From positions 1 to 56,581 of the forward strand of contig JAPMTY010000125.1 of NCBI GenBank assembly GCA_026552835.1: a DNA stretch of 56,581 nucleotides, in the 5' to 3' direction. Below, one piece after another: positions 1 to 56,581 of the stretch. The stretch is from Candidatus Methanoperedens sp. Its GTDB lineage: Archaea > Halobacteriota > Methanosarcinia > Methanosarcinales > Methanoperedenaceae. The stretch's first letter is position 1; each line of letters starts with the position of its first letter. The position numbers and the translations under genes are program-made. The notes beneath the pieces were generated by a model. That model had not been told where the DNA came from. It saw only the letters and a list, made by a program, of their open reading frames with translations, and did no database searches.

Positions 1-894
1 AGCAAGCGCATCAAGTGCCTTATCAAGGCTTGAAATGATCGCGGTCTTGCCGCCTGATTTTACGAACTTAACAGCGGCAAGCATTTTTGGTTCCATGCTC
101 CCCTTCCCGAAATGCCCTTCTTTTATGTATCGTTCGCCTTGCGAAACTCTTATTTCGTGAAGATCTACCTGGTTCTTCTTTCCGTAATTCAACGCTGCAT
201 TTTCAACATCCGTAAGTATTAATAAAATGTCAGCATCGATATTCGATGCCAACAGGCTTCCCGTCAGATCCTTATCTATGACAGCCTCAACTCCGACAAG
301 CGAACCGTTTTTTTCAATTACAGGGATACCGCCTCCACCTGCTGCAATTACAATTACGCCCCAGGAAATAAGCTTCTTGATACTGCTTTCTTCAACGATC
401 TTAAGCGGCATCGGGGAAGGGACTACTCTTCGATATCCTTTTTTATCATGAACCATCTTCATGCCATTGGCCATCATGATCTTCGCCCTTTCTCCAGGAT
501 AATAAAGGCCTATCGGCTTTGTGGGTTTCTCGAAAGAACAGCATGATGCATCCACTACAACCTGGGTCAAAACGGTAACAACCTCTTTTTTGATACCTAT
601 CTCCGATAGCATGTTCGAAAGTGAGCGCTGCAGCAAATATCCCAGCATGCCCTGCGTCTGGGCTCCAATTATGTCCAGGGACTGGGGATGCACAAGTCCG
701 CATTCTTCCTGCATCGCAAGGATATTGCCGACCTGCGGGCCATTACCATGCGTCAAAACAACATCATGACCACCACTTGCTATCCTGGCGATCTCCCTGC
801 ATGTCCCATCGATCTTTTCCTGCTGCTCTTTGGGATTTCCCCTTTCAGGATTTAATATTGCATTTCCACCTATCGCTATTACTATGAGGCTCAT
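1..894 (-). CDS. arcC: carbamate kinase, C-terminus cut by window edge
   Basis: Carbamate kinase interconverts carbamoyl phosphate + ADP and carbamate + ATP in the cytoplasm, as the last step of arginine deiminase-type catabolism or to supply carbamoyl phosphate. The reading frame is open from the ATG at 894 to base 1, giving 298 codons; the family is about 310-320 aa, so only some 15-20 residues are missing. The N-terminus reads MSLIVIAIGGNAIL followed by THGNGPQVGN, both hallmarks of the amino-acid-kinase fold of carbamate kinase, and AAGGGGIPV and DKDLTGSLLA appear further on. Its ATG overlaps the TGA of the upstream membrane-protein gene (ATGA), so the two are probably co-translated. No arginine deiminase or ornithine carbamoyltransferase gene is visible in the window. 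Confidence 0.93.
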   Translation of the reverse strand, partial: MSLIVIAIGGNAILNPERGNPKEQQEKIDGTCREIARIASGGHDVVLTHGNGPQVGNILAMQEECGLVHPQSLDIIGAQTQGMLGYLLQRSLSNMLSEIGIKKEVVTVLTQVVVDASCCSFEKPTKPIGLYYPGERAKIMMANGMKMVHDKKGYRRVVPSPMPLKIVEESSIKKLISWGVIVIAAGGGGIPVIEKNGSLVGVEAVIDKDLTGSLLASNIDADILLILTDVENAALNYGKKNQVDLHEIRVSQGERYIKEGHFGKGSMEPKMLAAVKFVKSGGKTAIISSLDKALDALA

Positions 895-1778
895 GCTTTT
901 ATTTTAATTGGCAGCTTTATCTTTTGTTTATTGTTTGTTCCTTTCATGCCTGTATTTTCGGCTTTTTTCCAAAGGTCATTGAAATGCTCCAGGTATGAGT
1001 CAAATATTCCATCTTTGCCGCGCATAAATTCCAGGGTCGGGCAAGCTCTTCTTCTCTTATTAAATAAATAAAGCGTCACTCTCATCAGATTTTCATCTAT
1101 TATCGTCATTGCGCACGTTGGATATGTATCATAAAATCTTATTTCCACATTTGGCTTAAATTCATCTTTTATGTTCGCTATAAACTCCTTTTCAAGATTA
1201 TACAGGTGATTTATCTGATCCTTGAGTTTTTCATTATTTTCATCCCTTTCCCGATATGCAACATGTGGTGAATTGGGATCCAGGATCAATATCTGCAAAG
1301 TACATCCTCCCTCGACCAGGGACTTAAGTCGTGTCCATTCATCGCTGTCAGGATAGAAATAATAATTGAGCGTTACGCCAAGCAATTTAATATTTTTTTT
1401 GGCAAGATCCAAGATATCAGAACTTCCTCCTTTTTTATACACATTTACAAGTCCGGATCTCAGGACTGATTCACTTATTGATTTTGCCTTTTCACAGTGT
1501 TGTGTTATCATGGCCATGAAGTTGGTTCTCACAAACTCCTCTATAAGGTCCATCATATTCCTGCGTAAGAAGTATTCATAGAATAATATCGCAAAACCAA
1601 TGATTATCAATGCAATCCCTATTTCTTTGAACACATCTTCCCGGATAATGGAAATGAAGTCCCTGCCTGGTGATACAAGTATGACGATGGTTGCACCTGA
1701 GATAAGAATAAATAAAGAGAGCAGAATTATTTTATAAAATAAAACCAGTTTTAATAATTTCTCTGCTATTTGTGCCAT
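891..1778 (-). CDS. membrane-anchored protein with PLD-like (DUF5919-like) domain
   Basis: This 295-aa protein of unknown function has two N-terminal membrane helices (about residues 10-34 and 47-68), followed by a soluble cytoplasmic domain. The soluble part has an alpha/beta pattern with LQILILDPNSP and a later MTIIDENLMRVTLY segment. These resemble the core of phospholipase-D-like/DUF5919 domains found in archaeal signalling or defence proteins. I see no canonical HKD catalytic motif, so enzymatic activity is doubtful. It precedes carbamate kinase with a 4-nt overlap, but I infer no functional link. The membrane topology is fairly safe; the domain assignment is tentative. Confidence 0.6.
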   Translation of the reverse strand: MAQIAEKLLKLVLFYKIILLSLFILISGATIVILVSPGRDFISIIREDVFKEIGIALIIIGFAILFYEYFLRRNMMDLIEEFVRTNFMAMITQHCEKAKSISESVLRSGLVNVYKKGGSSDILDLAKKNIKLLGVTLNYYFYPDSDEWTRLKSLVEGGCTLQILILDPNSPHVAYRERDENNEKLKDQINHLYNLEKEFIANIKDEFKPNVEIRFYDTYPTCAMTIIDENLMRVTLYLFNKRRRACPTLEFMRGKDGIFDSYLEHFNDLWKKAENTGMKGTNNKQKIKLPIKIKA

Positions 1779-1860
1779 ATCTCACTCAACCCGATTAGTA
1801 TAATTATATAAGCGACAACGTATTTTAAACCTTGTATGATGGTTCAGATCATGTTCTTTT

Positions 1861-2289
1861 TCAGGTATTTCCGGTTCGCGTCGGGTTTTTCGGGTTTATT
1901 TCATCCTCAATTATTTTTCTTACCCAATCAAAAACTTTTTTTGCAGTTTCAAGAGCTTCCTGATATTCCTGTTCATCAACTGGTTCAAAGTCTCCTGGAT
2001 AACGGGTACTGACAGCGTATGCAGTAAGTGAAATTGAATCCATGATTTCATCAGGAACTTTAATATTCTGCTCTTCGATCAATTCAATAAGATGACTTAT
2101 GGAATGAGTACGGGGAAAAGAAACATCACTAGAGACAAGCAAAGCTTTCAGAGCTTTTTCAACCGCCTGTTCACAATCAAAGCAAAGGTCTTCATATAAA
2201 ATATCCTCGAAGACTTTCCCGGCTTTCGCTATCTGTAAATTGCTTTTTGCCCTTTTCAACCATATCCTGGCAAGTGATTCATTTTTCAT
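1861..2289 (-). CDS. HEPN-domain protein (toxin half of MNT/HEPN pair)
   Basis: A 142-aa all-helical protein of the HEPN family. The N-terminal ARIWLKRAKSNLQIAK and the helix with CFDCEQAVEKALKALL are typical of HEPN proteins encoded next to minimal nucleotidyltransferases. The RTHSISHL segment holds the arginine and histidines expected of the HEPN RNase-type Rx(4-6)H motif. In characterised pairs HEPN is a toxic RNase that the MNT partner neutralises by adding AMP to a residue near the active site. The gene overlaps the upstream MNT gene by 11 bp, so co-translation is likely. The toxin role is inferred from family and context. Confidence 0.85.
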   Translation of the reverse strand: MKNESLARIWLKRAKSNLQIAKAGKVFEDILYEDLCFDCEQAVEKALKALLVSSDVSFPRTHSISHLIELIEEQNIKVPDEIMDSISLTAYAVSTRYPGDFEPVDEQEYQEALETAKKVFDWVRKIIEDEINPKNPTRTGNT

Positions 2290-2608
2290 AGATCACCTTC
2301 CCGGATTTTGAAATCTCTTTATATATCATAAAAGGATTATCTTTCAATTCTTCAAACTTCTCTGGAGTCTCTACAATAATATCAACAGGCGCTCCCATCC
2401 CATAGAGAAACTTATAAATCTGCTGGGCAACTTTTCTTCTATGTAAAACACCTTTCTTAATTACGCATATATCATAATCACTTTCTGTTTTGTGATCACC
2501 TCTTGCACGTGAGCCGAACAGAATGATCTTATCTGGATCCACTGACCGGATTATAATTTCTATTGCTTTTTCAAGTGGGTCAGTTTTTTTCATGAAATTT
2601 GGATTCAT
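2279..2608 (-). CDS. mntA: MNT-type minimal nucleotidyltransferase (antitoxin)
   Basis: A 109-aa polymerase-beta-like nucleotidyltransferase. The core motif is LFGSRARGDH followed by SDYDICV, i.e. GSxxxG plus DxD with the two metal-binding aspartates, and a third acidic residue lies in the PVDIIVE strand. The length is normal for the MNT family. It sits directly upstream of the HEPN gene with an 11-bp overlap, the standard antitoxin-toxin order. Its start ATG overlaps the TGA of a truncated VapC reading frame (ATGA), so the pair appears to have been inserted into or fused with an older vapBC module. Confidence 0.88.
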   Translation of the reverse strand: MNPNFMKKTDPLEKAIEIIIRSVDPDKIILFGSRARGDHKTESDYDICVIKKGVLHRRKVAQQIYKFLYGMGAPVDIIVETPEKFEELKDNPFMIYKEISKSGKVIYEK

Positions 2609-2718
2609 ATTACATCTCCAAACTGATTTTCAGTTTTTTTGGAATTCAAAAAATATCCGAGAAGGACACATGTATCAAGTATAATTTTATCCGCATGTTT
2701 CTTGTCTTCTATCATCAT
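2605..2718 (-). pseudogene. truncated VapC-type PIN-domain stub (37 codons)
   Basis: A short frame from the ATG at 2718 encodes a PIN-domain N-terminus: basic start, then ADKIILDTCVLLGYFL, with the first catalytic Asp in the ILDTCVL strand. After 37 residues it stops at TGA 2605-2607, overlapping the MNT start. Full PIN toxins are about 130-150 aa, so roughly three quarters is missing. It overlaps the end of the VapB-like gene by 32 bp, as intact vapBC pairs often do. I read it as the remnant of a VapC whose body was replaced by the MNT/HEPN pair. Confidence 0.6.
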
Positions 2719-2884
2719 CTCTCATCTCACGTATGATATTTACTGCGGATTTTTTGGATTTCAGAACTCCTCGCAGGGTCTTGAAATCTTTTTTTAATTC
2801 CGAAGTTATATGTATTTCAAGATTGCCTAAAACAAGCCATTTGTTTTTGTCATGATCGTGGATGACTGTATCCATATGCTTCAT
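2687..2884 (-). CDS. VapB-like small antitoxin
   Basis: A 65-aa protein with a predicted beta strand (KWLVLGNLEIHI) and a basic helical C-terminus ending in acidic/basic residues (REMRDDDRR). It precedes and overlaps a PIN-domain stub, so the simplest reading is an antitoxin of a vapBC-type pair that has lost its toxin. Start chosen at the first ATG (2884), downstream of an AT-rich stretch. The family is not firmly recognised; the call rests on context. Confidence 0.5.
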   Translation of the reverse strand: MKHMDTVIHDHDKNKWLVLGNLEIHITSELKKDFKTLRGVLKSKKSAVNIIREMRDDDRRQETCG

Positions 2885-3022
2885 ATACTGTTATTGAATG
2901 CCAACATATTTAAACATGTTTCACTCTCAAATATCGTAGTCGGCATCCGAGATTAGCGGGTTTCCTACATATACGAAATCTTTTTTCTCTAGTGAATTTC
3001 TTTAGGCTCAACAGATTTGTTT

Positions 3023-4360
3023 TTAACCCTGATTGGAGTCCGCAAGTACAAAACACTGGCAATTAACCTTTTTCTCTTTGGCTTTTTCCATTACCCTTTG
3101 CGCCATGCCTCCCGATGCAAAAACAACCACATTCAAACCCCGAAGCGCTGCAAGCATTGCCGACTGGATGACGTCGAACTCAAGGTCGCATTTGATCCCC
3201 ATCTTATTCATCAACGCCTTTGCGGAAGTTCCCATCGCCCCTATTTTTTTGCTCTTGTTCTTATCAAGGATATCACGGACTTTATCCAAGTTCACGGCCC
3301 TTGACCCGCCTTCGATGACACCAGGAACCCTGATCACCGTGATCTTTCCAGTCATTTGTTCTATATTTCCCACAACTTCTTTCACTGCTATATCTTCACC
3401 AATATTTCCATCGAACATGGCAATTCCCGTAACTCCATATTCACCTTTGCAGGCGACAAGCATCCCGTCTTCTACCTTGAGTGACACATGATCTCCTGCT
3501 TTTATTTCACACCCTGATATCGCACACCTGACATTCATTACCCTGGCGCCGTCAAACGACTCCATAAGATCAAGAACAGAAAGCGGCACTTCACCTTTTG
3601 AGATTCCCCTGGCCCTGAACTCGCGATACGTCTGGACGATGACAGGCTGCCTCAACCCGGCTTCAGATACCAGTTTTTCATCCGAAAAAATATGCCTGGG
3701 AATTCCTGACCTGAAAACCTTTCCCCTGTTGAGAATATAAATACGGTCTGCCCAGCCTGCTGCAAGGTCGCAATCGTGCGTTGAAATGATGATCGTTTTT
3801 CCGTCGTTATTCAATTCATCAAGAATTCCTATTGTGTCAGTGATCCCTCCTGCATCCATACCCGATGTGGGTTCATCAAGAACAAGAACATCAGGTTCCA
3901 TGGCAACAACACCGGCTATTGCTACTCTTTTTTTCTGTCCGCCGCTTAAGTTTGCCGGGTTCCTTTTTGCAAGTTGCTCGATATCGAACCTGTGAAGCAC
4001 ATGATCCACACGTTCTTTTACTTCCTGCTGCGATAATCTCAGGTTCCTGGGACCAAAAGCTATGTCCTCAAAAACTGTTGGCGCAAATAACTGGTTATCA
4101 GATTCCTGGAACACAAGACCAACACGTTTTCTTACTTTATCGATATCGGCATCATTGATATTCTCCCCAAATATCTTCACCACGCCTCTGGCAGGTTTAA
4201 TAAGACCATTAAAATGATAGAATAATGTGGTTTTTCCGCTTCCGTTCGGACCAAGCACTGCAACTTTCTCTCCTTTTTTCGCTTCAAAATTCACACCCGA
4301 CAGGGCGTTAGTCCCGTCTGCATAAACATATTCGAGTCCAATCGTTTGAATCGCTGTCAT
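3023..4360 (-). CDS. cbiO: ECF Co/Ni transporter ATPase CbiO with extra C-terminal domain
   Basis: Cytoplasmic ATPase subunit that powers cobalt or nickel uptake with CbiM and CbiQ. Walker A GPNGSGKT is at residues 37-44, the Q-loop at FQESDNQLF (84-92), ABC signature LSGGQ at 138-142 and Walker B VLVLDEP at 158-164; a switch histidine lies in STHDCDL. CbiO proteins are usually about 270-280 aa, whereas this one has 445. The extra part, about 270-445, comprises a beta-rich segment and an alpha/beta segment (KKIGAMGTSAKALMNKMG, LNVVVFASGGMAQRVM) that I do not recognise. The gene lies 300 bp downstream of cbiQ, separated by a dispersed repeat, which may uncouple expression. Confidence 0.92.
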   Translation of the reverse strand: MTAIQTIGLEYVYADGTNALSGVNFEAKKGEKVAVLGPNGSGKTTLFYHFNGLIKPARGVVKIFGENINDADIDKVRKRVGLVFQESDNQLFAPTVFEDIAFGPRNLRLSQQEVKERVDHVLHRFDIEQLAKRNPANLSGGQKKRVAIAGVVAMEPDVLVLDEPTSGMDAGGITDTIGILDELNNDGKTIIISTHDCDLAAGWADRIYILNRGKVFRSGIPRHIFSDEKLVSEAGLRQPVIVQTYREFRARGISKGEVPLSVLDLMESFDGARVMNVRCAISGCEIKAGDHVSLKVEDGMLVACKGEYGVTGIAMFDGNIGEDIAVKEVVGNIEQMTGKITVIRVPGVIEGGSRAVNLDKVRDILDKNKSKKIGAMGTSAKALMNKMGIKCDLEFDVIQSAMLAALRGLNVVVFASGGMAQRVMEKAKEKKVNCQCFVLADSNQG

Positions 4361-4379
4361 ATTACCTCATTTAATCTGG

Positions 4380-4598
4380 TGGTTGTTTGGATTGATGAAG
4401 TAGTATCCATCAAATCGAAAAGGGAACGCGGATGCCGCGGATTGCGCGGATACGCGCGGATTTGGGGGTCTGATCTAAATCTTTCTTTCCTGTCATTCAT
4501 AAATTTCACTTTTTTATTTTCGTCTTCTTGATCGAACAAGAAAACCGGTAAATCGTATCCGTGTGCATCCGCGTCATCCGCGCAATCCGTGTTCCATG
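4380..4598. repeat. dispersed hairpin-forming repeat, family R1, copy 1
   Basis: About 220 bp between cbiO and cbiQ. It carries GCGGATTGCGCGGATACGCG near one end and the complementary ATCCGCGTCATCCGCGCAAT near the other, so the ends can pair. Nearly the whole stretch matches 13219-13433 in inverted orientation, including the outer GATGAAGTAGTAT segment and an internal TTGATCGAACA. No open frame of interest. Two homologous copies 9 kb apart with internal inverted repeats suggest a MITE-like or REP-like element. Confidence 0.75.
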
Positions 4599-4660
4599 TC
4601 GTTTGCCCCTGCGGAGATATGAAGATATAGGTCATGAAATATAGGACACCACCTTTTATC

Positions 4661-5497
4661 TCATAAAGCCCTGTCGATTCCAAGCAGGATGATGGTGCCT
4701 GCTGATAATGCAAATCCTATAAGCATATCAATGTTGTTCAAAGGTCGATGTTCCAGCATGTCACTCTGATCAGGTTTCCATCCGCGTGAGATCATGGCCC
4801 GGTAAACCTGTTCCGCTCTTGTAAACGCACGGCCAATGAGCGCCCCGGATATGGAAGCGATATTCTGCATTTTCTCCCTGAACCCACAGCTTCTGGAAAA
4901 ACCGCACCTTGACTCCTGCGCCTGTTTCATCTTTCTTGACTCGGTTGAAAACGCTTTAATATATCTCATCATCAATGACGAAATATCGATCAAGGCCGCT
5001 GGTATCCTGTACCATCGCATGGCATCAAGGATCTCTGTTTCAGAAGCAGTTGAAAGCATAAGAATTATTAAAGACGTTGCTGCAAACACTCTTGAAAAGA
5101 TCAGGAATCCATATTCGAATCCTTCTTTGTGTATTGAAATGATCCCCATATCGATCTTAGTTGAACCGTAAGTCAAACCCTGGATCACGATTATAAAAAG
5201 AGAAAGGACAACCGGAAAGATCAATTTCCTGCTATAATCCCCAAATTTATTTGCTTTTATCGAGATAAGGATGCAGAGGATTGAAATTCCAATGGGTATG
5301 TACCAGTGCGTCATCAGTGTAATGGAAATGATAAGAAAGAACAGGATGAATAGCTTGATCCTCTGGTCTATGGATTTTCCCCGGTATCCGGATGCGGTTC
5401 TTTTCATCCTGATATATTTGCCAATAATAACAGATATGAAAAAAGTTACAGTAATTATGACCCCGTTCAATGGGTCTCTTGAAAGCCATTCAAGCAT
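4661..5497 (-). CDS. cbiQ: ECF Co/Ni transporter transmembrane protein CbiQ
   Basis: A 278-aa integral membrane T-component that couples the ATPase CbiO to the substrate-binding CbiM. Multiple hydrophobic segments fill residues 13-160 and a last helix lies at the C-terminus. The cytoplasmic coupling region contains ESRCGF and ISRGWKP, corresponding to the two short Ala/Ser-Arg-Gly-type coupling-helix motifs of EcfT/CbiQ proteins. Its ATG shares one base with the stop of cbiM (TGATG), indicating translational coupling. Length is normal. Confidence 0.92.
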   Translation of the reverse strand: MLEWLSRDPLNGVIITVTFFISVIIGKYIRMKRTASGYRGKSIDQRIKLFILFFLIISITLMTHWYIPIGISILCILISIKANKFGDYSRKLIFPVVLSLFIIVIQGLTYGSTKIDMGIISIHKEGFEYGFLIFSRVFAATSLIILMLSTASETEILDAMRWYRIPAALIDISSLMMRYIKAFSTESRKMKQAQESRCGFSRSCGFREKMQNIASISGALIGRAFTRAEQVYRAMISRGWKPDQSDMLEHRPLNNIDMLIGFALSAGTIILLGIDRAL

Positions 5498-6411
5498 CAG
5501 TTCCTCCTCCTGAGATCACTTAAGAAATATCCCGTAAAAAGACCTCCGGTTATTCCTACCATGGCAAAACCCAGCGGCTCTCCAAGAAGTGCCATCAACC
5601 TGACCCCGATCCCGTCCGGCAATGCAGACGGCGCCGCCTGCGTTTCAACTATGCCATCAGTTCCCGCCATTTTTGCGCCATCCAGATAACCCGCATAAGC
5701 ACCTATTGCGATGATCGAAGTAATTGAAAACATAAGCAGCAGTGCAGTTTTTGTGAACCTGTCAAGGGGACATGAAACAGCGATTTTTTCCATGCTGCCC
5801 GTTTCAGAAATATATTTTATAACGTAAGCTGTGAACGCAAATTCTGCAAATGCCAGGGGCAATTGCGTGGGGATGAATCCAAGTGAGTATAATTTCCAGT
5901 AATGCATAACATTCCCCGGATTCAGGGAAAGTGCAAGTTCAAGGGCTGTTGTAATGTATGTGAGGATGCTGCCAACAAGCCCCGCCATTCCCGCAGAAAA
6001 CCATAATGGAGAGATGTTTTTAAAGAGCCTGTATGTAAAATAGCCCCCGAAAGACCCCACAATTCCCATTGAAAAAGTATTTGCGCCAATTGTCGTTAAG
6101 CCGCCGTGTGCTACAAATGACTGGAAGAATAGCGCGATGGCACTTATTACGACCGTTGCGAACGGACCTATGATGATGGAAGCCATTGGCGTTCCCACAG
6201 GATGGGATGAAGAACCCGTAACAGGAACCGGGATGTGCCAGACCGAGATCACAAAAACCACAGCGCCTAAAAGAGCTATTCTTGGAAGATATACGGGATC
6301 TTCTTTGATGCGCTTATTGATTATCCGAAGACCAAGGGCAATAAATATGGCAGATATTGCGAACCAGAAAAAAATCCATTCCGGTTTAAGAATTCCATCT
6401 GAGATGTGCAT
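5497..6411 (-). CDS. cbiM: Co/Ni-binding membrane protein CbiM with CbiN/PDGLE-like tail
   Basis: Substrate-specific S-component of the cobalt/nickel ECF transporter. It begins MHISDGIL, where the N-terminal amine and His2 are known metal ligands in CbiM/NikM; further conserved histidines occur in WHIPVP and SSSHPVGTP. About six membrane helices occupy residues 10-215. At 304 aa it is longer than a bare CbiM (about 220 aa). The tail (about 220-304) has a periplasmic-type loop with GAYAGYLDGAK and ALPDGIG between two helices, resembling a fused CbiN/NikN-like or PDGLE domain, so no separate cbiN is needed. It is the first gene of cbiM-cbiQ-cbiO. Confidence 0.93.
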   Translation of the reverse strand: MHISDGILKPEWIFFWFAISAIFIALGLRIINKRIKEDPVYLPRIALLGAVVFVISVWHIPVPVTGSSSHPVGTPMASIIIGPFATVVISAIALFFQSFVAHGGLTTIGANTFSMGIVGSFGGYFTYRLFKNISPLWFSAGMAGLVGSILTYITTALELALSLNPGNVMHYWKLYSLGFIPTQLPLAFAEFAFTAYVIKYISETGSMEKIAVSCPLDRFTKTALLLMFSITSIIAIGAYAGYLDGAKMAGTDGIVETQAAPSALPDGIGVRLMALLGEPLGFAMVGITGGLFTGYFLSDLRRRN

Positions 6412-6427
6412 ATTGGCCTCTTAATCA

Positions 6428-6466
6428 AGTGAAGTTGTTTTCACTAAAGTTTACTTGATATAAATA
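6428..6466 (-). promoter_or_regulatory. predicted cbiM promoter with inverted-repeat operator
   Basis: A TATA-like TTTATAT lies at about 6457-6465 on the minus strand, 46-54 bp ahead of the cbiM ATG. A perfect inverted repeat AGTGAA-6 nt-TTCACT occupies 6428-6445, where transcription from that TATA box would begin. A dyad over the start site suits a metal-responsive repressor. No cobalamin riboswitch fits the short leader. The regulator is unknown. Confidence 0.45.
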
Positions 6467-6668
6467 GTTGGTGATTTCAAGGGAGCGGTGTTGGTAATAG
6501 CTAAGGTCAAAACTGGCTTCGTACATCTACGGGGTTTGTGACTGCAACACAAATAGTATTTTAAAGATAAAAAAGATGTTTGTATTAATTATTTACGCAC
6601 CACGATTCATACACAAATATTAATAAAGTCTTGATGAGTCTGAGTATCAATAATGAAATATTCTAAGG

Positions 6669-6684
6669 AAAATCATATGATTTT
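6669..6684. promoter_or_regulatory. 16-bp perfect palindrome upstream of hsdM
   Basis: AAAATCATATGATTTT is a perfect 16-bp palindrome centred about 50 bp before the hsdM start codon. Its place in the restriction-modification promoter region makes it a candidate operator. The surrounding DNA is very AT-rich, so chance is a real alternative. Confidence 0.35.
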
Positions 6685-6727
6685 TTATCGAAAAGTTGAG
6701 ATTGATAATAAAGGAATATAGAGAAAA

Positions 6728-8182
6728 ATGTTTGAGCAAATTTTTAAAAATGTGGATGATGTTCTTTGGAAAGATCCGGGTTGTAGCAGTGAATTAGATT
6801 ATGTTGAACAAACTTCCTGGATTCTTTTTTTAAAATATATTGATGATCTTGAAAAAGAAAAACAGATTTCTGCGGAATTGGCGGGGAAAACATATAAGGG
6901 TATAATTAGCCCAGAGTTTCAATGGGGTGTATGGGCAGTACCTAAAGGCACTGATGGCAAGTTAGATCATCATAAAGCACTTGTTGGGGATGATTTAACC
7001 GATTTTGTTAATCAGAAATTGTTTCCATATTTTAAAAAATTTAAAGTAGATGCAGAAAACGCAGATACAATCGAATATAAGATTGGAGAGATTTTTAGCG
7101 AGCTAAAGAACAAGATTCAGAGCGGCTATACTCTGCGTGATGTAATTAATTTAATTGACGGGCTGCATTTTGGTTCTAATGCTGAAAAACACGAAATGTC
7201 TCATTTATATGAATCAAAAATCCAGAATATGGGCAATGCTGGCAGAAATGGGGGAGAGTATTACACTCCGCGCCCGCTCATTAAAACAATTGTAAAAGTT
7301 GTAGAGCCAGCTATCGGGAATAGAATATATGATGGCGCGGTTGGCTCAGCAGGTTTCTTGTGTGAATCTTTTGAATATCTGAAAAACAGCAAAAATCTAA
7401 CTACTAATGATGTAGAAATACTTCAGAAAAACACATTTTATGGCAAAGAGAAAAAATCGCTCGCATATATTATCGGGATCATGAATATGATTTTTCATGG
7501 TGTCGGATCGCCAAACATAATTCATACTAACACACTTGCAGAAAATATTACTGATATACAGGAAAAAGACCGTTGTGATATTGTTTTGACAAATCCTCCT
7601 TTTGGCGGGAAAGAAAGATCAGAAGTCCAGCAAAACTTCCCGATTAAAACAGGTGAAACAGCATTTTTATTCCTGCAGCATTACATAAAAATATTAAAAG
7701 CCGGCGGTAAAGCTGGCATTATTATTAAGAACACATTTTTGTCAAACACAGATAACGCATCGGTTTCATTGAGAAAACATTTGCTGGATAATTGTAACCT
7801 GCACACCGTTCTGGATTTGCCGGGCGGCACATTCCTTGGCGCAGGAGTAAAAACGGTTGTGCTGTTTTTTGTAAAAGGAGTTCCGACACGGAAAATCTGG
7901 TATTATCAATTAAATCTGGACAGGAATCTGGGTAAAACCAATCCATTGAATGAGAATGATCTGGCTGAATTTGTTAATTTGCAGAAAACGAAAGCGGATT
8001 CGGCAAATTCATGGACTGTAAATATTGCTGATGTGAACATAGATACCTTTGATTTGTCTGTGAAAAATCCCAACAAAAAAGAAGAGGCAGCGCTTAGGGA
8101 GCCTCAAGAGATTTTGGATGAAATCGCAATGCTTGATGAAGAAAGCGTGGAGATTCTCAAATCAATAAATGAGTTGATTTAA
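6728..8182 (+). CDS. hsdM: type I restriction-modification DNA methyltransferase subunit HsdM
   Basis: A 484-aa N6-adenine methyltransferase that, with HsdS, methylates and protects the recognition site. The N-terminal helical HsdM_N region spans about 1-150. The AdoMet motif I appears as DGAVGSAGF at 202-210, a variant of the usual DPxxGxGGF, and the catalytic motif IV NPPF is at 289-292. GNAGRNGGEYYTPRPL, before motif I, is typical of HsdM. Length is in the normal range (about 480-530). The stop is immediately followed by the hsdS ATG (TAAATG). Confidence 0.95.
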   Translation: MFEQIFKNVDDVLWKDPGCSSELDYVEQTSWILFLKYIDDLEKEKQISAELAGKTYKGIISPEFQWGVWAVPKGTDGKLDHHKALVGDDLTDFVNQKLFPYFKKFKVDAENADTIEYKIGEIFSELKNKIQSGYTLRDVINLIDGLHFGSNAEKHEMSHLYESKIQNMGNAGRNGGEYYTPRPLIKTIVKVVEPAIGNRIYDGAVGSAGFLCESFEYLKNSKNLTTNDVEILQKNTFYGKEKKSLAYIIGIMNMIFHGVGSPNIIHTNTLAENITDIQEKDRCDIVLTNPPFGGKERSEVQQNFPIKTGETAFLFLQHYIKILKAGGKAGIIIKNTFLSNTDNASVSLRKHLLDNCNLHTVLDLPGGTFLGAGVKTVVLFFVKGVPTRKIWYYQLNLDRNLGKTNPLNENDLAEFVNLQKTKADSANSWTVNIADVNIDTFDLSVKNPNKKEEAALREPQEILDEIAMLDEESVEILKSINELI

Positions 8183-9400
8183 ATGGCGCCTTGGGAAGTA
8201 AAGAAATTAGGGGATATTGGAAAAATATATAATGGAAATAGTATAAACGAGAAGGTTAAAAAAGATAGATATACTGATGTTGATGAGGGATTGCCATTTA
8301 TAGCCACCAAAGATGTTAGCTATGTAAATATTATTGATTATGATAATGGTATTAAAATACCTTTTGAAGAAAAAGAACAATTTAAAATAGCACCAAAAAA
8401 TACTGTGTTGATATGTGCTGAAGGAGGTAGTGCTGGTAGAAAAATCGGATTTACTAATCAAGATATTTGTTTTGGTAATAAATTATTTGCACTAACCGCG
8501 AATAAAAATATTGAAAGTAGTTATGTGTTCTATTACTACTTTACTTCATCGTTTCAAAAACAATTCTCTTTAAGTTTAACGGGACTTATTGGTGGCGTTT
8601 CGATGAATAAGTTCAAAGAAATTGGAATCCCCATCCCTTCCCTCTCTGAACAAAAACACATCGTTGTCATTTTAGATGAAGCTTTTGAAAGCATTTCAAA
8701 AGCAAAAGAAAACGCCGAAAAGAATCTAAAAAATGCAAAAGAGATTTTTGAAAGCTATTTAAAAAGTGTTTTTGAAAATAAAATTCACGGAATAGAAAGT
8801 GAAGCATTAGAAAATATATGTGAATTAATAGTTGATTGCGAACATAAAACAGCACCAATCCAAGAAACTGGGTATCCCTCAATTCGTACACCAAATATTG
8901 GGAAAGGCTTTTTGATTTTGGATAATGTAAATCGAGTATCCGAAGAAACATATTTAGAATGGACAAAAAGAGCAATTCCACAAGCAAGTGATTTAATATT
9001 GGCAAGAGAAGCTCCAGCAGGAAATGTAGCAGTAATTCCAGAAAACATAAAAGTATGTTTAGGACAAAGAACTGTTTTAATTAGGCCAAAAAAAGATAAA
9101 ATAAACTCAAAGTATTTGGCCTTTTTGCTGCTATCTAAAGATGTGCAAGAAAAACTGCTTTTACATTCGAGAGGAGCTACAGTAGCCCATGTTAACATGA
9201 AGGATATCAGAGCTTTCAAAATATATAATCTTTCATCACTATCAGAGCAAAAATCAATCGTCTCCAAACTCGACGCCCTCTCAACCGAAACCAAAAAACT
9301 CGAAGCAATCTACGAAAAGAAACTCGCAGACCTTGAAGAACTAAAAAAATCAATCCTTGCAAAAGCCTTCAATGGTAAACTCACGGAGGCATCAGCGTGA
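8183..9400 (+). CDS. hsdS: type I restriction-modification specificity subunit HsdS
   Basis: A 405-aa specificity subunit that reads the bipartite DNA target. It has two target-recognition domains (about 1-150 and 210-345), each followed by a long helical spacer. The first spacer starts IPSLSEQKHIVVILD (about 152) and the second LSSLSEQKSIVSKLD (about 350), the internal repeat expected of HsdS. The two TRDs differ strongly, as usual. The gene is markedly AT-rich (for example 8200-8560), consistent with horizontal exchange. Its TGA overlaps the GTG start of the next reading frame. Confidence 0.94.
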   Translation: MAPWEVKKLGDIGKIYNGNSINEKVKKDRYTDVDEGLPFIATKDVSYVNIIDYDNGIKIPFEEKEQFKIAPKNTVLICAEGGSAGRKIGFTNQDICFGNKLFALTANKNIESSYVFYYYFTSSFQKQFSLSLTGLIGGVSMNKFKEIGIPIPSLSEQKHIVVILDEAFESISKAKENAEKNLKNAKEIFESYLKSVFENKIHGIESEALENICELIVDCEHKTAPIQETGYPSIRTPNIGKGFLILDNVNRVSEETYLEWTKRAIPQASDLILAREAPAGNVAVIPENIKVCLGQRTVLIRPKKDKINSKYLAFLLLSKDVQEKLLLHSRGATVAHVNMKDIRAFKIYNLSSLSEQKSIVSKLDALSTETKKLEAIYEKKLADLEELKKSILAKAFNGKLTEASA

Positions 9401-9710
9401 ATGAAATAATTTTATTTGAACAACAGCAGGTGCGCCGGGTTCGGCTTTATGATGAATGGTGGTTTGTTATAAGTGACGTTGTGGCGGTACTTACTGATTC
9501 AGTGAATCCGTCGGATTATCTAAAAAAACTCAGGAAGCGAGATCAATCTTTGAGTGATGCCTTTAAAGGAGGGGGACAAATTGTCCCCCCCCCCTTGGAA
9601 TTGAATTTGATACCGCTGGCGGAAGACAGATTCATGATTGGGGATTATGGAAAATTCAGTTAGTTCCATTTTGGAACATACTGCAAAAGATGGTAAGAAA
9701 TACCAGGTAA
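9397..9710 (+). pseudogene. broken Bro-N domain gene with poly-C frameshift
   Basis: A GTG at 9397, overlapping the hsdS stop (GTGA), opens an 88-codon frame ending at 9663. It has a clear Bro-N/antirepressor start: the RRVRLYDEWWFVISDVVAVL segment, then SDYLKKLRKRD. After QIVPPP, encoded over a run of ten C residues (about 9585-9594), similarity is lost. In the +1 frame the sequence continues IEFDTAGGRQ, which matches the family better, up to a stop at 9708-9710. I read it as a truncated, frameshifted paralogue of the intact gene at 9842; phase variation at the C tract is an alternative. Confidence 0.6.
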
Positions 9711-9749
9711 AAAACAATGATCAAAAGTGAACCAAAGGGATGATAGCGA

Positions 9750-9772
9750 GTTGACTACAATTTGTAGTCAAC
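9750..9772. promoter_or_regulatory. 23-bp palindrome before the DinD/Bro-N gene
   Basis: GTTGACTACAA, one T, then TTGTAGTCAAC: two perfect 11-bp arms around a single base. It lies 70 bp upstream of the start codon at 9842, in the 130-bp gap between the Bro-N remnant and the intact gene. Such a long dyad is a likely binding site for a dimeric regulator, possibly the DinD/Bro-N protein itself; it could also form a hairpin in RNA. Confidence 0.5.
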
Positions 9773-9841
9773 CAAAATGAATTAACTAGAATTGGTTGTG
9801 ACAAAACAGACAATTTAAATAATACAAGATGCGGAGTTGAA

Positions 9842-10687
9842 ATGACTGACATTGAAAATAATAAGTTAATACTTTTTCAAAACAAAAGCATCAGAAGGAC
9901 ATGGTTTAAAGAAGATTGGTATTATTCGTTAGTTGACATAGTTGAAGCATTAACAGATAGTCCAAATCCAACAGATTATCTTAAAAAGATGCGAAAGAGA
10001 GATGCAGAACTTGGAAGCTACATAGGGACAAATTGTCCCCATGTAGAAATGCTAAGTCATACAAATATTAATAGAAATGTTCTTGCGGGAAACCTAAAAG
10101 ACGTTTTTAGGTTAATCCAATCCATCCCCTCTTCCAGGGCTGAACCTTTCAAAAGATGGCTTGCAAAAGTCGGAAAAGATAGAATTGATGAAATTGAAAA
10201 TCCCGAACTTGCTCAAGAAAGAATGAAAGAGCTTTATGAGAAAAAGGGTTATTCAAGCGATTGGATCGATAAAAGGCTAAGAGGGATTGCAATAAGGCAA
10301 AATTTGACTGATGAATGGAAAGAAAGAGGCATTACAGAACAAAAAGATTTCGCAATCCTTACTGCTGAAATATCAAAAGCGACTTTTGGACTGACTCCTG
10401 GCGAATATAAAAATCACAAGAATTTACCTGAAAAATCAAAAATAAACTTACGTGATCACATGGATGATCTGGAATTAATTTTTACAATGCTTGGAGAAAG
10501 AGTAACTACAGAAATTTCTCAAAAAGAAAAACCAGAAACATTTTATAAAAATAAAAATGTTGCTAAACGAGGCGGCAAAGTTGCAGGAACCGCCAGAAAA
10601 AAAGCTGAAGAAGAATTAGGCAGAAGTGTTGTAACAAAACAAAACTATTTAAATAAAAATAAAGAAATTAAGGATACAAATGAATGA
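9842..10687 (+). CDS. DinD-like Bro-N domain protein in the hsd operon
   Basis: A 281-aa protein with a Bro-N domain (about 8-110) containing SYL-like DYLKKMRKRD and DVFRLIQSIPS. A helical C-terminal part contains MKELYEKKGYSSDWIDKRL and RQNLTDEWKERGI, typical of DinD / DNA-damage-inducible protein D relatives. These proteins are found in phages, as antirepressors, and inside type I restriction loci; their exact job there is not established. The C-terminus is Lys-rich. The gene overlaps hsdR by 8 bp (10680-10687), so it is part of the operon. A role in regulating restriction, or in tying it to DNA damage, is inference. Confidence 0.82.
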   Translation: MTDIENNKLILFQNKSIRRTWFKEDWYYSLVDIVEALTDSPNPTDYLKKMRKRDAELGSYIGTNCPHVEMLSHTNINRNVLAGNLKDVFRLIQSIPSSRAEPFKRWLAKVGKDRIDEIENPELAQERMKELYEKKGYSSDWIDKRLRGIAIRQNLTDEWKERGITEQKDFAILTAEISKATFGLTPGEYKNHKNLPEKSKINLRDHMDDLELIFTMLGERVTTEISQKEKPETFYKNKNVAKRGGKVAGTARKKAEEELGRSVVTKQNYLNKNKEIKDTNE

Positions 10688-13037
10688 AGCTGAAACAAGA
10701 GCCGAATTAATTGATCCTAAATTAAAAGAAAGCGGCTGGGGAATTGTAGAAGGCAGTAAAATACTAAGGGAATATCATATTACCATTGGAAAACTTCAAA
10801 CAGGAGCTGGCCGCGCAAAACCGTTAATTTCAGACTATATTCTGGTATACAAAGGAAGAAAACTTGCACCAATAGAAGCTAAAAGCGATGAAGAAGAAAT
10901 TGGAGAAGGAGTTGCACAGGCAAAAAATTACGCCGAAAAACTTCATCTGCAAACCACTTTTTCAACTAATGGCAAAGAGATTTATCAAATTTGCATGGAA
11001 ACAGGAAAAGAAGGGCTAATAACTAATTTTCCTACCCCTGACGAATTATGGAATAAAACATTCAAAATCCAAAACAATTGGAAAGATAAATTTAATGCAA
11101 TTCCAAACGGCGGTATTTACGAACCCAGATTCTATCAGGAAATTGCAATAAATAAAGCTTTAGACGCTATCGCCGAAGGAAAGAATCGATTGCTATTAAC
11201 GCTTGCAACAGGCACAGGAAAAACTCCTATCGCATCTCAAATTTCCTGGAAACTCTTCCATGCGCGATGGAATTTAAAGCGAGATGGTGCAAGAAGACCG
11301 CGAATTCTATTCCTCGCAGATAGAAATATTCTGGCAGATCAGGCGTTTAATATGTTCTCTGCGTTTCCTGAAGATGCGCTGGTCAGAATTAAGCCCGATG
11401 AAATAAGAAAGAAAGGCTCTGTTCCTACAAATGGTAGTATATTTTTCACAATATTTCAAACTTTTATGAGCGGTCCAAATGATACTCCTTACTTTGGAGA
11501 TTACCCTAAAGACTTTTTTGATTTGATAATTATTGATGAATGTCATAGGGGCGGGGCAAATGACGAAGGAAATTGGAGGGCAATAATGGAATATTTCTCC
11601 CCTGCTGTTCAATTAGGTTTAACTGCCACCCCAAAACGACAAGAGAATGCTGATACTTACAAATATTTTGGAGAGCCGCTTTATGTTTATTCGCTAAAAG
11701 ATGGAATAAATGATGGTTTCTTAACTCCTTTCAAGGTCAGAAGAATTAAAACAACTATGGATGATTATATTTATACTTCTGATGATAGGATTCTTGAAGG
11801 GGAGGTTGAATATGGAAAAATTTACACGGGAGCTGACTGGAATAAAATCATTGAGATTAAAGTAAAAGAAGAATACAACACAAAATTACTATTAAACGAG
11901 ATCAATCAAAATGAAAAAGGCATCGTTTTTTGCGCAACTCAGGATCATGCACTTGCGATCAGGGATTTAATTAATCAATATAAGAAAAGCAAAGAACCTA
12001 ATTATTGTGCGCGTGTTACTGCCAATGATGGGAAACTTGGCGAGCTATATTTGGCAGAATTCAGGGATAATGAAAAAACAATCCCGACAATTCTTACTAC
12101 TTCGCAAAAGCTTTCAACCGGAGTTGATGCAAGGAATATACGAAGCATTGTTTTAATGCGCAAAATTAATTCAATGATTGAATTCAAACAAATCATTGGG
12201 CGCGGCACAAGATTATTTGAGGGAAAAGAGTTTTTCACAATTTATGATTTTTTTGATGCCTATACTCATTTTAGTGATCCAGAATGGGATGGTGAACCTA
12301 TACCAGAAGTTTGTGCTAAATGCGATCAAAACCCCTGTGTATGCGAAAAGAAACCACCCCGACTTTGTACTGTATGCGGTAAAAGGCCGTGTGAATGTGA
12401 AAAAATGCCTCCAAAGCCTTGTCCCAAGTGTAACAAAAGCCCATGTGAATGTTCTAAAAAAGTGAAAATAAAACTTGGTGATGGCAAAGAACGTGAAATT
12501 CAACATATGATGCAAACTTCATTTTGGAGCGCGGATGGAAAACCAATTTCAGCAGAAGAGTTTTTGCATAGCCTCTATGGAAAATTGCCTGAATTTTTCA
12601 AAGATGAGGCGCAACTGCGTAAAATATGGTCAAATCCCATAACAAGAAAAGCCCTGCTTGAAAAACTGGCAGAAGCAGGTTATGGATTGAGTGAATTGAA
12701 AACATTGCAAAAGTTAATAGATGCAGAAAACAGCGATATATTTGATGCATTAGAATATATTTCTTATGCAATTAAACCAATTTCAAGAGAAGAAAGAGTT
12801 GCTAGAGCACAATTAAATATATTTAAGTCATTAGACAATAACCAAAAAGAATTTTTAGAATTTGTTTTATCCAAATACGTTGAAACCGGCATTGAAGAGC
12901 TTGGTCAAGAGAAACTGCCCGATCTACTAAAAATTAAATATTCTGCAATAACTGATGCAACTGAATTGCTTGGCGGTGTTATTAGAATAAGGGAGACATT
13001 TTTCAATTTCCAGCAGCATTTATTTGCCACAGCATAA
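10680..13037 (+). CDS. hsdR: type I restriction endonuclease subunit HsdR (EcoEI-like) with Cys repeat insert
   Basis: A 785-aa motor/nuclease subunit. The N-terminal PD-(D/E)XK nuclease has Asp52 and E66-A-K68. The SF2 translocase has Walker A ATGTGKT (176-182), DECH box (286-289), TATPKR, and motif VI QIIGRGTR (504-511). The C-terminal part resembles the EcoEI-type HsdR tail. Between translocase and tail lie three exact-period modules of CxxC-x4-CxC at 545-555, 563-573 and 581-591 (18-residue period), separated by Pro/Lys-rich linkers; these look like zinc knuckles and are not part of the standard architecture. With HsdM and HsdS it forms the restriction complex. Confidence 0.94.
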   Translation: MNEAETRAELIDPKLKESGWGIVEGSKILREYHITIGKLQTGAGRAKPLISDYILVYKGRKLAPIEAKSDEEEIGEGVAQAKNYAEKLHLQTTFSTNGKEIYQICMETGKEGLITNFPTPDELWNKTFKIQNNWKDKFNAIPNGGIYEPRFYQEIAINKALDAIAEGKNRLLLTLATGTGKTPIASQISWKLFHARWNLKRDGARRPRILFLADRNILADQAFNMFSAFPEDALVRIKPDEIRKKGSVPTNGSIFFTIFQTFMSGPNDTPYFGDYPKDFFDLIIIDECHRGGANDEGNWRAIMEYFSPAVQLGLTATPKRQENADTYKYFGEPLYVYSLKDGINDGFLTPFKVRRIKTTMDDYIYTSDDRILEGEVEYGKIYTGADWNKIIEIKVKEEYNTKLLLNEINQNEKGIVFCATQDHALAIRDLINQYKKSKEPNYCARVTANDGKLGELYLAEFRDNEKTIPTILTTSQKLSTGVDARNIRSIVLMRKINSMIEFKQIIGRGTRLFEGKEFFTIYDFFDAYTHFSDPEWDGEPIPEVCAKCDQNPCVCEKKPPRLCTVCGKRPCECEKMPPKPCPKCNKSPCECSKKVKIKLGDGKEREIQHMMQTSFWSADGKPISAEEFLHSLYGKLPEFFKDEAQLRKIWSNPITRKALLEKLAEAGYGLSELKTLQKLIDAENSDIFDALEYISYAIKPISREERVARAQLNIFKSLDNNQKEFLEFVLSKYVETGIEELGQEKLPDLLKIKYSAITDATELLGGVIRIRETFFNFQQHLFATA

Positions 13038-13218
13038 GATTGATGGAACTAAAAATAGCGCGGCCACTTTCCACCCCGCGCGCCTCATTATGTATTCTCC
13101 AGCCGCATCCCTGATTGGACGGCGCCGCCCGGTCAATCGGGAAGGTTGGGGGACACTGCGCAGAGACGCGATTCCACAAAACCCGATGCCCCGTCATACG
13201 TAATCGGTGAGGGGCATT
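13038..13218. other. GC-rich non-coding stretch downstream of hsdR
   Basis: About 180 bp with visibly higher G+C (for example CCCCGCGCGCCTC and GGACGGCGCCGCCCGG) than the AT-rich hsd operon before it. It contains a short dyad GCGGCGC-type core and no convincing coding frame. It runs directly into repeat R1 copy 2. It may be a decayed foreign fragment marking the island boundary. Confidence 0.3.
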
Positions 13219-13433
13219 GTGATAGAACGCGGATTGCGCGGATGACGCGGATGCACACGGATGCGATAGAAAGGGTTTTTGTGTTCGATCAATACTGGGA
13301 AAACAAAATGCTTAACCATGATTTAACAGATAGAAAGATTAATCTGGATCCCAAATCTGCGCGTATCCGCGCAATCCGCGTCATCACTGTTCCATTTTAA
13401 TTGATGAATACTACTTCATAAACCCAAATAACC
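13219..13433. repeat. dispersed hairpin-forming repeat, family R1, copy 2 (inverted)
   Basis: Reverse-oriented homologue of 4380-4598, matching along about 215 bp, including the CGGATTGCGCGGATGACGCG arm, TGTTCGATCAA in the middle, and ATACTACTTCAT at the outer end. Both copies sit between genes or at operon ends. Confidence 0.75.
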
Positions 13434-13452
13434 GCGCCCTTTACTCCCGAAT

Positions 13453-14022
13453 CTAGAACTTTATCTCCACATCCTTCTTATCCTCTTCTGCGACTTTGAA
13501 CAAATCAACAGGCTGGTAGTGCATCTTTCCGGCAATCCACATATCAGGAATGGACTTTATCCTGATGTTGTAAATGGTGACACTATCATTGTAAAACTCC
13601 CTCCTGTCAGCAAGCTCGCTTTCCAATCCTGAAATCCTGTTCTGGAGCTGCAGGAAATTTTCGTTCGCCTTCAAGTTGGGATAGTTTTCTGCAACAGCAA
13701 AAAGAGACTTCAATGAGTCTGATATCATGTTAGAAATATTGGCTTTATCGGAAACAGTTGTAGCTTTCATCCAGCCAGACCGAAGCTCAGTAAGATTACT
13801 CAAAACAGATTTCTCGTAATTCATATACCCTTTGCAGACTTCAATCAGCTTCGCAAGTTCATCATTTCTCTGCTTGAGTATCACGTCGATGTTAGCCCAG
13901 GACTTGTCAATGTTTCTGCTCAGCCTGACCAGGCCGTTATAAATCGAGACGAAATACACAACTACTGCTACAACGACAAAAACGAGAGCAGCTAAGATTA
14001 TTAAATATATTCCAGATACCAT
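13453..14022 (-). CDS. lemA: LemA family protein
   Basis: A 189-aa protein with one N-terminal membrane helix (about 4-27) followed by a long helical domain. YNGLVRLSRNIDKSWANIDVILKQRNDELAKL is the family signature region, seen at about 28-60; ENYPNLKANENFLQLQ and YNDSVTIYN follow in the usual places. LemA proteins are widespread membrane-tethered helical-bundle proteins with no settled biochemical role. It is last in a minus-strand cluster with a GIDE-domain protein (44 bp upstream) and a small membrane protein, a pairing common in archaea and bacteria. Confidence 0.93.
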   Translation of the reverse strand: MVSGIYLIILAALVFVVVAVVVYFVSIYNGLVRLSRNIDKSWANIDVILKQRNDELAKLIEVCKGYMNYEKSVLSNLTELRSGWMKATTVSDKANISNMISDSLKSLFAVAENYPNLKANENFLQLQNRISGLESELADRREFYNDSVTIYNIRIKSIPDMWIAGKMHYQPVDLFKVAEEDKKDVEIKF

Positions 14023-14066
14023 TTTAAACCCAACACATTTTTAGTTTTACCTATAATTAAAACTTT

Positions 14067-14837
14067 CTATAACAATTCGAAGAACATCAGCAAAAAGAAA
14101 AGGCATACTATAGAAAGCCCCCCTCCCCCGATTATTCCAAGCAAAGAGTTTCTTGTAAGCTCCGTCAAAATCTCCTTCTCACTCTTTTCAGAAATGATGA
14201 ACCTGTCATTGTTGTCTCCCTTCTGTATCATGACATGCTCCGCATCTGCCTCGAATACATTGGGGTCGTCATAAGGATTTTTTCCCGCAGTGCCCAACAA
14301 ATAAAGCTTGTCGCCAACTTCTATATCGTACTCATAGAAACGAAACGAATAACTAAATCCGAAGAAATCCTTTGCTTTTATGCCCTCCGCTTCCAGATAC
14401 TCTTTTAAGGAATCTGGCAAACCTTCTTGCAGGAACCCTCCTGTTTGAAGCTCAAAATCTGCGGGAACTTTGTATTCTGCATCTTTAACTTTCACCAGAA
14501 CCTTTCCGGTCTCATCTTGAAGATAGAAATAATCCCCTTTTTCTTCAGTATTTATTAATTCCCAGTGTGAGCTTTTGCCGCTTTTGACCAATTTTTCCAC
14601 AGTGCATTTGTAATGGACGCAATCCTTTTTAATGAAAGGTCCTCTTAAAATACTTTGTTTGAAAGGGAGCGCTATGCCGTTTACCTCTACAAGGCCCATT
14701 GCTATTGAGCGTACGGTTGAAGTAGGGATATCTTCTATCAGCCTCTTTTCCCTGAACCACAGAAGTCCTTTGATGAAGAGGTATATGCCAGCAAAGAAAC
14801 CAACGAGATAAAGGAAGAAATTGTTATTGATATCCAT
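14067..14837 (-). CDS. GIDE-domain membrane protein (MUL1/E3-ligase-like fold)
   Basis: A 256-aa protein with an N-terminal membrane helix (about 7-27), a central beta-rich domain and a C-terminal hydrophobic helix (about 232-253). The central segment STVRSIAMGLVEVNGIA followed by CVHYKCTVEK matches the GIDE domain, known from mitochondrial MUL1/MAPL and from many archaeal and bacterial proteins encoded beside LemA. There is no RING finger here, so it is not a ubiquitin ligase despite the common database label. The function is unknown; the link to LemA is by neighbourhood. Confidence 0.75.
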   Translation of the reverse strand: MDINNNFFLYLVGFFAGIYLFIKGLLWFREKRLIEDIPTSTVRSIAMGLVEVNGIALPFKQSILRGPFIKKDCVHYKCTVEKLVKSGKSSHWELINTEEKGDYFYLQDETGKVLVKVKDAEYKVPADFELQTGGFLQEGLPDSLKEYLEAEGIKAKDFFGFSYSFRFYEYDIEVGDKLYLLGTAGKNPYDDPNVFEADAEHVMIQKGDNNDRFIISEKSEKEILTELTRNSLLGIIGGGGLSIVCLFFLLMFFELL

Positions 14838-14858
14838 TTTTTTTCACTGCATTTTACT

Positions 14859-15092
14859 TTACATTTCTTTGCCATACTTAATGCCCCATGATGCCCACAT
14901 CGCCCCCAGAATCGCTGTCGCTGCAAGTAAAGCGACCACAATAACGGCGACCTTCTGGAAAAGGCTGAATGATATAGCGAAAAACGCGACATAAATTATT
15001 GCAAAAATCACCAATCCAAACAAAACTATGATTGATACAACAACTCTTGGCGCCAGTCCAGGCGGAATTTCTTTAGTTTCAGTTTCGTTCAT
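14859..15092 (-). CDS. small two-helix membrane protein
   Basis: A 77-aa protein with an acidic, Pro-containing N-terminus and two membrane helices (about 17-37 and 45-68). It is the first gene of the cluster with the GIDE protein and LemA (22 bp gap to the GIDE gene). The family is not recognised; membership of a LemA/GIDE membrane assembly is inferred from spacing. Confidence 0.65.
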   Translation of the reverse strand: MNETETKEIPPGLAPRVVVSIIVLFGLVIFAIIYVAFFAISFSLFQKVAVIVVALLAATAILGAMWASWGIKYGKEM

Positions 15093-15214
15093 ATTTGTTA
15101 CACACTCCTTTGATTTTTATTTAAATTTCGGTTGATAGTTTATCATGCTATCCACCACTCTTATGTTTAGTACTTGATTTGGATACTTATAAAATTAACT
15201 TAACCCCTGAAATT

Positions 15215-15660
15215 CTAGTTTTCTGCCAAACCTCTGAAAAATATAGATTTGTTTTGCCTGAAGAAAATATAATGGTAGTATGGAAAGAGATGCTGTTGAT
15301 TGCTAGGGTGTCTGAGGAAAACGAACCGCAGATAAACGCAGATGAACGCGGATTTGTAGCATCAAATCCAGCGCATCTTATCGGTTCGTGGGATTTTAGC
15401 ATTCCTCTTGTTTCTGAGTTTTTCATGTGTGGTTGCATCGTCAACGTATCGGCGCATGGAATTTTATAGTTTTTGTGTTGGTATTTTAAACGATAGGAAA
15501 TTGCAATAGTTTTTCAATAGCCGTAGCATTTAATCTGCGTTTATCTGCGTTCATCTGCGGCTAAAATTTTCAAAAGCCGAACCTAGTAATTCCTGCATGT
15601 GCTGAATTGCGCCGCCTCCGTATACTGTTTATATTATGTTTTACGCATAACACTCGATCA
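15215..15660. repeat. dispersed repeat, family R2, copy 1
   Basis: About 445 bp of non-coding DNA between the LemA cluster and the gene at 15790. It contains AACGCAGATGAACGCGGATT near 15330 and the complementary AATCTGCGTTTATCTGCGTT near 15530, an internal inverted repeat. The stretch aligns, inverted, to about 29200-29640, including a CTGAAGAAAATA block and GGATTGCGCCGC/GAATTGCGCCGC at the other end. This copy lacks recognisable terminal repeats, so it looks like the older, decayed one. The rest of the 15093-15789 gap holds only AT-rich promoter-like DNA. Confidence 0.7.
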
Positions 15661-15789
15661 AAATTGATTTTCATATGATTAGCGGAAAACTATAATCCTA
15701 ACCCCAGCCAACATGAATTTCTTAATCTAAAATAAGCAAATGTTCCTTCAATAAGTTATTTATTCCAGAACCAACTTGAATTGATTGTC

Positions 15790-16521
15790 ATGAAACAGAT
15801 ACAAATAACACTAACCCCTCCTGAATCGAAAAGGATCATTGCCATGGGAGTAAAAAAGCTTCCAGTCATACAGAATGCTTTGGAAAATGGAAGGATACTG
15901 ATAACACTGGGCACTACAAATTCCTATGTGGCTGAAGAATTGACAGGCAAAAAGATCGATCATTCAAGATACGCCGCAGGCTACATTGGCGAAACGGCAG
16001 CGGTTGTCCCGAACGACAAGCGCCTGCCTGCAATTGCCCTGAAGAACGGGAAAGAGGTTAGCGCGGATAATATCCTGAATGAAATGACCTCACAGGATGT
16101 TGTAATTAAGGGAGCAAATGCCCTTGACCCGGATGGTGTTGCAGGTGTCCTGCTTGCAAATCCCCTCGGAGGAACTACGGGAAGTATTATAGGAATAGTA
16201 ATGGCAAGGGGAATTAATCTTGTTATTCCTGTGGGGCTTGAAAAATCGATCCCTTATTCTGTAACAGAAATCTCCAGGAGAATAGGGATACAGCGATGCA
16301 GCAAAGCAACAGGGCTGCCTGTGGGAATGATGCCGCTGTTCGGTGATGTCATAACCGAAGTGGAAGCGCTGATGCTGCTTGGTGCCGAGAATGTTTTTGC
16401 GATAGGCTCTGGCGGTGTGAACGGTGGTGAAGGCGCTATCGTGTTGTGTGTTGAAGGTGAAAATGCCGATGAGATATTTGACCTTGTGCAGAAGGTAAAA
16501 GAGAAGAAGGGAGAGCTTTAA
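15790..16521 (+). CDS. conserved protein of unknown function
   Basis: I do not recognise this 243-aa protein. It begins MKQIQITLTPPESKRIIA and has several glycine-rich turns: ITLGTTNSYV, ANPLGGTTGSIIG and AIGSGGVNGGEGAIVLC, suggesting an alpha/beta fold with nucleotide- or cofactor-binding loops. No membrane helix or signal peptide. I place the start at the ATG at 15790; a TTG three codons earlier is possible. The cupin gene follows after 31 bp in the same direction, so the two may share a transcript. The low gap rate and balanced composition argue for a real, conserved gene. Confidence 0.7.
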   Translation: MKQIQITLTPPESKRIIAMGVKKLPVIQNALENGRILITLGTTNSYVAEELTGKKIDHSRYAAGYIGETAAVVPNDKRLPAIALKNGKEVSADNILNEMTSQDVVIKGANALDPDGVAGVLLANPLGGTTGSIIGIVMARGINLVIPVGLEKSIPYSVTEISRRIGIQRCSKATGLPVGMMPLFGDVITEVEALMLLGAENVFAIGSGGVNGGEGAIVLCVEGENADEIFDLVQKVKEKKGEL

Positions 16522-16552
16522 GAACATAGTACAGTAATTTTATTGTAATTTT

Positions 16553-16876
16553 ATGTTCGCAAAACAGATTCAGAATGGGCTTGATCTGACAGATGAGGCA
16601 AAAAACATTACCGCGGTATATGATACCTCACTTGAGCCCGGGCAGGATGTTCCGCTGCATTTTCATAATGATCTTGAGGAGCTATATTATATCCTGTCCG
16701 GTTACGGCAATATGACAATTGGTGATGAAAAGCAGGAAATCTCACGAAACGATGTTGTTTATATCCCGAAAACCGCGCCGCATACATTGACCAATACAGG
16801 GAATGTGCCGCTTCGGTTCGTTACGATATCAGTAAAAGTAAAAGGGGACAAAGAGAATATCCCATACATAAGCTGA
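16553..16876 (+). CDS. small cupin-domain protein
   Basis: A 107-aa single-domain cupin. Motif 1 is PLHFHNDLEELYYILSG (HxHx4Ex6G type, with two His and a Glu as metal ligands) and motif 2 is PKTAPHTLTNTG with the last His ligand. Such proteins are metal-dependent isomerases, dioxygenases or sensors; the substrate cannot be told from sequence. It follows the unknown gene at 15790 by 31 bp. The 130 bp after it hold no supported gene. Confidence 0.85.
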   Translation: MFAKQIQNGLDLTDEAKNITAVYDTSLEPGQDVPLHFHNDLEELYYILSGYGNMTIGDEKQEISRNDVVYIPKTAPHTLTNTGNVPLRFVTISVKVKGDKENIPYIS

Positions 16877-17009
16877 CTATTCAGAAATGAGTATAAAACC
16901 GTTTTATCTCTTCTTCATAGACTTTCTCTACAATCTGCATAAAGATTTACTCGCTGAAGGTCGAAGTGAGTGTGTTTTTCATGGTGAAGGGCACCCATCA
17001 TTGAGTAAA

Positions 17010-17498
17010 CTATATTTCTTTAATTCCATTGAAGGCGCTTTTTACAGTCATGACCCCGGAAGCTATATTGAATTCGATCGTTCTCCCGTAATTTGCACCA
17101 GTATCGCTTGCCAGTAACGGGATATTCATTTCTTTGAGTTTTTGTTTTACAGCTTCAACATTTCTTTCCCCGATATTTATAGTATTAGTGCCAATGCTGA
17201 ACATACTTGCCCCGCCAGCTATTTTTGCCTCTAACCGGCTTTTTACACACCCTTTCTTGAGCAGGCTATCAACTACTATTTCGAGAGCTGAATCAGCAAA
17301 TTTCAAAGGAGTATTCTTATTATTTGATTCCTTGATACTGGGAAGAAGTATATGAGCCAGACCGCCAAATCCTGCTATAGGGTCACGAATTGATATCCCG
17401 ACACAAGAGCCAAGACCTATGGTCACAATTACTGCCGGGTTAGGGGCAACTACATAGTCCGCAATTCCTATGAGGATTTTTTCGTGCTTTATATCCAA
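17010..17498 (-). CDS. cheD: chemoreceptor glutamine deamidase CheD
   Basis: CheD deamidates glutamines on chemoreceptors and interacts with CheC in archaeal and Bacillus-type chemotaxis. This 162-aa protein keeps the catalytic layout: Thr26, Cys32 in IGLGSCVG, and His49 in GGLAHILLP, with the same spacing as in Thermotoga CheD. Length matches the family. It stands alone: no cheA, cheC, receptor or archaellum gene is in the window. Confidence 0.93.
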   Translation of the reverse strand: MDIKHEKILIGIADYVVAPNPAVIVTIGLGSCVGISIRDPIAGFGGLAHILLPSIKESNNKNTPLKFADSALEIVVDSLLKKGCVKSRLEAKIAGGASMFSIGTNTINIGERNVEAVKQKLKEMNIPLLASDTGANYGRTIEFNIASGVMTVKSAFNGIKEI

Positions 17499-17719
17499 GT
17501 TATTTTCTATATTTGCCTGACAGGGGATAAAGATAACTTTATTATTATGCGATATCGGTTTGCAGAGAAATTAATTGATTTAATATTATAAAGAAAAATA
17601 ATCCTGTAAATCCTGTTCTCCGGTCGAATCGGCTCATTCGCCTTTAATTTTTTACGAAAATAAGTGCTTGTTTTGCTTTAGATAAAAAAATAAAGAATAG
17701 TATCGAATTTGCCACAGGC

Positions 17720-18088
17720 TCATTTAATAGCAAAATACAGATTATTCATGTTTATGAAAAGATACATAAATATCATTCCGATCATTGCTTTTTTTGCAAA
17801 TCTTTGGTTTGGTGCCGGAATACGATACATAACGGCCATAATAAGAAATACCATCGTCAATTTGAATGGAACAAACCATATCTGGTCATAAAGAGGATTA
17901 AGTTCCTTAATTCCGGAATTCTTGAGTGCATGGTAGGTGGTTGTAAGGTCTGAAATCTGCAATATAGAGAATAATATTCCAAAGAGGATTATAAATTTAT
18001 AATATTCCGATGTCCAGCTGCCCAGTAATTGTAATATTGACTTAACACTAACAACCTGTTTTTCCTTTGTTTTTAAAATTTCACACAC
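17720..18088 (-). CDS. small membrane protein, DUF5658-like
   Basis: A 122-aa protein with three predicted membrane helices (about 31-50, 72-92, 100-118). The segment DLTTTYHAL followed by KELNPLYD between helices 1 and 2 is typical of the DUF5658-type membrane proteins of archaea, whose function is unknown. It is divergent from ubiX, sharing a short symmetric promoter region. The 220 bp between it and cheD contain only short low-complexity sequence, including CCTGTAAATCCTGT related to a dispersed repeat. Confidence 0.65.
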   Translation of the reverse strand: MCEILKTKEKQVVSVKSILQLLGSWTSEYYKFIILFGILFSILQISDLTTTYHALKNSGIKELNPLYDQIWFVPFKLTMVFLIMAVMYRIPAPNQRFAKKAMIGMIFMYLFINMNNLYFAIK

Positions 18089-18130
18089 AAAGCAACATAA
18101 GAACTGTATCTACTTAAATATATCCATCTG

Positions 18131-18166
18131 TTTATATAATAATAATTGTTATTATCATTATATAAA
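18131..18166. promoter_or_regulatory. symmetric bidirectional promoter between DUF5658 gene and ubiX
   Basis: Perfect 10-bp arms TTTATATAAT (18131-18140) and ATTATATAAA (18157-18166) face each other in the 143-bp divergent gap. Each arm reads as a TATA box for one direction, placed to start transcripts about 20 nt before the minus-strand gene and about 40 nt before ubiX. The centre is also partly symmetric. Confidence 0.45.
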
Positions 18167-18231
18167 ATCCTGATTTTGGATTCAATACTTTTTCAGTAAA
18201 CTATTCAAATAAAGCAAACAAAGTATAGCCT

Positions 18232-18795
18232 ATGAAGAATGAGATAATTATCGGGATAAGCGGAGCCTCAGGTATCCAGTATGGGATAAGGCTGCTTGAA
18301 GCCATAAAACAAATGAAAAATTATGAAACTCATCTTGTCATTTCCGGTTCTGCAAAGAAACTCATTGAGATAGAAACCGATCTTTCGGTCAGTGATGTTG
18401 AGAAATTGGGTGATAATGTGTATGACGATTATGATTTTACAGCCCCGATAGCCAGCGGTTCGCACAGGTCAAGAGGCATGATCATTGCTCCATGCAGCAT
18501 GAAAACCCTTGCTTCTATAGCTAGCGGGATGTCGGATACGCTGATATCAAGAGCTGCCGACTGCTGCCTGAAAGAGAAGCGCCCCCTGGTATTGATGGCG
18601 AGGGAAACGCCACTTAATCTCATCCATGTGGAGAACATGAAAAAAGCAATGGAGGCCGGCGCATCAATTCTTCCTGCATGCCCGGCATTTTATCCGAAAC
18701 CAAAAACTCTCGATGATATCATCGATTTTATGGCTGGCAGGGCTCTTGACCTTCTTGACATCGAGCATAATTTGTACAAGCGGTGGCGTGAATGA
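18232..18795 (+). CDS. ubiX: flavin prenyltransferase UbiX
   Basis: Makes prenylated FMN from FMN and dimethylallyl phosphate, the cofactor needed by UbiD enzymes. The 187-aa protein starts with GISGASGIQYGI (flavin-binding loop) and has IIAPCSMKTLASIASG, LISRAADCCLKEKRPLVL and ARETPLNLIHVENM, all diagnostic. Length is normal. Its TGA overlaps the ATG of the UbiD gene (ATGA), so the cofactor maker and user are co-translated. Confidence 0.96.
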   Translation: MKNEIIIGISGASGIQYGIRLLEAIKQMKNYETHLVISGSAKKLIEIETDLSVSDVEKLGDNVYDDYDFTAPIASGSHRSRGMIIAPCSMKTLASIASGMSDTLISRAADCCLKEKRPLVLMARETPLNLIHVENMKKAMEAGASILPACPAFYPKPKTLDDIIDFMAGRALDLLDIEHNLYKRWRE

Positions 18796-20066
18796 GTTTC
18801 AGGGGATTTCTGGAAACACTCAAGAGCAAAGGCAATCTAAAAGAGATCAATGAGCCGCTATCGCCGGTTTATGAAGTTTCTTCAATGGTGGGGAATGAAC
18901 CAACTCTTTTTATGGATGTGAATGGCTCTAAAGTTGTCATGAACATCCTTTCATCGCGAGATTTGCTGGCAGAAGCTCTTGGCGTTGTACCTGAAAAAAT
19001 AATAGAGCATCTTTCATCATGCCCTCCGGAAGGTGAAGTTAAGCTTGTCAGGAATTCACCCACAAAAGAAGTAGTTGAAAAACCTGACCTGTATAAGCTA
19101 CCGATCCTCACTCATTTTGAAGGTGACGGCGCTCCGTATATTACCGCAGGCGTCGTCGTTTCCGAATATCAGGGCATGATGAATGCTTCGATCCACAGGC
19201 TAAGGGTAATCGGGAAAGACCGGCTTGCAGCGCGGCTTGTTGAATTCAGGCATACGTATAACCTTCACAAGAAAGCGGCGCAAAACGGTGAACCTCTACC
19301 GGTTGCTATCGTTATTGGTATCGATCCTGTTGCGCTTTTTGCCATCTCGACACGTGTTCCTGAAGGCAAGGAATTCAATTATGCAGCGGCGCTTCAGGGT
19401 GAGCCGCTTGAAGTAATTGAACTGGAGAACGGGGTAAAAGTCCCTCATGCAGAAATAGTGCTTGAAGGATATATACATCCCACGGAGCTTGTTGATGAAG
19501 GACCTTTTGTGGATATCAGCGGCACATATGACATTGTCAGGAAGCAGCCTGTGATCTATATCACGAAAATATTACATAGGCGCGACCCGATTTACCACGC
19601 GCTTCTTCCAGCGGGGAGTGAGCATCATATAATGATGGGAATCCCTTATGAACCACTTATTTTCAATGAAGTCAAGAAGGTTGCAGATGTGAGGAATGTT
19701 ATCATGACACCAGGCGGATGTTATTATTTCCATGCTGCGGTGCAGATCCATAAAACAAATGACGATGAAGCAAAAAATGCCATCGATGCCACATTCGCAG
19801 CGCACAAGAGCCTGAAACATGTGATAATCGTGGATGATGATATTGATATTTTTAATCCCAACGATATCGAGTTTGCGATAGCGACACGAGTGAAGGGCGA
19901 TGAGGACATATACATTTATCCGAATGTCAGGGGTAGTACCCTTGACCCGCGCTCGGAGAATGGGATAGGGACAAAAGTGGGTATTGATGCAACGATGGAT
20001 CTGAGCAAGAAATGGAAGTTTGAAAGGGCGAAAAAGCCTGAAGGTTCAAGAAAGCCCCGTGCATAG
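18792..20066 (+). CDS. ubiD: UbiD-family prenylated-FMN decarboxylase
   Basis: A 424-aa (de)carboxylase dependent on prenylated FMN. Family segments include NASIHRLRVIGKDRLA, GEPLPVAIVIGIDP and the C-terminal REN-like DPRSENGIGTKVGIDAT. Two roles are plausible. One is aromatic decarboxylation in quinone-type biosynthesis. The other is the archaeal mevalonate pathway step performed by trans-anhydromevalonate-5-phosphate decarboxylase, a UbiD homologue in Aeropyrum and Methanosarcina. Sequence alone, read by eye, does not separate these. Translational coupling to ubiX supports an active cofactor-dependent enzyme. Confidence 0.92.
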   Translation: MSFRGFLETLKSKGNLKEINEPLSPVYEVSSMVGNEPTLFMDVNGSKVVMNILSSRDLLAEALGVVPEKIIEHLSSCPPEGEVKLVRNSPTKEVVEKPDLYKLPILTHFEGDGAPYITAGVVVSEYQGMMNASIHRLRVIGKDRLAARLVEFRHTYNLHKKAAQNGEPLPVAIVIGIDPVALFAISTRVPEGKEFNYAAALQGEPLEVIELENGVKVPHAEIVLEGYIHPTELVDEGPFVDISGTYDIVRKQPVIYITKILHRRDPIYHALLPAGSEHHIMMGIPYEPLIFNEVKKVADVRNVIMTPGGCYYFHAAVQIHKTNDDEAKNAIDATFAAHKSLKHVIIVDDDIDIFNPNDIEFAIATRVKGDEDIYIYPNVRGSTLDPRSENGIGTKVGIDATMDLSKKWKFERAKKPEGSRKPRA

Positions 20067-20099
20067 TAAGCACTTAGAGAAAATAACTCTGCTTTTTCA

Positions 20100-21581
20100 C
20101 TATCCTTTCGCCACGCCCAACGGCATGAGCTTTACGACTTTTCTTGCAATCCCAAGCTGATGCACAACATCAACCACATCTTCGCTTGCTTTATAAACAC
20201 CTGGCGCTTCTTCCGCGATAACTGAAGGATGCGTAGCCCTGACAGATATTCCTCTTGCCGCTAATTCCTTCTGTATGGTCTCACCGTGGAATTCCCTCTT
20301 TGCTGCTGCACGGCTTGAAACCCTGCCTGCTCCGTGGCATGCGCTCCCGAAAGTAAGTTCCATGGCTTTTTCTGTTCCGTGCAACACAAAAGACGGCGTG
20401 CCCATACTTCCCGGAATTAAAACTGGCTGCCCCACATTCCTGTAAACGGAAGGAACATCGCGATGCCCTGGAGGAAATGCACGCGTTGCGCCCTTTCGAT
20501 GGACGTAAACCATCTTTTTTACTCCATCGATTGTATGCTCTTCAAGTTTTGCCACATTATGCGCCACGTCATAAATGAGATCCATTCCAAGGTCATCCAT
20601 ATCGCGCCTGAAAAAGCGTGTAAATGCCTCACGTACCCAGTGGGTGATGACCTGCCTGTTCGCCCAGGCATAATTAGCGCCGGATGCCATTGCTTTATAA
20701 TAATCCTGGCCTTCCGGGGATTCGGCTGGAGCGCAAGCAAGCTGCCGGTCGGGAAGCTCGATACCGTACTTGCGTGTTGCTTTGTCAAGTATCTTTAGAT
20801 AATCGTCACATATCTGGTGACCTGCGCCGCGCGAACCGCAGTGGATCATTATAGTCACCTGTCCCTTTTCAAGACCGAAAACTTTTGCGACTTCGGGGTC
20901 AAATACTTCATCCACATACTGCACTTCAAGGAAATGATTGCCGCTGCCAAGTGTCCCGAATTGGGGTTTCCCGCGTTTACGCGCCTTTTCCCCGATTTTG
21001 GATGGATCGGCGATCTTCATGTAACCATTCTCTTCACAATGTTCAAGATCTTCCTTTACTCCATATCCGCTATCCACTGCCCATTTGGCACCGTGCAGGA
21101 AAGCATCTGTCAATTCACTATCCGAAGCGCGAAGTTTGCTCTTTGAGCCAACGCCTGATGGGATTTCATGGAAAAGAAGCTCGATCAATTCCAACATTTT
21201 GGGCCGCACTTCATCGACCGTGAGATTTGTCTTGATTATCCTCACACCGCAATTGATATCATATCCAACCCCGCCAGGGCTTATTATTCCTGTATCCCTG
21301 TCAAAAGCAGCAACTCCCCCGATGGGAAACCCATACCCTGAATGGGCGTCGGGCATTGCCATTGCATATTTCTGTATTCCAGGAAGCGTTGCAACATTTG
21401 ATATCTGCTCAAGTGTTTCATGCTCAAGTCCACGAAGTAATTTTTCTGAGACAAACACACGCCCCGGCACCCTCATTCCGGGTTTATAAGTAATGGGAAT
21501 ATCCCATGTATTATCATTAACTTTCGTAAGGATGCTTGCAGCATCTATTGTACTTTCTTGCACCATGGTTTTTTCCTTCAA
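20100..21581 (-). CDS. rtcB: RNA-splicing ligase RtcB
   Basis: GTP- and Mn-dependent ligase that joins tRNA halves (2',3'-cyclic phosphate/3'-phosphate to 5'-OH) during tRNA splicing and RNA repair. This 493-aa protein has the metal-binding Asp108 and Cys111 in [10 protein letters not shown], the His of [12 protein letters not shown], and the guanylylated His in [10 protein letters not shown]. Length is normal and no intein is present, unlike some archaeal homologues. It lies 48 bp downstream of archease, its activator. Confidence 0.97.
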
Positions 21582-21629
21582 TTCCTGTTTTAATAATATG
21601 CCCGCAAAGTTATTAAGTTTGGTGCAATT

Positions 21630-22079
21630 TCATGTATCAACAACGACCTGGACCCAAAATCTCCCTGTCTTATCCGACTCGACCTGAAGATCATGGAAAG
21701 TCACAGCTTTCACCTGCGTATCAAAATTATGGCGCGAGAGGTCAATAGGTTCGCCTGACGCCTTTCCTTTCAATGAAAAACCCTCTTTTGTTTTTTTGAT
21801 CGAAATGATCTTGAATTCAGAGAATATGATGCCGTCCACTTCAAACAAGTACAGTAATTCGCCAAGCCACTCAACGAGAAGTCCTTTTATATCGGGCGAC
21901 TCTACCTCGATATCCTTCGATTCGCTCGCCCCAAGGCCTGAAGTATTTATCATAACATTGAACATGGCAAGTGCTGCATTCTCGTAAGCTTCTTCCATTG
22001 TTGAACCATAAGCCCTGAACTTGGCGTCAGCTATATGGTATAGATATTCATATTTTTGTTCGCTTATTTCCCCTGCCAT
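21630..22079 (-). CDS. archease
   Basis: A 149-aa archease, the chaperone-like cofactor that speeds RtcB guanylylation and turnover. The N-terminal YEYLYHIADAKFRAYG holds the conserved Asp region (usually H-T-A-D; here HIAD), and the C-terminus has AVTFHDLQVE and a terminal VVVDT with the acidic metal-binding residue. The start shares one base with the stop of the upstream regulator gene (TAATG). Genes for archease and RtcB are often adjacent. Confidence 0.93.
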   Translation of the reverse strand: MAGEISEQKYEYLYHIADAKFRAYGSTMEEAYENAALAMFNVMINTSGLGASESKDIEVESPDIKGLLVEWLGELLYLFEVDGIIFSEFKIISIKKTKEGFSLKGKASGEPIDLSRHNFDTQVKAVTFHDLQVESDKTGRFWVQVVVDT

Positions 22080-22375
22080 TACTCGAATCCGATCCTCTTG
22101 ACATCCTCAAGGGTCTCGCCTATCTTTTCTATCTCTTTCCTTAATCCAGAATACGCTTCTATGGCTGATTTTGAAGCAACAGCGCCCTGAGTGGAAGGGG
22201 CGATCAGGCCCTCCTGTTCAAGAACACGAAGTGAATACCTCACAAGGTGGTCAGGGATACCTGTTTCCAGTGATAATTTCATAATTCCGATAGGCCCGCT
22301 GTCCATTACTTTTTTCAAAATTATAATATGCCTTTTTAGTAATTCCAGTTCGTGCTGGACTCTTCGGGTTAACAT
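22079..22375 (-). CDS. winged-helix protein heading the archease-rtcB operon
   Basis: A 98-aa protein with a helix-turn-helix core: IGIMKLSLETGIPDHLVRYSLRVLEQEGLIAPS, i.e. recognition helix and wing, followed by a C-terminal helix. It reads as an archaeal winged-helix DNA-binding protein. It is first in the operon and overlaps archease by one base, so it may autoregulate the tRNA-ligation genes; the target is unknown. Confidence 0.75.
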   Translation of the reverse strand: MLTRRVQHELELLKRHIIILKKVMDSGPIGIMKLSLETGIPDHLVRYSLRVLEQEGLIAPSTQGAVASKSAIEAYSGLRKEIEKIGETLEDVKRIGFE

Positions 22376-22569
22376 AATCTGTTATTAGTGTTGTAACTAT
22401 GAGCATATCTAATTTAGCACGGGCTCCTGTCAACAACAGTTTATAAATTGTTGGTATTTCATCCTGCTTTTCTAATTTTTAGACAGAAGCGGTTATCGCA
22501 TAGGCCTGATAATAATCGGAAAAATGGGGCAAGATTTAAATAGTATTAGCAATTATTATCATTATCATT

Positions 22570-22624
22570 ATAAGAACCAGGTGCTTTAAATACCACGCCC
22601 CTAAAAAATGCCCCAGGTTCTTAT
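22570..22624. repeat. inverted repeat ahead of the gene at 22650
   Basis: ATAAGAACC (22570-22578) and GGTTCTTAT (22616-22624) are perfect 9-bp arms around a 37-nt loop, ending 25 bp before the start codon. A TATA-like GATTTAAATAG lies about 30 bp further upstream, so the repeat would fall in the leader and could form a stem there. Confidence 0.35.
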
Positions 22625-22649
22625 GGATATAATATAATAAGGTGGAAAT

Positions 22650-23315
22650 ATGCTAAGAAAGAATGTATCTATAAGCGACACGCACTTGAAAATGCTCGAT
22701 CCGTTATTAAAGAAACATCAGGGAAATCTCTCCGCAGCAATGCGGGATATCATCGATTTCACTGGTTTTGTTACAGAAAATATGGGAAGCCTTGAAACTG
22801 CAAAAGACCTTTTCAGGGAAAAAAACCATGCAATGGAAGAGACAAGGAACCGTATATATGGAATAACCATACCTTTGACAATGTTTAGGTGGTTATTAGT
22901 TAATAAGAAAGGAAATCTTCCTCCAATAAATGAAGCGATCCAGCTTTTTTCGAATCAAAGCATAAATAGTTATGATATAACCAGTTTGAATAAAGTAATA
23001 AATGAAGAAATATCATTCCTGAACTGGCCGATAACCGTAAATCTAGGCAGTGAAAACGGACAGATATCAATACAGATAACAGGCGTTGATCCGGAGATCA
23101 ATATTTTCTACGCTAAATTGATATCAATGTTTTTATCAAGCAATAAAAACCCTCAAAAAATAAGCAAGATAATGAAATACCCGGCATCTATTTACATGTT
23201 ATTTTCAAGTGCTCCTACACATGAAGATGCCTTACAGTCGATCCAGGAAACCTTCGGTGCTCCAAAGAGGGATGAAATACCCTTTCAAAATGAGATCATA
23301 ATGGCAGTAGCATAA
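22650..23315 (+). CDS. archaeal protein with N-terminal ribbon-helix-helix-like segment
   Basis: A 221-aa soluble protein. The N-terminus, MLRKNVSISDTHLKMLDPLL followed by GNLSAAMRDIIDFTGF, has the strand-helix-helix pattern of ribbon-helix-helix DNA-binding domains. The rest (about 60-221) is alpha/beta, with no motif I recognise. It is a single gene between divergent operons. A transcription-regulator role is inferred only from the N-terminus. Confidence 0.6.
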   Translation: MLRKNVSISDTHLKMLDPLLKKHQGNLSAAMRDIIDFTGFVTENMGSLETAKDLFREKNHAMEETRNRIYGITIPLTMFRWLLVNKKGNLPPINEAIQLFSNQSINSYDITSLNKVINEEISFLNWPITVNLGSENGQISIQITGVDPEINIFYAKLISMFLSSNKNPQKISKIMKYPASIYMLFSSAPTHEDALQSIQETFGAPKRDEIPFQNEIIMAVA

Positions 23316-23349
23316 AATTTCCGATAATTAAAATAGAGTAATGAAGAGG

Positions 23350-25509
23350 TCAGGATATATTAAATTCAATCTGGTTTCCATCCAATACATCTCCTTCATT
23401 TACTGTTATCGTTTTATTCATATCCCCAATTGATATCCTATATTCACCTGCGTTTGTTTGATAGTGGGAATCAATTGAATAAGGTATTGTAAAAGAATAA
23501 TTTCCATTTGAGTATGAAGTTTGAACGTATTCAAAAGTTCTTCCCTGATTTGTTATGATAGTCGTTGAAATGCCAATTTTTCCTTCTGGCGCTCTTCCAT
23601 GAATAGTTGTTCCATTTACGTATTCATATATTTTCGTTCCTTTGATATCATTCCCGTTGAATTTTCCCTGGGAATCACCAGACTCGTAGATTAACCTGAA
23701 ATGCTGCAGCGATGGGATCGTATCACTGAGAATATTTATTTCGTTTCCATCGGCATAATAAAGGCGGGCTAAAGTAGAATTAAAATAATTTATCGTGGGT
23801 TCGATAGTATCATCCTTTATTATGAAAAAATCAGAAAATTTTTTCCCTGACAACAGTATCATGTTTTTATACTGCCCTTGATAATCTCTCATAGGTGTGA
23901 ATATGATTACGTACTTAGCTCCGTTGCTATCCATGATCCCGGTAGCAATTGTTTCGTTGTTTTCTGTGAAAAATTTTGCAGTTGCATCATTGGGATATGC
24001 GTATGCGACAGATTGCCTTTTGGCGTAATAGTTTATCCAGTATCCATAACTCCACCAGTTCATGACTTTTCCTTCACTTTGTATGTTATTTTTCATCCAT
24101 ACCATTGAATCCATCCAAACAGGTGAGAAATAAGGATTTGTATTTTTTTTTTCGAGAACAACCAGGTTTGGACTCAATAGAAGCATTGTTAAAATTATCA
24201 ATACCAGAATATTTTTATTATTACTTTTATTTTTACTTTTAAAGATATTTGCATAATAAATTCCTGAAAAAAGAAACCCTGAAAACAGGGCCATCATTGG
24301 TACAAAATCAATGGCAAACCTTACCAAATAAGAAACAAGAATAAAGAGATCTACAAAATACAATGTCACAAATAGTTCCACTCCAAAATCCTTTTTCTTC
24401 AGGATTTTGCGAAGTAAAAATCCCAGACCGATCAAAGAAAGGAAAAATGGAAAAAGAAAATCTTCCCAGGCGAGTTCAAAGGTAAAAAAGCCGGACGGGT
24501 AAAAAAGTGGTTTTAATTCGAATATATATAAGTTTTCACTTACCTGCAAATAATTGGAAAATTTTAGGAAAAGGTCACTATACTGTTCCCAAAGTTTTAT
24601 TGATACCAGCAAACTGAAAATAATAAAGCATAGTATGATCCCAATCCTGATCTTGCGGTTTTTGAACTTTGGTAGAATTAATATTCCAAGAAAAACAAGA
24701 AATAAGGCTAAACCCAAAGACAATGGAATATTTATTTCCCAACCGTTAATCAGATAAAAAGGCAGGACTATGATTAATGAAGAAAAAGCGAATATTGATC
24801 CCGCTATACCAGTGTATTCAACTGGTCTCTTATTGTAAATATCTATGAATAACTGAAAAGCCACATATAAAAAAATTGGCAGGAAATATATATATGATCC
24901 TTGCCACGTCAGCATCTCCATACCGAGAAATATGCCTCCAATTGAAGCAAAAATTAATATGGGCTTAGAAAAAAAGGTTCCCGATTCCCTGGCTTTCTTA
25001 AGCGCCAGGAGCAGAAATAAGAACGAAATAAGGGAAAGCAGGACGTTTGTTCCATGATAATCGTTATAACCCAGGGAAGTCAAAGTTATATGCAAAGGCG
25101 TTATTGCCAGAATGAATGCTGCCCAAATTCCTGCTGTCTCATTGAATAATGCCCTGCCTATGAAGAATAAAGGAATGGTGGTCAGGGCACCTATGACAGC
25201 AGGGAAAATAGCAGCTATAACTTCTATTTCGTGCTCAGTCATACCCGCTCCACCTGTAAGAAGTGCGATCAAAGCAACCATTTTATCGTACAAATACGGG
25301 TATCCCATTTCCCTGTCAAATAACAGGTTCACAGGGTTTCGTACGGAGTCAACGATCCGTGGCATATGGTAGTAAGAGTCCGGGTCTATCAGGAATACTT
25401 TCCCGTTGAAAAAAACACTATCCCAGGTAAGGCATCTAAGATATAACGCCAGAATAAAGATAAAAAACAGGGCTATAATTGTGTAAATTTGTTTTCCCTG
25501 GATTCTCAT
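23350..25509 (-). CDS. aglB: STT3/AglB-type oligosaccharyltransferase
   Basis: Transfers a lipid-linked glycan to Asn in N-x-S/T sequons outside the cell membrane. The 719-aa protein has about 12-13 membrane helices up to residue 450 and a C-terminal extracellular domain. The first external loop has the metal-binding DPDSYYHM (42-49). The catalytic-domain signature appears as WWSYG (485-489) instead of the usual WWDYG. It is the last gene of a minus-strand glycosylation cluster, 3 bp after the GPT gene. The altered signature could mark a specialised paralogue. Confidence 0.88.
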   Translation of the reverse strand: MRIQGKQIYTIIALFFIFILALYLRCLTWDSVFFNGKVFLIDPDSYYHMPRIVDSVRNPVNLLFDREMGYPYLYDKMVALIALLTGGAGMTEHEIEVIAAIFPAVIGALTTIPLFFIGRALFNETAGIWAAFILAITPLHITLTSLGYNDYHGTNVLLSLISFLFLLLALKKARESGTFFSKPILIFASIGGIFLGMEMLTWQGSYIYFLPIFLYVAFQLFIDIYNKRPVEYTGIAGSIFAFSSLIIVLPFYLINGWEINIPLSLGLALFLVFLGILILPKFKNRKIRIGIILCFIIFSLLVSIKLWEQYSDLFLKFSNYLQVSENLYIFELKPLFYPSGFFTFELAWEDFLFPFFLSLIGLGFLLRKILKKKDFGVELFVTLYFVDLFILVSYLVRFAIDFVPMMALFSGFLFSGIYYANIFKSKNKSNNKNILVLIILTMLLLSPNLVVLEKKNTNPYFSPVWMDSMVWMKNNIQSEGKVMNWWSYGYWINYYAKRQSVAYAYPNDATAKFFTENNETIATGIMDSNGAKYVIIFTPMRDYQGQYKNMILLSGKKFSDFFIIKDDTIEPTINYFNSTLARLYYADGNEINILSDTIPSLQHFRLIYESGDSQGKFNGNDIKGTKIYEYVNGTTIHGRAPEGKIGISTTIITNQGRTFEYVQTSYSNGNYSFTIPYSIDSHYQTNAGEYRISIGDMNKTITVNEGDVLDGNQIEFNIS

Positions 25510-25512
25510 AAA

Positions 25513-26514
25513 TCATCTCCCATAATAGAAAGAATAAAGCGTGACCAGTGCGACGATTGTCTGCATGAACAAAACTACAAAAACAACTTCATTCTCGTAT
25601 GCTTTGCCTTTTAACTTTCTCAAAAATAATATTGCGATATGAGGGACACTGTAAATACCATCTTTTACGGTAAGGGATCCATCCTTTAAAAGTTCTCCGT
25701 AAGATTGTTTTTTGAATTTCCCCCTTTTTTTCAGGATAAATTCAATATAATAGAGAAAAAATAGTATAGCTGCATATTTTTCTAAATTTCCCAGTATTGC
25801 GACTATTGCCACAAGGGCTCCGATGGAATAAGTTAACGTGTCGCCCGGGAAAACTTTAGCAGGAATTTTGTTATAGTGAAGGAATGCTATAAGAGCAGAA
25901 ATTGATGTGATAGCGATCATGCTAGCTTCTGTTCCACCAGTAATATAAGAAAGAAAACCAAGCGTTGAGAATATTATTATACCCATTCCGGCTTCCAATC
26001 CATTATAACCAGCCAGCATATTAAAAGCATTCGAGGCGCCTATTATTGCTATTGGGACTATCAGTAGCGGATAAAGCAATCCAAGGTCCTGGGTTCCTAT
26101 AAATGGAAAAGTCATTTCACTATGCCCGGCGTTTATTATCATTAATGGCAAAGGAATAAGAAGGCTAAGCAATACTTTTGTTTTCTGTTTTATTCCGATC
26201 CTCCATTCCAGTATGTCATCTATCATGCCGATTATTGTTGCTATCAATAAGCTAGCAACTGCTGCAAGGATCTCAGGGATCGAATCAGGATTCCTGTAAT
26301 AAAAAGTATCAAAGGCGATATAAAGCAGGATTGACAATCCGATGCTGAAAACAACTATTATCCCCCCCATCTCAGCGATATTTCTTCCATCCGGTTTGTG
26401 AACATCCCTGCCTACGAATCCTCTTGATATCGCCCTCCTGATCCACATCGGCAAAATAAAAAAGCAAAGCATGAAACTTATTATGGATAGCAGAACCAGG
26501 AGTCCAAATTGCAT
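25513..26514 (-). CDS. GPT-family sugar-1-phosphate (UDP-GlcNAc) polyprenyl-phosphate transferase
   Basis: Starts lipid-linked glycan assembly by moving a GlcNAc-1-P-type group from a UDP sugar to polyprenyl/dolichyl phosphate in the membrane. The 333-aa protein has about 10 helices. Diagnostic MraY/WecA/GPT motifs are present: GMIDDILEW with the acidic pair, NAFNMLAGYNGLEAG, and VFPGDTLTYSIGA. It ends just before aglB, whose substrate it would help to make (AglH-like role; exact sugar unknown). Confidence 0.88.
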   Translation of the reverse strand: MQFGLLVLLSIISFMLCFFILPMWIRRAISRGFVGRDVHKPDGRNIAEMGGIIVVFSIGLSILLYIAFDTFYYRNPDSIPEILAAVASLLIATIIGMIDDILEWRIGIKQKTKVLLSLLIPLPLMIINAGHSEMTFPFIGTQDLGLLYPLLIVPIAIIGASNAFNMLAGYNGLEAGMGIIIFSTLGFLSYITGGTEASMIAITSISALIAFLHYNKIPAKVFPGDTLTYSIGALVAIVAILGNLEKYAAILFFLYYIEFILKKRGKFKKQSYGELLKDGSLTVKDGIYSVPHIAILFLRKLKGKAYENEVVFVVLFMQTIVALVTLYSFYYGR

Positions 26515-26608
26515 GACCTGTACTTTGCCTTTTGGTTGTTAAATATCTGATGGTTATAACACCGGTCTTATTTTGGCAGGGGCAACAGGATGGACTGGAT
26601 GAATTTAT

Positions 26609-27400
26609 CTATTTATTTCGATCCTTATCAAAGAACCATCCCCATTTGTTAAAATATTTTATAGCTGAATTGATGTGAACCATCAAAAGTTTATTGCTTT
26701 TATATGATCCTTTTGCATATTCATGGTAAATAACAGCTTCGGGGTAGTACATTGTTTTATATTTATTACCAATCCTCCTGCATAGATCCGTATCTTCAGC
26801 GTACATAAAAAATCGTTCATCGAACATGCCGATCTCTTTAAAAATACCGGTTCTTATGAACATAAAACAACCGGATAAACCGGGTACCGACATGATCTCA
26901 TTATAGTCCCTGTCTTTAAATTCAAAGCTGTCTAACCTTTTCCGGAACAATGGCTTTAAAAAAGACGGTATAAATCTTCGCAGTATCAAGTCAAAAGGAG
27001 TGGGTAATTTTTTACAGAGATATTGCAGCGAACCGTCAGGATAGAGAATTTTTGGCATTACCAGCCCTACATCGTTATTGCTCTCTATAAAATTATATAA
27101 TTTTTCCAGATTGCCTCTTGAAAAATAAATATCAGGATTTAATACCAGATGATATTTTGAAAGCTCCTGGATTCTGCGGATAGCGATATTATGACCGGCT
27201 CCAAAACCAATGTTCGCATTATTAAAAACATATTCGATCCTATTGTCATTACAGATTTGTCTTAAATTATCATCGGGCGAATTGTCAATAACTATCAGCC
27301 TGACTGACAATTCGGTATTTAAGAAACTATTAATTGCTTTTTGTAGAATTGCAGGATCATTTCTACAGGTTACGATGGAAGCTGTCAGGTCATACTTCAT
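26609..27400 (-). CDS. family 2 glycosyltransferase (rhamnosyltransferase-like)
   Basis: A 263-aa GT-A glycosyltransferase. It has the start SIVTCRNDPAIL, the nucleotide-binding VIDNSPDD, the LVLNPDIYFSRGN segment as DxD equivalent, and the ED of MYAEDTDLCRRIG, as in rhamnosyltransferase-like GT2 enzymes. Cytoplasmic face of the membrane is expected. The gene overlaps the upstream glycosyltransferase gene by 11 bp and likely extends the lipid-linked glycan. Donor and acceptor sugars are unknown. Confidence 0.88.
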   Translation of the reverse strand: MKYDLTASIVTCRNDPAILQKAINSFLNTELSVRLIVIDNSPDDNLRQICNDNRIEYVFNNANIGFGAGHNIAIRRIQELSKYHLVLNPDIYFSRGNLEKLYNFIESNNDVGLVMPKILYPDGSLQYLCKKLPTPFDLILRRFIPSFLKPLFRKRLDSFEFKDRDYNEIMSVPGLSGCFMFIRTGIFKEIGMFDERFFMYAEDTDLCRRIGNKYKTMYYPEAVIYHEYAKGSYKSNKLLMVHINSAIKYFNKWGWFFDKDRNK

Positions 27401-28118
27401 TTTTTGTTCGCCTCTCTAAAAGCCTTGCAGCGATTCTTAATAGTAAATTTGCCCTGAAACTGATTTTATCAATAATAGTATATGGGCTTGGTCCGCAAGT
27501 TGGTGATGCGCTATTTTCATGCCGCCGGTATTTTATCAATTTCTGATCACAGAAATAAGTCTTCCCATAAAGTTCGCCGATCATCCCTATCCACATATCA
27601 TGCATCGGAATATTATCCGGAAAAGGGAGTGCGATATCAAGTATCCTGCGATTAAAAGCCATGCAGCATCCCATATATGAATTTTTCAGAAGGTTATTCA
27701 GAAGTCCTTTTTTTGATCCCCTGATCCTGAAAAATGATTCATTCAGGATATCTTCATTTTCATTGATGATGATGCAATCACTTACGACCAGATCATATTG
27801 GTGCAATAATCCAATCATAATTTTTACTTTGTTTTCGAGCCAGATGTCATCCTGGTCAGATAAAAAAATTATATCTCCTTTAGCTTTTTCCAGGGCGTTT
27901 TCAAAATTATGGATCGGATTGAAAAACCTGTTATTTTCAAACAATTTTATTCTTTTATCATTAAAAGTCTTGATAATATTTACGGTGTTATCTGTCGAAG
28001 AATCGTCGGAGATTATTATCTCATCATTTTCACCAATTTGATCCAATATTGATCCCAATTGAAGGTGAATATATTTTTCACCGTTATATGTAGCCATACA
28101 AACCGAGATTTTACTCAT
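27390..28118 (-). CDS. family 2 glycosyltransferase
   Basis: A 242-aa GT2 enzyme: VCMATYNGEKYI at the N-terminus, IISDDSSTDNT for UDP-sugar binding and LSDQDDIWL as the metal-binding DxD-type motif, characteristic of the alpha-1,3-rhamnosyltransferase-like/WcaA group. It is the middle one of three GT2 genes, 4 bp after the first and overlapping the third by 11 bp. Confidence 0.9.
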   Translation of the reverse strand: MSKISVCMATYNGEKYIHLQLGSILDQIGENDEIIISDDSSTDNTVNIIKTFNDKRIKLFENNRFFNPIHNFENALEKAKGDIIFLSDQDDIWLENKVKIMIGLLHQYDLVVSDCIIINENEDILNESFFRIRGSKKGLLNNLLKNSYMGCCMAFNRRILDIALPFPDNIPMHDMWIGMIGELYGKTYFCDQKLIKYRRHENSASPTCGPSPYTIIDKISFRANLLLRIAARLLERRTKNEV

Positions 28119-28122
28119 GTTT

Positions 28123-28986
28123 TCATGACCCTTTATTTTTCAAGAAATGGATGTAAAAAATTTTGATAAATCCAAAAGTCTTAAATGTTATTGACAGTTT
28201 TATCGCTCTTAAGAATGCAAAAGAAAAATATAAGCTAAAGTCGGTGTAATTTTCACTTGAATTTCTTGCACCTTCACAGTAATACATAAACCTATTTAAT
28301 AAACTCTCTGCGTTTTTATTTTCTATTGTGAACATCTTATGTTCACATATTGTATCTACAACTATGAAACTTACGAAATGCCTTCTGTATTTATCAATAA
28401 AATTATAATCACTGAAGTAAAGTTTAATTTTTTCGTTAAAACCCCCGATTTTTTCAAAAGCAGCCAGGCTTATGCACATGCCGCTGTTTAAGAGCGTCCT
28501 GTTTTTTATTGAGTTAAATCCTGCATTTATGCTTTTTAAATGAAAGCCCCTTTTCAGGTAATATCCTGACGGTGAATATATTTTATCATTTAACATCAAA
28601 ACAGGGGCGAACAGGACAGAATTTTTATAGGAATTCATGGCGTCAAAATACTTTGCCAAAGCGTCTTGCGGGAATGTGGTGTCCTGATCAAGAAGTAAAA
28701 GCCATTTTTTATTCAGTTCTTTGCCGATCTTAAATCCTTCATTGTATGCTTTACTGACTCCCGGATTTGACCTGTCGTGGATATAATGGATAATCCAGTT
28801 CTCAAAACGGGCTTCTTTTTCATATACTGGTTTCGGGCTGTTATCATAGACTATTATATCCATCTTTGATCCGGAATTTTTAAGATTTTTGCTTAATGAC
28901 AAAAAAGATTCGCAATGTTCTAATCTTGTTTCATAAAGTACCAATACTGCCAGCGTATTATTGACCTTTGATTGATTATTCTGCAT
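28123..28986 (-). CDS. family 2 glycosyltransferase (rhamnosyltransferase-like)
   Basis: A 287-aa GT2 enzyme with IIVYDNSPKP, NPGVSKAYNEGF and LLLDQDTTFPQD, the pattern of WbbL/rhamnosyltransferase-type enzymes. It is the first gene of the minus-strand run GT-GT-GT-GPT-AglB, so the promoter for the cluster should lie just beyond 28986. The specific sugar is not deducible. Confidence 0.88.
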   Translation of the reverse strand: MQNNQSKVNNTLAVLVLYETRLEHCESFLSLSKNLKNSGSKMDIIVYDNSPKPVYEKEARFENWIIHYIHDRSNPGVSKAYNEGFKIGKELNKKWLLLLDQDTTFPQDALAKYFDAMNSYKNSVLFAPVLMLNDKIYSPSGYYLKRGFHLKSINAGFNSIKNRTLLNSGMCISLAAFEKIGGFNEKIKLYFSDYNFIDKYRRHFVSFIVVDTICEHKMFTIENKNAESLLNRFMYYCEGARNSSENYTDFSLYFSFAFLRAIKLSITFKTFGFIKIFYIHFLKNKGS

Positions 28987-29128
28987 ATCCCGGTTATAAT
29001 TTAAGTCTGAATCTGGGTCTTATATATAAAAGGTGTTTGATTGGGAGCACAAACAAATGCTGAAGTGACTTTTGATGAAGAAATGGATTCGTCCCTCATA
29101 AGCAAAAGAAGATCGAGGAAATGTGATG

Positions 29129-29677
29129 CTAGTGTCGTGTCAAGGCTAAATTGTCAAATGATATCGAGATTATTACAGTCTTATCCAAATCATATAAAAA
29201 CAAACGTGATCGATTGTTTTATGGAAAACATAACATAAGCAGTATAAGGATGCGGCGCAATCCAGCGCATGCATGAATTTACTATTTTCAGCCTTTGAAG
29301 AAATTAGCCGCGGATGAACGCAGATAAACGCAGATTTAATGCTACGGTTTTTGAAAAATAATAACACCAAAATAATATTCCCCCACGCGCCGACACGTTC
29401 CCGAAGCAATCATACATGAGAAAATCAGAAAAAAGGAGCACTAAATCCCACGAACCGATAAGATGCGATGGATTTGATACTACAAATCCGCGTTCATCTG
29501 CGTTTATCTGCGGTTCGTTTTCTTTAGACTCCATAGAATCAAAAGAATCTTTTTCCAGAGCTACCAATGTATTTTCTTCAGGAAACACAAATCATCATTT
29601 TTCAGACGTTTGTCGGAAGATTATAGATCAATTTATCTCGATTATTTGTTGCTAATTGACACTTGACAAGACACTAG
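29129..29677. mobile_element. non-autonomous inverted-repeat element (MITE-like), family R2 copy 2
   Basis: A 549-bp element with imperfect terminal inverted repeats of about 46 bp. Both ends begin CTAGTGTC, one base, TGTCAAG, and both carry ATCGAGAT at the inner end. The palindromic CTAG at each tip may be the target duplication or part of the repeat. Inside are AACGCAGATAAACGCAG (about 29317) and its complement (about 29490). The inner 430 bp align in inverted orientation to 15215-15660. No transposase frame is present, so mobility would have been in trans. Confidence 0.65.
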
Positions 29678-29742
29678 TAACAGAGAAATCTCACCGCAAA
29701 GGACGCAAAGTTCGCAAAGATAATTTCAGCTATGCTTTAAGT

Positions 29743-30307
29743 TCAGGTATGAAAAAAGTTTAACAACGAACTCGTACTAACTCCATACGAACTCGCGCTC
29801 CCGGAGTTCATTTCAGTTCGTGTTAGTTCGTTGTTTCTTTCCAGAGCTGCCACCATTTTTATTGCGGCGGCACCGGCGCAGTTTAAATTCGTTTGGGTCT
29901 GGATATGTGGCACCTGTTCCTGATGTAGCAGCTTTAGCAGGTCGTTCTTTCCTCTTAATAATTCGATCTCCATTTTCATTCTTGCTACATCATTGCTATA
30001 TTTTGCTAAATTTTGCTAATATTACTATCATTTATGCTATCATTGCCATCGTTAAAGCTATTAATGCTATCATCATAGTTAGCCGATTTATTTTTGTTGC
30101 TATCATCGTGCTGCTTATTGCTAGCAACAAAAAGTTCAAAAGCTTCAATAAATATTTCGAATTGGGTTTGCCATCGTTTTCTTTTTTAACGCAAACCCCT
30201 ATCGTGCGCCAGAATTCCCGGATGAAAATTTGATATTCCTGGCCTTCATTCTTGTTTGTGTCTCTAAAAAAAAGCCAGGGTTCCCTTTCGTTATCTTCTG
30301 AAACCAT
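29743..30307 (-). pseudogene. frameshifted gene with Asn/Asp/Ser-rich linker and coiled-coil C-terminus
   Basis: Three minus-strand frames line up as one broken gene. The first (from 30307) encodes a globular segment with EYQIFIREFWRTIGVCVKK. After an A-run near 30180 the frame continues as WQTQFEIFIEAFELFVAS and then an Asn/Asp/Ser-rich linker encoded by degenerate 9-nt repeats (about 30010-30110), ending in a stop at 30006. A third frame resumes as VARMKMEIELLRGKNDLLKLL, a likely coiled coil, to the stop at 29743. At least two frameshifts separate the parts. The family is unknown; the reconstruction is inference. A GCAAAGGACGCAAAG-type dispersed repeat lies just after it (29695). Confidence 0.4.
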
Positions 30308-30380
30308 GAAAGCAGATTAGAGGAAAATATTATTCCATATTAAATATTAAATTTCCAGCGCCCGATAGGCTAACTGAAGC

Positions 30381-30460
30381 AATCTCATTTTTACTATTTC
30401 TGTCACAAGGTAAGCAAACTTGTCCTGCCAGTGCTATGGTCGCATGGTGGCTGGCGGCGT
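30381..30460 (+). repeat. direct repeat left of RelBE-type module
   Basis: About 80 bp, roughly 78% identical to 31061-31136 in the same orientation; shared blocks include GTCCTGCCAG and TCGCATGG. GCCAG and CTGGC within it can pair as a short stem. The 120 bp to the antitoxin start hold nothing else recognisable. Confidence 0.6.
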
Positions 30461-30580
30461 GGGTTTGTTGGATCACTTATTTGCGAGTTGCAGGATAGAA
30501 AACGAGGACGTTATTCAACTCAGCAGAGAGATAAGATGCAAATCCTTTTAAGTCGTAAAGTTCAATTGAAAGTGAGATAT

Positions 30581-30775
30581 ATGGAAAGTGTTACTCTTAA
30601 AAAAATCCATGAGGACTTAATGTTGATAAAAAAAGATATGAATAAAATTCGAATCTTTTTTGATGAAGATGAGTTCAAACTTTCGGATGAAATAAAAAAG
30701 CAGATATTGGAATCCCGTAAAATTCCGATGTCCAGGATGATACCTCAGGAAGAGGTTGAAAGCGAATTCTTATGA
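30581..30775 (+). CDS. RelB-like antitoxin
   Basis: A 64-aa helical protein starting MESVTLKKIHEDLMLIKKDM and ending with an acidic tail. I place the start at the ATG at 30581, preceded by GTGAGAT as a possible ribosome site; the longer upstream frame is Arg/Lys-rich, has no family match and runs into a repeat. The stop overlaps the toxin ATG (ATGA). Small helical proteins of this kind directly before RelE-type genes in archaea act as their antitoxins. Confidence 0.75.
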   Translation: MESVTLKKIHEDLMLIKKDMNKIRIFFDEDEFKLSDEIKKQILESRKIPMSRMIPQEEVESEFL

Positions 30776-31026
30776 ATTTCGAGATATTTTGGGATCCTAA
30801 AGCCGTTTCTCAATTAAGAAAACTTCCAAAAAACATTTCCTCGCGTGTGGTAAAAAAGATTAGGTTGGCAGGCGAAACTGGAATTGGATTGGAATTGTTA
30901 AATGAGCATGAATTTGGATTCAAGATTCGAATTGGTGATTACCGAGCTTTATGCGATGTCTATTATAATCCAGATAAAATTGTTGTTAGGATAGTTGAAC
31001 ATAGGAAAAAAGTCTATAAAAAATAA
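30772..31026 (+). CDS. RelE/ParE-superfamily toxin
   Basis: An 84-aa protein with the RelE fold pattern: FEIFWDPKAVSQLRKLP, a helix, then FGFKIRIGDYRALCDVYY and the terminal VVRIVEHRKKVYK. Basic residues in the last strand fit an mRNA-interferase active site. Start overlaps the antitoxin stop. The pair lies between two direct repeats, suggesting it moved as a unit. Confidence 0.88.
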   Translation: MNFEIFWDPKAVSQLRKLPKNISSRVVKKIRLAGETGIGLELLNEHEFGFKIRIGDYRALCDVYYNPDKIVVRIVEHRKKVYKK

Positions 31027-31060
31027 TAATAGGAAACAGAGCGTCAGTACTCTCCGAGCC

Positions 31061-31136
31061 AACCTCATTTTGCCATTCCCGTGACAAGGTATGCAAACCT
31101 GTCCTGCCAGCGCTATGATCGCATGGAGGCTGGCGT
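31061..31136 (+). repeat. direct repeat right of RelBE-type module
   Basis: Partner of 30381-30460, starting 35 bp after the toxin stop. Conserved core: ACAAGGTATGCAAAC, GTCCTGCCAG, CGCTATGATCGCATGG, GGCTGGCG. The GCCAG/CTGGC stem is retained in both copies. Confidence 0.6.
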
Positions 31137-31305
31137 AAGCTTTGAGTTTTGAAAAGTCTGACAAAGTTACTGTACCATAAATTCATATAGCATAGTTTGC
31201 GCAGACCCTCACTAATATATAAGCAGGCAATTTTCCTGAAGTTCGACTATAAGTGAACCCAAACACGACAATTAGTGAAGCCATTTCGTATTTTGACCAC
31301 AAAAG

Positions 31306-31338
31306 GTTTAATATAGTGTACATAATAATGAGTGTACA
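31306..31338 (+). promoter_or_regulatory. predicted promoter with paired AGTGTACA boxes
   Basis: A TATA-like GTTTAATATA (31306-31315) is followed by two identical AGTGTACA octamers at 31315-31322 and 31331-31338, 16 bp apart, each with a TGTACA palindrome. They cover the expected transcription start, giving a leader of roughly 260 nt for the 1462-aa surface protein. The leader also includes a strong GGAGG before a four-codon ORF at about 31370. Confidence 0.4.
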
Positions 31339-31474
31339 AACCCATTAGAATCGATGGGAAGGAGGAAATGGTTCAGAAATAAATTCTATCCGGATGCATA
31401 CACGTATTAATGAGTTAAGGCTTACACCAAAATACTTTAATACATGCAAGGAGAATAGAAACAGTCGTATCGTA

Positions 31475-31566
31475 TAAATGGTGGCTCGGCCAAATTGCTA
31501 AACATCTTCGGATGATTCGGCTTTTGCGGCTTCTTTACAGGGGCTAATGGTGCGTTTCACTTAAAA
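31475..31566 (+). ncRNA. conserved structured leader, copy A (candidate cis-regulatory RNA)
   Basis: About 92 nt ending 36 nt before the start codon of the 1462-aa surface protein. It matches 40027-40118, in the same position before the 1844-aa protein, at roughly three-quarters identity. Invariant blocks include GGCTCG, CCAAA, GATTCG, CTTTTGC and GCGTTTCAC. A central hairpin is kept with different sequence: CATC-TTCG-GATG here, TCAC-CGG-GTGA in the other copy. I do not recognise it as a known riboswitch class. Confidence 0.5.
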
Positions 31567-31602
31567 TAAACAGGAGACTAATAAGAGAGGAAATGAATAA
31601 TT

Positions 31603-34600
31603 ATGACTAAAAAATCGAATAGTTTTAAAAATATAACAACTGTGCTTCTGGCACTGCTGCTTTTAGGTTTTGCGGCAGCGCCGGCGAGTGCGGCTAATAT
31701 TATTAACGACCTTATCGGTTCAGATGGGGCGACTCAAGCTCCCAACTCAACTGTTAATGTGTTCGTTAATACTACATCAAGAGTAGGTAATGATACAGTT
31801 AATCAAACTTATACCAATATGAGGGTAGAGCTGAACTTTTCAATTGTGTTCAATGCTTCATCACTCACATTTGGAGGTCGAACGAACCTTACTAATGTTA
31901 CAATAGTCTTCCCATCAGGGTTTACATTGCCAACGACCTACACAAATGCGAGCCTTGCAACTGCAGGATACTCTGCACTTCACTTGGATAATCTCACAGA
32001 TACTAGGGATTATGGTTTTAATACATCAAGTACAAATGTTACGATGGCTTCCAATGCCATTATCTTCAGTCTCAATCAAACAAACCTGTTAAACCTGACT
32101 GGAGGATACCCAATGCCAGGGAATGGTACACTTAATGCCACTTCTGGACTCGGATTGAATACTTTGTATATAAATGTTACAAATGTTACAATGCCAAGCA
32201 CAGCAGGTGTTTATAGCATCAATGTATCGGCATTTAATCAAACGAATGGTATGGGTACTAACTTTACTCTGGTAAACCTGACGGTAATTAGTGATACCAG
32301 GGTGCCAACCATAAACAGCGTGACTTTCTTGAATGGTTCCACAGGAATTGGTTCAAGGTTCGATGCTAGCAATAAAATATTCAACGTGACCCAAAATGCA
32401 ACACGTATCCCTATCCAGTTCATGGTGAATGAGTCAAATCTTCTGAATTCAGGTGTCAACTTCACAAGCATAAATGTTGTAATAGACTCAGGCACAGCTA
32501 ATGTAAAGCAGTTGTTGCTCAATGGAGTCTGGCCTTATGGCGATCAAAATCCGGTGCAAGTAGGACCATTAGTTAAGGTAGCTAATACTGTTAATAATGA
32601 CACTAGGAACGCCACAGTATCTATATCAGATGTTATGTGGGGTCCATTGGCAAACCTAACAGCAGGAAACACCACACAGGGAACTGCGCACACATTGACC
32701 ATTTCCGCACAAGATAACAGCACCAACGTAGCCACTAATTACAGCTTGACTTTCTTTGTCCCAAGGTTAATACTTGGAGCAAATAGGAGTGGTGATGTGG
32801 TTGCAGATGGATTAAGTGGAAGCAGTGTAGAAATAAGGGCACATTTGCTCAATCCGGATGGCAGTGCTTTGGCGGCCAAGGCAATATCATTCTCAAGTGA
32901 CGCGAACGTATCATTCAATCCGTCATCAGTTACTATGGATGGAGCTGGCAATGCCATATCAATCGCTACCTTCACTTCAGCAGGAACCCATACCATATCT
33001 GCATTCGCGGATAACGCTCAGCAGAACATTGCAGTAGTCACACAGGCAGCTGTCACGGGGGCAAAGATGGGAATTAACGGCAACACAGCCGTAACCAGTG
33101 CGTCCCTCGTAGCAAACGGTTCTGATACTGTAAATATAACCGTGCAGGCAGTCGATACCAGCGGAAATGCTGTACTTAAATCCGGTCTGGCTGTAAATGT
33201 ATTTGAGACAACAGGACAAGGGATTACCGCAACACCCCTGAGTGGAGCAACAGATACGAACGGCCAGTTCAATGTCACCCTGACATCAAACACCACTTCA
33301 GGAATCAGCTTGATCTTTAATTCCAACATTCAGACGACAGCAGGAACCACAGCAACCGCACTGAATACTGTGAGCGTAACTTTCGCTACAGGTTCACCAA
33401 GAAGGATGGGCGCTAATGCAAGCGTGGATATCAATTCCTTCCACAATTCAATCAATACAGTTGATGATGTGGTAGGCGTAGGAATAGTCTCACCGGGAGC
33501 CAATGTAACCATAGACAGCCTCGTAGCAGGCAACAGCACAGTTATAATGGCGAACCTGAGCGACGACGGAGGTCATGCCATAGTTGGCAGTACAGTTAAC
33601 TTTGCCTTGCAAGGCGCAGGCAGTTTAAGTGCGACCTCAGCGGTAACAAACGCATCAGGCTATGCAACAGTGACCTATATCTCAGGCACGACAGTAGGCA
33701 ACGGGACTGGTGTAATCAACATTAGTTCAGCAAGCAATCATTCGCTGTTCACCAATGTGAATGTGGATACAACGAACGGAAGTGCGAACCAGGTAGTACT
33801 GATCGCGAACAGGACAGGACTTGCAACAGGCACAAAGGCGGCCCTTAATGCTAGCATCAAGGACCAGTACGGCAACGCGGTAAACTACACTGGAAGGAAC
33901 ATAACGTTCAGCGTGATAACAGGTTCAACATTGGGTACATTGGATAAGACCTTCATGCTTACCGATGAAAAGGGCACAGCATACTTTAACTTCACAGCAG
34001 GCAGTACTGCAGGAACAGTAGTATTACAGGCTAATGTTACGAATTTGCTCCTGCCAGGAAGCCCGGGTAACCTGACAAATATAACCATAACCATAGGCGT
34101 GCCGGACTCGCTCACGTTAAGCCTGAACAAGACTAACATGCCCACAACGGCGAATGCTGACCAGGGTTCCCCGGTGGTTGCAACAGCGCAGCTTACCTCA
34201 GGCGGAGTAGCAATCGGAAGCCCTAATGTGAATATAACCTTCCTGATAACCAGAGGAAGCATGTTCCAGAAAGCGGGTTCTGATGGCCTCAACACAAGTA
34301 ACAACGGTACAAGCATTACTGTAAAGACAAACAATACCGGTCTCGCCCAGGTCCAGATCAACGGATCAGGTTCGGTCGAAATCGTCACTCTGGCAGCTTC
34401 AGATATTGACAACACGTCAATTCCCACACAGACCGCGTCTGTAACCTTCACAGGTGTTGCTTCAAGCTTCACCATTACGAACAGCTCGGTTGGCGCGCCC
34501 AGTACTGCGGGAATACGCAACACCAACATTACAGTGCAGCTATTGGACTCTGCAGGAAATAGCGTGGGTCAGGCAAGCACCGTAATCTTCACGGTGAGCG

Positions 34601-35991
34601 CGGGCAGCACATTGTCGGTATCAACAGGCACAACCAATTCAAGCACAGGACTATTGAATGTGATCTTGACTGCCAATACTACAACAAGTGCAGTATCCTC
34701 GACGGTCACAGCCTTCATATCCGGATTGGCTACCCAGTCGGTTACTGTTAACATGCCGCAGGGCGTGGGAGCAGGGACCCCTGTATTGACCACAATAACG
34801 GTCTCACCGGCAAGTACATCGGTAGTTGTAGGAAACAATGCAACCTTCACCGCAGCGCCGAAAGACCAGAGTGGTAATGCAATCACTGCAACAGTAACAT
34901 GGAGCAGCAGCAACACCACAGTGGGAACAATCACCGACGCAGGCGTGTTCACGGCACTGGCAGCGGGCACATCCACAATAACCGCAACAAACGGTAGTGT
35001 GAATGGAACTGCGACTGTAACAGTAACCGCAACACCTGTATTGACCACAATAACGGTATCACCGACAAACGCATCGGTAACTGTAGGCGACACTGCAAAC
35101 TTCACCGCAGCAACGCTTGACCAGTTCGGTAATGCAATCACTGTAACAGTAACATGGAGCAGCAGCGATACCTCGGTGGGAACAATCACCAACGCAGGCG
35201 TGTTCACAGCAGTTGCAGCAGGTACATCCACAATAACCGCAACAAACGGTAGTGTGAATGGAACTGCGACTGTAACAGTAACTGCAGAAGAAATAGTTGG
35301 CAATGATACCGTTGGTATCTATCGTGACGGCGCTTTCTATCTCAGGAACAGCAACAGTGCTGGCAATGCTGACGTTACGCCATTCATATATGGACTCAGC
35401 ACCGATACACCTCTCGTAGGTGACTGGAACGGCGATGGGACTGCTACCGTTGGTATCTATCGTGCCGGTGCTTTCTATCTCAGGAACAGCAACACTGCTG
35501 GCAATGCTGACGTTACGCCATTCGTATTTGGAGTAGCCGGCGATATACCGCTAGTAGGTGACTGGAACGGCGATGGAACAGATACCGTTGGTGTCTATCG
35601 TGATGGTACCTTCTATCTCAGGAATAGCAACGATGCAGGTAATGCTGACGTTACGCCATTCGTATTTGGAGTAGCTGGCGATATACCACTCGTAGGTGAC
35701 TGGAACGGCGATGGAACAGATACCGTTGGTGTCTATCGTGATGGTACTTTCTACCTCAGGAATAGCAACACTGCAGGCAATGCTGATGTTACGCCATTCG
35801 TATATGGAATCAGCACTGACACACCTCTTGTAGGCGACTGGACTGGCTCTGGCACAGATACCGTTGGTATCTACCGAAGCGGTGCATTCTACCTCAGGAA
35901 CAGCAACACTGCAGGCAATGCGGATATTACGCCATTCGTATATGGAATAAACACCGATACACCTCTCGTAGGCAACTGGGACGGACAGTAA
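31603..35991 (+). CDS. giant surface protein with Ig-like domains and C-terminal five-repeat propeller
   Basis: A 1462-aa secreted protein. The signal peptide covers about 1-30 (KNITTVLLALLLLGFAAAPA then ASA). The middle contains several Big_1/invasin-like Ig domains (for example from about 392 on) and two BID_2-type Ig domains at about 1063-1145 and 1146-1230, each beginning LTTITVSP. The C-terminus (about 1234-1462) has five repeats of about 46 residues with consensus TVGIYRxGxFYLRNSN, AGNAD and PLVGDWNGDGT. N-x-S/T sequons are very frequent, so heavy N-glycosylation is likely. No sorting signal or TM helix is seen at the C-terminus. Probable adhesin or cell-envelope component; the ligand is unknown. 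Confidence 0.88.
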   Translation: MTKKSNSFKNITTVLLALLLLGFAAAPASAANIINDLIGSDGATQAPNSTVNVFVNTTSRVGNDTVNQTYTNMRVELNFSIVFNASSLTFGGRTNLTNVTIVFPSGFTLPTTYTNASLATAGYSALHLDNLTDTRDYGFNTSSTNVTMASNAIIFSLNQTNLLNLTGGYPMPGNGTLNATSGLGLNTLYINVTNVTMPSTAGVYSINVSAFNQTNGMGTNFTLVNLTVISDTRVPTINSVTFLNGSTGIGSRFDASNKIFNVTQNATRIPIQFMVNESNLLNSGVNFTSINVVIDSGTANVKQLLLNGVWPYGDQNPVQVGPLVKVANTVNNDTRNATVSISDVMWGPLANLTAGNTTQGTAHTLTISAQDNSTNVATNYSLTFFVPRLILGANRSGDVVADGLSGSSVEIRAHLLNPDGSALAAKAISFSSDANVSFNPSSVTMDGAGNAISIATFTSAGTHTISAFADNAQQNIAVVTQAAVTGAKMGINGNTAVTSASLVANGSDTVNITVQAVDTSGNAVLKSGLAVNVFETTGQGITATPLSGATDTNGQFNVTLTSNTTSGISLIFNSNIQTTAGTTATALNTVSVTFATGSPRRMGANASVDINSFHNSINTVDDVVGVGIVSPGANVTIDSLVAGNSTVIMANLSDDGGHAIVGSTVNFALQGAGSLSATSAVTNASGYATVTYISGTTVGNGTGVINISSASNHSLFTNVNVDTTNGSANQVVLIANRTGLATGTKAALNASIKDQYGNAVNYTGRNITFSVITGSTLGTLDKTFMLTDEKGTAYFNFTAGSTAGTVVLQANVTNLLLPGSPGNLTNITITIGVPDSLTLSLNKTNMPTTANADQGSPVVATAQLTSGGVAIGSPNVNITFLITRGSMFQKAGSDGLNTSNNGTSITVKTNNTGLAQVQINGSGSVEIVTLAASDIDNTSIPTQTASVTFTGVASSFTITNSSVGAPSTAGIRNTNITVQLLDSAGNSVGQASTVIFTVSAGSTLSVSTGTTNSSTGLLNVILTANTTTSAVSSTVTAFISGLATQSVTVNMPQGVGAGTPVLTTITVSPASTSVVVGNNATFTAAPKDQSGNAITATVTWSSSNTTVGTITDAGVFTALAAGTSTITATNGSVNGTATVTVTATPVLTTITVSPTNASVTVGDTANFTAATLDQFGNAITVTVTWSSSDTSVGTITNAGVFTAVAAGTSTITATNGSVNGTATVTVTAEEIVGNDTVGIYRDGAFYLRNSNSAGNADVTPFIYGLSTDTPLVGDWNGDGTATVGIYRAGAFYLRNSNTAGNADVTPFVFGVAGDIPLVGDWNGDGTDTVGVYRDGTFYLRNSNDAGNADVTPFVFGVAGDIPLVGDWNGDGTDTVGVYRDGTFYLRNSNTAGNADVTPFVYGISTDTPLVGDWTGSGTDTVGIYRSGAFYLRNSNTAGNADITPFVYGINTDTPLVGNWDGQ

Positions 35992-36004
35992 AATATATAC
36001 AGTA

Positions 36005-36034
36005 TGTGGGGATTTTTCCCCACATTTTTTTTTA
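36005..36034 (+). terminator. hairpin plus T-run terminator
   Basis: TGTGGGG, 6-nt loop, CCCCACA, then nine T, 13 nt after the stop of the 1462-aa gene. The same stem recurs after the 1844-aa gene. Confidence 0.75.
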
Positions 36035-36172
36035 TAGTAATTTGTTAATGTCATAGACTAATTTGTCACTGCAAAGCTTTTTTAAAAAAGAATCGAAGTT
36101 TCTCAGAACTATCGTTAAAAGTAATGAGAGAAAGCGAAGACAAATAAGGTAAGAAGGTAATAGAATTACTCA

Positions 36173-39082
36173 ATGTTGAATAAATTGTCATTAACTATAC
36201 TGGTCTTAGTTTTGGCGATAAGCATGGTTTGCGCTAAAACTAATCAAAGCGATATGAAGGATGACTTATTAAATAACCATATAATACCCAATTTATCAAA
36301 TGAAAAAATAAGTTCAACTCTAAATCAGAAAATCGCAAATGCAATACCACAAGATGATATTCCTGTGATCATTTTCATGAAAAAAACTGATAAAATAACA
36401 TCAAAGATGTCAGTCCGGTCTTTGCTTTCATCAACAGTAGAATCAAATGGCGGAAAAATAGGACATAAATATGAATTCATAGATGCATTTTCAGCAAAAA
36501 TACCGGCTGCAAAAATTTCCAGCCTATCAAAGATGCCCGAAGTCGGAAAAATATACTATGATCAGATTGTGTCGCTTCCCCCGCAGCCTTTGCCAGAACC
36601 TGGTATTTTATTGACACGATCCACGCAGGCGATAGGAGCGAACTATGTGTGGAATACGTATGGGTACACTGGGACAGGCATCAAAGTCGCGATTATAGAT
36701 ACAGGCATAGACTACAATCATCCAGACCTTGGGGGAGGGTTTGGCCCTGGAAAAAAGGTGGCAGATGGATACGATTTTGTGAACAATAACGAAAACCCTA
36801 TAGATGACAATGGACACGGTACCCATGTGGCAGGAATCGTGGCAGCGAACGGCGGACTAAAAGGTGTGGCGCCAGGTGCCACATTATTTGCAGTCAAGGT
36901 ATTGAACAGCGCAGGAATGGGTAGCACCTCAAACATAATCGCAGGAATCGACTGGAGCATAGCCCACGGGGCCAACATAATAAGTATGTCTTTTGGCGGC
37001 ACAGCTGTGCCAAACGATGAATTCGCAGATATAGACTCCATCGTATCCGACTCTGCTGTGGAAAAAGGCGTGGTGGTGGTAGTAGCAGCAGGAAACGAAG
37101 GACCTGGCACAAGTTCAATAGATTCTCCGGCCTCTGCCAGGAAAGTGATAACAGTTGGCGCTTCAGATAGCTCCGGCACAGTAACGATTTCAGATGATAA
37201 GATAGCTCCTTTCAGCAGCCGCGGACCTTCTGCCTTTGGAAGGCTTGACCCTGAAGTTGTTGCACCCGGTGTTAACATACTCTCCACAGTTCCGACAGGC
37301 ACCTGCGAACTTTGTGACCCCTCCGGGTATAACAGTCTGTCCGGCACTTCCATGGCAACACCGATGGTTTCTGGTTCAGCGGCTCTTATTCTCCAGAAAA
37401 ATCCGGCTTTTACTCCGGCACAAGTTCGAGCTATGCTGATGCATACTGCAAGCGATCTTACCAGTTCAAATTATCATGTATTTGAGAAAGGTGCAGGAAT
37501 AATAAACCTCGCAAATGCATTTACATACAACATCAGCGCAGGAATCAATGGCGACGACAGGTGGGAAGAAAGCGTACTTCCGGGTTTTAGCACGATTGGA
37601 AGTCTGGCATTGAACAACAATAACACCCAACCGGTCAATTTTACCTTTTCACTTGAAACAATGACAGATATTGGAAAAGAAAATAGCATTCCATTATCGA
37701 GTTTTACCCTTCCCGGTTATGAAATTGTAGATGCCGGCAGCATCAAAACCATCAATATAACCTTTACTCCACCAGCTGGAGTAAAACCCGCAATATATGG
37801 AACAACTTTGATAGTATCTAACTCAACATATGGAACGCTCAGGATCCCTGTAGTTATCACGGTACCGATGATGGGAAGTGGTTCAATTCAGGGAACCGTA
37901 AATTATGGTACCGCTTCTACCAGTGATTTGATATACTATAAACTAAAATCATACAATGGCACTACCCTTAATGCCTATCTCAACTGGACAGACGGCAGGG
38001 ACGACCTTGACTTGTTCCTTTTTGCCCCGAACGGCGATCTCCTGAATTATTCAATATTAGGTTACGGTGTATCAGAACATGTTTCTCTCAGTAATATGGT
38101 ATACGATGAATACTGGTTAGCAGTACATGCATATAGCTTAAACAATATCGAAAGTTACAATTTGAATGTATCTTATCCATCGGGATCAAAAGGGAAGCTT
38201 GAGGTAACACCATCAATAGCACAAAGGGTCATAACAAATAATGAGATAAAGAATATCACATTCTCTATCAACAATGATGCTATTGCAAAGTCGGATATGA
38301 GTTTGAATGTTAAAAAACTGATGCCAGGCAGGAATTACTTTTCAAAAGGTATAATAGCCAACACCGGCTCGTTTTATTCACGTGAATGGGATGTTATCGC
38401 AAGCGGGATGAATCTTAATAATACGAGGTACATGAATGTAACCCTGCAGTGGGTGAATCCATCAAATGATCTCGATCTTCTTCTTGAGTATTATGATGGA
38501 ACCCAATGGCAGGAAACCCGATTTGAATCAGCACATAATAATCCACAGCTTAACAAGGCATGGGAGAAGCTGGAAAATATAGATATCCAGCAATATCTCA
38601 AAAGTTATCCCAATTTTGGCATATTTATTAAAAATAACGGAGGCTTCGAGAGCTACAATCTTACAATCAACTTTACAGACACGGCTCCGTGGAGTGGAGC
38701 GTCAGTTGACGAAACCTCAATTTCGTTGAGTCCGGGACAGACAAAACAGGTAAACGTTACAATAAATGGCTCTCAACTAACCCAGAATTTAACAGACCTG
38801 GTATTTACTATTCAGGATTCAACGGAAGATTATGCTGCAATTCCTATTAGATTGAATTTGAATGCAACCGAAATAAGAGGCGACGTTAACAGGAATGGCA
38901 TCCGCGATACAGGGGATACGACTTTAATGCTCGGATACCTCGTCGAATTACCAACTCCTCCGGAATACCTGCCCATATTGCCAATAGGCGACATGAACTG
39001 CAACGGTATAATAGACGCAGGTGATGCCACTTTAGTATTAAGAGACATAGTCGGCCTGGACATACCCAGGTGCTGGGAGTGA
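36173..39082 (+). CDS. secreted subtilisin-like protease (S8) with C-terminal dockerin
   Basis: A 969-aa exported serine protease. Signal peptide about 1-21; an I9-like propeptide about 60-135; S8 catalytic domain about 150-440 with Asp176 (IIDTGIDY), His215 (DNGHGTHVAG) and Ser393 (SGTSMATP). Beta-sandwich and two PPC-like domains follow (about 450-890). The C-terminus (about 902-969) is a type I dockerin with two calcium loops, DVNRNGIRDTGD and DMNCNGIIDAGD. The next gene, 4 bp on, encodes a cohesin, the dockerin's partner, so the protease is probably docked to the cell surface. A signal-peptide cleavage site and autoprocessing are expected by family. Confidence 0.93.
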   Translation: MLNKLSLTILVLVLAISMVCAKTNQSDMKDDLLNNHIIPNLSNEKISSTLNQKIANAIPQDDIPVIIFMKKTDKITSKMSVRSLLSSTVESNGGKIGHKYEFIDAFSAKIPAAKISSLSKMPEVGKIYYDQIVSLPPQPLPEPGILLTRSTQAIGANYVWNTYGYTGTGIKVAIIDTGIDYNHPDLGGGFGPGKKVADGYDFVNNNENPIDDNGHGTHVAGIVAANGGLKGVAPGATLFAVKVLNSAGMGSTSNIIAGIDWSIAHGANIISMSFGGTAVPNDEFADIDSIVSDSAVEKGVVVVVAAGNEGPGTSSIDSPASARKVITVGASDSSGTVTISDDKIAPFSSRGPSAFGRLDPEVVAPGVNILSTVPTGTCELCDPSGYNSLSGTSMATPMVSGSAALILQKNPAFTPAQVRAMLMHTASDLTSSNYHVFEKGAGIINLANAFTYNISAGINGDDRWEESVLPGFSTIGSLALNNNNTQPVNFTFSLETMTDIGKENSIPLSSFTLPGYEIVDAGSIKTINITFTPPAGVKPAIYGTTLIVSNSTYGTLRIPVVITVPMMGSGSIQGTVNYGTASTSDLIYYKLKSYNGTTLNAYLNWTDGRDDLDLFLFAPNGDLLNYSILGYGVSEHVSLSNMVYDEYWLAVHAYSLNNIESYNLNVSYPSGSKGKLEVTPSIAQRVITNNEIKNITFSINNDAIAKSDMSLNVKKLMPGRNYFSKGIIANTGSFYSREWDVIASGMNLNNTRYMNVTLQWVNPSNDLDLLLEYYDGTQWQETRFESAHNNPQLNKAWEKLENIDIQQYLKSYPNFGIFIKNNGGFESYNLTINFTDTAPWSGASVDETSISLSPGQTKQVNVTINGSQLTQNLTDLVFTIQDSTEDYAAIPIRLNLNATEIRGDVNRNGIRDTGDTTLMLGYLVELPTPPEYLPILPIGDMNCNGIIDAGDATLVLRDIVGLDIPRCWE

Positions 39083-39086
39083 AAAT

Positions 39087-39791
39087 ATGAGAAAATATGT
39101 AATTATGATATTATTTATTGTTCTAATCTCCTCAGCGCAAGGGGCTGGCGAATCCGTGAGTCTTGGATCATATGACATAAATGTGAACTCGGTGGTCGAA
39201 GTTCCTATTGTAATTAATAACGCGGCAGATGTTGCCGGTGGCAAAGTAACGGTTGGCTATAATTCTTCCGTGATCGTTTGTGTTGGTTTTTTGCCCGGGG
39301 ATTTTGGCGCCCCGATCACAAAGGTTGACAGTTCAGGCACGTTTGTGGAAGTTTCATCGGCTCTTGCTACCGGCACAGGTAAAAATGAAGCAATACTTGG
39401 AATCATCAAATTCCGTGGTGTTGGGGCGGGTAAAAGTGATCTTACGATTGAAAACGATTATTATTTCAATGATATAAAAGGTAATTTATACACTCCTGTT
39501 GCTAAAAACGGTTCGATAACAGTAGGAGCATCGGCATCGCAAGCACCGGTAATAGTCCAGGCAACTCCACAGAAAACGCAAAGTTCTGTGCCTTCACCGG
39601 TTCCGACTTCAGGGCAGGCAACGATAAAAACCACGCAGCCATCGACTCCACCAGCGGCATCAACACAGGGTGGCTTAAAGCGGCCCAACGAAACTGCAGT
39701 CTTGCCTGTAGAAACGAAAAAAACATCTGGATTTGAAGCAGGCATTGTAATATTTATATTGTTTACCTTGTCCTTAAATAGAAAAAAATGA
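39087..39791 (+). CDS. cell-surface cohesin protein with C-terminal sorting/anchor segment
   Basis: A 234-aa protein: signal peptide about 1-19, then a cohesin domain about 20-147 (AGESVSLGSYDINVNSVVEV at the start; GGKVTVGYNSSVI and LGIIKFRGVGAGKSDL later). A Pro/Thr/Ser linker (about 150-205) leads to a terminal SGFEAGIVIFILFTLSL followed by basic residues, which resembles PGF-CTERM-type archaeosortase signals. It would bind the dockerin of the protease encoded 4 bp upstream and hold it at the membrane. The exact sorting-signal class is uncertain. Confidence 0.85.
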   Translation: MRKYVIMILFIVLISSAQGAGESVSLGSYDINVNSVVEVPIVINNAADVAGGKVTVGYNSSVIVCVGFLPGDFGAPITKVDSSGTFVEVSSALATGTGKNEAILGIIKFRGVGAGKSDLTIENDYYFNDIKGNLYTPVAKNGSITVGASASQAPVIVQATPQKTQSSVPSPVPTSGQATIKTTQPSTPPAASTQGGLKRPNETAVLPVETKKTSGFEAGIVIFILFTLSLNRKK

Positions 39792-40026
39792 CAAAATCCA
39801 ATTTTTAAAATAATGGCATGAGTTAGACTACTTTTAAAGTGGGGAGATAATCGCAGCGCAGTCGGTGGCAAAATCTACGACGTAGAAAGATGTATTTACA
39901 AAAGTATCTTTTCCCAAAAAATTTTCCTCATTCTAAATAATTGGTAGATATTCGATATAAATCAATAACAAGCGGTGACTAAAACATTTTAATAAATTCA
40001 ATGAGCATGATATTTGTAATAAGGTT

Positions 40027-40118
40027 TAAATTGCGGCTCGACCAAACTGCGTGACCTCACCGGGTGATTCGACTTTTGCAGCTACTTTATAGCGGCTATG
40101 GCGCGTTTCACTCAAAAT
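40027..40118 (+). ncRNA. conserved structured leader, copy B (candidate cis-regulatory RNA)
   Basis: Homologue of 31475-31566, ending 39 nt before the start of the 1844-aa protein. Differences from copy A include a replaced central hairpin and paired G-to-A changes (TCGGCC to TCGACC and TCGGCT to TCGACT), while the flanking GCGTTTCAC and CTTTTGC blocks are unchanged. The rest of the 39792-40157 gap is AT-rich with no gene seen. Confidence 0.5.
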
Positions 40119-40157
40119 ATCAAAGTATATTAATAAAAAAACAAGGAAATTAATATT

Positions 40158-43100
40158 ATGAATAAAAAAACGAATGGTTTTAAAAATATATTAACTGTGC
40201 TTCTGACACTGCTGCTTTTAGGGATTGCTGTGGGGCCGGCGGACGCGGCGGCAGACATTACTATTGCTGATGCAAGAATCACAACTTCGAATAAAGTGGT
40301 AGTAACTTTTGATGAAAATGATGGAGAGCTTGATTCTATAAATTATACCAAGTGGCATATTGATGTAGGTGACAATGGAGCAACTCCATTAAATTCAACG
40401 GGCGTAGTTCTCACTAAGGCTACATCCCCTGGAAATATTACTCTAGTTTTTGCGGGGACACCCTTTAGCGACACTAATAAATCGTATAATGCATCGTGGG
40501 GTTTGTATGTTGAATCTTCAGGTGTAAAAGACGATAATGGAGATACTAATACAATAATTGGACATGCTGCTTCTATTGCAATTGCAGATGGACAGACCCC
40601 AACATTCATCGCTGCACGAACTGCCCTGAACACAATAGTCCTGACCTTCAGCGAACCAGTTGATGCAGCAGACATGGCAACTGCGGCATGGACGGTTGCA
40701 GGCGCAACAGTCATTTCAGTAACCGATCCTGCTTCAAGCACCACATTAACACTGACAACAACAGGTTTGACAAACACAAGTTCAACACCTTCCGTCTCAT
40801 ACGTTGCTGCATCAGGAACTGTTAAAGATGTATCTCCAGCAAAAAATGAAGTAAAAGACGGTTCGACTGCAAATGCATCCGACAAGGTCCCTCCGACCTT
40901 TACCGCTGCAAGAACTGCCTTGAACACAATAGTCCTGACCTTCAGCGAACCAGTTGATGCAGCCGACACGGCAACAGCGGCATGGACAGTTGGAGGCGCA
41001 ACAGTCAATTCAGTAACCGATCCGGCTTCAAGCATTACATTAACAATAACGACAACAGGTTTGACAAGCACAAATTCAACACCCGCTGTCTCATATGTTG
41101 CTGCTTCAGGAACCGTTAAAGATGTATCTGCGGCACAAAACGAAGTTGCAGATGGTGCAACTGCAATTGCATCCGACTATGTCAAACCAACCGTGACATC
41201 TGCAACTTTGAATTATGACACTGGTGTATTAAATATCACATTCAGTGAAACCATATATGCAGATTTAACAAATGCATCAAAGTTCCATCTGGACAATATT
41301 TCCGGCACAAATGATGTAAATCTAACAGATGCAACAACAACGGTTACTAATGGAACAATATTATCCTTCACGCTAACCGAAGAACAGAGAGCAGCAGCAT
41401 TTAACATCTCTGGAATGAATGGCGGCGACGGTGGAGCAATAGTATTGGATATAGATGCAGGTGGTGTTACTGATCTTGTTAATAATACAAATGATGCAGA
41501 CCTGGATAACACGGTGACTGAGACCTTTACCGCTGCTAACACAACTGCGGTTATTACACTTAACAGCACCGCTTATGTATCTGGCACAGCAACCGTATCG
41601 GTCAATGATTTCGATATGAATACAATTATAAATTCGAACCAAACCCTGACCGTGAATCTCACCAGTTCAACGACTTCAACAAACCTTACCTTGACACTGA
41701 CCGAAACTGATGTAAATTCAGGCATTTTCAATGGCACGTTCACTTTCGGCAGCGCTTCAAGCGGAACAACGCTGGGAGTCTCGGATGGCGATACCATCTA
41801 TGCGAAATATCCAGATAACGACAGCGTCTTACGTTCGACTGATGCAACATTTAATGCAGTTGCAACTAAACTTACCATTAATTCAACAACCTATGGCAAC
41901 TTAACAGACAGAAACGGCGCTGCTGTTACCCCGGCGAGTATGGTTGCAGGCGTGGCTACAGTCTTTAATATCAATGCCACTGACGCCAATGGTGTCCTGG
42001 ATACAGGTTTCAATGGAACAATGACAATATCAGTCAATGGCAGCGGTACTTTGAACCTGGCATCATATACATTTGTGGCTGCTGATAATGGCTCAAAGAG
42101 TATTTCAGTTACAGACAATGTTGCAGAGACGATTGCAATAAATTTTAACTCTTCATCTGTCACAACAAACGCTACGGCAACACAGGCAGTAGTGCCAAAC
42201 AGGCCGTATAAGCTGTTATTCAACAGTTCAATGCCTCTTAGCACACTCACAAATTCACTGCAAGTTAAAATCTCGGTTGCTGATGCCTATAATAACCTGG
42301 TCGATGCATCAAAGCTCACCGGTGATAGTTTCCCGACAAATGCGACACAACTTGGAGGAACCGATGGACTTGGCCTTGGGATCAAGTTCAATTTATCACT
42401 GAGTTTGCCAACGCCGCCTCCGGTAAGTGCTTACCTTGACACCACTTCAGTAGTAATTACAAATGCAAATGTGAACAATTATGTAGCATATGTCAATAAT
42501 ACTGTCGATGAGGTTGTTACATTGAAGGCAACAGCTGTGTTCTTCTCCCCTGCCTGCATAATCACAAATTTGTCTTTCATGGGGGCTGTTAGCGATATGC
42601 TTGTTACAACAAACAAGACCGGTAATACATCACATGCAAACAATGGTGCCAATAGCCTGGGTATAATTAACATTTCTGCACAGTTGAGGGATGCTTCAGG
42701 AAATGCGCTTACTGTGCCCAATGAAGTTATCACCTTCAATTCAGATAACACAACTGTTTTGAATGTGGCGGGACAAACTGCCACGACCAACGCCAGCGGT
42801 ATCGCTATTATTACTATTTCAACAACAAATGTTGCAGGAAATGCAGTTATAACTGCAACAGACTCCACCGGTCGTGAAGGATTGGTGACTGTTTCAACAA
42901 CAGCTATCGTTAATAATGTGAACAGTGAATTGGTTGTTAATCCTACAGCAAGGGCAGGCGATAATATAACAGTGTATGCTACCCTTCATGATTATGCAGG
43001 CACAGTAATGCCAGCAGGGACGACAGTATCGTTCAATATCACCTCAGGTGACTTGACAAGTACCCTTAACAGTGTAGCGAAAGGCACTATTGTAACAGCC

Positions 43101-45692
43101 GATACGAACAGTACAGGTATTGCAACAGTTACATTCAGGGCCTCCAATGCCAGTGGCGTTCATTCGATTAATGCAACAGTCATTGATGAACTGGGTGACA
43201 TCAAACAAGTTGGTACATCAGAACAAACGATTACCGTATCGCCGGGCGATGCGGCAGTACTGGTTGTATCGCCGGCAAGCAAGGGTCTTACAAATATTAA
43301 AGGTGCAAATGTCACATATAACGTTACGGTATATGATGCATATGACAATGTGAACACAAGCGCAATTAAGGTAAATGTTTCAACGACCGATACGACTCTT
43401 GGGAACATGACAGTAAATTCAACAGTCGTCAACAACTATGCGGTTATAACAACATCAAGTGGAATCGGCTCAATGCTTTATATGATCAACTCTACCACTG
43501 CAGGCAGTGCAACCCTGACATTTGCCGTATATAAGAATGAGACCGGCCAGTTGCCAGGTCTTTTCACTAATTTCACAGATAGTGTTCTTGTATCGACAAG
43601 TGGAGCAACCCGTGTGACAATAACGCCAGGTTCCACAGGGGCAGCAGTAAATACCAATATCAGCTTGACCGTAAATCTTACAGATAATGACGGAAACTTG
43701 ATTGGTATTGACGGCACAAATATTAATCTGGTCTCAACAGGAGGATCCCTCAGCGCCAGTTCGGTTAATTCTTCTGGAGGCCAGGGTTCAACCAACCTGA
43801 CTTCATCAACAGCTGGTGATGTTACAGTTACAGTATATGTTGCAGGTTTGAGCCCCGCAGCAACAACATTGACCTTCTCCGGCAATGCAACAAAGTTTGT
43901 TGTGACACCTGACATCTCTTCGGTGGTAGTCAATGGAACAATAAACATTACCATTCAGGCATATGATTCGTTGAATAACAAGGCTGCAATCTATAATGAT
44001 GCGGTAATAAGCACCCGGACAGGTGTTATATCTTCAATAAGTGGCCTGACGTTTAGCGCAACATCGTTCACTTTCAATGCAACGGGTTATGCTGGAGTAA
44101 AAGTTACATCTGCAACGGCTGGAACTTACACAATTCAGGCAGTTGCACTTGGTTTAGTGAATACGACTGACGTCACGTTCACGACAGCGCCAATCCCGGC
44201 ATTGACCGTATCCGCAACTCCTGCTACTGTAACAGCAGGCACGCCAACAACTGTGACCTTCAATGTGGCCAGTAATGGTTTTGCGATAAACAATGCGATA
44301 GTAACACTGAGCGGAGTAGCAACCGGTAGCGGTATCACAGATTCCAGCGGACTCACTGTTATAAGCGTGAACGCCATAAGCTCAGGTACAATAACAGCAA
44401 CCGCAAGCCTGAGTGGCTATACTGACGGAACAACAGGTATTACTGCAAAGTCAGCAGAAATATCGATCCCGGCATTGACAGTATCCGCAACTCCTGCCAC
44501 TGTAAGAGCAGGTACGCCAACAAGTGTGACCTTTGATGTGACCAGTAGTGGTATTGCTGTACCCAATGCGGCAGTAACACTGAGTGGAGTTGCAACCGGT
44601 AGCGGCATCACAAATGCCAGCGGATTCGCTGTTATAGGCATGAATGCCACAAGCGCAGGCAAAATAACAGCAACTGCAAACCTGGGTGGCTATACTGATG
44701 GAACAACAACCATTACTGTAAATACAGCAGAAATACTGGCCCCTGCTTTGACCGTATCCGCAACCCATGCAAATGTAAAAGCAGGCACGGCAGCAAGTGT
44801 AACCTTTAATGTGACCAGTAGTGGTATTGCGATAGCCAATGCGAAAATAACCCTGGGAGGAGTAGCAACTGGCAGCGTCAACACAAATACCAGTGGACTC
44901 GCTGTTTTAAGAATGAATGCCACAAGCAAAGGCACAATAACAGCAACTGTAAACAAGAGTGGCTATAATGATGGAATAATAAATATTACTGCCGAAGAAG
45001 CAGAAATAGTAGTGGGAACCGAAACTGTTGGTATCTATCGCCACGGTGCTTTTTATCTCAGGAACAGCAACGATGCAGGCAATGCCGACTCAGCCTTCAT
45101 ATATGGAATAGACGGCGATATACCACTTGTAGGCGACTGGAACGGCGATGGCGCTGATACCGTTGGTATCTGTCGTCATGGTTCGTTCTATCTCAGGAAC
45201 AGCAATGATGCAGGCAATGCCAACTCAGCCTTCATATATGGAATAGACGGCGATATACCACTCGTAGGTGACTGGAACGGCGATGGCACTGACACCGTCG
45301 GTATCTATCGTCATGGTTCGTTCTATCTCAAGAACAACAACAGTGCCGGGAGTGCTGACCTGTCTTTCGTATATGGAATTGACGGTGATACACCTCTCGT
45401 CGGTGACTGGGACGGCGATGGCACTGACACCGTCGGTATCTATCGTCATGGTTCGTTCTATCTCAGGAACAGCAACGATGCAGGCAATGCCAGCTCAGCC
45501 TTCATTTATGGAATAGACCGCGATACACCCATCGTAGGCGACTGGAACGGCGATGGCACTGATACCGTTGGTATCTATCGTCACGGTGCGTTCTATCTCA
45601 GGAACAGCAACAGTGCAGGGAATGCTGACCTTTCCTTCATATATGGAATAGACGGCGATATACCTCTGGCGGGCGACTGGGACGGACAGTAG
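40158..45692 (+). CDS. giant surface protein with SbsA/Big_5-like and Ig-like domains and five-repeat propeller
   Basis: An 1844-aa secreted protein. The signal peptide (about 1-32, KNILTVLLTLLLLGIAVGPA) is nearly the same as in the 1462-aa protein. Domains in order: three to four SbsA_Ig/Big_5-like modules (two near-identical ones of about 98 aa share TALNTIVLTFSEPVDAAD); Ig-like domains including LTETDVNSGIFNGTFTF; invasin-like repeats; three 89-aa repeats (about 1346-1613) each starting ALTVSAT; and the five-repeat propeller (about 1622-1844; TVGIYRHGxFYLRNSN). Many N-glycosylation sequons. A likely adhesin or sheath protein. Confidence 0.88.
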   Translation: MNKKTNGFKNILTVLLTLLLLGIAVGPADAAADITIADARITTSNKVVVTFDENDGELDSINYTKWHIDVGDNGATPLNSTGVVLTKATSPGNITLVFAGTPFSDTNKSYNASWGLYVESSGVKDDNGDTNTIIGHAASIAIADGQTPTFIAARTALNTIVLTFSEPVDAADMATAAWTVAGATVISVTDPASSTTLTLTTTGLTNTSSTPSVSYVAASGTVKDVSPAKNEVKDGSTANASDKVPPTFTAARTALNTIVLTFSEPVDAADTATAAWTVGGATVNSVTDPASSITLTITTTGLTSTNSTPAVSYVAASGTVKDVSAAQNEVADGATAIASDYVKPTVTSATLNYDTGVLNITFSETIYADLTNASKFHLDNISGTNDVNLTDATTTVTNGTILSFTLTEEQRAAAFNISGMNGGDGGAIVLDIDAGGVTDLVNNTNDADLDNTVTETFTAANTTAVITLNSTAYVSGTATVSVNDFDMNTIINSNQTLTVNLTSSTTSTNLTLTLTETDVNSGIFNGTFTFGSASSGTTLGVSDGDTIYAKYPDNDSVLRSTDATFNAVATKLTINSTTYGNLTDRNGAAVTPASMVAGVATVFNINATDANGVLDTGFNGTMTISVNGSGTLNLASYTFVAADNGSKSISVTDNVAETIAINFNSSSVTTNATATQAVVPNRPYKLLFNSSMPLSTLTNSLQVKISVADAYNNLVDASKLTGDSFPTNATQLGGTDGLGLGIKFNLSLSLPTPPPVSAYLDTTSVVITNANVNNYVAYVNNTVDEVVTLKATAVFFSPACIITNLSFMGAVSDMLVTTNKTGNTSHANNGANSLGIINISAQLRDASGNALTVPNEVITFNSDNTTVLNVAGQTATTNASGIAIITISTTNVAGNAVITATDSTGREGLVTVSTTAIVNNVNSELVVNPTARAGDNITVYATLHDYAGTVMPAGTTVSFNITSGDLTSTLNSVAKGTIVTADTNSTGIATVTFRASNASGVHSINATVIDELGDIKQVGTSEQTITVSPGDAAVLVVSPASKGLTNIKGANVTYNVTVYDAYDNVNTSAIKVNVSTTDTTLGNMTVNSTVVNNYAVITTSSGIGSMLYMINSTTAGSATLTFAVYKNETGQLPGLFTNFTDSVLVSTSGATRVTITPGSTGAAVNTNISLTVNLTDNDGNLIGIDGTNINLVSTGGSLSASSVNSSGGQGSTNLTSSTAGDVTVTVYVAGLSPAATTLTFSGNATKFVVTPDISSVVVNGTINITIQAYDSLNNKAAIYNDAVISTRTGVISSISGLTFSATSFTFNATGYAGVKVTSATAGTYTIQAVALGLVNTTDVTFTTAPIPALTVSATPATVTAGTPTTVTFNVASNGFAINNAIVTLSGVATGSGITDSSGLTVISVNAISSGTITATASLSGYTDGTTGITAKSAEISIPALTVSATPATVRAGTPTSVTFDVTSSGIAVPNAAVTLSGVATGSGITNASGFAVIGMNATSAGKITATANLGGYTDGTTTITVNTAEILAPALTVSATHANVKAGTAASVTFNVTSSGIAIANAKITLGGVATGSVNTNTSGLAVLRMNATSKGTITATVNKSGYNDGIINITAEEAEIVVGTETVGIYRHGAFYLRNSNDAGNADSAFIYGIDGDIPLVGDWNGDGADTVGICRHGSFYLRNSNDAGNANSAFIYGIDGDIPLVGDWNGDGTDTVGIYRHGSFYLKNNNSAGSADLSFVYGIDGDTPLVGDWDGDGTDTVGIYRHGSFYLRNSNDAGNASSAFIYGIDRDTPIVGDWNGDGTDTVGIYRHGAFYLRNSNSAGNADLSFIYGIDGDIPLAGDWDGQ

Positions 45693-45704
45693 GATATAAC
45701 AATA

Positions 45705-45736
45705 TGCGGGGGATTTTTCCCCACATTTTTTTTTAT
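45705..45736 (+). terminator. hairpin plus T-run terminator
   Basis: A GGGG-loop-CCCC hairpin with an ATTTTT-type loop, then a run of T, 12 nt after the stop of the 1844-aa gene; close copy of the terminator at 36005. Confidence 0.75.
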
Positions 45737-45821
45737 ATATTTTTGACCGTTATGCATGAACATATTGTGATATGTGCATAATTTTTTATTCTTTAAGATT
45801 GTAATATTGGATTGGTAGCCC

Positions 45822-45986
45822 ATGCAGTTGAAATTTAGTGAAATAAATCCATATCATATTTCTGCCTGCAGGCTGGGAATAACAAAAATATGTTTTCATT
45901 GGGTAGCAACAATTGCCAATCGGAAAGAAAAACAATGTCCTGTAAAACAGATTATAAACAGATTAGCTAACATAGGAATATTCTGA
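45822..45986 (+). CDS. possible 54-aa protein in an otherwise empty gap
   Basis: An ATG-to-TGA frame of 54 codons in the 527-bp gap between the terminator and the vWA gene. The product has three cysteines and a basic C-terminal half (EKQCPVKQIINRLANIG). No ribosome site stands out and no family is recognised. It may be chance. The remainder of the gap (about 45990-46225) is AT-rich promoter-like DNA. Confidence 0.2.
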   Translation: MQLKFSEINPYHISACRLGITKICFHWVATIANRKEKQCPVKQIINRLANIGIF

Positions 45987-46225
45987 CATCACTATCAGAA
46001 TTATCAATTGGCGTCAATTCTCAATCATGTTTTACGTTGTTTCTTGTTCACAAAAAAAGACAAACGAAACCTATAAGTATGTTAGTATCATAATTATTAT
46101 GTTGGTCAAAAATTTCGCCCTATCAATACTTACGAAGTTTTTGCAGAAGACTCAAGGGGAAGTTTTGAGTTATTCTCTTCATTGAATATATCAAATTCGT
46201 CTGCCTTGAATGAGGTGAGTTGAAT

Positions 46226-46801
46226 ATGGTAAAAAACAAATCAAAAATAAACAAGATTATGATCGTGACACTGATGATTTTGACAGTTTTCATCGGTATT
46301 GGAGTACAAGCAGTTGCTGATTCAGGCTCTGGTGTTGGCTACGCAAGTAATGATGCGCCCAAACCCTTTATACCACCAGCCGTAAAAGAATCAGCCGTTT
46401 TAATAAAAGATATCCATCTGACGTCGGTTTCGCCTACGACTTTGACCGCGACGCTTACGCCTGGTAATTCTACAATCGAAACCAAGATAGTAAGTTTGAC
46501 CGGCTCAATACCTAAGGCAGACGTAATATTTTCTTTTGATCTTACAGGAAGTATGAGTGGAACTTTAAGTACTGCCCAGATGCAGGCAATTGACATTATG
46601 ACACGGCTTGATACTGTGATTACAGATGCTAACTATGGGGTAACATCGCACATGGATTATCCGGGCACTTATAATTCATTCGGATACTCTACTACATATG
46701 GTAGTGCTTTTTCTGGCGACTATGCCTATGGCCTCAATCAGTCAATTACAAGTAACAGGACTGCGGTAAAGAACGCAATAAATGGTTTTAGAGATTGGTA
46801 A
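46226..46801 (+). CDS. vWA-domain surface protein, 5' part (frameshifted)
   Basis: N-terminal part of a secreted von Willebrand factor A protein. I prefer the ATG at 46226, preceded by GAGGTGA, over a TTG two codons earlier. It has a signal peptide (hydrophobic MIVTLMILTVFIGIGVQAVA) and then the vWA domain starting at VIFSFDLTGSMSG, whose DxTGS carries the MIDAS metal site. The frame ends at 46801 within the vWA domain, and the continuation is in another frame from about 46790. One indel near 46785-46800 would restore a single protein of about 595 aa. Confidence 0.7.
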   Translation: MVKNKSKINKIMIVTLMILTVFIGIGVQAVADSGSGVGYASNDAPKPFIPPAVKESAVLIKDIHLTSVSPTTLTATLTPGNSTIETKIVSLTGSIPKADVIFSFDLTGSMSGTLSTAQMQAIDIMTRLDTVITDANYGVTSHMDYPGTYNSFGYSTTYGSAFSGDYAYGLNQSITSNRTAVKNAINGFRDW

Positions 46802-48017
46802 TGGATATGACGGTCCTGAGGACTATACACGTGTTTTTTATGAAAGCTATGCTGATACGAGAGTAGGATGGCGTTCTGGTGCTAAGAAACTATTTGTCCA
46901 TTTTGGAGATAGTGTTCCACACGATGACAACCTGTTCGAAGGGATATCAGGAACTAGTTCAACCTTATGCCTATATGGAACATATACTACCAGTACCAAT
47001 GTATGCTCAACAGGAGGAGACCCTGGACGTAATGAGATCATGGATGTTACGATAGACCCAACCCAGATAGGTGTAGGAAATGACGATCTTGACCTTCAGG
47101 ACGTACTCGCAGCCATGAAGAGTAATAACGTGATACTTCTGGAAGTGCATAATTCTGGCAGTTCCAGTTCTGATTCAACTCTTTGGAATAACTGGGTCAA
47201 CAGGACAGGTGGAGGATTATATACAATAGCAACAGATGGCACAGGTCTGGCAAATGCCATTCTAAACCTGACCAATACATCAGCTTCAAACATAGATACG
47301 CTCTCCCTGGTGACAGTACCAAGTTCGTATGCAAGCTGGATATCAACCAATCCTGTATCATTCACCAACTTTACAATACCATCCAGTGGACTGACTAAGA
47401 CATTTACTGTAACAGTCACCCCACCAGCCGATACACCTGAGGGATTGTATAATTTCAAAATACAGGCAATCGCAGATGGAGGCTTGATCGGTGAACAGAC
47501 AGTTTCCATAACAGTTAGGGGAGTAGCAACCGGCAGGGTTGTAAAAATCGCAAATAATTACACCGTCGCCGTGGCTGAAACAAAAGCTGTACCTGTCCAA
47601 CTTATAAACGGCAGCGATGTGGCAGGCGCCCAAACTACAATAACGTTTGACCCATCCACAGTTACAGTGGATTCTGTAACGGCGGGAGACTTTTTGACCC
47701 CGGTGGCAAACATCGATAATATAGCAGGCACAGTTACGATTGCAGTTGCAAGAACAGATGCTGTTGGAATGAGCAGTGCAACTCTTGCGACAGTGACCTT
47801 CAGAGGAGTAGCAACCGGATCAAGTGTCCTGAGTATCGCTGGTTCATCTTTAAACGATGCAAGCGGAACGATCCTGGTGGCGCCCACAGAAGTAAACGGG
47901 AAGATAACTGTAGGCGGCGGCGATTGCGGACTCAATGGCGACCTGAATCATAATGGAAGACTCGATTCAGGAGATGCAACCCTGTTACTTAGAAAGGTTG
48001 TAGGACTGGACCCTTAA
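46782..48017 (+). CDS. vWA-cohesin-dockerin surface protein, 3' part (frameshifted)
   Basis: Second part of the split gene. It resumes the vWA domain at GNGYDGPEDYTRV and continues through LFVHFGDSVPHDD. An Ig-like domain follows (about 165-245), then a cohesin domain (about 250-375; VAETKAVPVQLINGSDVAGA, LATVTFRGVATGSS), and a single dockerin-type calcium loop at the end (DLNHNGRLDSGDATLLL). The ATG at 46782 is only an open-frame start without a ribosome site; translation alone would make a product lacking a signal peptide. Having both cohesin and dockerin, the intact protein could bridge partners. Confidence 0.7.
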   Translation: MVLEIGNGYDGPEDYTRVFYESYADTRVGWRSGAKKLFVHFGDSVPHDDNLFEGISGTSSTLCLYGTYTTSTNVCSTGGDPGRNEIMDVTIDPTQIGVGNDDLDLQDVLAAMKSNNVILLEVHNSGSSSSDSTLWNNWVNRTGGGLYTIATDGTGLANAILNLTNTSASNIDTLSLVTVPSSYASWISTNPVSFTNFTIPSSGLTKTFTVTVTPPADTPEGLYNFKIQAIADGGLIGEQTVSITVRGVATGRVVKIANNYTVAVAETKAVPVQLINGSDVAGAQTTITFDPSTVTVDSVTAGDFLTPVANIDNIAGTVTIAVARTDAVGMSSATLATVTFRGVATGSSVLSIAGSSLNDASGTILVAPTEVNGKITVGGGDCGLNGDLNHNGRLDSGDATLLLRKVVGLDP

Positions 48018-48030
48018 AGAGTGAGGAAGT

Positions 48031-49182
48031 ATGAAAAATAGAATTGCATATAAAATATTGCTGGTACTTGCGGTAATTACCGCAAGTACATCTTTAGCCT
48101 TTGCTGCGGGTGAATCTGTCAGTGTAGGAACATTCACAGTTGCAGCGGGTTCTAACGTAACAGTGCCGGTTGTGGTTGGAAATGCTAACCTTGTCGCAGG
48201 AGGGTCAGTAAGGGTGGTATTTAACCCTGCCATCGTACATGCTGCCACTGTTTCAAGTGGAGACTTCGGTGGTCCCACCACTAATATCAACAACACAGCA
48301 GGCTTTGTATTTGCGGCTGTTGCATCAACAACTGCTTCTGGAACAAGCAGTGCGACGCTTATGAATATAATATTCACAGGCATCTCAGCAGGTACGACCA
48401 GCCTGACTTTTTCATCTGCCGACCTGAATTATCAAGATGGTAGTTTAGTAACCCCAACGACAACGAGTGGTTCGATAACGGTCACTGGAGGAGGGGCTGG
48501 GACTGGCACTGATACCGTTGGTATCTATCGTAATGGTTCGTTCTATCTACGTAACAGCAACAGTGCCGGTAATGCTGACCTTTCCTTCATATACGGAGTG
48601 GACGGCGATATACCACTCGTAGGTGACTGGAATGGCGATGGCGTTGATACAGTTGGTATCTATCGTCATGGTGCGTTTTATCTACGTAACAGCAACAGTG
48701 CCGGGAGTGCCGACATGTCCTTCATATATGGAGTGGACGGCGACATACCGCTCGTAGGTGACTGGAACGGCGATGGCACTGATACCGTTGGTATCTATCG
48801 TCACGGTGCGTTCTATCTACGTAACAGCAACAGCGCCGGTAATGCTGACCTTTCCTTCATATATGGAGTAGACGGCGATACGCCTCTCGTGGGTGACTGG
48901 AACAGCGATGGCACTGATACCGTTGGTATCTATCGTCATGGTTCGTACTATCTCAGAAACACCAACACTGCGGGGAATGCTGACCTTTCCTTCATATATG
49001 GAGTAGACGGCGATACACCTCTCGTAGGTGACTGGACAGGCTCTGGCACTGATACCGTTGGTATCTATCGTGCTGGTGCGTTCTATCTCAGGAACAGCAA
49101 CAGCGCCGGTAATGCTGACATGTCCTTCATATATGGAATATCCACCGATACACCTCTGGTGGGCGACTGGAACGGAAGTTAA
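48031..49182 (+). CDS. secreted cohesin protein with five-repeat propeller
   Basis: A 383-aa exported protein: signal peptide about 1-25 (ILLVLAVITASTSLAFA), cohesin domain about 26-152 (AGESVSVGTFTVAAGSNVTV; TLMNIIFTGISAGTTSL), then five repeats of 45 residues (about 160-383) of the same family as in the two giant proteins. The repeats are very similar at the DNA level, hinting at recent duplication or gene conversion. It follows the vWA gene by 13 bp and is probably in one operon. It could present the propeller on a dockerin-bearing partner. Confidence 0.88.
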   Translation: MKNRIAYKILLVLAVITASTSLAFAAGESVSVGTFTVAAGSNVTVPVVVGNANLVAGGSVRVVFNPAIVHAATVSSGDFGGPTTNINNTAGFVFAAVASTTASGTSSATLMNIIFTGISAGTTSLTFSSADLNYQDGSLVTPTTTSGSITVTGGGAGTGTDTVGIYRNGSFYLRNSNSAGNADLSFIYGVDGDIPLVGDWNGDGVDTVGIYRHGAFYLRNSNSAGSADMSFIYGVDGDIPLVGDWNGDGTDTVGIYRHGAFYLRNSNSAGNADLSFIYGVDGDTPLVGDWNSDGTDTVGIYRHGSYYLRNTNTAGNADLSFIYGVDGDTPLVGDWTGSGTDTVGIYRAGAFYLRNSNSAGNADMSFIYGISTDTPLVGDWNGS

Positions 49183-49193
49183 AAAAAATGAAT

Positions 49194-49220
49194 GTGGGTT
49201 GAAAAACCCACTTTTTTTTT
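49194..49220 (+). terminator. hairpin plus T-run terminator
   Basis: GTGGGTT-GAAA-AACCCAC followed by nine T, 11 nt after the stop of the cohesin-propeller gene. It ends the surface-protein locus. Confidence 0.8.
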
Positions 49221-49280
49221 ATAAAAAAACATCTAAGATCACTGTGCAATAGTGTAAAATTCATTCATAAGTAGTGGGGT

Positions 49281-51005
49281 ATGTTTTTGAGGGAGAAAAT
49301 ATTCGCAGGGGAAGGCAAAATCAAATCCGACACCTTACTTGTGAATTGCAGGATCGTGAACGTCAACACAAAAGAAATAACAACAGGCGATATTGCAATA
49401 AGTTCTGGCTTCATCGCCGGTATTGGTAACGTGGAAGGACTGATCGGTGATAAAACAAAGATCATAGATATTAAAAATGATTATGTATGTCCGGGATTGT
49501 TAGACGGGCATGTGCATTTTGAGTCGAGTATGGTCACACTTTCGCAATTCGCAAAAATATCCATGCTTCACGGGACTACAGGCATTGTCATTGATCCGCA
49601 TGAAATTGCAAATATAATGGGCACAAAAGGCATCAGGCTTATTTTGCAAGAGGCAAAACGTCTCCCCATTGATGTTTTCATCACAATTTCATCGTGTGTG
49701 CCTTCAACTCCGCTTGAAACCTCAGGTGCGAAAATCAGCCTTTCAGGGATGAAACAATTCCTTGATAAGAAATTCATTGTAGGACTTGGCGAGGTGATGG
49801 ATTACCATAAAGTTCTTCACGGGGATCCGGAAAAACTTGGCATGATCCGTGCTTCCCTTGAGAGAAAACTCGTGGTTGACGGTCACGGTCCGGGTATGCG
49901 GGGTAAAGAATTGTTCGGTTACATGAGTGCCGGTATTTCCAGCGACCACGAATCCGTAACTTATGACGAAATGCTTGAGAAAGCGCGCCTGGGTATGAAG
50001 ATAATGCTCCGGGAAGGTTCGGCTGCAAAATGTCTTGAGGATTTTATCCCGAAGCTGGTCAGGGACAGGATTTCCCTGGAAAACTTCTTTTTTGTAACTG
50101 ATGACAAACATTCAGGCGACCTGATGGAAGGGCACATGAACTTGATCGTCAGGTCTGCTATCAGGCTTGGAATAGATCCGATCCAGGCAATTTCAATGGC
50201 AACCATCAATACGGCGCGACATTTCAGGATAGACCAGCTTGTCGGGTCTATAAGCATAGGCAGAAGAGCGAATCTTGTGATACTTGATGATCTGGCGGAT
50301 TTCAGGATCAAAAATGTGATGTTGCGAGGCAGGTTGAATCCTGAAGTGGAAGAGATTGAGTATCCAGGCTTTGTTTTTAATACAGTGAAATATAAAAAAA
50401 TACAACCGGATGACCTGAAAATAAGATCCGGGAAAAAGGCAGTTCCGGCGCATGTCATGGAGATCGTGCCAGGTCAGCTAATAACGAACAGAAGCATTGA
50501 AGATTTAAGAACAGACGGTCAATTTGTCCTTCCTGATGTGGAACTGGATATTCTTGCAATAGCTGTAATAGAACGTCACGGGAAGTCGGGGAACATAGGC
50601 AGGGGTTTTGTCAGGGGCTTTGGTTTAAAAGAAGGGGCGATCGGGCAGAGCATTGCGCATGACTCTCATAATGTTATTATTGTGGGTACGAATTTTGAAG
50701 ATATGGCTGTATGTGCAAACAAGATCAGGGAATTGCAGGGCGGAATTGTGATAGCAAATGATACGGTGATCGACTGCCTGCGTCTTCTTTTTGGAGGAAT
50801 TCTCAGCACCGAAAGCGTTTTCGATGTGGATAAGAAACTAAAGGAACTGCATGAAAAAGTAAAAGCGATGGGATGCAAACTTGACGGGCCTTTTATACAT
50901 TTGTCATTCCTTGCACTTCCAGTTATTCCGTCTCTTAAGATAACAGATAAAGGATTGGTCGATGTGGAAGCGTTTAAATTGATAGCGCCTGTGGAAAATA
51001 AATGA
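49281..51005 (+). CDS. ade: adenine deaminase
   Basis: Hydrolyses adenine to hypoxanthine and ammonia in purine salvage. This 574-aa amidohydrolase has the metal-binding CPGLLDGHVHFESSM, VIDPHEIANIMG, DGHGPGMRGKEL and TDDKHSGDLMEGH, in family order, and the C-terminal lobe of bacterial-type Ade (DCLRLLFGGILS). Length is normal. Its last 16 codons are reproduced three more times downstream as part of a tandem repeat. Confidence 0.95.
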   Translation: MFLREKIFAGEGKIKSDTLLVNCRIVNVNTKEITTGDIAISSGFIAGIGNVEGLIGDKTKIIDIKNDYVCPGLLDGHVHFESSMVTLSQFAKISMLHGTTGIVIDPHEIANIMGTKGIRLILQEAKRLPIDVFITISSCVPSTPLETSGAKISLSGMKQFLDKKFIVGLGEVMDYHKVLHGDPEKLGMIRASLERKLVVDGHGPGMRGKELFGYMSAGISSDHESVTYDEMLEKARLGMKIMLREGSAAKCLEDFIPKLVRDRISLENFFFVTDDKHSGDLMEGHMNLIVRSAIRLGIDPIQAISMATINTARHFRIDQLVGSISIGRRANLVILDDLADFRIKNVMLRGRLNPEVEEIEYPGFVFNTVKYKKIQPDDLKIRSGKKAVPAHVMEIVPGQLITNRSIEDLRTDGQFVLPDVELDILAIAVIERHGKSGNIGRGFVRGFGLKEGAIGQSIAHDSHNVIIVGTNFEDMAVCANKIRELQGGIVIANDTVIDCLRLLFGGILSTESVFDVDKKLKELHEKVKAMGCKLDGPFIHLSFLALPVIPSLKITDKGLVDVEAFKLIAPVENK

Positions 51006-51459
51006 TGGAAGTATGGGACAGAAAGGTTCTCAGACACGGATTTCACAGATTTACACGGATTAAGGAAAAATCCGTGTGAATCGGCGTTAATCCGTGTCCA
51101 AAAAATTGGTTGATGTAGATGCGTTTAAATTGATAGCACCTGTAAGAAATAAATGATGGAAGTATTGGAAAGAACGGTTCTCAGACACGGATTTCACAGA
51201 TTTACACAGATTAAGGAAAAATCCGTGTTAATCTGCGTTAATCCGTGTCCAAAAAAATTGGTGGATGTAGATGTGTTTAAATAGATAGCGCCTGTGGAAA
51301 ATAAATGATGGAAGTATGGGAAATAAAGGTTCTCAGACACGGATTTCACAGATTTACACGGATTAAGGAAAAATCCGTGTTAATCGGCGTTAATCCGTGT
51401 CCAAAAAATTGGTGGATGTGGATGCTTTTAAATTGATAGCGCCTGTGGAAAATAAATGA
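50955..51459 (+). repeat. tandem repeat containing the 3' end of ade (3 units of 151-152 bp plus a partial)
   Basis: Units begin at 50955, 51106, 51258 and 51409. Each starts with the codons for LVDV(E/D)AFKLIAPV and the ade stop codon. Units 1-3 continue with a hairpin-prone dispersed repeat (GACACGGATTTCACAGATTT, AATCCGTGTTAATCGGCGTT type, ending CCGTGTCC). The fourth stops at the duplicated ade terminus (51459). Unit 3 has an in-frame TAG (AFK to VFK-stop). Only the first copy is joined to the gene. Confidence 0.85.
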
Positions 51460-51511
51460 CCTGGAATATCCAGAATTTAATTTCCAATAAAGATTTGGGG
51501 TTATGGATTCA

Positions 51512-51634
51512 TCACCGAAATAGTCTATCCCACAAATTATTTGTATTGCTTAAGTATTTATTAATCAGATACGAACAGCCAACTATTCCACCTATAACCA
51601 CAGTCCACATTATAGCTATATTTATCAAATTCAT
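51512..51634 (-). CDS. 40-aa single-helix membrane protein
   Basis: A minus-strand ATG frame for MNLIN followed by the hydrophobic IAIMWTVVIGGIVGCSYLI and a polar tail (NKYLSNTNNLWDRLFR). It follows the 37-aa membrane frame by 8 bp. Two consecutive tiny TM frames with this spacing suggest a real bicistronic unit. The family is unknown. The plus-strand frame across the same bases looks less protein-like. Confidence 0.45.
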   Translation of the reverse strand: MNLINIAIMWTVVIGGIVGCSYLINKYLSNTNNLWDRLFR

Positions 51635-51642
51635 CGCTTTAA

Positions 51643-51756
51643 TCAACCTCTACACTTAAGCATTTTAATTCTCAATTCTATTATAACAAAGAATATTCCT
51701 GCCACTACAAAAAAAATTGCTGGTACAATTAACGATTCTATTGCTGTTGTTTCCAT
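51643..51756 (-). CDS. 37-aa single-helix membrane protein
   Basis: Minus-strand frame preceded by GGAGAA five nucleotides before its ATG. METTAIES leads into the hydrophobic LIVPAIFFVVAGIFFVII, followed by a basic tail (ELRIKMLKCRG), so the C-terminus should face the cytoplasm. It is the first of a tiny two-gene unit with the 40-aa frame. The 150 bp upstream are AT-rich and promoter-like. The function is unknown. Confidence 0.5.
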   Translation of the reverse strand: METTAIESLIVPAIFFVVAGIFFVIIELRIKMLKCRG

Positions 51757-51912
51757 AAATTCTCCTATACGTGATGATGAACACGTTTGTTGAACAATAA
51801 TTTTCAAATATTATAAATCTTTCTAATTTGTGATAACTTAGTATTAATTAATACAATTTCATTTTTTGATTGTGATCATAAATATATAAATCAATTTCGA
51901 TTTACTGTGAGT

Positions 51913-52043
51913 GTCAAATCTTTTGGTGTTACAGTATTATAAATCATAAATACGCTATCATAAATCTGCGTTCATCGGCGTTTATCTGCGGTTTTTTATT
52001 TTCAAATATTTTATGATAGCCCCCCAACACCAAACTTTTTGAC
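51913..52043. mobile_element. short MITE-like element with nested inverted repeats
   Basis: 131 bp with ends GTCAAAtctTTTGGTGTT and, inverted, GTCAAAaagTTTGGTGTT. A second, perfect inverted pair GCTATCATAAA / TTTATGATAGC is nested at 51954-51964 and 52010-52020. The centre has ATCTGCGTTCATCGGCGTTT, related to the core of family R2. It could fold into one long hairpin. Confidence 0.6.
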
Positions 52044-52149
52044 TGCCTCGATTTACTAAAATAATTATGATAAATCAGGAATCAGTGGAAAAATTTAGAT
52101 TACATTGGGGAAAAGATAATACTAAGTAAAAAGAATTCATGAAAATAGT

Positions 52150-52662
52150 ATGAATGATAAACGACCTGATAAAAGACTACGAGTCCTGATAGTCATATTA
52201 TTAGTTTTATTTTCCATTGTAGCCATAATGCCTCTCCCCTTAAAAAGTAAATTTCAAACTAATAAGCTCTGTGTCGACAATGAAGGTAATTCATTGCAAC
52301 AACAGGAATCCCAGGAGGGGAAATGCTCATCCGATTCAAATAAACAACTGATCAATTTATTTTTTCTCGGACTAATCAATATTGATGATTTGACAATGTG
52401 GGTTCTGGGAGTAGATAGAAGAGCTGTTGTATTAAAAATGATGCATGAAAAAAGGATGATACAGGCTTCAGATATAGCAGATTCAACGGATAGATCATTA
52501 CAGAACATCAGTTATGCAATGCGGGAACTGGAAGAGAAAGGATTAATTAAATGTCTTACTCCTGAAAAGCATACCTGGAAAAAGTATATTCCGACAGAAA
52601 AAGGGACAGAGGTATTTGAAAAGCTCAAAGAAAACCATCTTCTCGACCGTCTCAAACTTTGA
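52150..52662 (+). CDS. membrane-tethered winged-helix transcription regulator
   Basis: A 170-aa protein with a basic N-terminus and one clear membrane helix (about 11-30, VLIVILLVLFSIVAIMPL), a short polar segment with two cysteines, then a cytosolic-type winged helix at about 90-165: MIQASDIADSTDRSLQNISYAMRELEEKGLIKCL. Architecture suggests a one-component regulator that may sense an envelope signal. The topology puzzle is real: with a single helix, the Cys segment and DNA-binding domain lie on the same side, so either a second weak helix (about 68-90) exists or the whole C-terminal part is cytoplasmic. Confidence 0.7.
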   Translation: MNDKRPDKRLRVLIVILLVLFSIVAIMPLPLKSKFQTNKLCVDNEGNSLQQQESQEGKCSSDSNKQLINLFFLGLINIDDLTMWVLGVDRRAVVLKMMHEKRMIQASDIADSTDRSLQNISYAMRELEEKGLIKCLTPEKHTWKKYIPTEKGTEVFEKLKENHLLDRLKL

Positions 52663-52774
52663 AACATTGTAATTTTCTTCGACTTGATCTTGATGTTTTA
52701 TGGTGACGGTTTCAATTCGTGTTGTTGAATAAAAGTAAACCTGAAAAATAGTGTCCAAACAAATTGAGATATTT

Positions 52775-52830
52775 GACAGGATTTACAGGATCGACAGGAT
52801 ACGATTTTTGTGGCAAATCCTGCCAATCCC
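52775..52830 (+). repeat. GACAGGAT-type dispersed repeat, left copy
   Basis: GACAGGATTTACAGGATCGA, CAGGATACGA and a complementary AAATCCTGCCAATCC arm; potential hairpin. The same unit is at 53218-53285, so two copies flank the small AbrB-type gene. Confidence 0.6.
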
Positions 52831-52992
52831 TTCTAGAAAAAACCTGATATAGCCGCTGAGGCGCAGATGCAGGAATTTCAAGACATGCACTCAAAAGGAC
52901 ATCCATTCATGAAATTCAGGAGATTTAACAAAAATTACACCAACATTTAATGTAACGGTCACAAATCACCAAAATACTTATCTGCATTCAGA

Positions 52993-53157
52993 ATGAAAAA
53001 TAAGTTTATGGCAGAAGGAATCATCACCCCAATTACTTCCGATGGCACAATAACAATTCCCAGAGAGCTAATGGAAAAATTCAATCTCAAAGACCGCGTT
53101 GAAATTGTAGAAACGCATTGCAGCCAGGGAATTTTGATAAAGGCATTGAATGAGTGA
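52993..53157 (+). CDS. small AbrB/SpoVT-type swapped-hairpin protein
   Basis: A 54-aa frame encoding MAEGIITPITSDGTITIPRE and then LMEKFNLKDRVEIVET, the AbrB/MazE-type strand-loop-helix-strand pattern (xxGTITIPREL, LKDRVEI). Such proteins are DNA-binding antitoxins or regulators. No toxin gene follows; the next 470 bp carry a dispersed repeat and no supported gene. It may be an orphan antitoxin or regulator. Confidence 0.7.
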   Translation: MKNKFMAEGIITPITSDGTITIPRELMEKFNLKDRVEIVETHCSQGILIKALNE

Positions 53158-53217
53158 AAAATGAGGACAGGTGAGTCAAAAGCAAACCTGACAGGAATCA
53201 AGAAAATGTATATTTAA

Positions 53218-53285
53218 GACAGGATAAACAGGATCGACAGGATACGAGCCAATTGTATATACTGTTATTCATGCAAATCCTGTCA
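53218..53285 (+). repeat. GACAGGAT-type dispersed repeat, right copy
   Basis: Direct repeat of 52775-52830 (shared ACAGGATCGACAGGATACGA) with its own AAATCCTGTC arm. The stretch from here to 53597 shows no gene I can support. Confidence 0.6.
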
Positions 53286-53597
53286 AAAAGTACAGTCCAT
53301 ATTTGCAGGTAGGTGGGAATGCCAGGAAAGCCATATTACTAGCCGGAAATCAAAGACGACAAACCAACTGGTGCTTACTCCAGAAATCCTGAGATCGTTG
53401 CCATGGGTTTGTCGTTGCGCAGCCTGTAGCTTGTTTCGCAGTATATCCTGCTTTCAAAAGACATTTCAATAAAAGTAGAAGATTTATTACTAAATAAATG
53501 CATACTTGTATTTCAGTACTTCCGAATACCCTGACTTCCGAACACAGGATATCTTCAGTCATTGACGCCATAAATCAACCATAAAATATAATCATGA

Positions 53598-53631
53598 TAT
53601 TATCCCATCTATAAATATAGAGGGGATAATA
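53598..53631 (+). promoter_or_regulatory. stem-loop enclosing the transposase ribosome-binding site
   Basis: TATTATCCC-A-TCTATA-AA-TATAGA-G-GGGATAATA pairs almost completely and ends 2 nt before the transposase ATG. The only plausible Shine-Dalgarno (AGAGGGG, about 53619-53625) lies in the right arm, so the fold would block initiation. Confidence 0.6.
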
Positions 53632-53633
53632 AA

Positions 53634-54845
53634 ATGAGGCTTGTACCGGAAATACAAACAACCAATTTCTTGGCTTTAACCTCAGAACTATTTGGTAAGT
53701 CAAAAATAATAAATCTTCCTGAAAAGACAGAGTACAGTTTTCAAGACACATTGAACGTATTGCTGCATGCAGCAACTTCGAGTACAAATTCGATAGAATC
53801 AGCAAGTATTGACCTTAGGATGAAGACTTCTTTTAAAAATGTACCATCCGCTGATTCCATTCACGGCTACATAAATTCAAACTCTATTGACTACATGATT
53901 TCTTCATTCAGGCAGATCAATACTGAAATAATTAAGCACACGAATCTAAAAGGAACATATCAAGATGCTGCGATTGATTTTCATGACATACCATACTATG
54001 GCGAAATAAATACTTCTGGAATAAGAGGAATCAAACCAAAAAATGGAACGTCTTGGGGATATTCTTTTTGTTCACTGGATATAATTGGCGATATCAAATT
54101 GACTCTTGATGTCATTGACATCAATGGATTAGCAAAGAATTATCCAATACTCATAGGATCTTTGTTGAAGAATGTAAAATCAAAGAAAATCAATATCAAG
54201 ACATTGCTCATGGATCGGGAATTTTTCAATTCTCCTGTAATCTCAACTCTTCATACCTTAAATCAAAATTATATAATTGCAGCCAAATCAAATAAAAAAA
54301 TTAACTCGATACTACTCGAACATAAGAAAAAATTCGGGGAAACATCAACGGTCTTTGAATATCAATTTAAAAAAGGAGGGCCTAAATTCAATATTGTTGC
54401 TATTCATAATCCAAAATATGATCCCAAAGATAAAAACAATAAGGGCAACCATGAATATCACTTGTTTGCAACAGATATTATGGTAACTATTGCTTCGGAT
54501 ATAACGAAAAAAATTCCAGAAGAGTATCGAAAACGATGGAACATTGAAACTGGATATCGACTTAAAAACGCTTTCAAAATAAGGACTTGTTCTAAATCAC
54601 CTATCGTAAGGACATTATTATTTCTTATTCAATGTCTTTTATATAATATTGAAAGTTTATTGAAACAGGTTATTGAGATTGATGCATACAAGTTAAAATC
54701 AGCTATCAGTGATGCAATAGTGACTGTCATTTCGGAAGGTTACAAAGCATTGTTCACTGTCCCATTACAAATGTTTATAAAATCGTTACGGGAATATAAT
54801 GAAAACAGAAATAGAGAGCTTGTCTCTCGTTTGAGAATAATCTGA
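53634..54845 (+). CDS. IS4-superfamily DDE transposase (possibly ISH3-like)
   Basis: A 403-aa transposase. First catalytic Asp in AAIDFHDIPYYGE, second in LLMDREFFNSPV, and the glutamate in the C-terminal YRKRWNIETGYRLKN signature (Y-x3-R-W-x-I-E). Length and motifs suit IS4-related archaeal families such as ISH3, but the family assignment is tentative. The frame is full length and apparently intact. I could not identify terminal inverted repeats with confidence in the flanks (53286-53597 and 54846-55119). Confidence 0.85.
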   Translation: MRLVPEIQTTNFLALTSELFGKSKIINLPEKTEYSFQDTLNVLLHAATSSTNSIESASIDLRMKTSFKNVPSADSIHGYINSNSIDYMISSFRQINTEIIKHTNLKGTYQDAAIDFHDIPYYGEINTSGIRGIKPKNGTSWGYSFCSLDIIGDIKLTLDVIDINGLAKNYPILIGSLLKNVKSKKINIKTLLMDREFFNSPVISTLHTLNQNYIIAAKSNKKINSILLEHKKKFGETSTVFEYQFKKGGPKFNIVAIHNPKYDPKDKNNKGNHEYHLFATDIMVTIASDITKKIPEEYRKRWNIETGYRLKNAFKIRTCSKSPIVRTLLFLIQCLLYNIESLLKQVIEIDAYKLKSAISDAIVTVISEGYKALFTVPLQMFIKSLREYNENRNRELVSRLRII

Positions 54846-55119
54846 TTTATATTCTTTATTTCGAGGCATATTTGAGCTGTAGCTAAGAAAAAGTTTCTTA
54901 AATGCAGGCTTTTGTTCACGCTTTTTTAAAATGAATATCAAGAGATATTGATTTTATTTATGAGGAATGAATGGATTTATCCAATCTGAGATTAAGATAA
55001 CAGGTTACAGAAAATATCTCATTCGGAAGTGTGATCAATCGGAAGTACTGGACCATCAGTTAAATGTATATATTAATATTAACAATATTCATCAACCTAA
55101 AAAGATTGAGGCTGATATC

Positions 55120-55995
55120 TTGTTCGAAACATTTTCAAGAAGCTGGGAAATCACAAAATTAAGTTTCAGCGTGATGAAGAAAGACAAAGAACTGTTATTA
55201 TTTCCATTATTAGCAGGTGTATTTTCGATACTTTTCATCTTAACTATGCTTTTTCCCTCAATTATATCTTCAATTATGGGAGGAAACGTTCTTGGAAATT
55301 ATGGCCTGATCGATTATATTCTTATCTTCATTACATATCTCGGCCTCGCATTCATTTCAACATTCTTCAACGTGTGCGTTATTTATACAACCAAAATAAG
55401 ATTCGAGGGAGGGAATGCTACCTTCTGGGACAGTATATCCTTTGCACGGTCCAAAATAAGATTGATCTTCCTATGGAGTGTTATTGCCGCAACGGTGGGT
55501 TTGATCTTGAGAGTAATTGATAATATTGCAGAGAGATCAGGTGAACCGGGAAAAATCCTTTTGAATATTACTACCTATATTTTAGGAATGATGTGGAGCA
55601 TAATAACTGTTTTTGTAGTTCCCGCTATGGTTTATCATGATCTGGAACCATTTGATGCAATAAAGAAATCTGTTGAGACTTTAAAAAGAACATGGGGAGA
55701 AAGCCTGATAAGATATGTTGGACTGGGGTCGATTCAATTCTTGTTTATCCTTCTTGGCATCGTTTTTACGATCATATTACTCTTTGTACTTGGAGGTTTA
55801 GGGCCTGTCGGGATAATTATAACAATTGCAATTGCTGTATTGTACTTCCTCGGTGTAATTCTTGTATTCAATGTTGCAAATACAATTTTCAATACTGCTT
55901 TGTTTGTTTATTCTGACACCGGGAAAATTCCGGAAGGATACAATCGGGAAACTATACAAAATGCATTCAAACCAAAAGAAACGAGAAACATCTAA
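55120..55995 (+). CDS. multi-pass membrane protein, DUF6159-like
   Basis: A 291-aa membrane protein when started at the TTG at 55120, which gives MFETFSRSWEITKLSFSVMK, the usual start of this family, with GAGG 10 nt upstream. A longer frame from the ATG at 54967 would add 51 residues with no family resemblance. About six membrane helices span residues 30-265, with PAMVYHDLEPFDAIKKSVETLKRTWGE between helices 4 and 5. The function is unknown; relatives are common in bacteria and archaea. It converges on and overlaps the next gene by 4 bp. Confidence 0.75.
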   Translation: MFETFSRSWEITKLSFSVMKKDKELLLFPLLAGVFSILFILTMLFPSIISSIMGGNVLGNYGLIDYILIFITYLGLAFISTFFNVCVIYTTKIRFEGGNATFWDSISFARSKIRLIFLWSVIAATVGLILRVIDNIAERSGEPGKILLNITTYILGMMWSIITVFVVPAMVYHDLEPFDAIKKSVETLKRTWGESLIRYVGLGSIQFLFILLGIVFTIILLFVLGGLGPVGIIITIAIAVLYFLGVILVFNVANTIFNTALFVYSDTGKIPEGYNRETIQNAFKPKETRNI

Positions 55996-56450
55996 TAAAA
56001 CTCCAGAATCGTCTTCTGGAATGGGTCTTCCACAGCATTAGTCAGTACTTTGAAGTTGTTTTTTATTCTCTTCATCAAATTCGACCTGAATTCCACATCA
56101 GGATACAAATATCCCGGATTCTTGACGACTTTCATTGTTCCAAGATCGAACAATCCGATATCCTTCAATTCCAGTATGCTTTTTGAGAATTTATTGGCCG
56201 CCAGATAGAAATATTCGCATGTACCCCTGTATGTCTCCAGATATTCCAGCGCAATTTTCGGATGTATGCGCTTATCCCATTCCTTGATCTCGATTCCCAC
56301 AATATAGAACCGCTCAGATTGTTTATAAACCGCAATAATGTCGGCAAGATTGCAGACGCTTTCCCGGCAAAGGTATGGTTTGAGATGCATTTCGGATGTG
56401 TGGAATACAGGAATTCCGTGGTTGGTAATAGAATTGACAACATTGGTCAT
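55992..56450 (-). CDS. possible PD-(D/E)XK nuclease-like protein
   Basis: A 152-aa soluble protein. ADIIAVYKQSERFYIVGIEIKEW has an Asp on one strand and E-I-K on the next, as in PD-(D/E)XK nuclease cores, followed by a helix (ALEYLETYRGTCEYFYLAA) typical of that fold. The resemblance is by pattern only. No partner gene is visible; the last 130 bases of the window hold nothing I can identify. Confidence 0.55.
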   Translation of the reverse strand: MTNVVNSITNHGIPVFHTSEMHLKPYLCRESVCNLADIIAVYKQSERFYIVGIEIKEWDKRIHPKIALEYLETYRGTCEYFYLAANKFSKSILELKDIGLFDLGTMKVVKNPGYLYPDVEFRSNLMKRIKNNFKVLTNAVEDPFQKTILEFY

Positions 56451-56581
56451 CGGTTAAGGATTTCTGATCAACAAAGTATCTCAAAAAAGATTCAATAATC
56501 ACTCTTTTCAGTCATTATCTATTGGTTTCCAGTTGAAATAATCGTTACATAGCAAAGCATTTATCCTCTATGCATGCATAT

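Follow-up and report, generated by a model that had tools for sequence, protein, structure and literature searches.

A cohesin-dockerin locus in a Methanoperedens-like archaeon and its proposed role as a split surface anchor for an S8 protease

Dockerin-cohesin bonds of archaea are said to have been verified in the available part of one report (PMC9012536), and the Archaeoglobus fulgidus pair serves, according to the part of another that we draw on, as an orthogonal tether (PMC9705933). S-layer and dockerin domain proteins are reported in most ANME-2c genomes, where the available portions of these accounts leave their functions open, as they do for ANME the role of cohesins and dockerins in non-cellulolytic archaea (PMC9012536, PMC5244752). 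In Clostridium thermocellum, an S8 protease carries a double dockerin, dDoc_0689, with a preference for the cohesin on a scaffoldin bound to the cell, and is proposed, in the excerpted text, to be anchored in this way at the cell surface (PMC12484212). The β-propellers of the VCBS supercluster include those of the fungal lectin PVL, tachylectin-2 and integrin (PMC8023676).

Modules of the locus

The window analysed here is a 56,581 nucleotide stretch of a Methanoperedens-like (ANME-2d) contig, and all features described lie on its forward strand. An S8 (subtilisin-like) protease of 969 amino acids (36173..39082) comprises a signal peptide, an I9-type propeptide, a Peptidase_S8 catalytic domain (residues 167-433, 36671..37471; Pfam PF00082, 1.5e-69) and, as an earlier note on this DNA had claimed, a two-loop C-terminal dockerin. 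The latter (residues 900-969, 38870..39079) has two cysteines, runs to ..RCWE at the stop and carries two D-x-N-x-N-G-x-x-D-x-x-D loops, the two repeats of a type I dockerin. Its profile matches PDB dockerins, its score with Pfam PF00404 is 12.6 bits against a curated cut-off of 22.9 (E 0.16), and one relative of the same two-cysteine subtype, G025:C122, scores 24.2 bits. Read from the sequence, the two final protease codons contain a GGGAG (39075..39079) that resembles a ribosome-binding site for the next gene.

That gene, 4 bp 3' of the protease gene as previously described, encodes a predicted membrane-anchored cohesin of 234 amino acids (39087..39791) with a signal peptide, a cohesin module (residues 20-150, 39144..39536), a linker, a C-terminal transmembrane-type helix (residues 215-232, 39729..39782) and a basic end. 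With a Pfam score below cut-off and PDB sequence matches that include no cohesin, we considered that the module might not be a cohesin at all, which the predicted fold rules out: the AF2 block (pLDDT 82-97) is a jelly-roll β-sandwich whose best Foldseek match is the A. fulgidus cohesin 2xdh (2.8e-11). The earlier note would have been refuted by assigned modules predicted to lack a cohesin or dockerin fold; 39087 is predicted to have the former. The tail, called probably archaeosortase-type there, has an SGF/PGF motif, a helix and a basic end; scores with the NCBIfam CTERM models stay below cut-off (Heimdall-CTERM 14.2 against 24 bits; none or 12-15 bits in three relatives), and we call it CTERM-like. 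No close relative of the 39087 cohesin turned up among 34 genomes of the family (best 33%) or among the 111 of G001's family (best 32%), and a scan of genome contigs gave none. Viral contigs held neither dockerin nor cohesin by the patterns used, which leaves a viral origin without support.

Further downstream, a frameshifted gene described earlier as a vWA protein with a cohesin and a single dockerin loop has the frameshift, the cohesin and the one loop; its vWA assignment rests on a MIDAS-like motif without Pfam confirmation. The N-terminal part (46220..46801) holds that motif behind a signal peptide, and the C-terminal part (46782..48017) holds the cohesin (47544-47912) and, at its extreme end, one dockerin loop (47940-48014) rather than two repeats. 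A merely broken dockerin is one reading that we considered. In genome G021, one gene has a lone C-terminal loop and lies 1 bp ahead of a cohesin gene, while two others end with a similar loop that a further D-rich loop precedes by 33 residues; the loop pattern used misses degenerate loops.

The adaptor-like protein at 48031..49182 joins a signal peptide and a cohesin to a five-repeat domain, as claimed. This domain (residues 161-380, 48514..49179) is modelled by AF2 with pLDDT 94-98 as five four-stranded blades, a predicted five-bladed β-propeller with a GDWNGDG-like turn in each repeat, which may correspond to the D-rich AB loop that marks propellers of the VCBS supercluster. Five is also the repeat number in 111 of 124 arrays (from the 120 listed of 349 propeller matches), a count that favours five because the query itself has five. 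The same propeller is C-terminal in both large adhesin-like proteins nearby, one (31603..35991) with a Big_1/Big_2/Invasin_D3 stalk and the propeller from about 35308, the other (40158..45692, 1844 amino acids) with an Invasin_D3/Big_1-like stalk below Pfam cut-offs and the propeller from about 45024. No cohesin or dockerin was found in either. What the adhesins have in common with 48031 is this propeller, probably an attachment module of a second, parallel kind.

A cellulosome is ruled out for the window, which holds one cohesin per protein, no scaffoldin with several cohesins and, as the earlier note had seen in judging the locus not to be cellulose-degrading, no glycoside hydrolase over cut-off among the 38 ORFs scanned. 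In its working the locus would resemble a non-cellulosomal cohesin-dockerin pair. Synteny around the adenine deaminase is lost in all three of the longest flanks compared (L001-L003), so that the cluster looks strain-variable.

Apparent exchange of C-terminal modules

Five orthologues of the protease, 67-74% identical, align with it as far as residues 895-909, short of the dockerin. Four show a different C-terminus: PGF-pre-PGF (141 bits, cut-off 28) with a PGF-type hydrophobic tail in G016, a series of CARDB-like domains (with Pfam DUF11 scoring below cut-off) in G024, an Ig-like domain with another propeller-like repeat in G012 and the start of a CARDB-like domain in G035. The fifth, G022, is cut by its contig at that point, and a sixth, G034, at residue 401. 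As orthologous proteases end differently, one of them with a PGF-pre-PGF/PGF-type anchor, the dockerin occupies a place where an anchor can sit. Three further orthologues, P0131-P0133, keep the dockerin and group with the window protease (UFBoot 81). The contigs that carry P0131 and P0132 measure 9,930 and 19,265 bases, and contigs of these lengths are not named by any of the eight other cohesin clusters, so that relatives may lack the exact protease-cohesin pair.

The two-cysteine dockerin also ends 20 other proteins, including proteases, S-layer and β-helix proteins. Among the 22 proteins taken, one is the window's own and one, P0149, lacks the tag in its last 200 residues; the 21 tagged proteins all keep both cysteines and all lack a hydrophobic C-terminal segment (21/21 each). 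For untagged S-layer proteins, taken as the longest ORF at 17 of 30 loci, 12 are cut at the 3' side and five are complete; in four of these five a hydrophobic segment falls within the final 45 residues, and in the fifth just before them (by eye). At E 1e-4 the two-cysteine profile picks out ten of 237 genomes of the class, with strong full-length matches in two (G025 and G035) and partial or weak ones (1e-5 to 9e-5) in the other eight. In G025, a decayed dockerin tail just 3' of a gene that ends in a propeller hints at the replacement of one module by another, but the tail is only 25 residues long.

It is tempting to generalise, although we regard the following as a speculation with perhaps a modest chance of being right. 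In some Methanoperedens-like archaea, one standard, disulfide-stapled dockerin may act as a universal C-terminal address tag. Proteases, S-layer, β-helix and cupredoxin proteins would relinquish membrane anchors of their own and, in a reversible and calcium-dependent way, dock with a small set of cohesins anchored in the membrane. Part of the S-layer would then be docked rather than embedded, and the five-bladed propeller would be a second exchangeable tag, for glycan.

Gene order and the proposed split anchor

Across related genomes, where the earlier note had proposed a search for conserved gene order, the exact protease-39087 pair was not seen; the order of dockerin-loop gene then cohesin gene does recur. 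A same-strand dockerin-loop gene lies within 150 bp upstream of 17 of 45 cohesin genes and downstream of one of 43 (Fisher 2.8e-5); the 45 include three of the window, the 17 include two, and four of 49 cohesin genes without an upstream neighbour in the stretch were omitted. Non-cohesin genes of the same stretches have a dockerin-loop gene upstream in 3/183 (4.5e-11 against 17/45) and downstream in 7/187, but as the stretches were picked for containing cohesins, upstream versus downstream is the fairer control. Counted per protein cluster, the bias is 12/20 versus 1/19 at 50% identity (p 4e-4), 8/12 versus 1/11 at 40% (p 0.009) and, with four clusters at 35%, 3/4 versus 1/4 (p 0.49). The cohesin profile was built on 26 of 58 matches and the three window cohesins, and the stretches came from 33 of 34 contigs, G015:C20 being omitted as a near copy of G015:C5.

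At the level of genomes (n=34), 17 have both Pfam cohesin and dockerin, 15 have neither and one each has a single family (hypergeometric 1.3e-7, calculated by hand for genomes that are not independent). Loop type also co-segregates with cohesin clade: with a stricter loop pattern that sees 15 pairs, not 17, cohesin genes beside a window-type loop fall in one clade of five modules in 4/4 cases (UFBoot 98) and those beside other loop types in 0/11, a clade from two genomes that may reflect one ancestral pair. The cohesins of 48031 and 39087 belong to the same clade. As far as sequence can tell, gene order favours the pairing of neighbouring modules.

We consider it reasonably probable that the locus codes for a surface anchor split between two genes, in which the protease dockerin would be captured by the membrane-anchored cohesin of the next gene. 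The protease would be exported, its C-terminal dockerin would fold around calcium and, outside the cell, would be bound by cohesin 39087, whose C-terminal helix may hold it in the membrane or be processed onto it. The 4 bp gap and the probable translational coupling of the two genes suggest that plug and socket are made together. Sitting in place of an anchor, the dockerin would do the job of the fused PGF-type anchor of the orthologous protease. The single-loop gene (46782-48017) followed by the cohesin-propeller gene (48031-49182) would repeat this order, with the propeller as the putative attachment part.

Strong conservation of the two-cysteine tag at the end of many kinds of protein also fits a dockerin that marks surface proteins in general at their C-terminus and is received by some other cohesin, or by a partner of another kind such as an S-layer component, the adjoining cohesin serving a different client and adjacency reflecting shared regulation only. 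G035 agrees with this and speaks against the split anchor, having three copies of the dockerin with no Pfam cohesin at E 0.01 and, when searched with the cohesin alignment, a match to the tail part only; G035 is, however, a draft assembly for which no completeness is stated. The upstream-biased adjacency, the co-occurrence of the two families and the way in which loop type follows cohesin clade all argue against this alternative, which we think rather unlikely.

The earlier note had envisaged a surface-docked proteolytic and adhesive complex. A non-cellulosic, surface-docked protease is supported by real modules and by gene order; a single complex with the adhesins, in which no docking module was found, is not supported in the form given there. 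A larger assembly, in which the cohesin-propeller protein 48031 would serve as adaptor and use its propeller to keep the protease on glycan, and which would also take in the single-loop protein and the adhesins, could explain why one 13 kb stretch has three cohesins and three dockerin loops. It would likewise account for the clade common to the cohesins of 48031 and 39087 and for the propeller common to 48031 and both adhesins. It is distinctly unlikely given adhesins in which no docking module was found, one cohesin per window protein and hence no scaffoldin, and a frameshifted single-loop gene. Surface proteases that trim surface proteins are known, and by analogy the protease, whose gene sits between the two large adhesin genes, might be a maturation or release enzyme for them that docking merely places nearby; with different neighbours at the orthologous loci L059-L062 and no cleavage-site evidence, we hold this to be very improbable. 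The locus is better read as a protease tethered through an outsourced membrane anchor, in a surface-gene cluster with exchangeable C-terminal modules.

Relation to described systems

The A. fulgidus system of 2xdh, whose ORFs we take to be AF2375/AF2376, is likewise archaeal and non-cellulosomal and shares the cohesin fold of 39087 at 22-25% identity. To our knowledge it has no protease cargo. The two-cysteine dockerin and the CTERM-like tail of its partner are features of the window that the available portions of the A. fulgidus accounts do not describe (PMC9012536, PMC9705933). The C. thermocellum protease is alike in being an S8 enzyme with a dockerin directed toward cell-surface anchoring, as proposed here, but is bacterial, carries a double dockerin and belongs to a cellulosome with scaffoldins; the excerpted report mentions no adjacent dedicated cohesin gene (PMC12484212).

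PVL has seven blades and the window propeller a predicted five; PVL-type lectins are among the structural matches listed. Tachylectin-2, with five blades, is absent among the matches listed, which does not exclude it. The ANME dockerin and cohesin proteins come from the same archaeal group, and the available portions of those studies do not report C-terminal exchange, a two-cysteine dockerin, gene pairs or protease cargo (PMC9012536, PMC5244752). While ANME cohesins and dockerins were thus already known, the logic of anchor substitution is the new part, together with the two-cysteine subtype on other proteins, the upstream bias and the predicted shared five-bladed propeller. Dockerin versus membrane anchor on orthologous proteases, S-layer dockerins and the dockerin-then-cohesin order suggest for these modules a concrete job that can be put to the test, the outsourcing of surface anchoring, and single out the candidate pairs.

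A two-cysteine dockerin at the C-terminus of secreted proteins

A search with residues 890-969 of the S8 protease (36173..39082, + strand), which span its two-loop, two-cysteine dockerin, returned 22 proteins, including the window's own. The module occupies the extreme C-terminus in 21 of the 22, all with both cysteines (P0148 is cut just after the second), while P0149, which has beta-helix domains, ends without it. By precomputed Pfam annotation the 21 non-window proteins comprise six S8 proteases, five S-layer proteins (PF07752), six beta-helix proteins and four others, including an M4 metalloprotease; P0145 combines beta-helix with a cupredoxin domain. No tagged protein carries a hydrophobic C-terminal segment. 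All five untagged S-layer proteins with a visible 3' end (among 17 loci examined) carry one near the C-terminus, within the last 45 residues in four and slightly upstream in the fifth, and one exceeds the PGF_CTERM cut-off (27.8 versus 24.5). The dockerin therefore seems to replace a membrane anchor in two cargo families that are not related to each other. By analogy, we infer that its two cysteines may form a staple resembling the head-to-tail clasp of other dockerins, as described in PMC4728124.

Protease orthologues were compared across 34 genomes of the Methanoperedens family. Five, at 67-74% identity, align only to residues 895-909, short of the dockerin; the sixth, from G034 (63%), is truncated at residue 401. 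The G016 orthologue ends in a PGF-pre-PGF domain (TIGR04213, 141 bits, cut-off 28) and a PGF-type hydrophobic tail. That of G024 ends in repeated domains that we read as CARDB-like (Pfam DUF11 18.7 bits, below 24.6), and its adjoining genes have similar C-termini. The G012 orthologue continues into an Ig-like domain and another propeller-like repeat before being cut, the G035 orthologue is cut within the beginning of a CARDB-like domain, and that of G022, cut at the dockerin position, is uninformative on the C-terminus. Three orthologues retain the dockerin (P0131-P0133, 81-82% identity over residues 60-890) and in a tree split with the window protease from the remainder (UFBoot 81). Given the differing C-termini and this split, a single gain or loss of the dockerin seems to have occurred on a protease body that is itself stable, at the position where one orthologue bears a membrane anchor.

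Gene order and matching of dockerin and cohesin types

Gene order was compared across 33 stretches around family cohesins and the window, with cohesins called by a profile built in this analysis and dockerin loops by pattern. For 17 of the 45 cohesin genes having a visible upstream neighbour (the window contributes three of the 45 and two of the 17), a gene ending in dockerin loop(s) lies on the same strand at most 150 bp upstream; downstream this holds for 1/43, and for non-cohesin genes the figures are 3/183 upstream and 7/187 downstream. Counting each protein cluster once gives 12/20 versus 1/19 at 50% identity (p 4e-4) and 8/12 versus 1/11 at 40% (p 0.009), but the asymmetry is lost at 35% (3/4 versus 1/4, p 0.49). 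A 4-bp overlap is seen in seven of the 17 pairs. In the window, 4 bp separate the protease stop from the cohesin start, and GGGAG lies within the last two protease codons. Locus L057 (G021:C20) contains three small genes with a window-type dockerin loop at the end, of which two sit 1 bp in front of, or share 4 bp with, genes for very large cohesin-starting proteins (2625 and 1553 aa).

A tree of 58 cohesin modules places all four genes with a window-type loop upstream in one five-module clade (UFBoot 98; three from the window, two from G021), and the 11 with another loop type upstream outside it. The fifth member is the window cohesin at 46782..48017 (+), whose own protein terminates in a window-type loop. 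The upstream neighbours of the clade are very different proteins, but with just two genomes represented, one ancestral pair could explain the match. Across genomes, Pfam cohesins and dockerins are both present in 17/34, both absent in 15/34 and found singly in 2/34, counts that involve related genomes and a Pfam set that misses the two-cysteine type, so that G035 scores as having none. Four of the 15 assemblies with neither are at least 3.2 Mb, so incompleteness alone is insufficient as an explanation.

The propeller module and surrounding genes

A predicted C-terminal five-bladed beta-propeller occurs at 31603-35991, 40158-45692 and 48031-49182 and in P0001-P0120. Among the matches listed it is widespread on archaeal and bacterial secreted proteins, is mostly missed by Pfam, and accompanies archaellin, CAP/YkwD, deacetylase, S8 and glycoside hydrolase families by precomputed Pfam. 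P0002 and P0003 (Candidatus Methanoperedens) are 91-95% identical to the window across it. The same propeller ends three tandem genes at 6305-11844 of L125 (G025:C123), where a decayed dockerin tail (contig positions G025:C123:38118-38192) directly follows the second, hinting that the propeller took the place of a dockerin.

The window is an entire contig of 56,581 bases with a GC of 0.40. The adenine deaminase adjoining the cluster matches copies in two Methanoperedens genomes at 78 and 77% identity and one in a Methanosarcinaceae archaeon at 80%, so that assignment to the Methanoperedens family is probable and ANME-2d or a near relative is the likeliest source. An AglB-type oligosaccharyltransferase and four glycosyltransferase genes (one Pfam family 4, three family 2) at 23350-28986 (-) likely form an N-glycosylation cluster beside the surface genes. 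Elsewhere lie Type I restriction-modification genes (HsdM, HsdS and R-type subunit, with a Bro-N protein in between; 6728-13037, +) and a toxin-antitoxin-like pair of a minimal nucleotidyltransferase and a HEPN domain protein (1861-2608, -). A DDE transposase (53634-54845, +), a few kb 3' of the surface cluster, is consistent with a variable region.

Probable capture of the protease, and known systems

The most probable reading, with moderate confidence, is that the protease would be captured by the predicted membrane-anchored cohesin encoded next door (39087..39791, +). Several observations weigh against this. No cohesin was found in G035, where the tag occurs three times, and CTERM models score below cut-off on the 39087 cohesin. 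The lengths of the contigs carrying P0131 and P0132 suggest that neither adjoins a close relative of the 39087 cohesin, and no such relative turned up among the 34 family genomes or among 111 genomes of the family of G001. The odds are slightly lowered since the single-loop form has less support elsewhere.

Searches of open-licence papers did not turn up anchor exchange, the two-cysteine tag or the gene-order rule. Dockerins and cohesins of ANME archaea, S-layer-dockerin proteins among them, are already published, with functions left open (PMC9012536, PMC5244752), as are cohesin/dockerin proteins of their bacterial partners (PMC10553843). PMC12484212 reviews a clostridial S8 protease whose double dockerin prefers a cell-bound cohesin.
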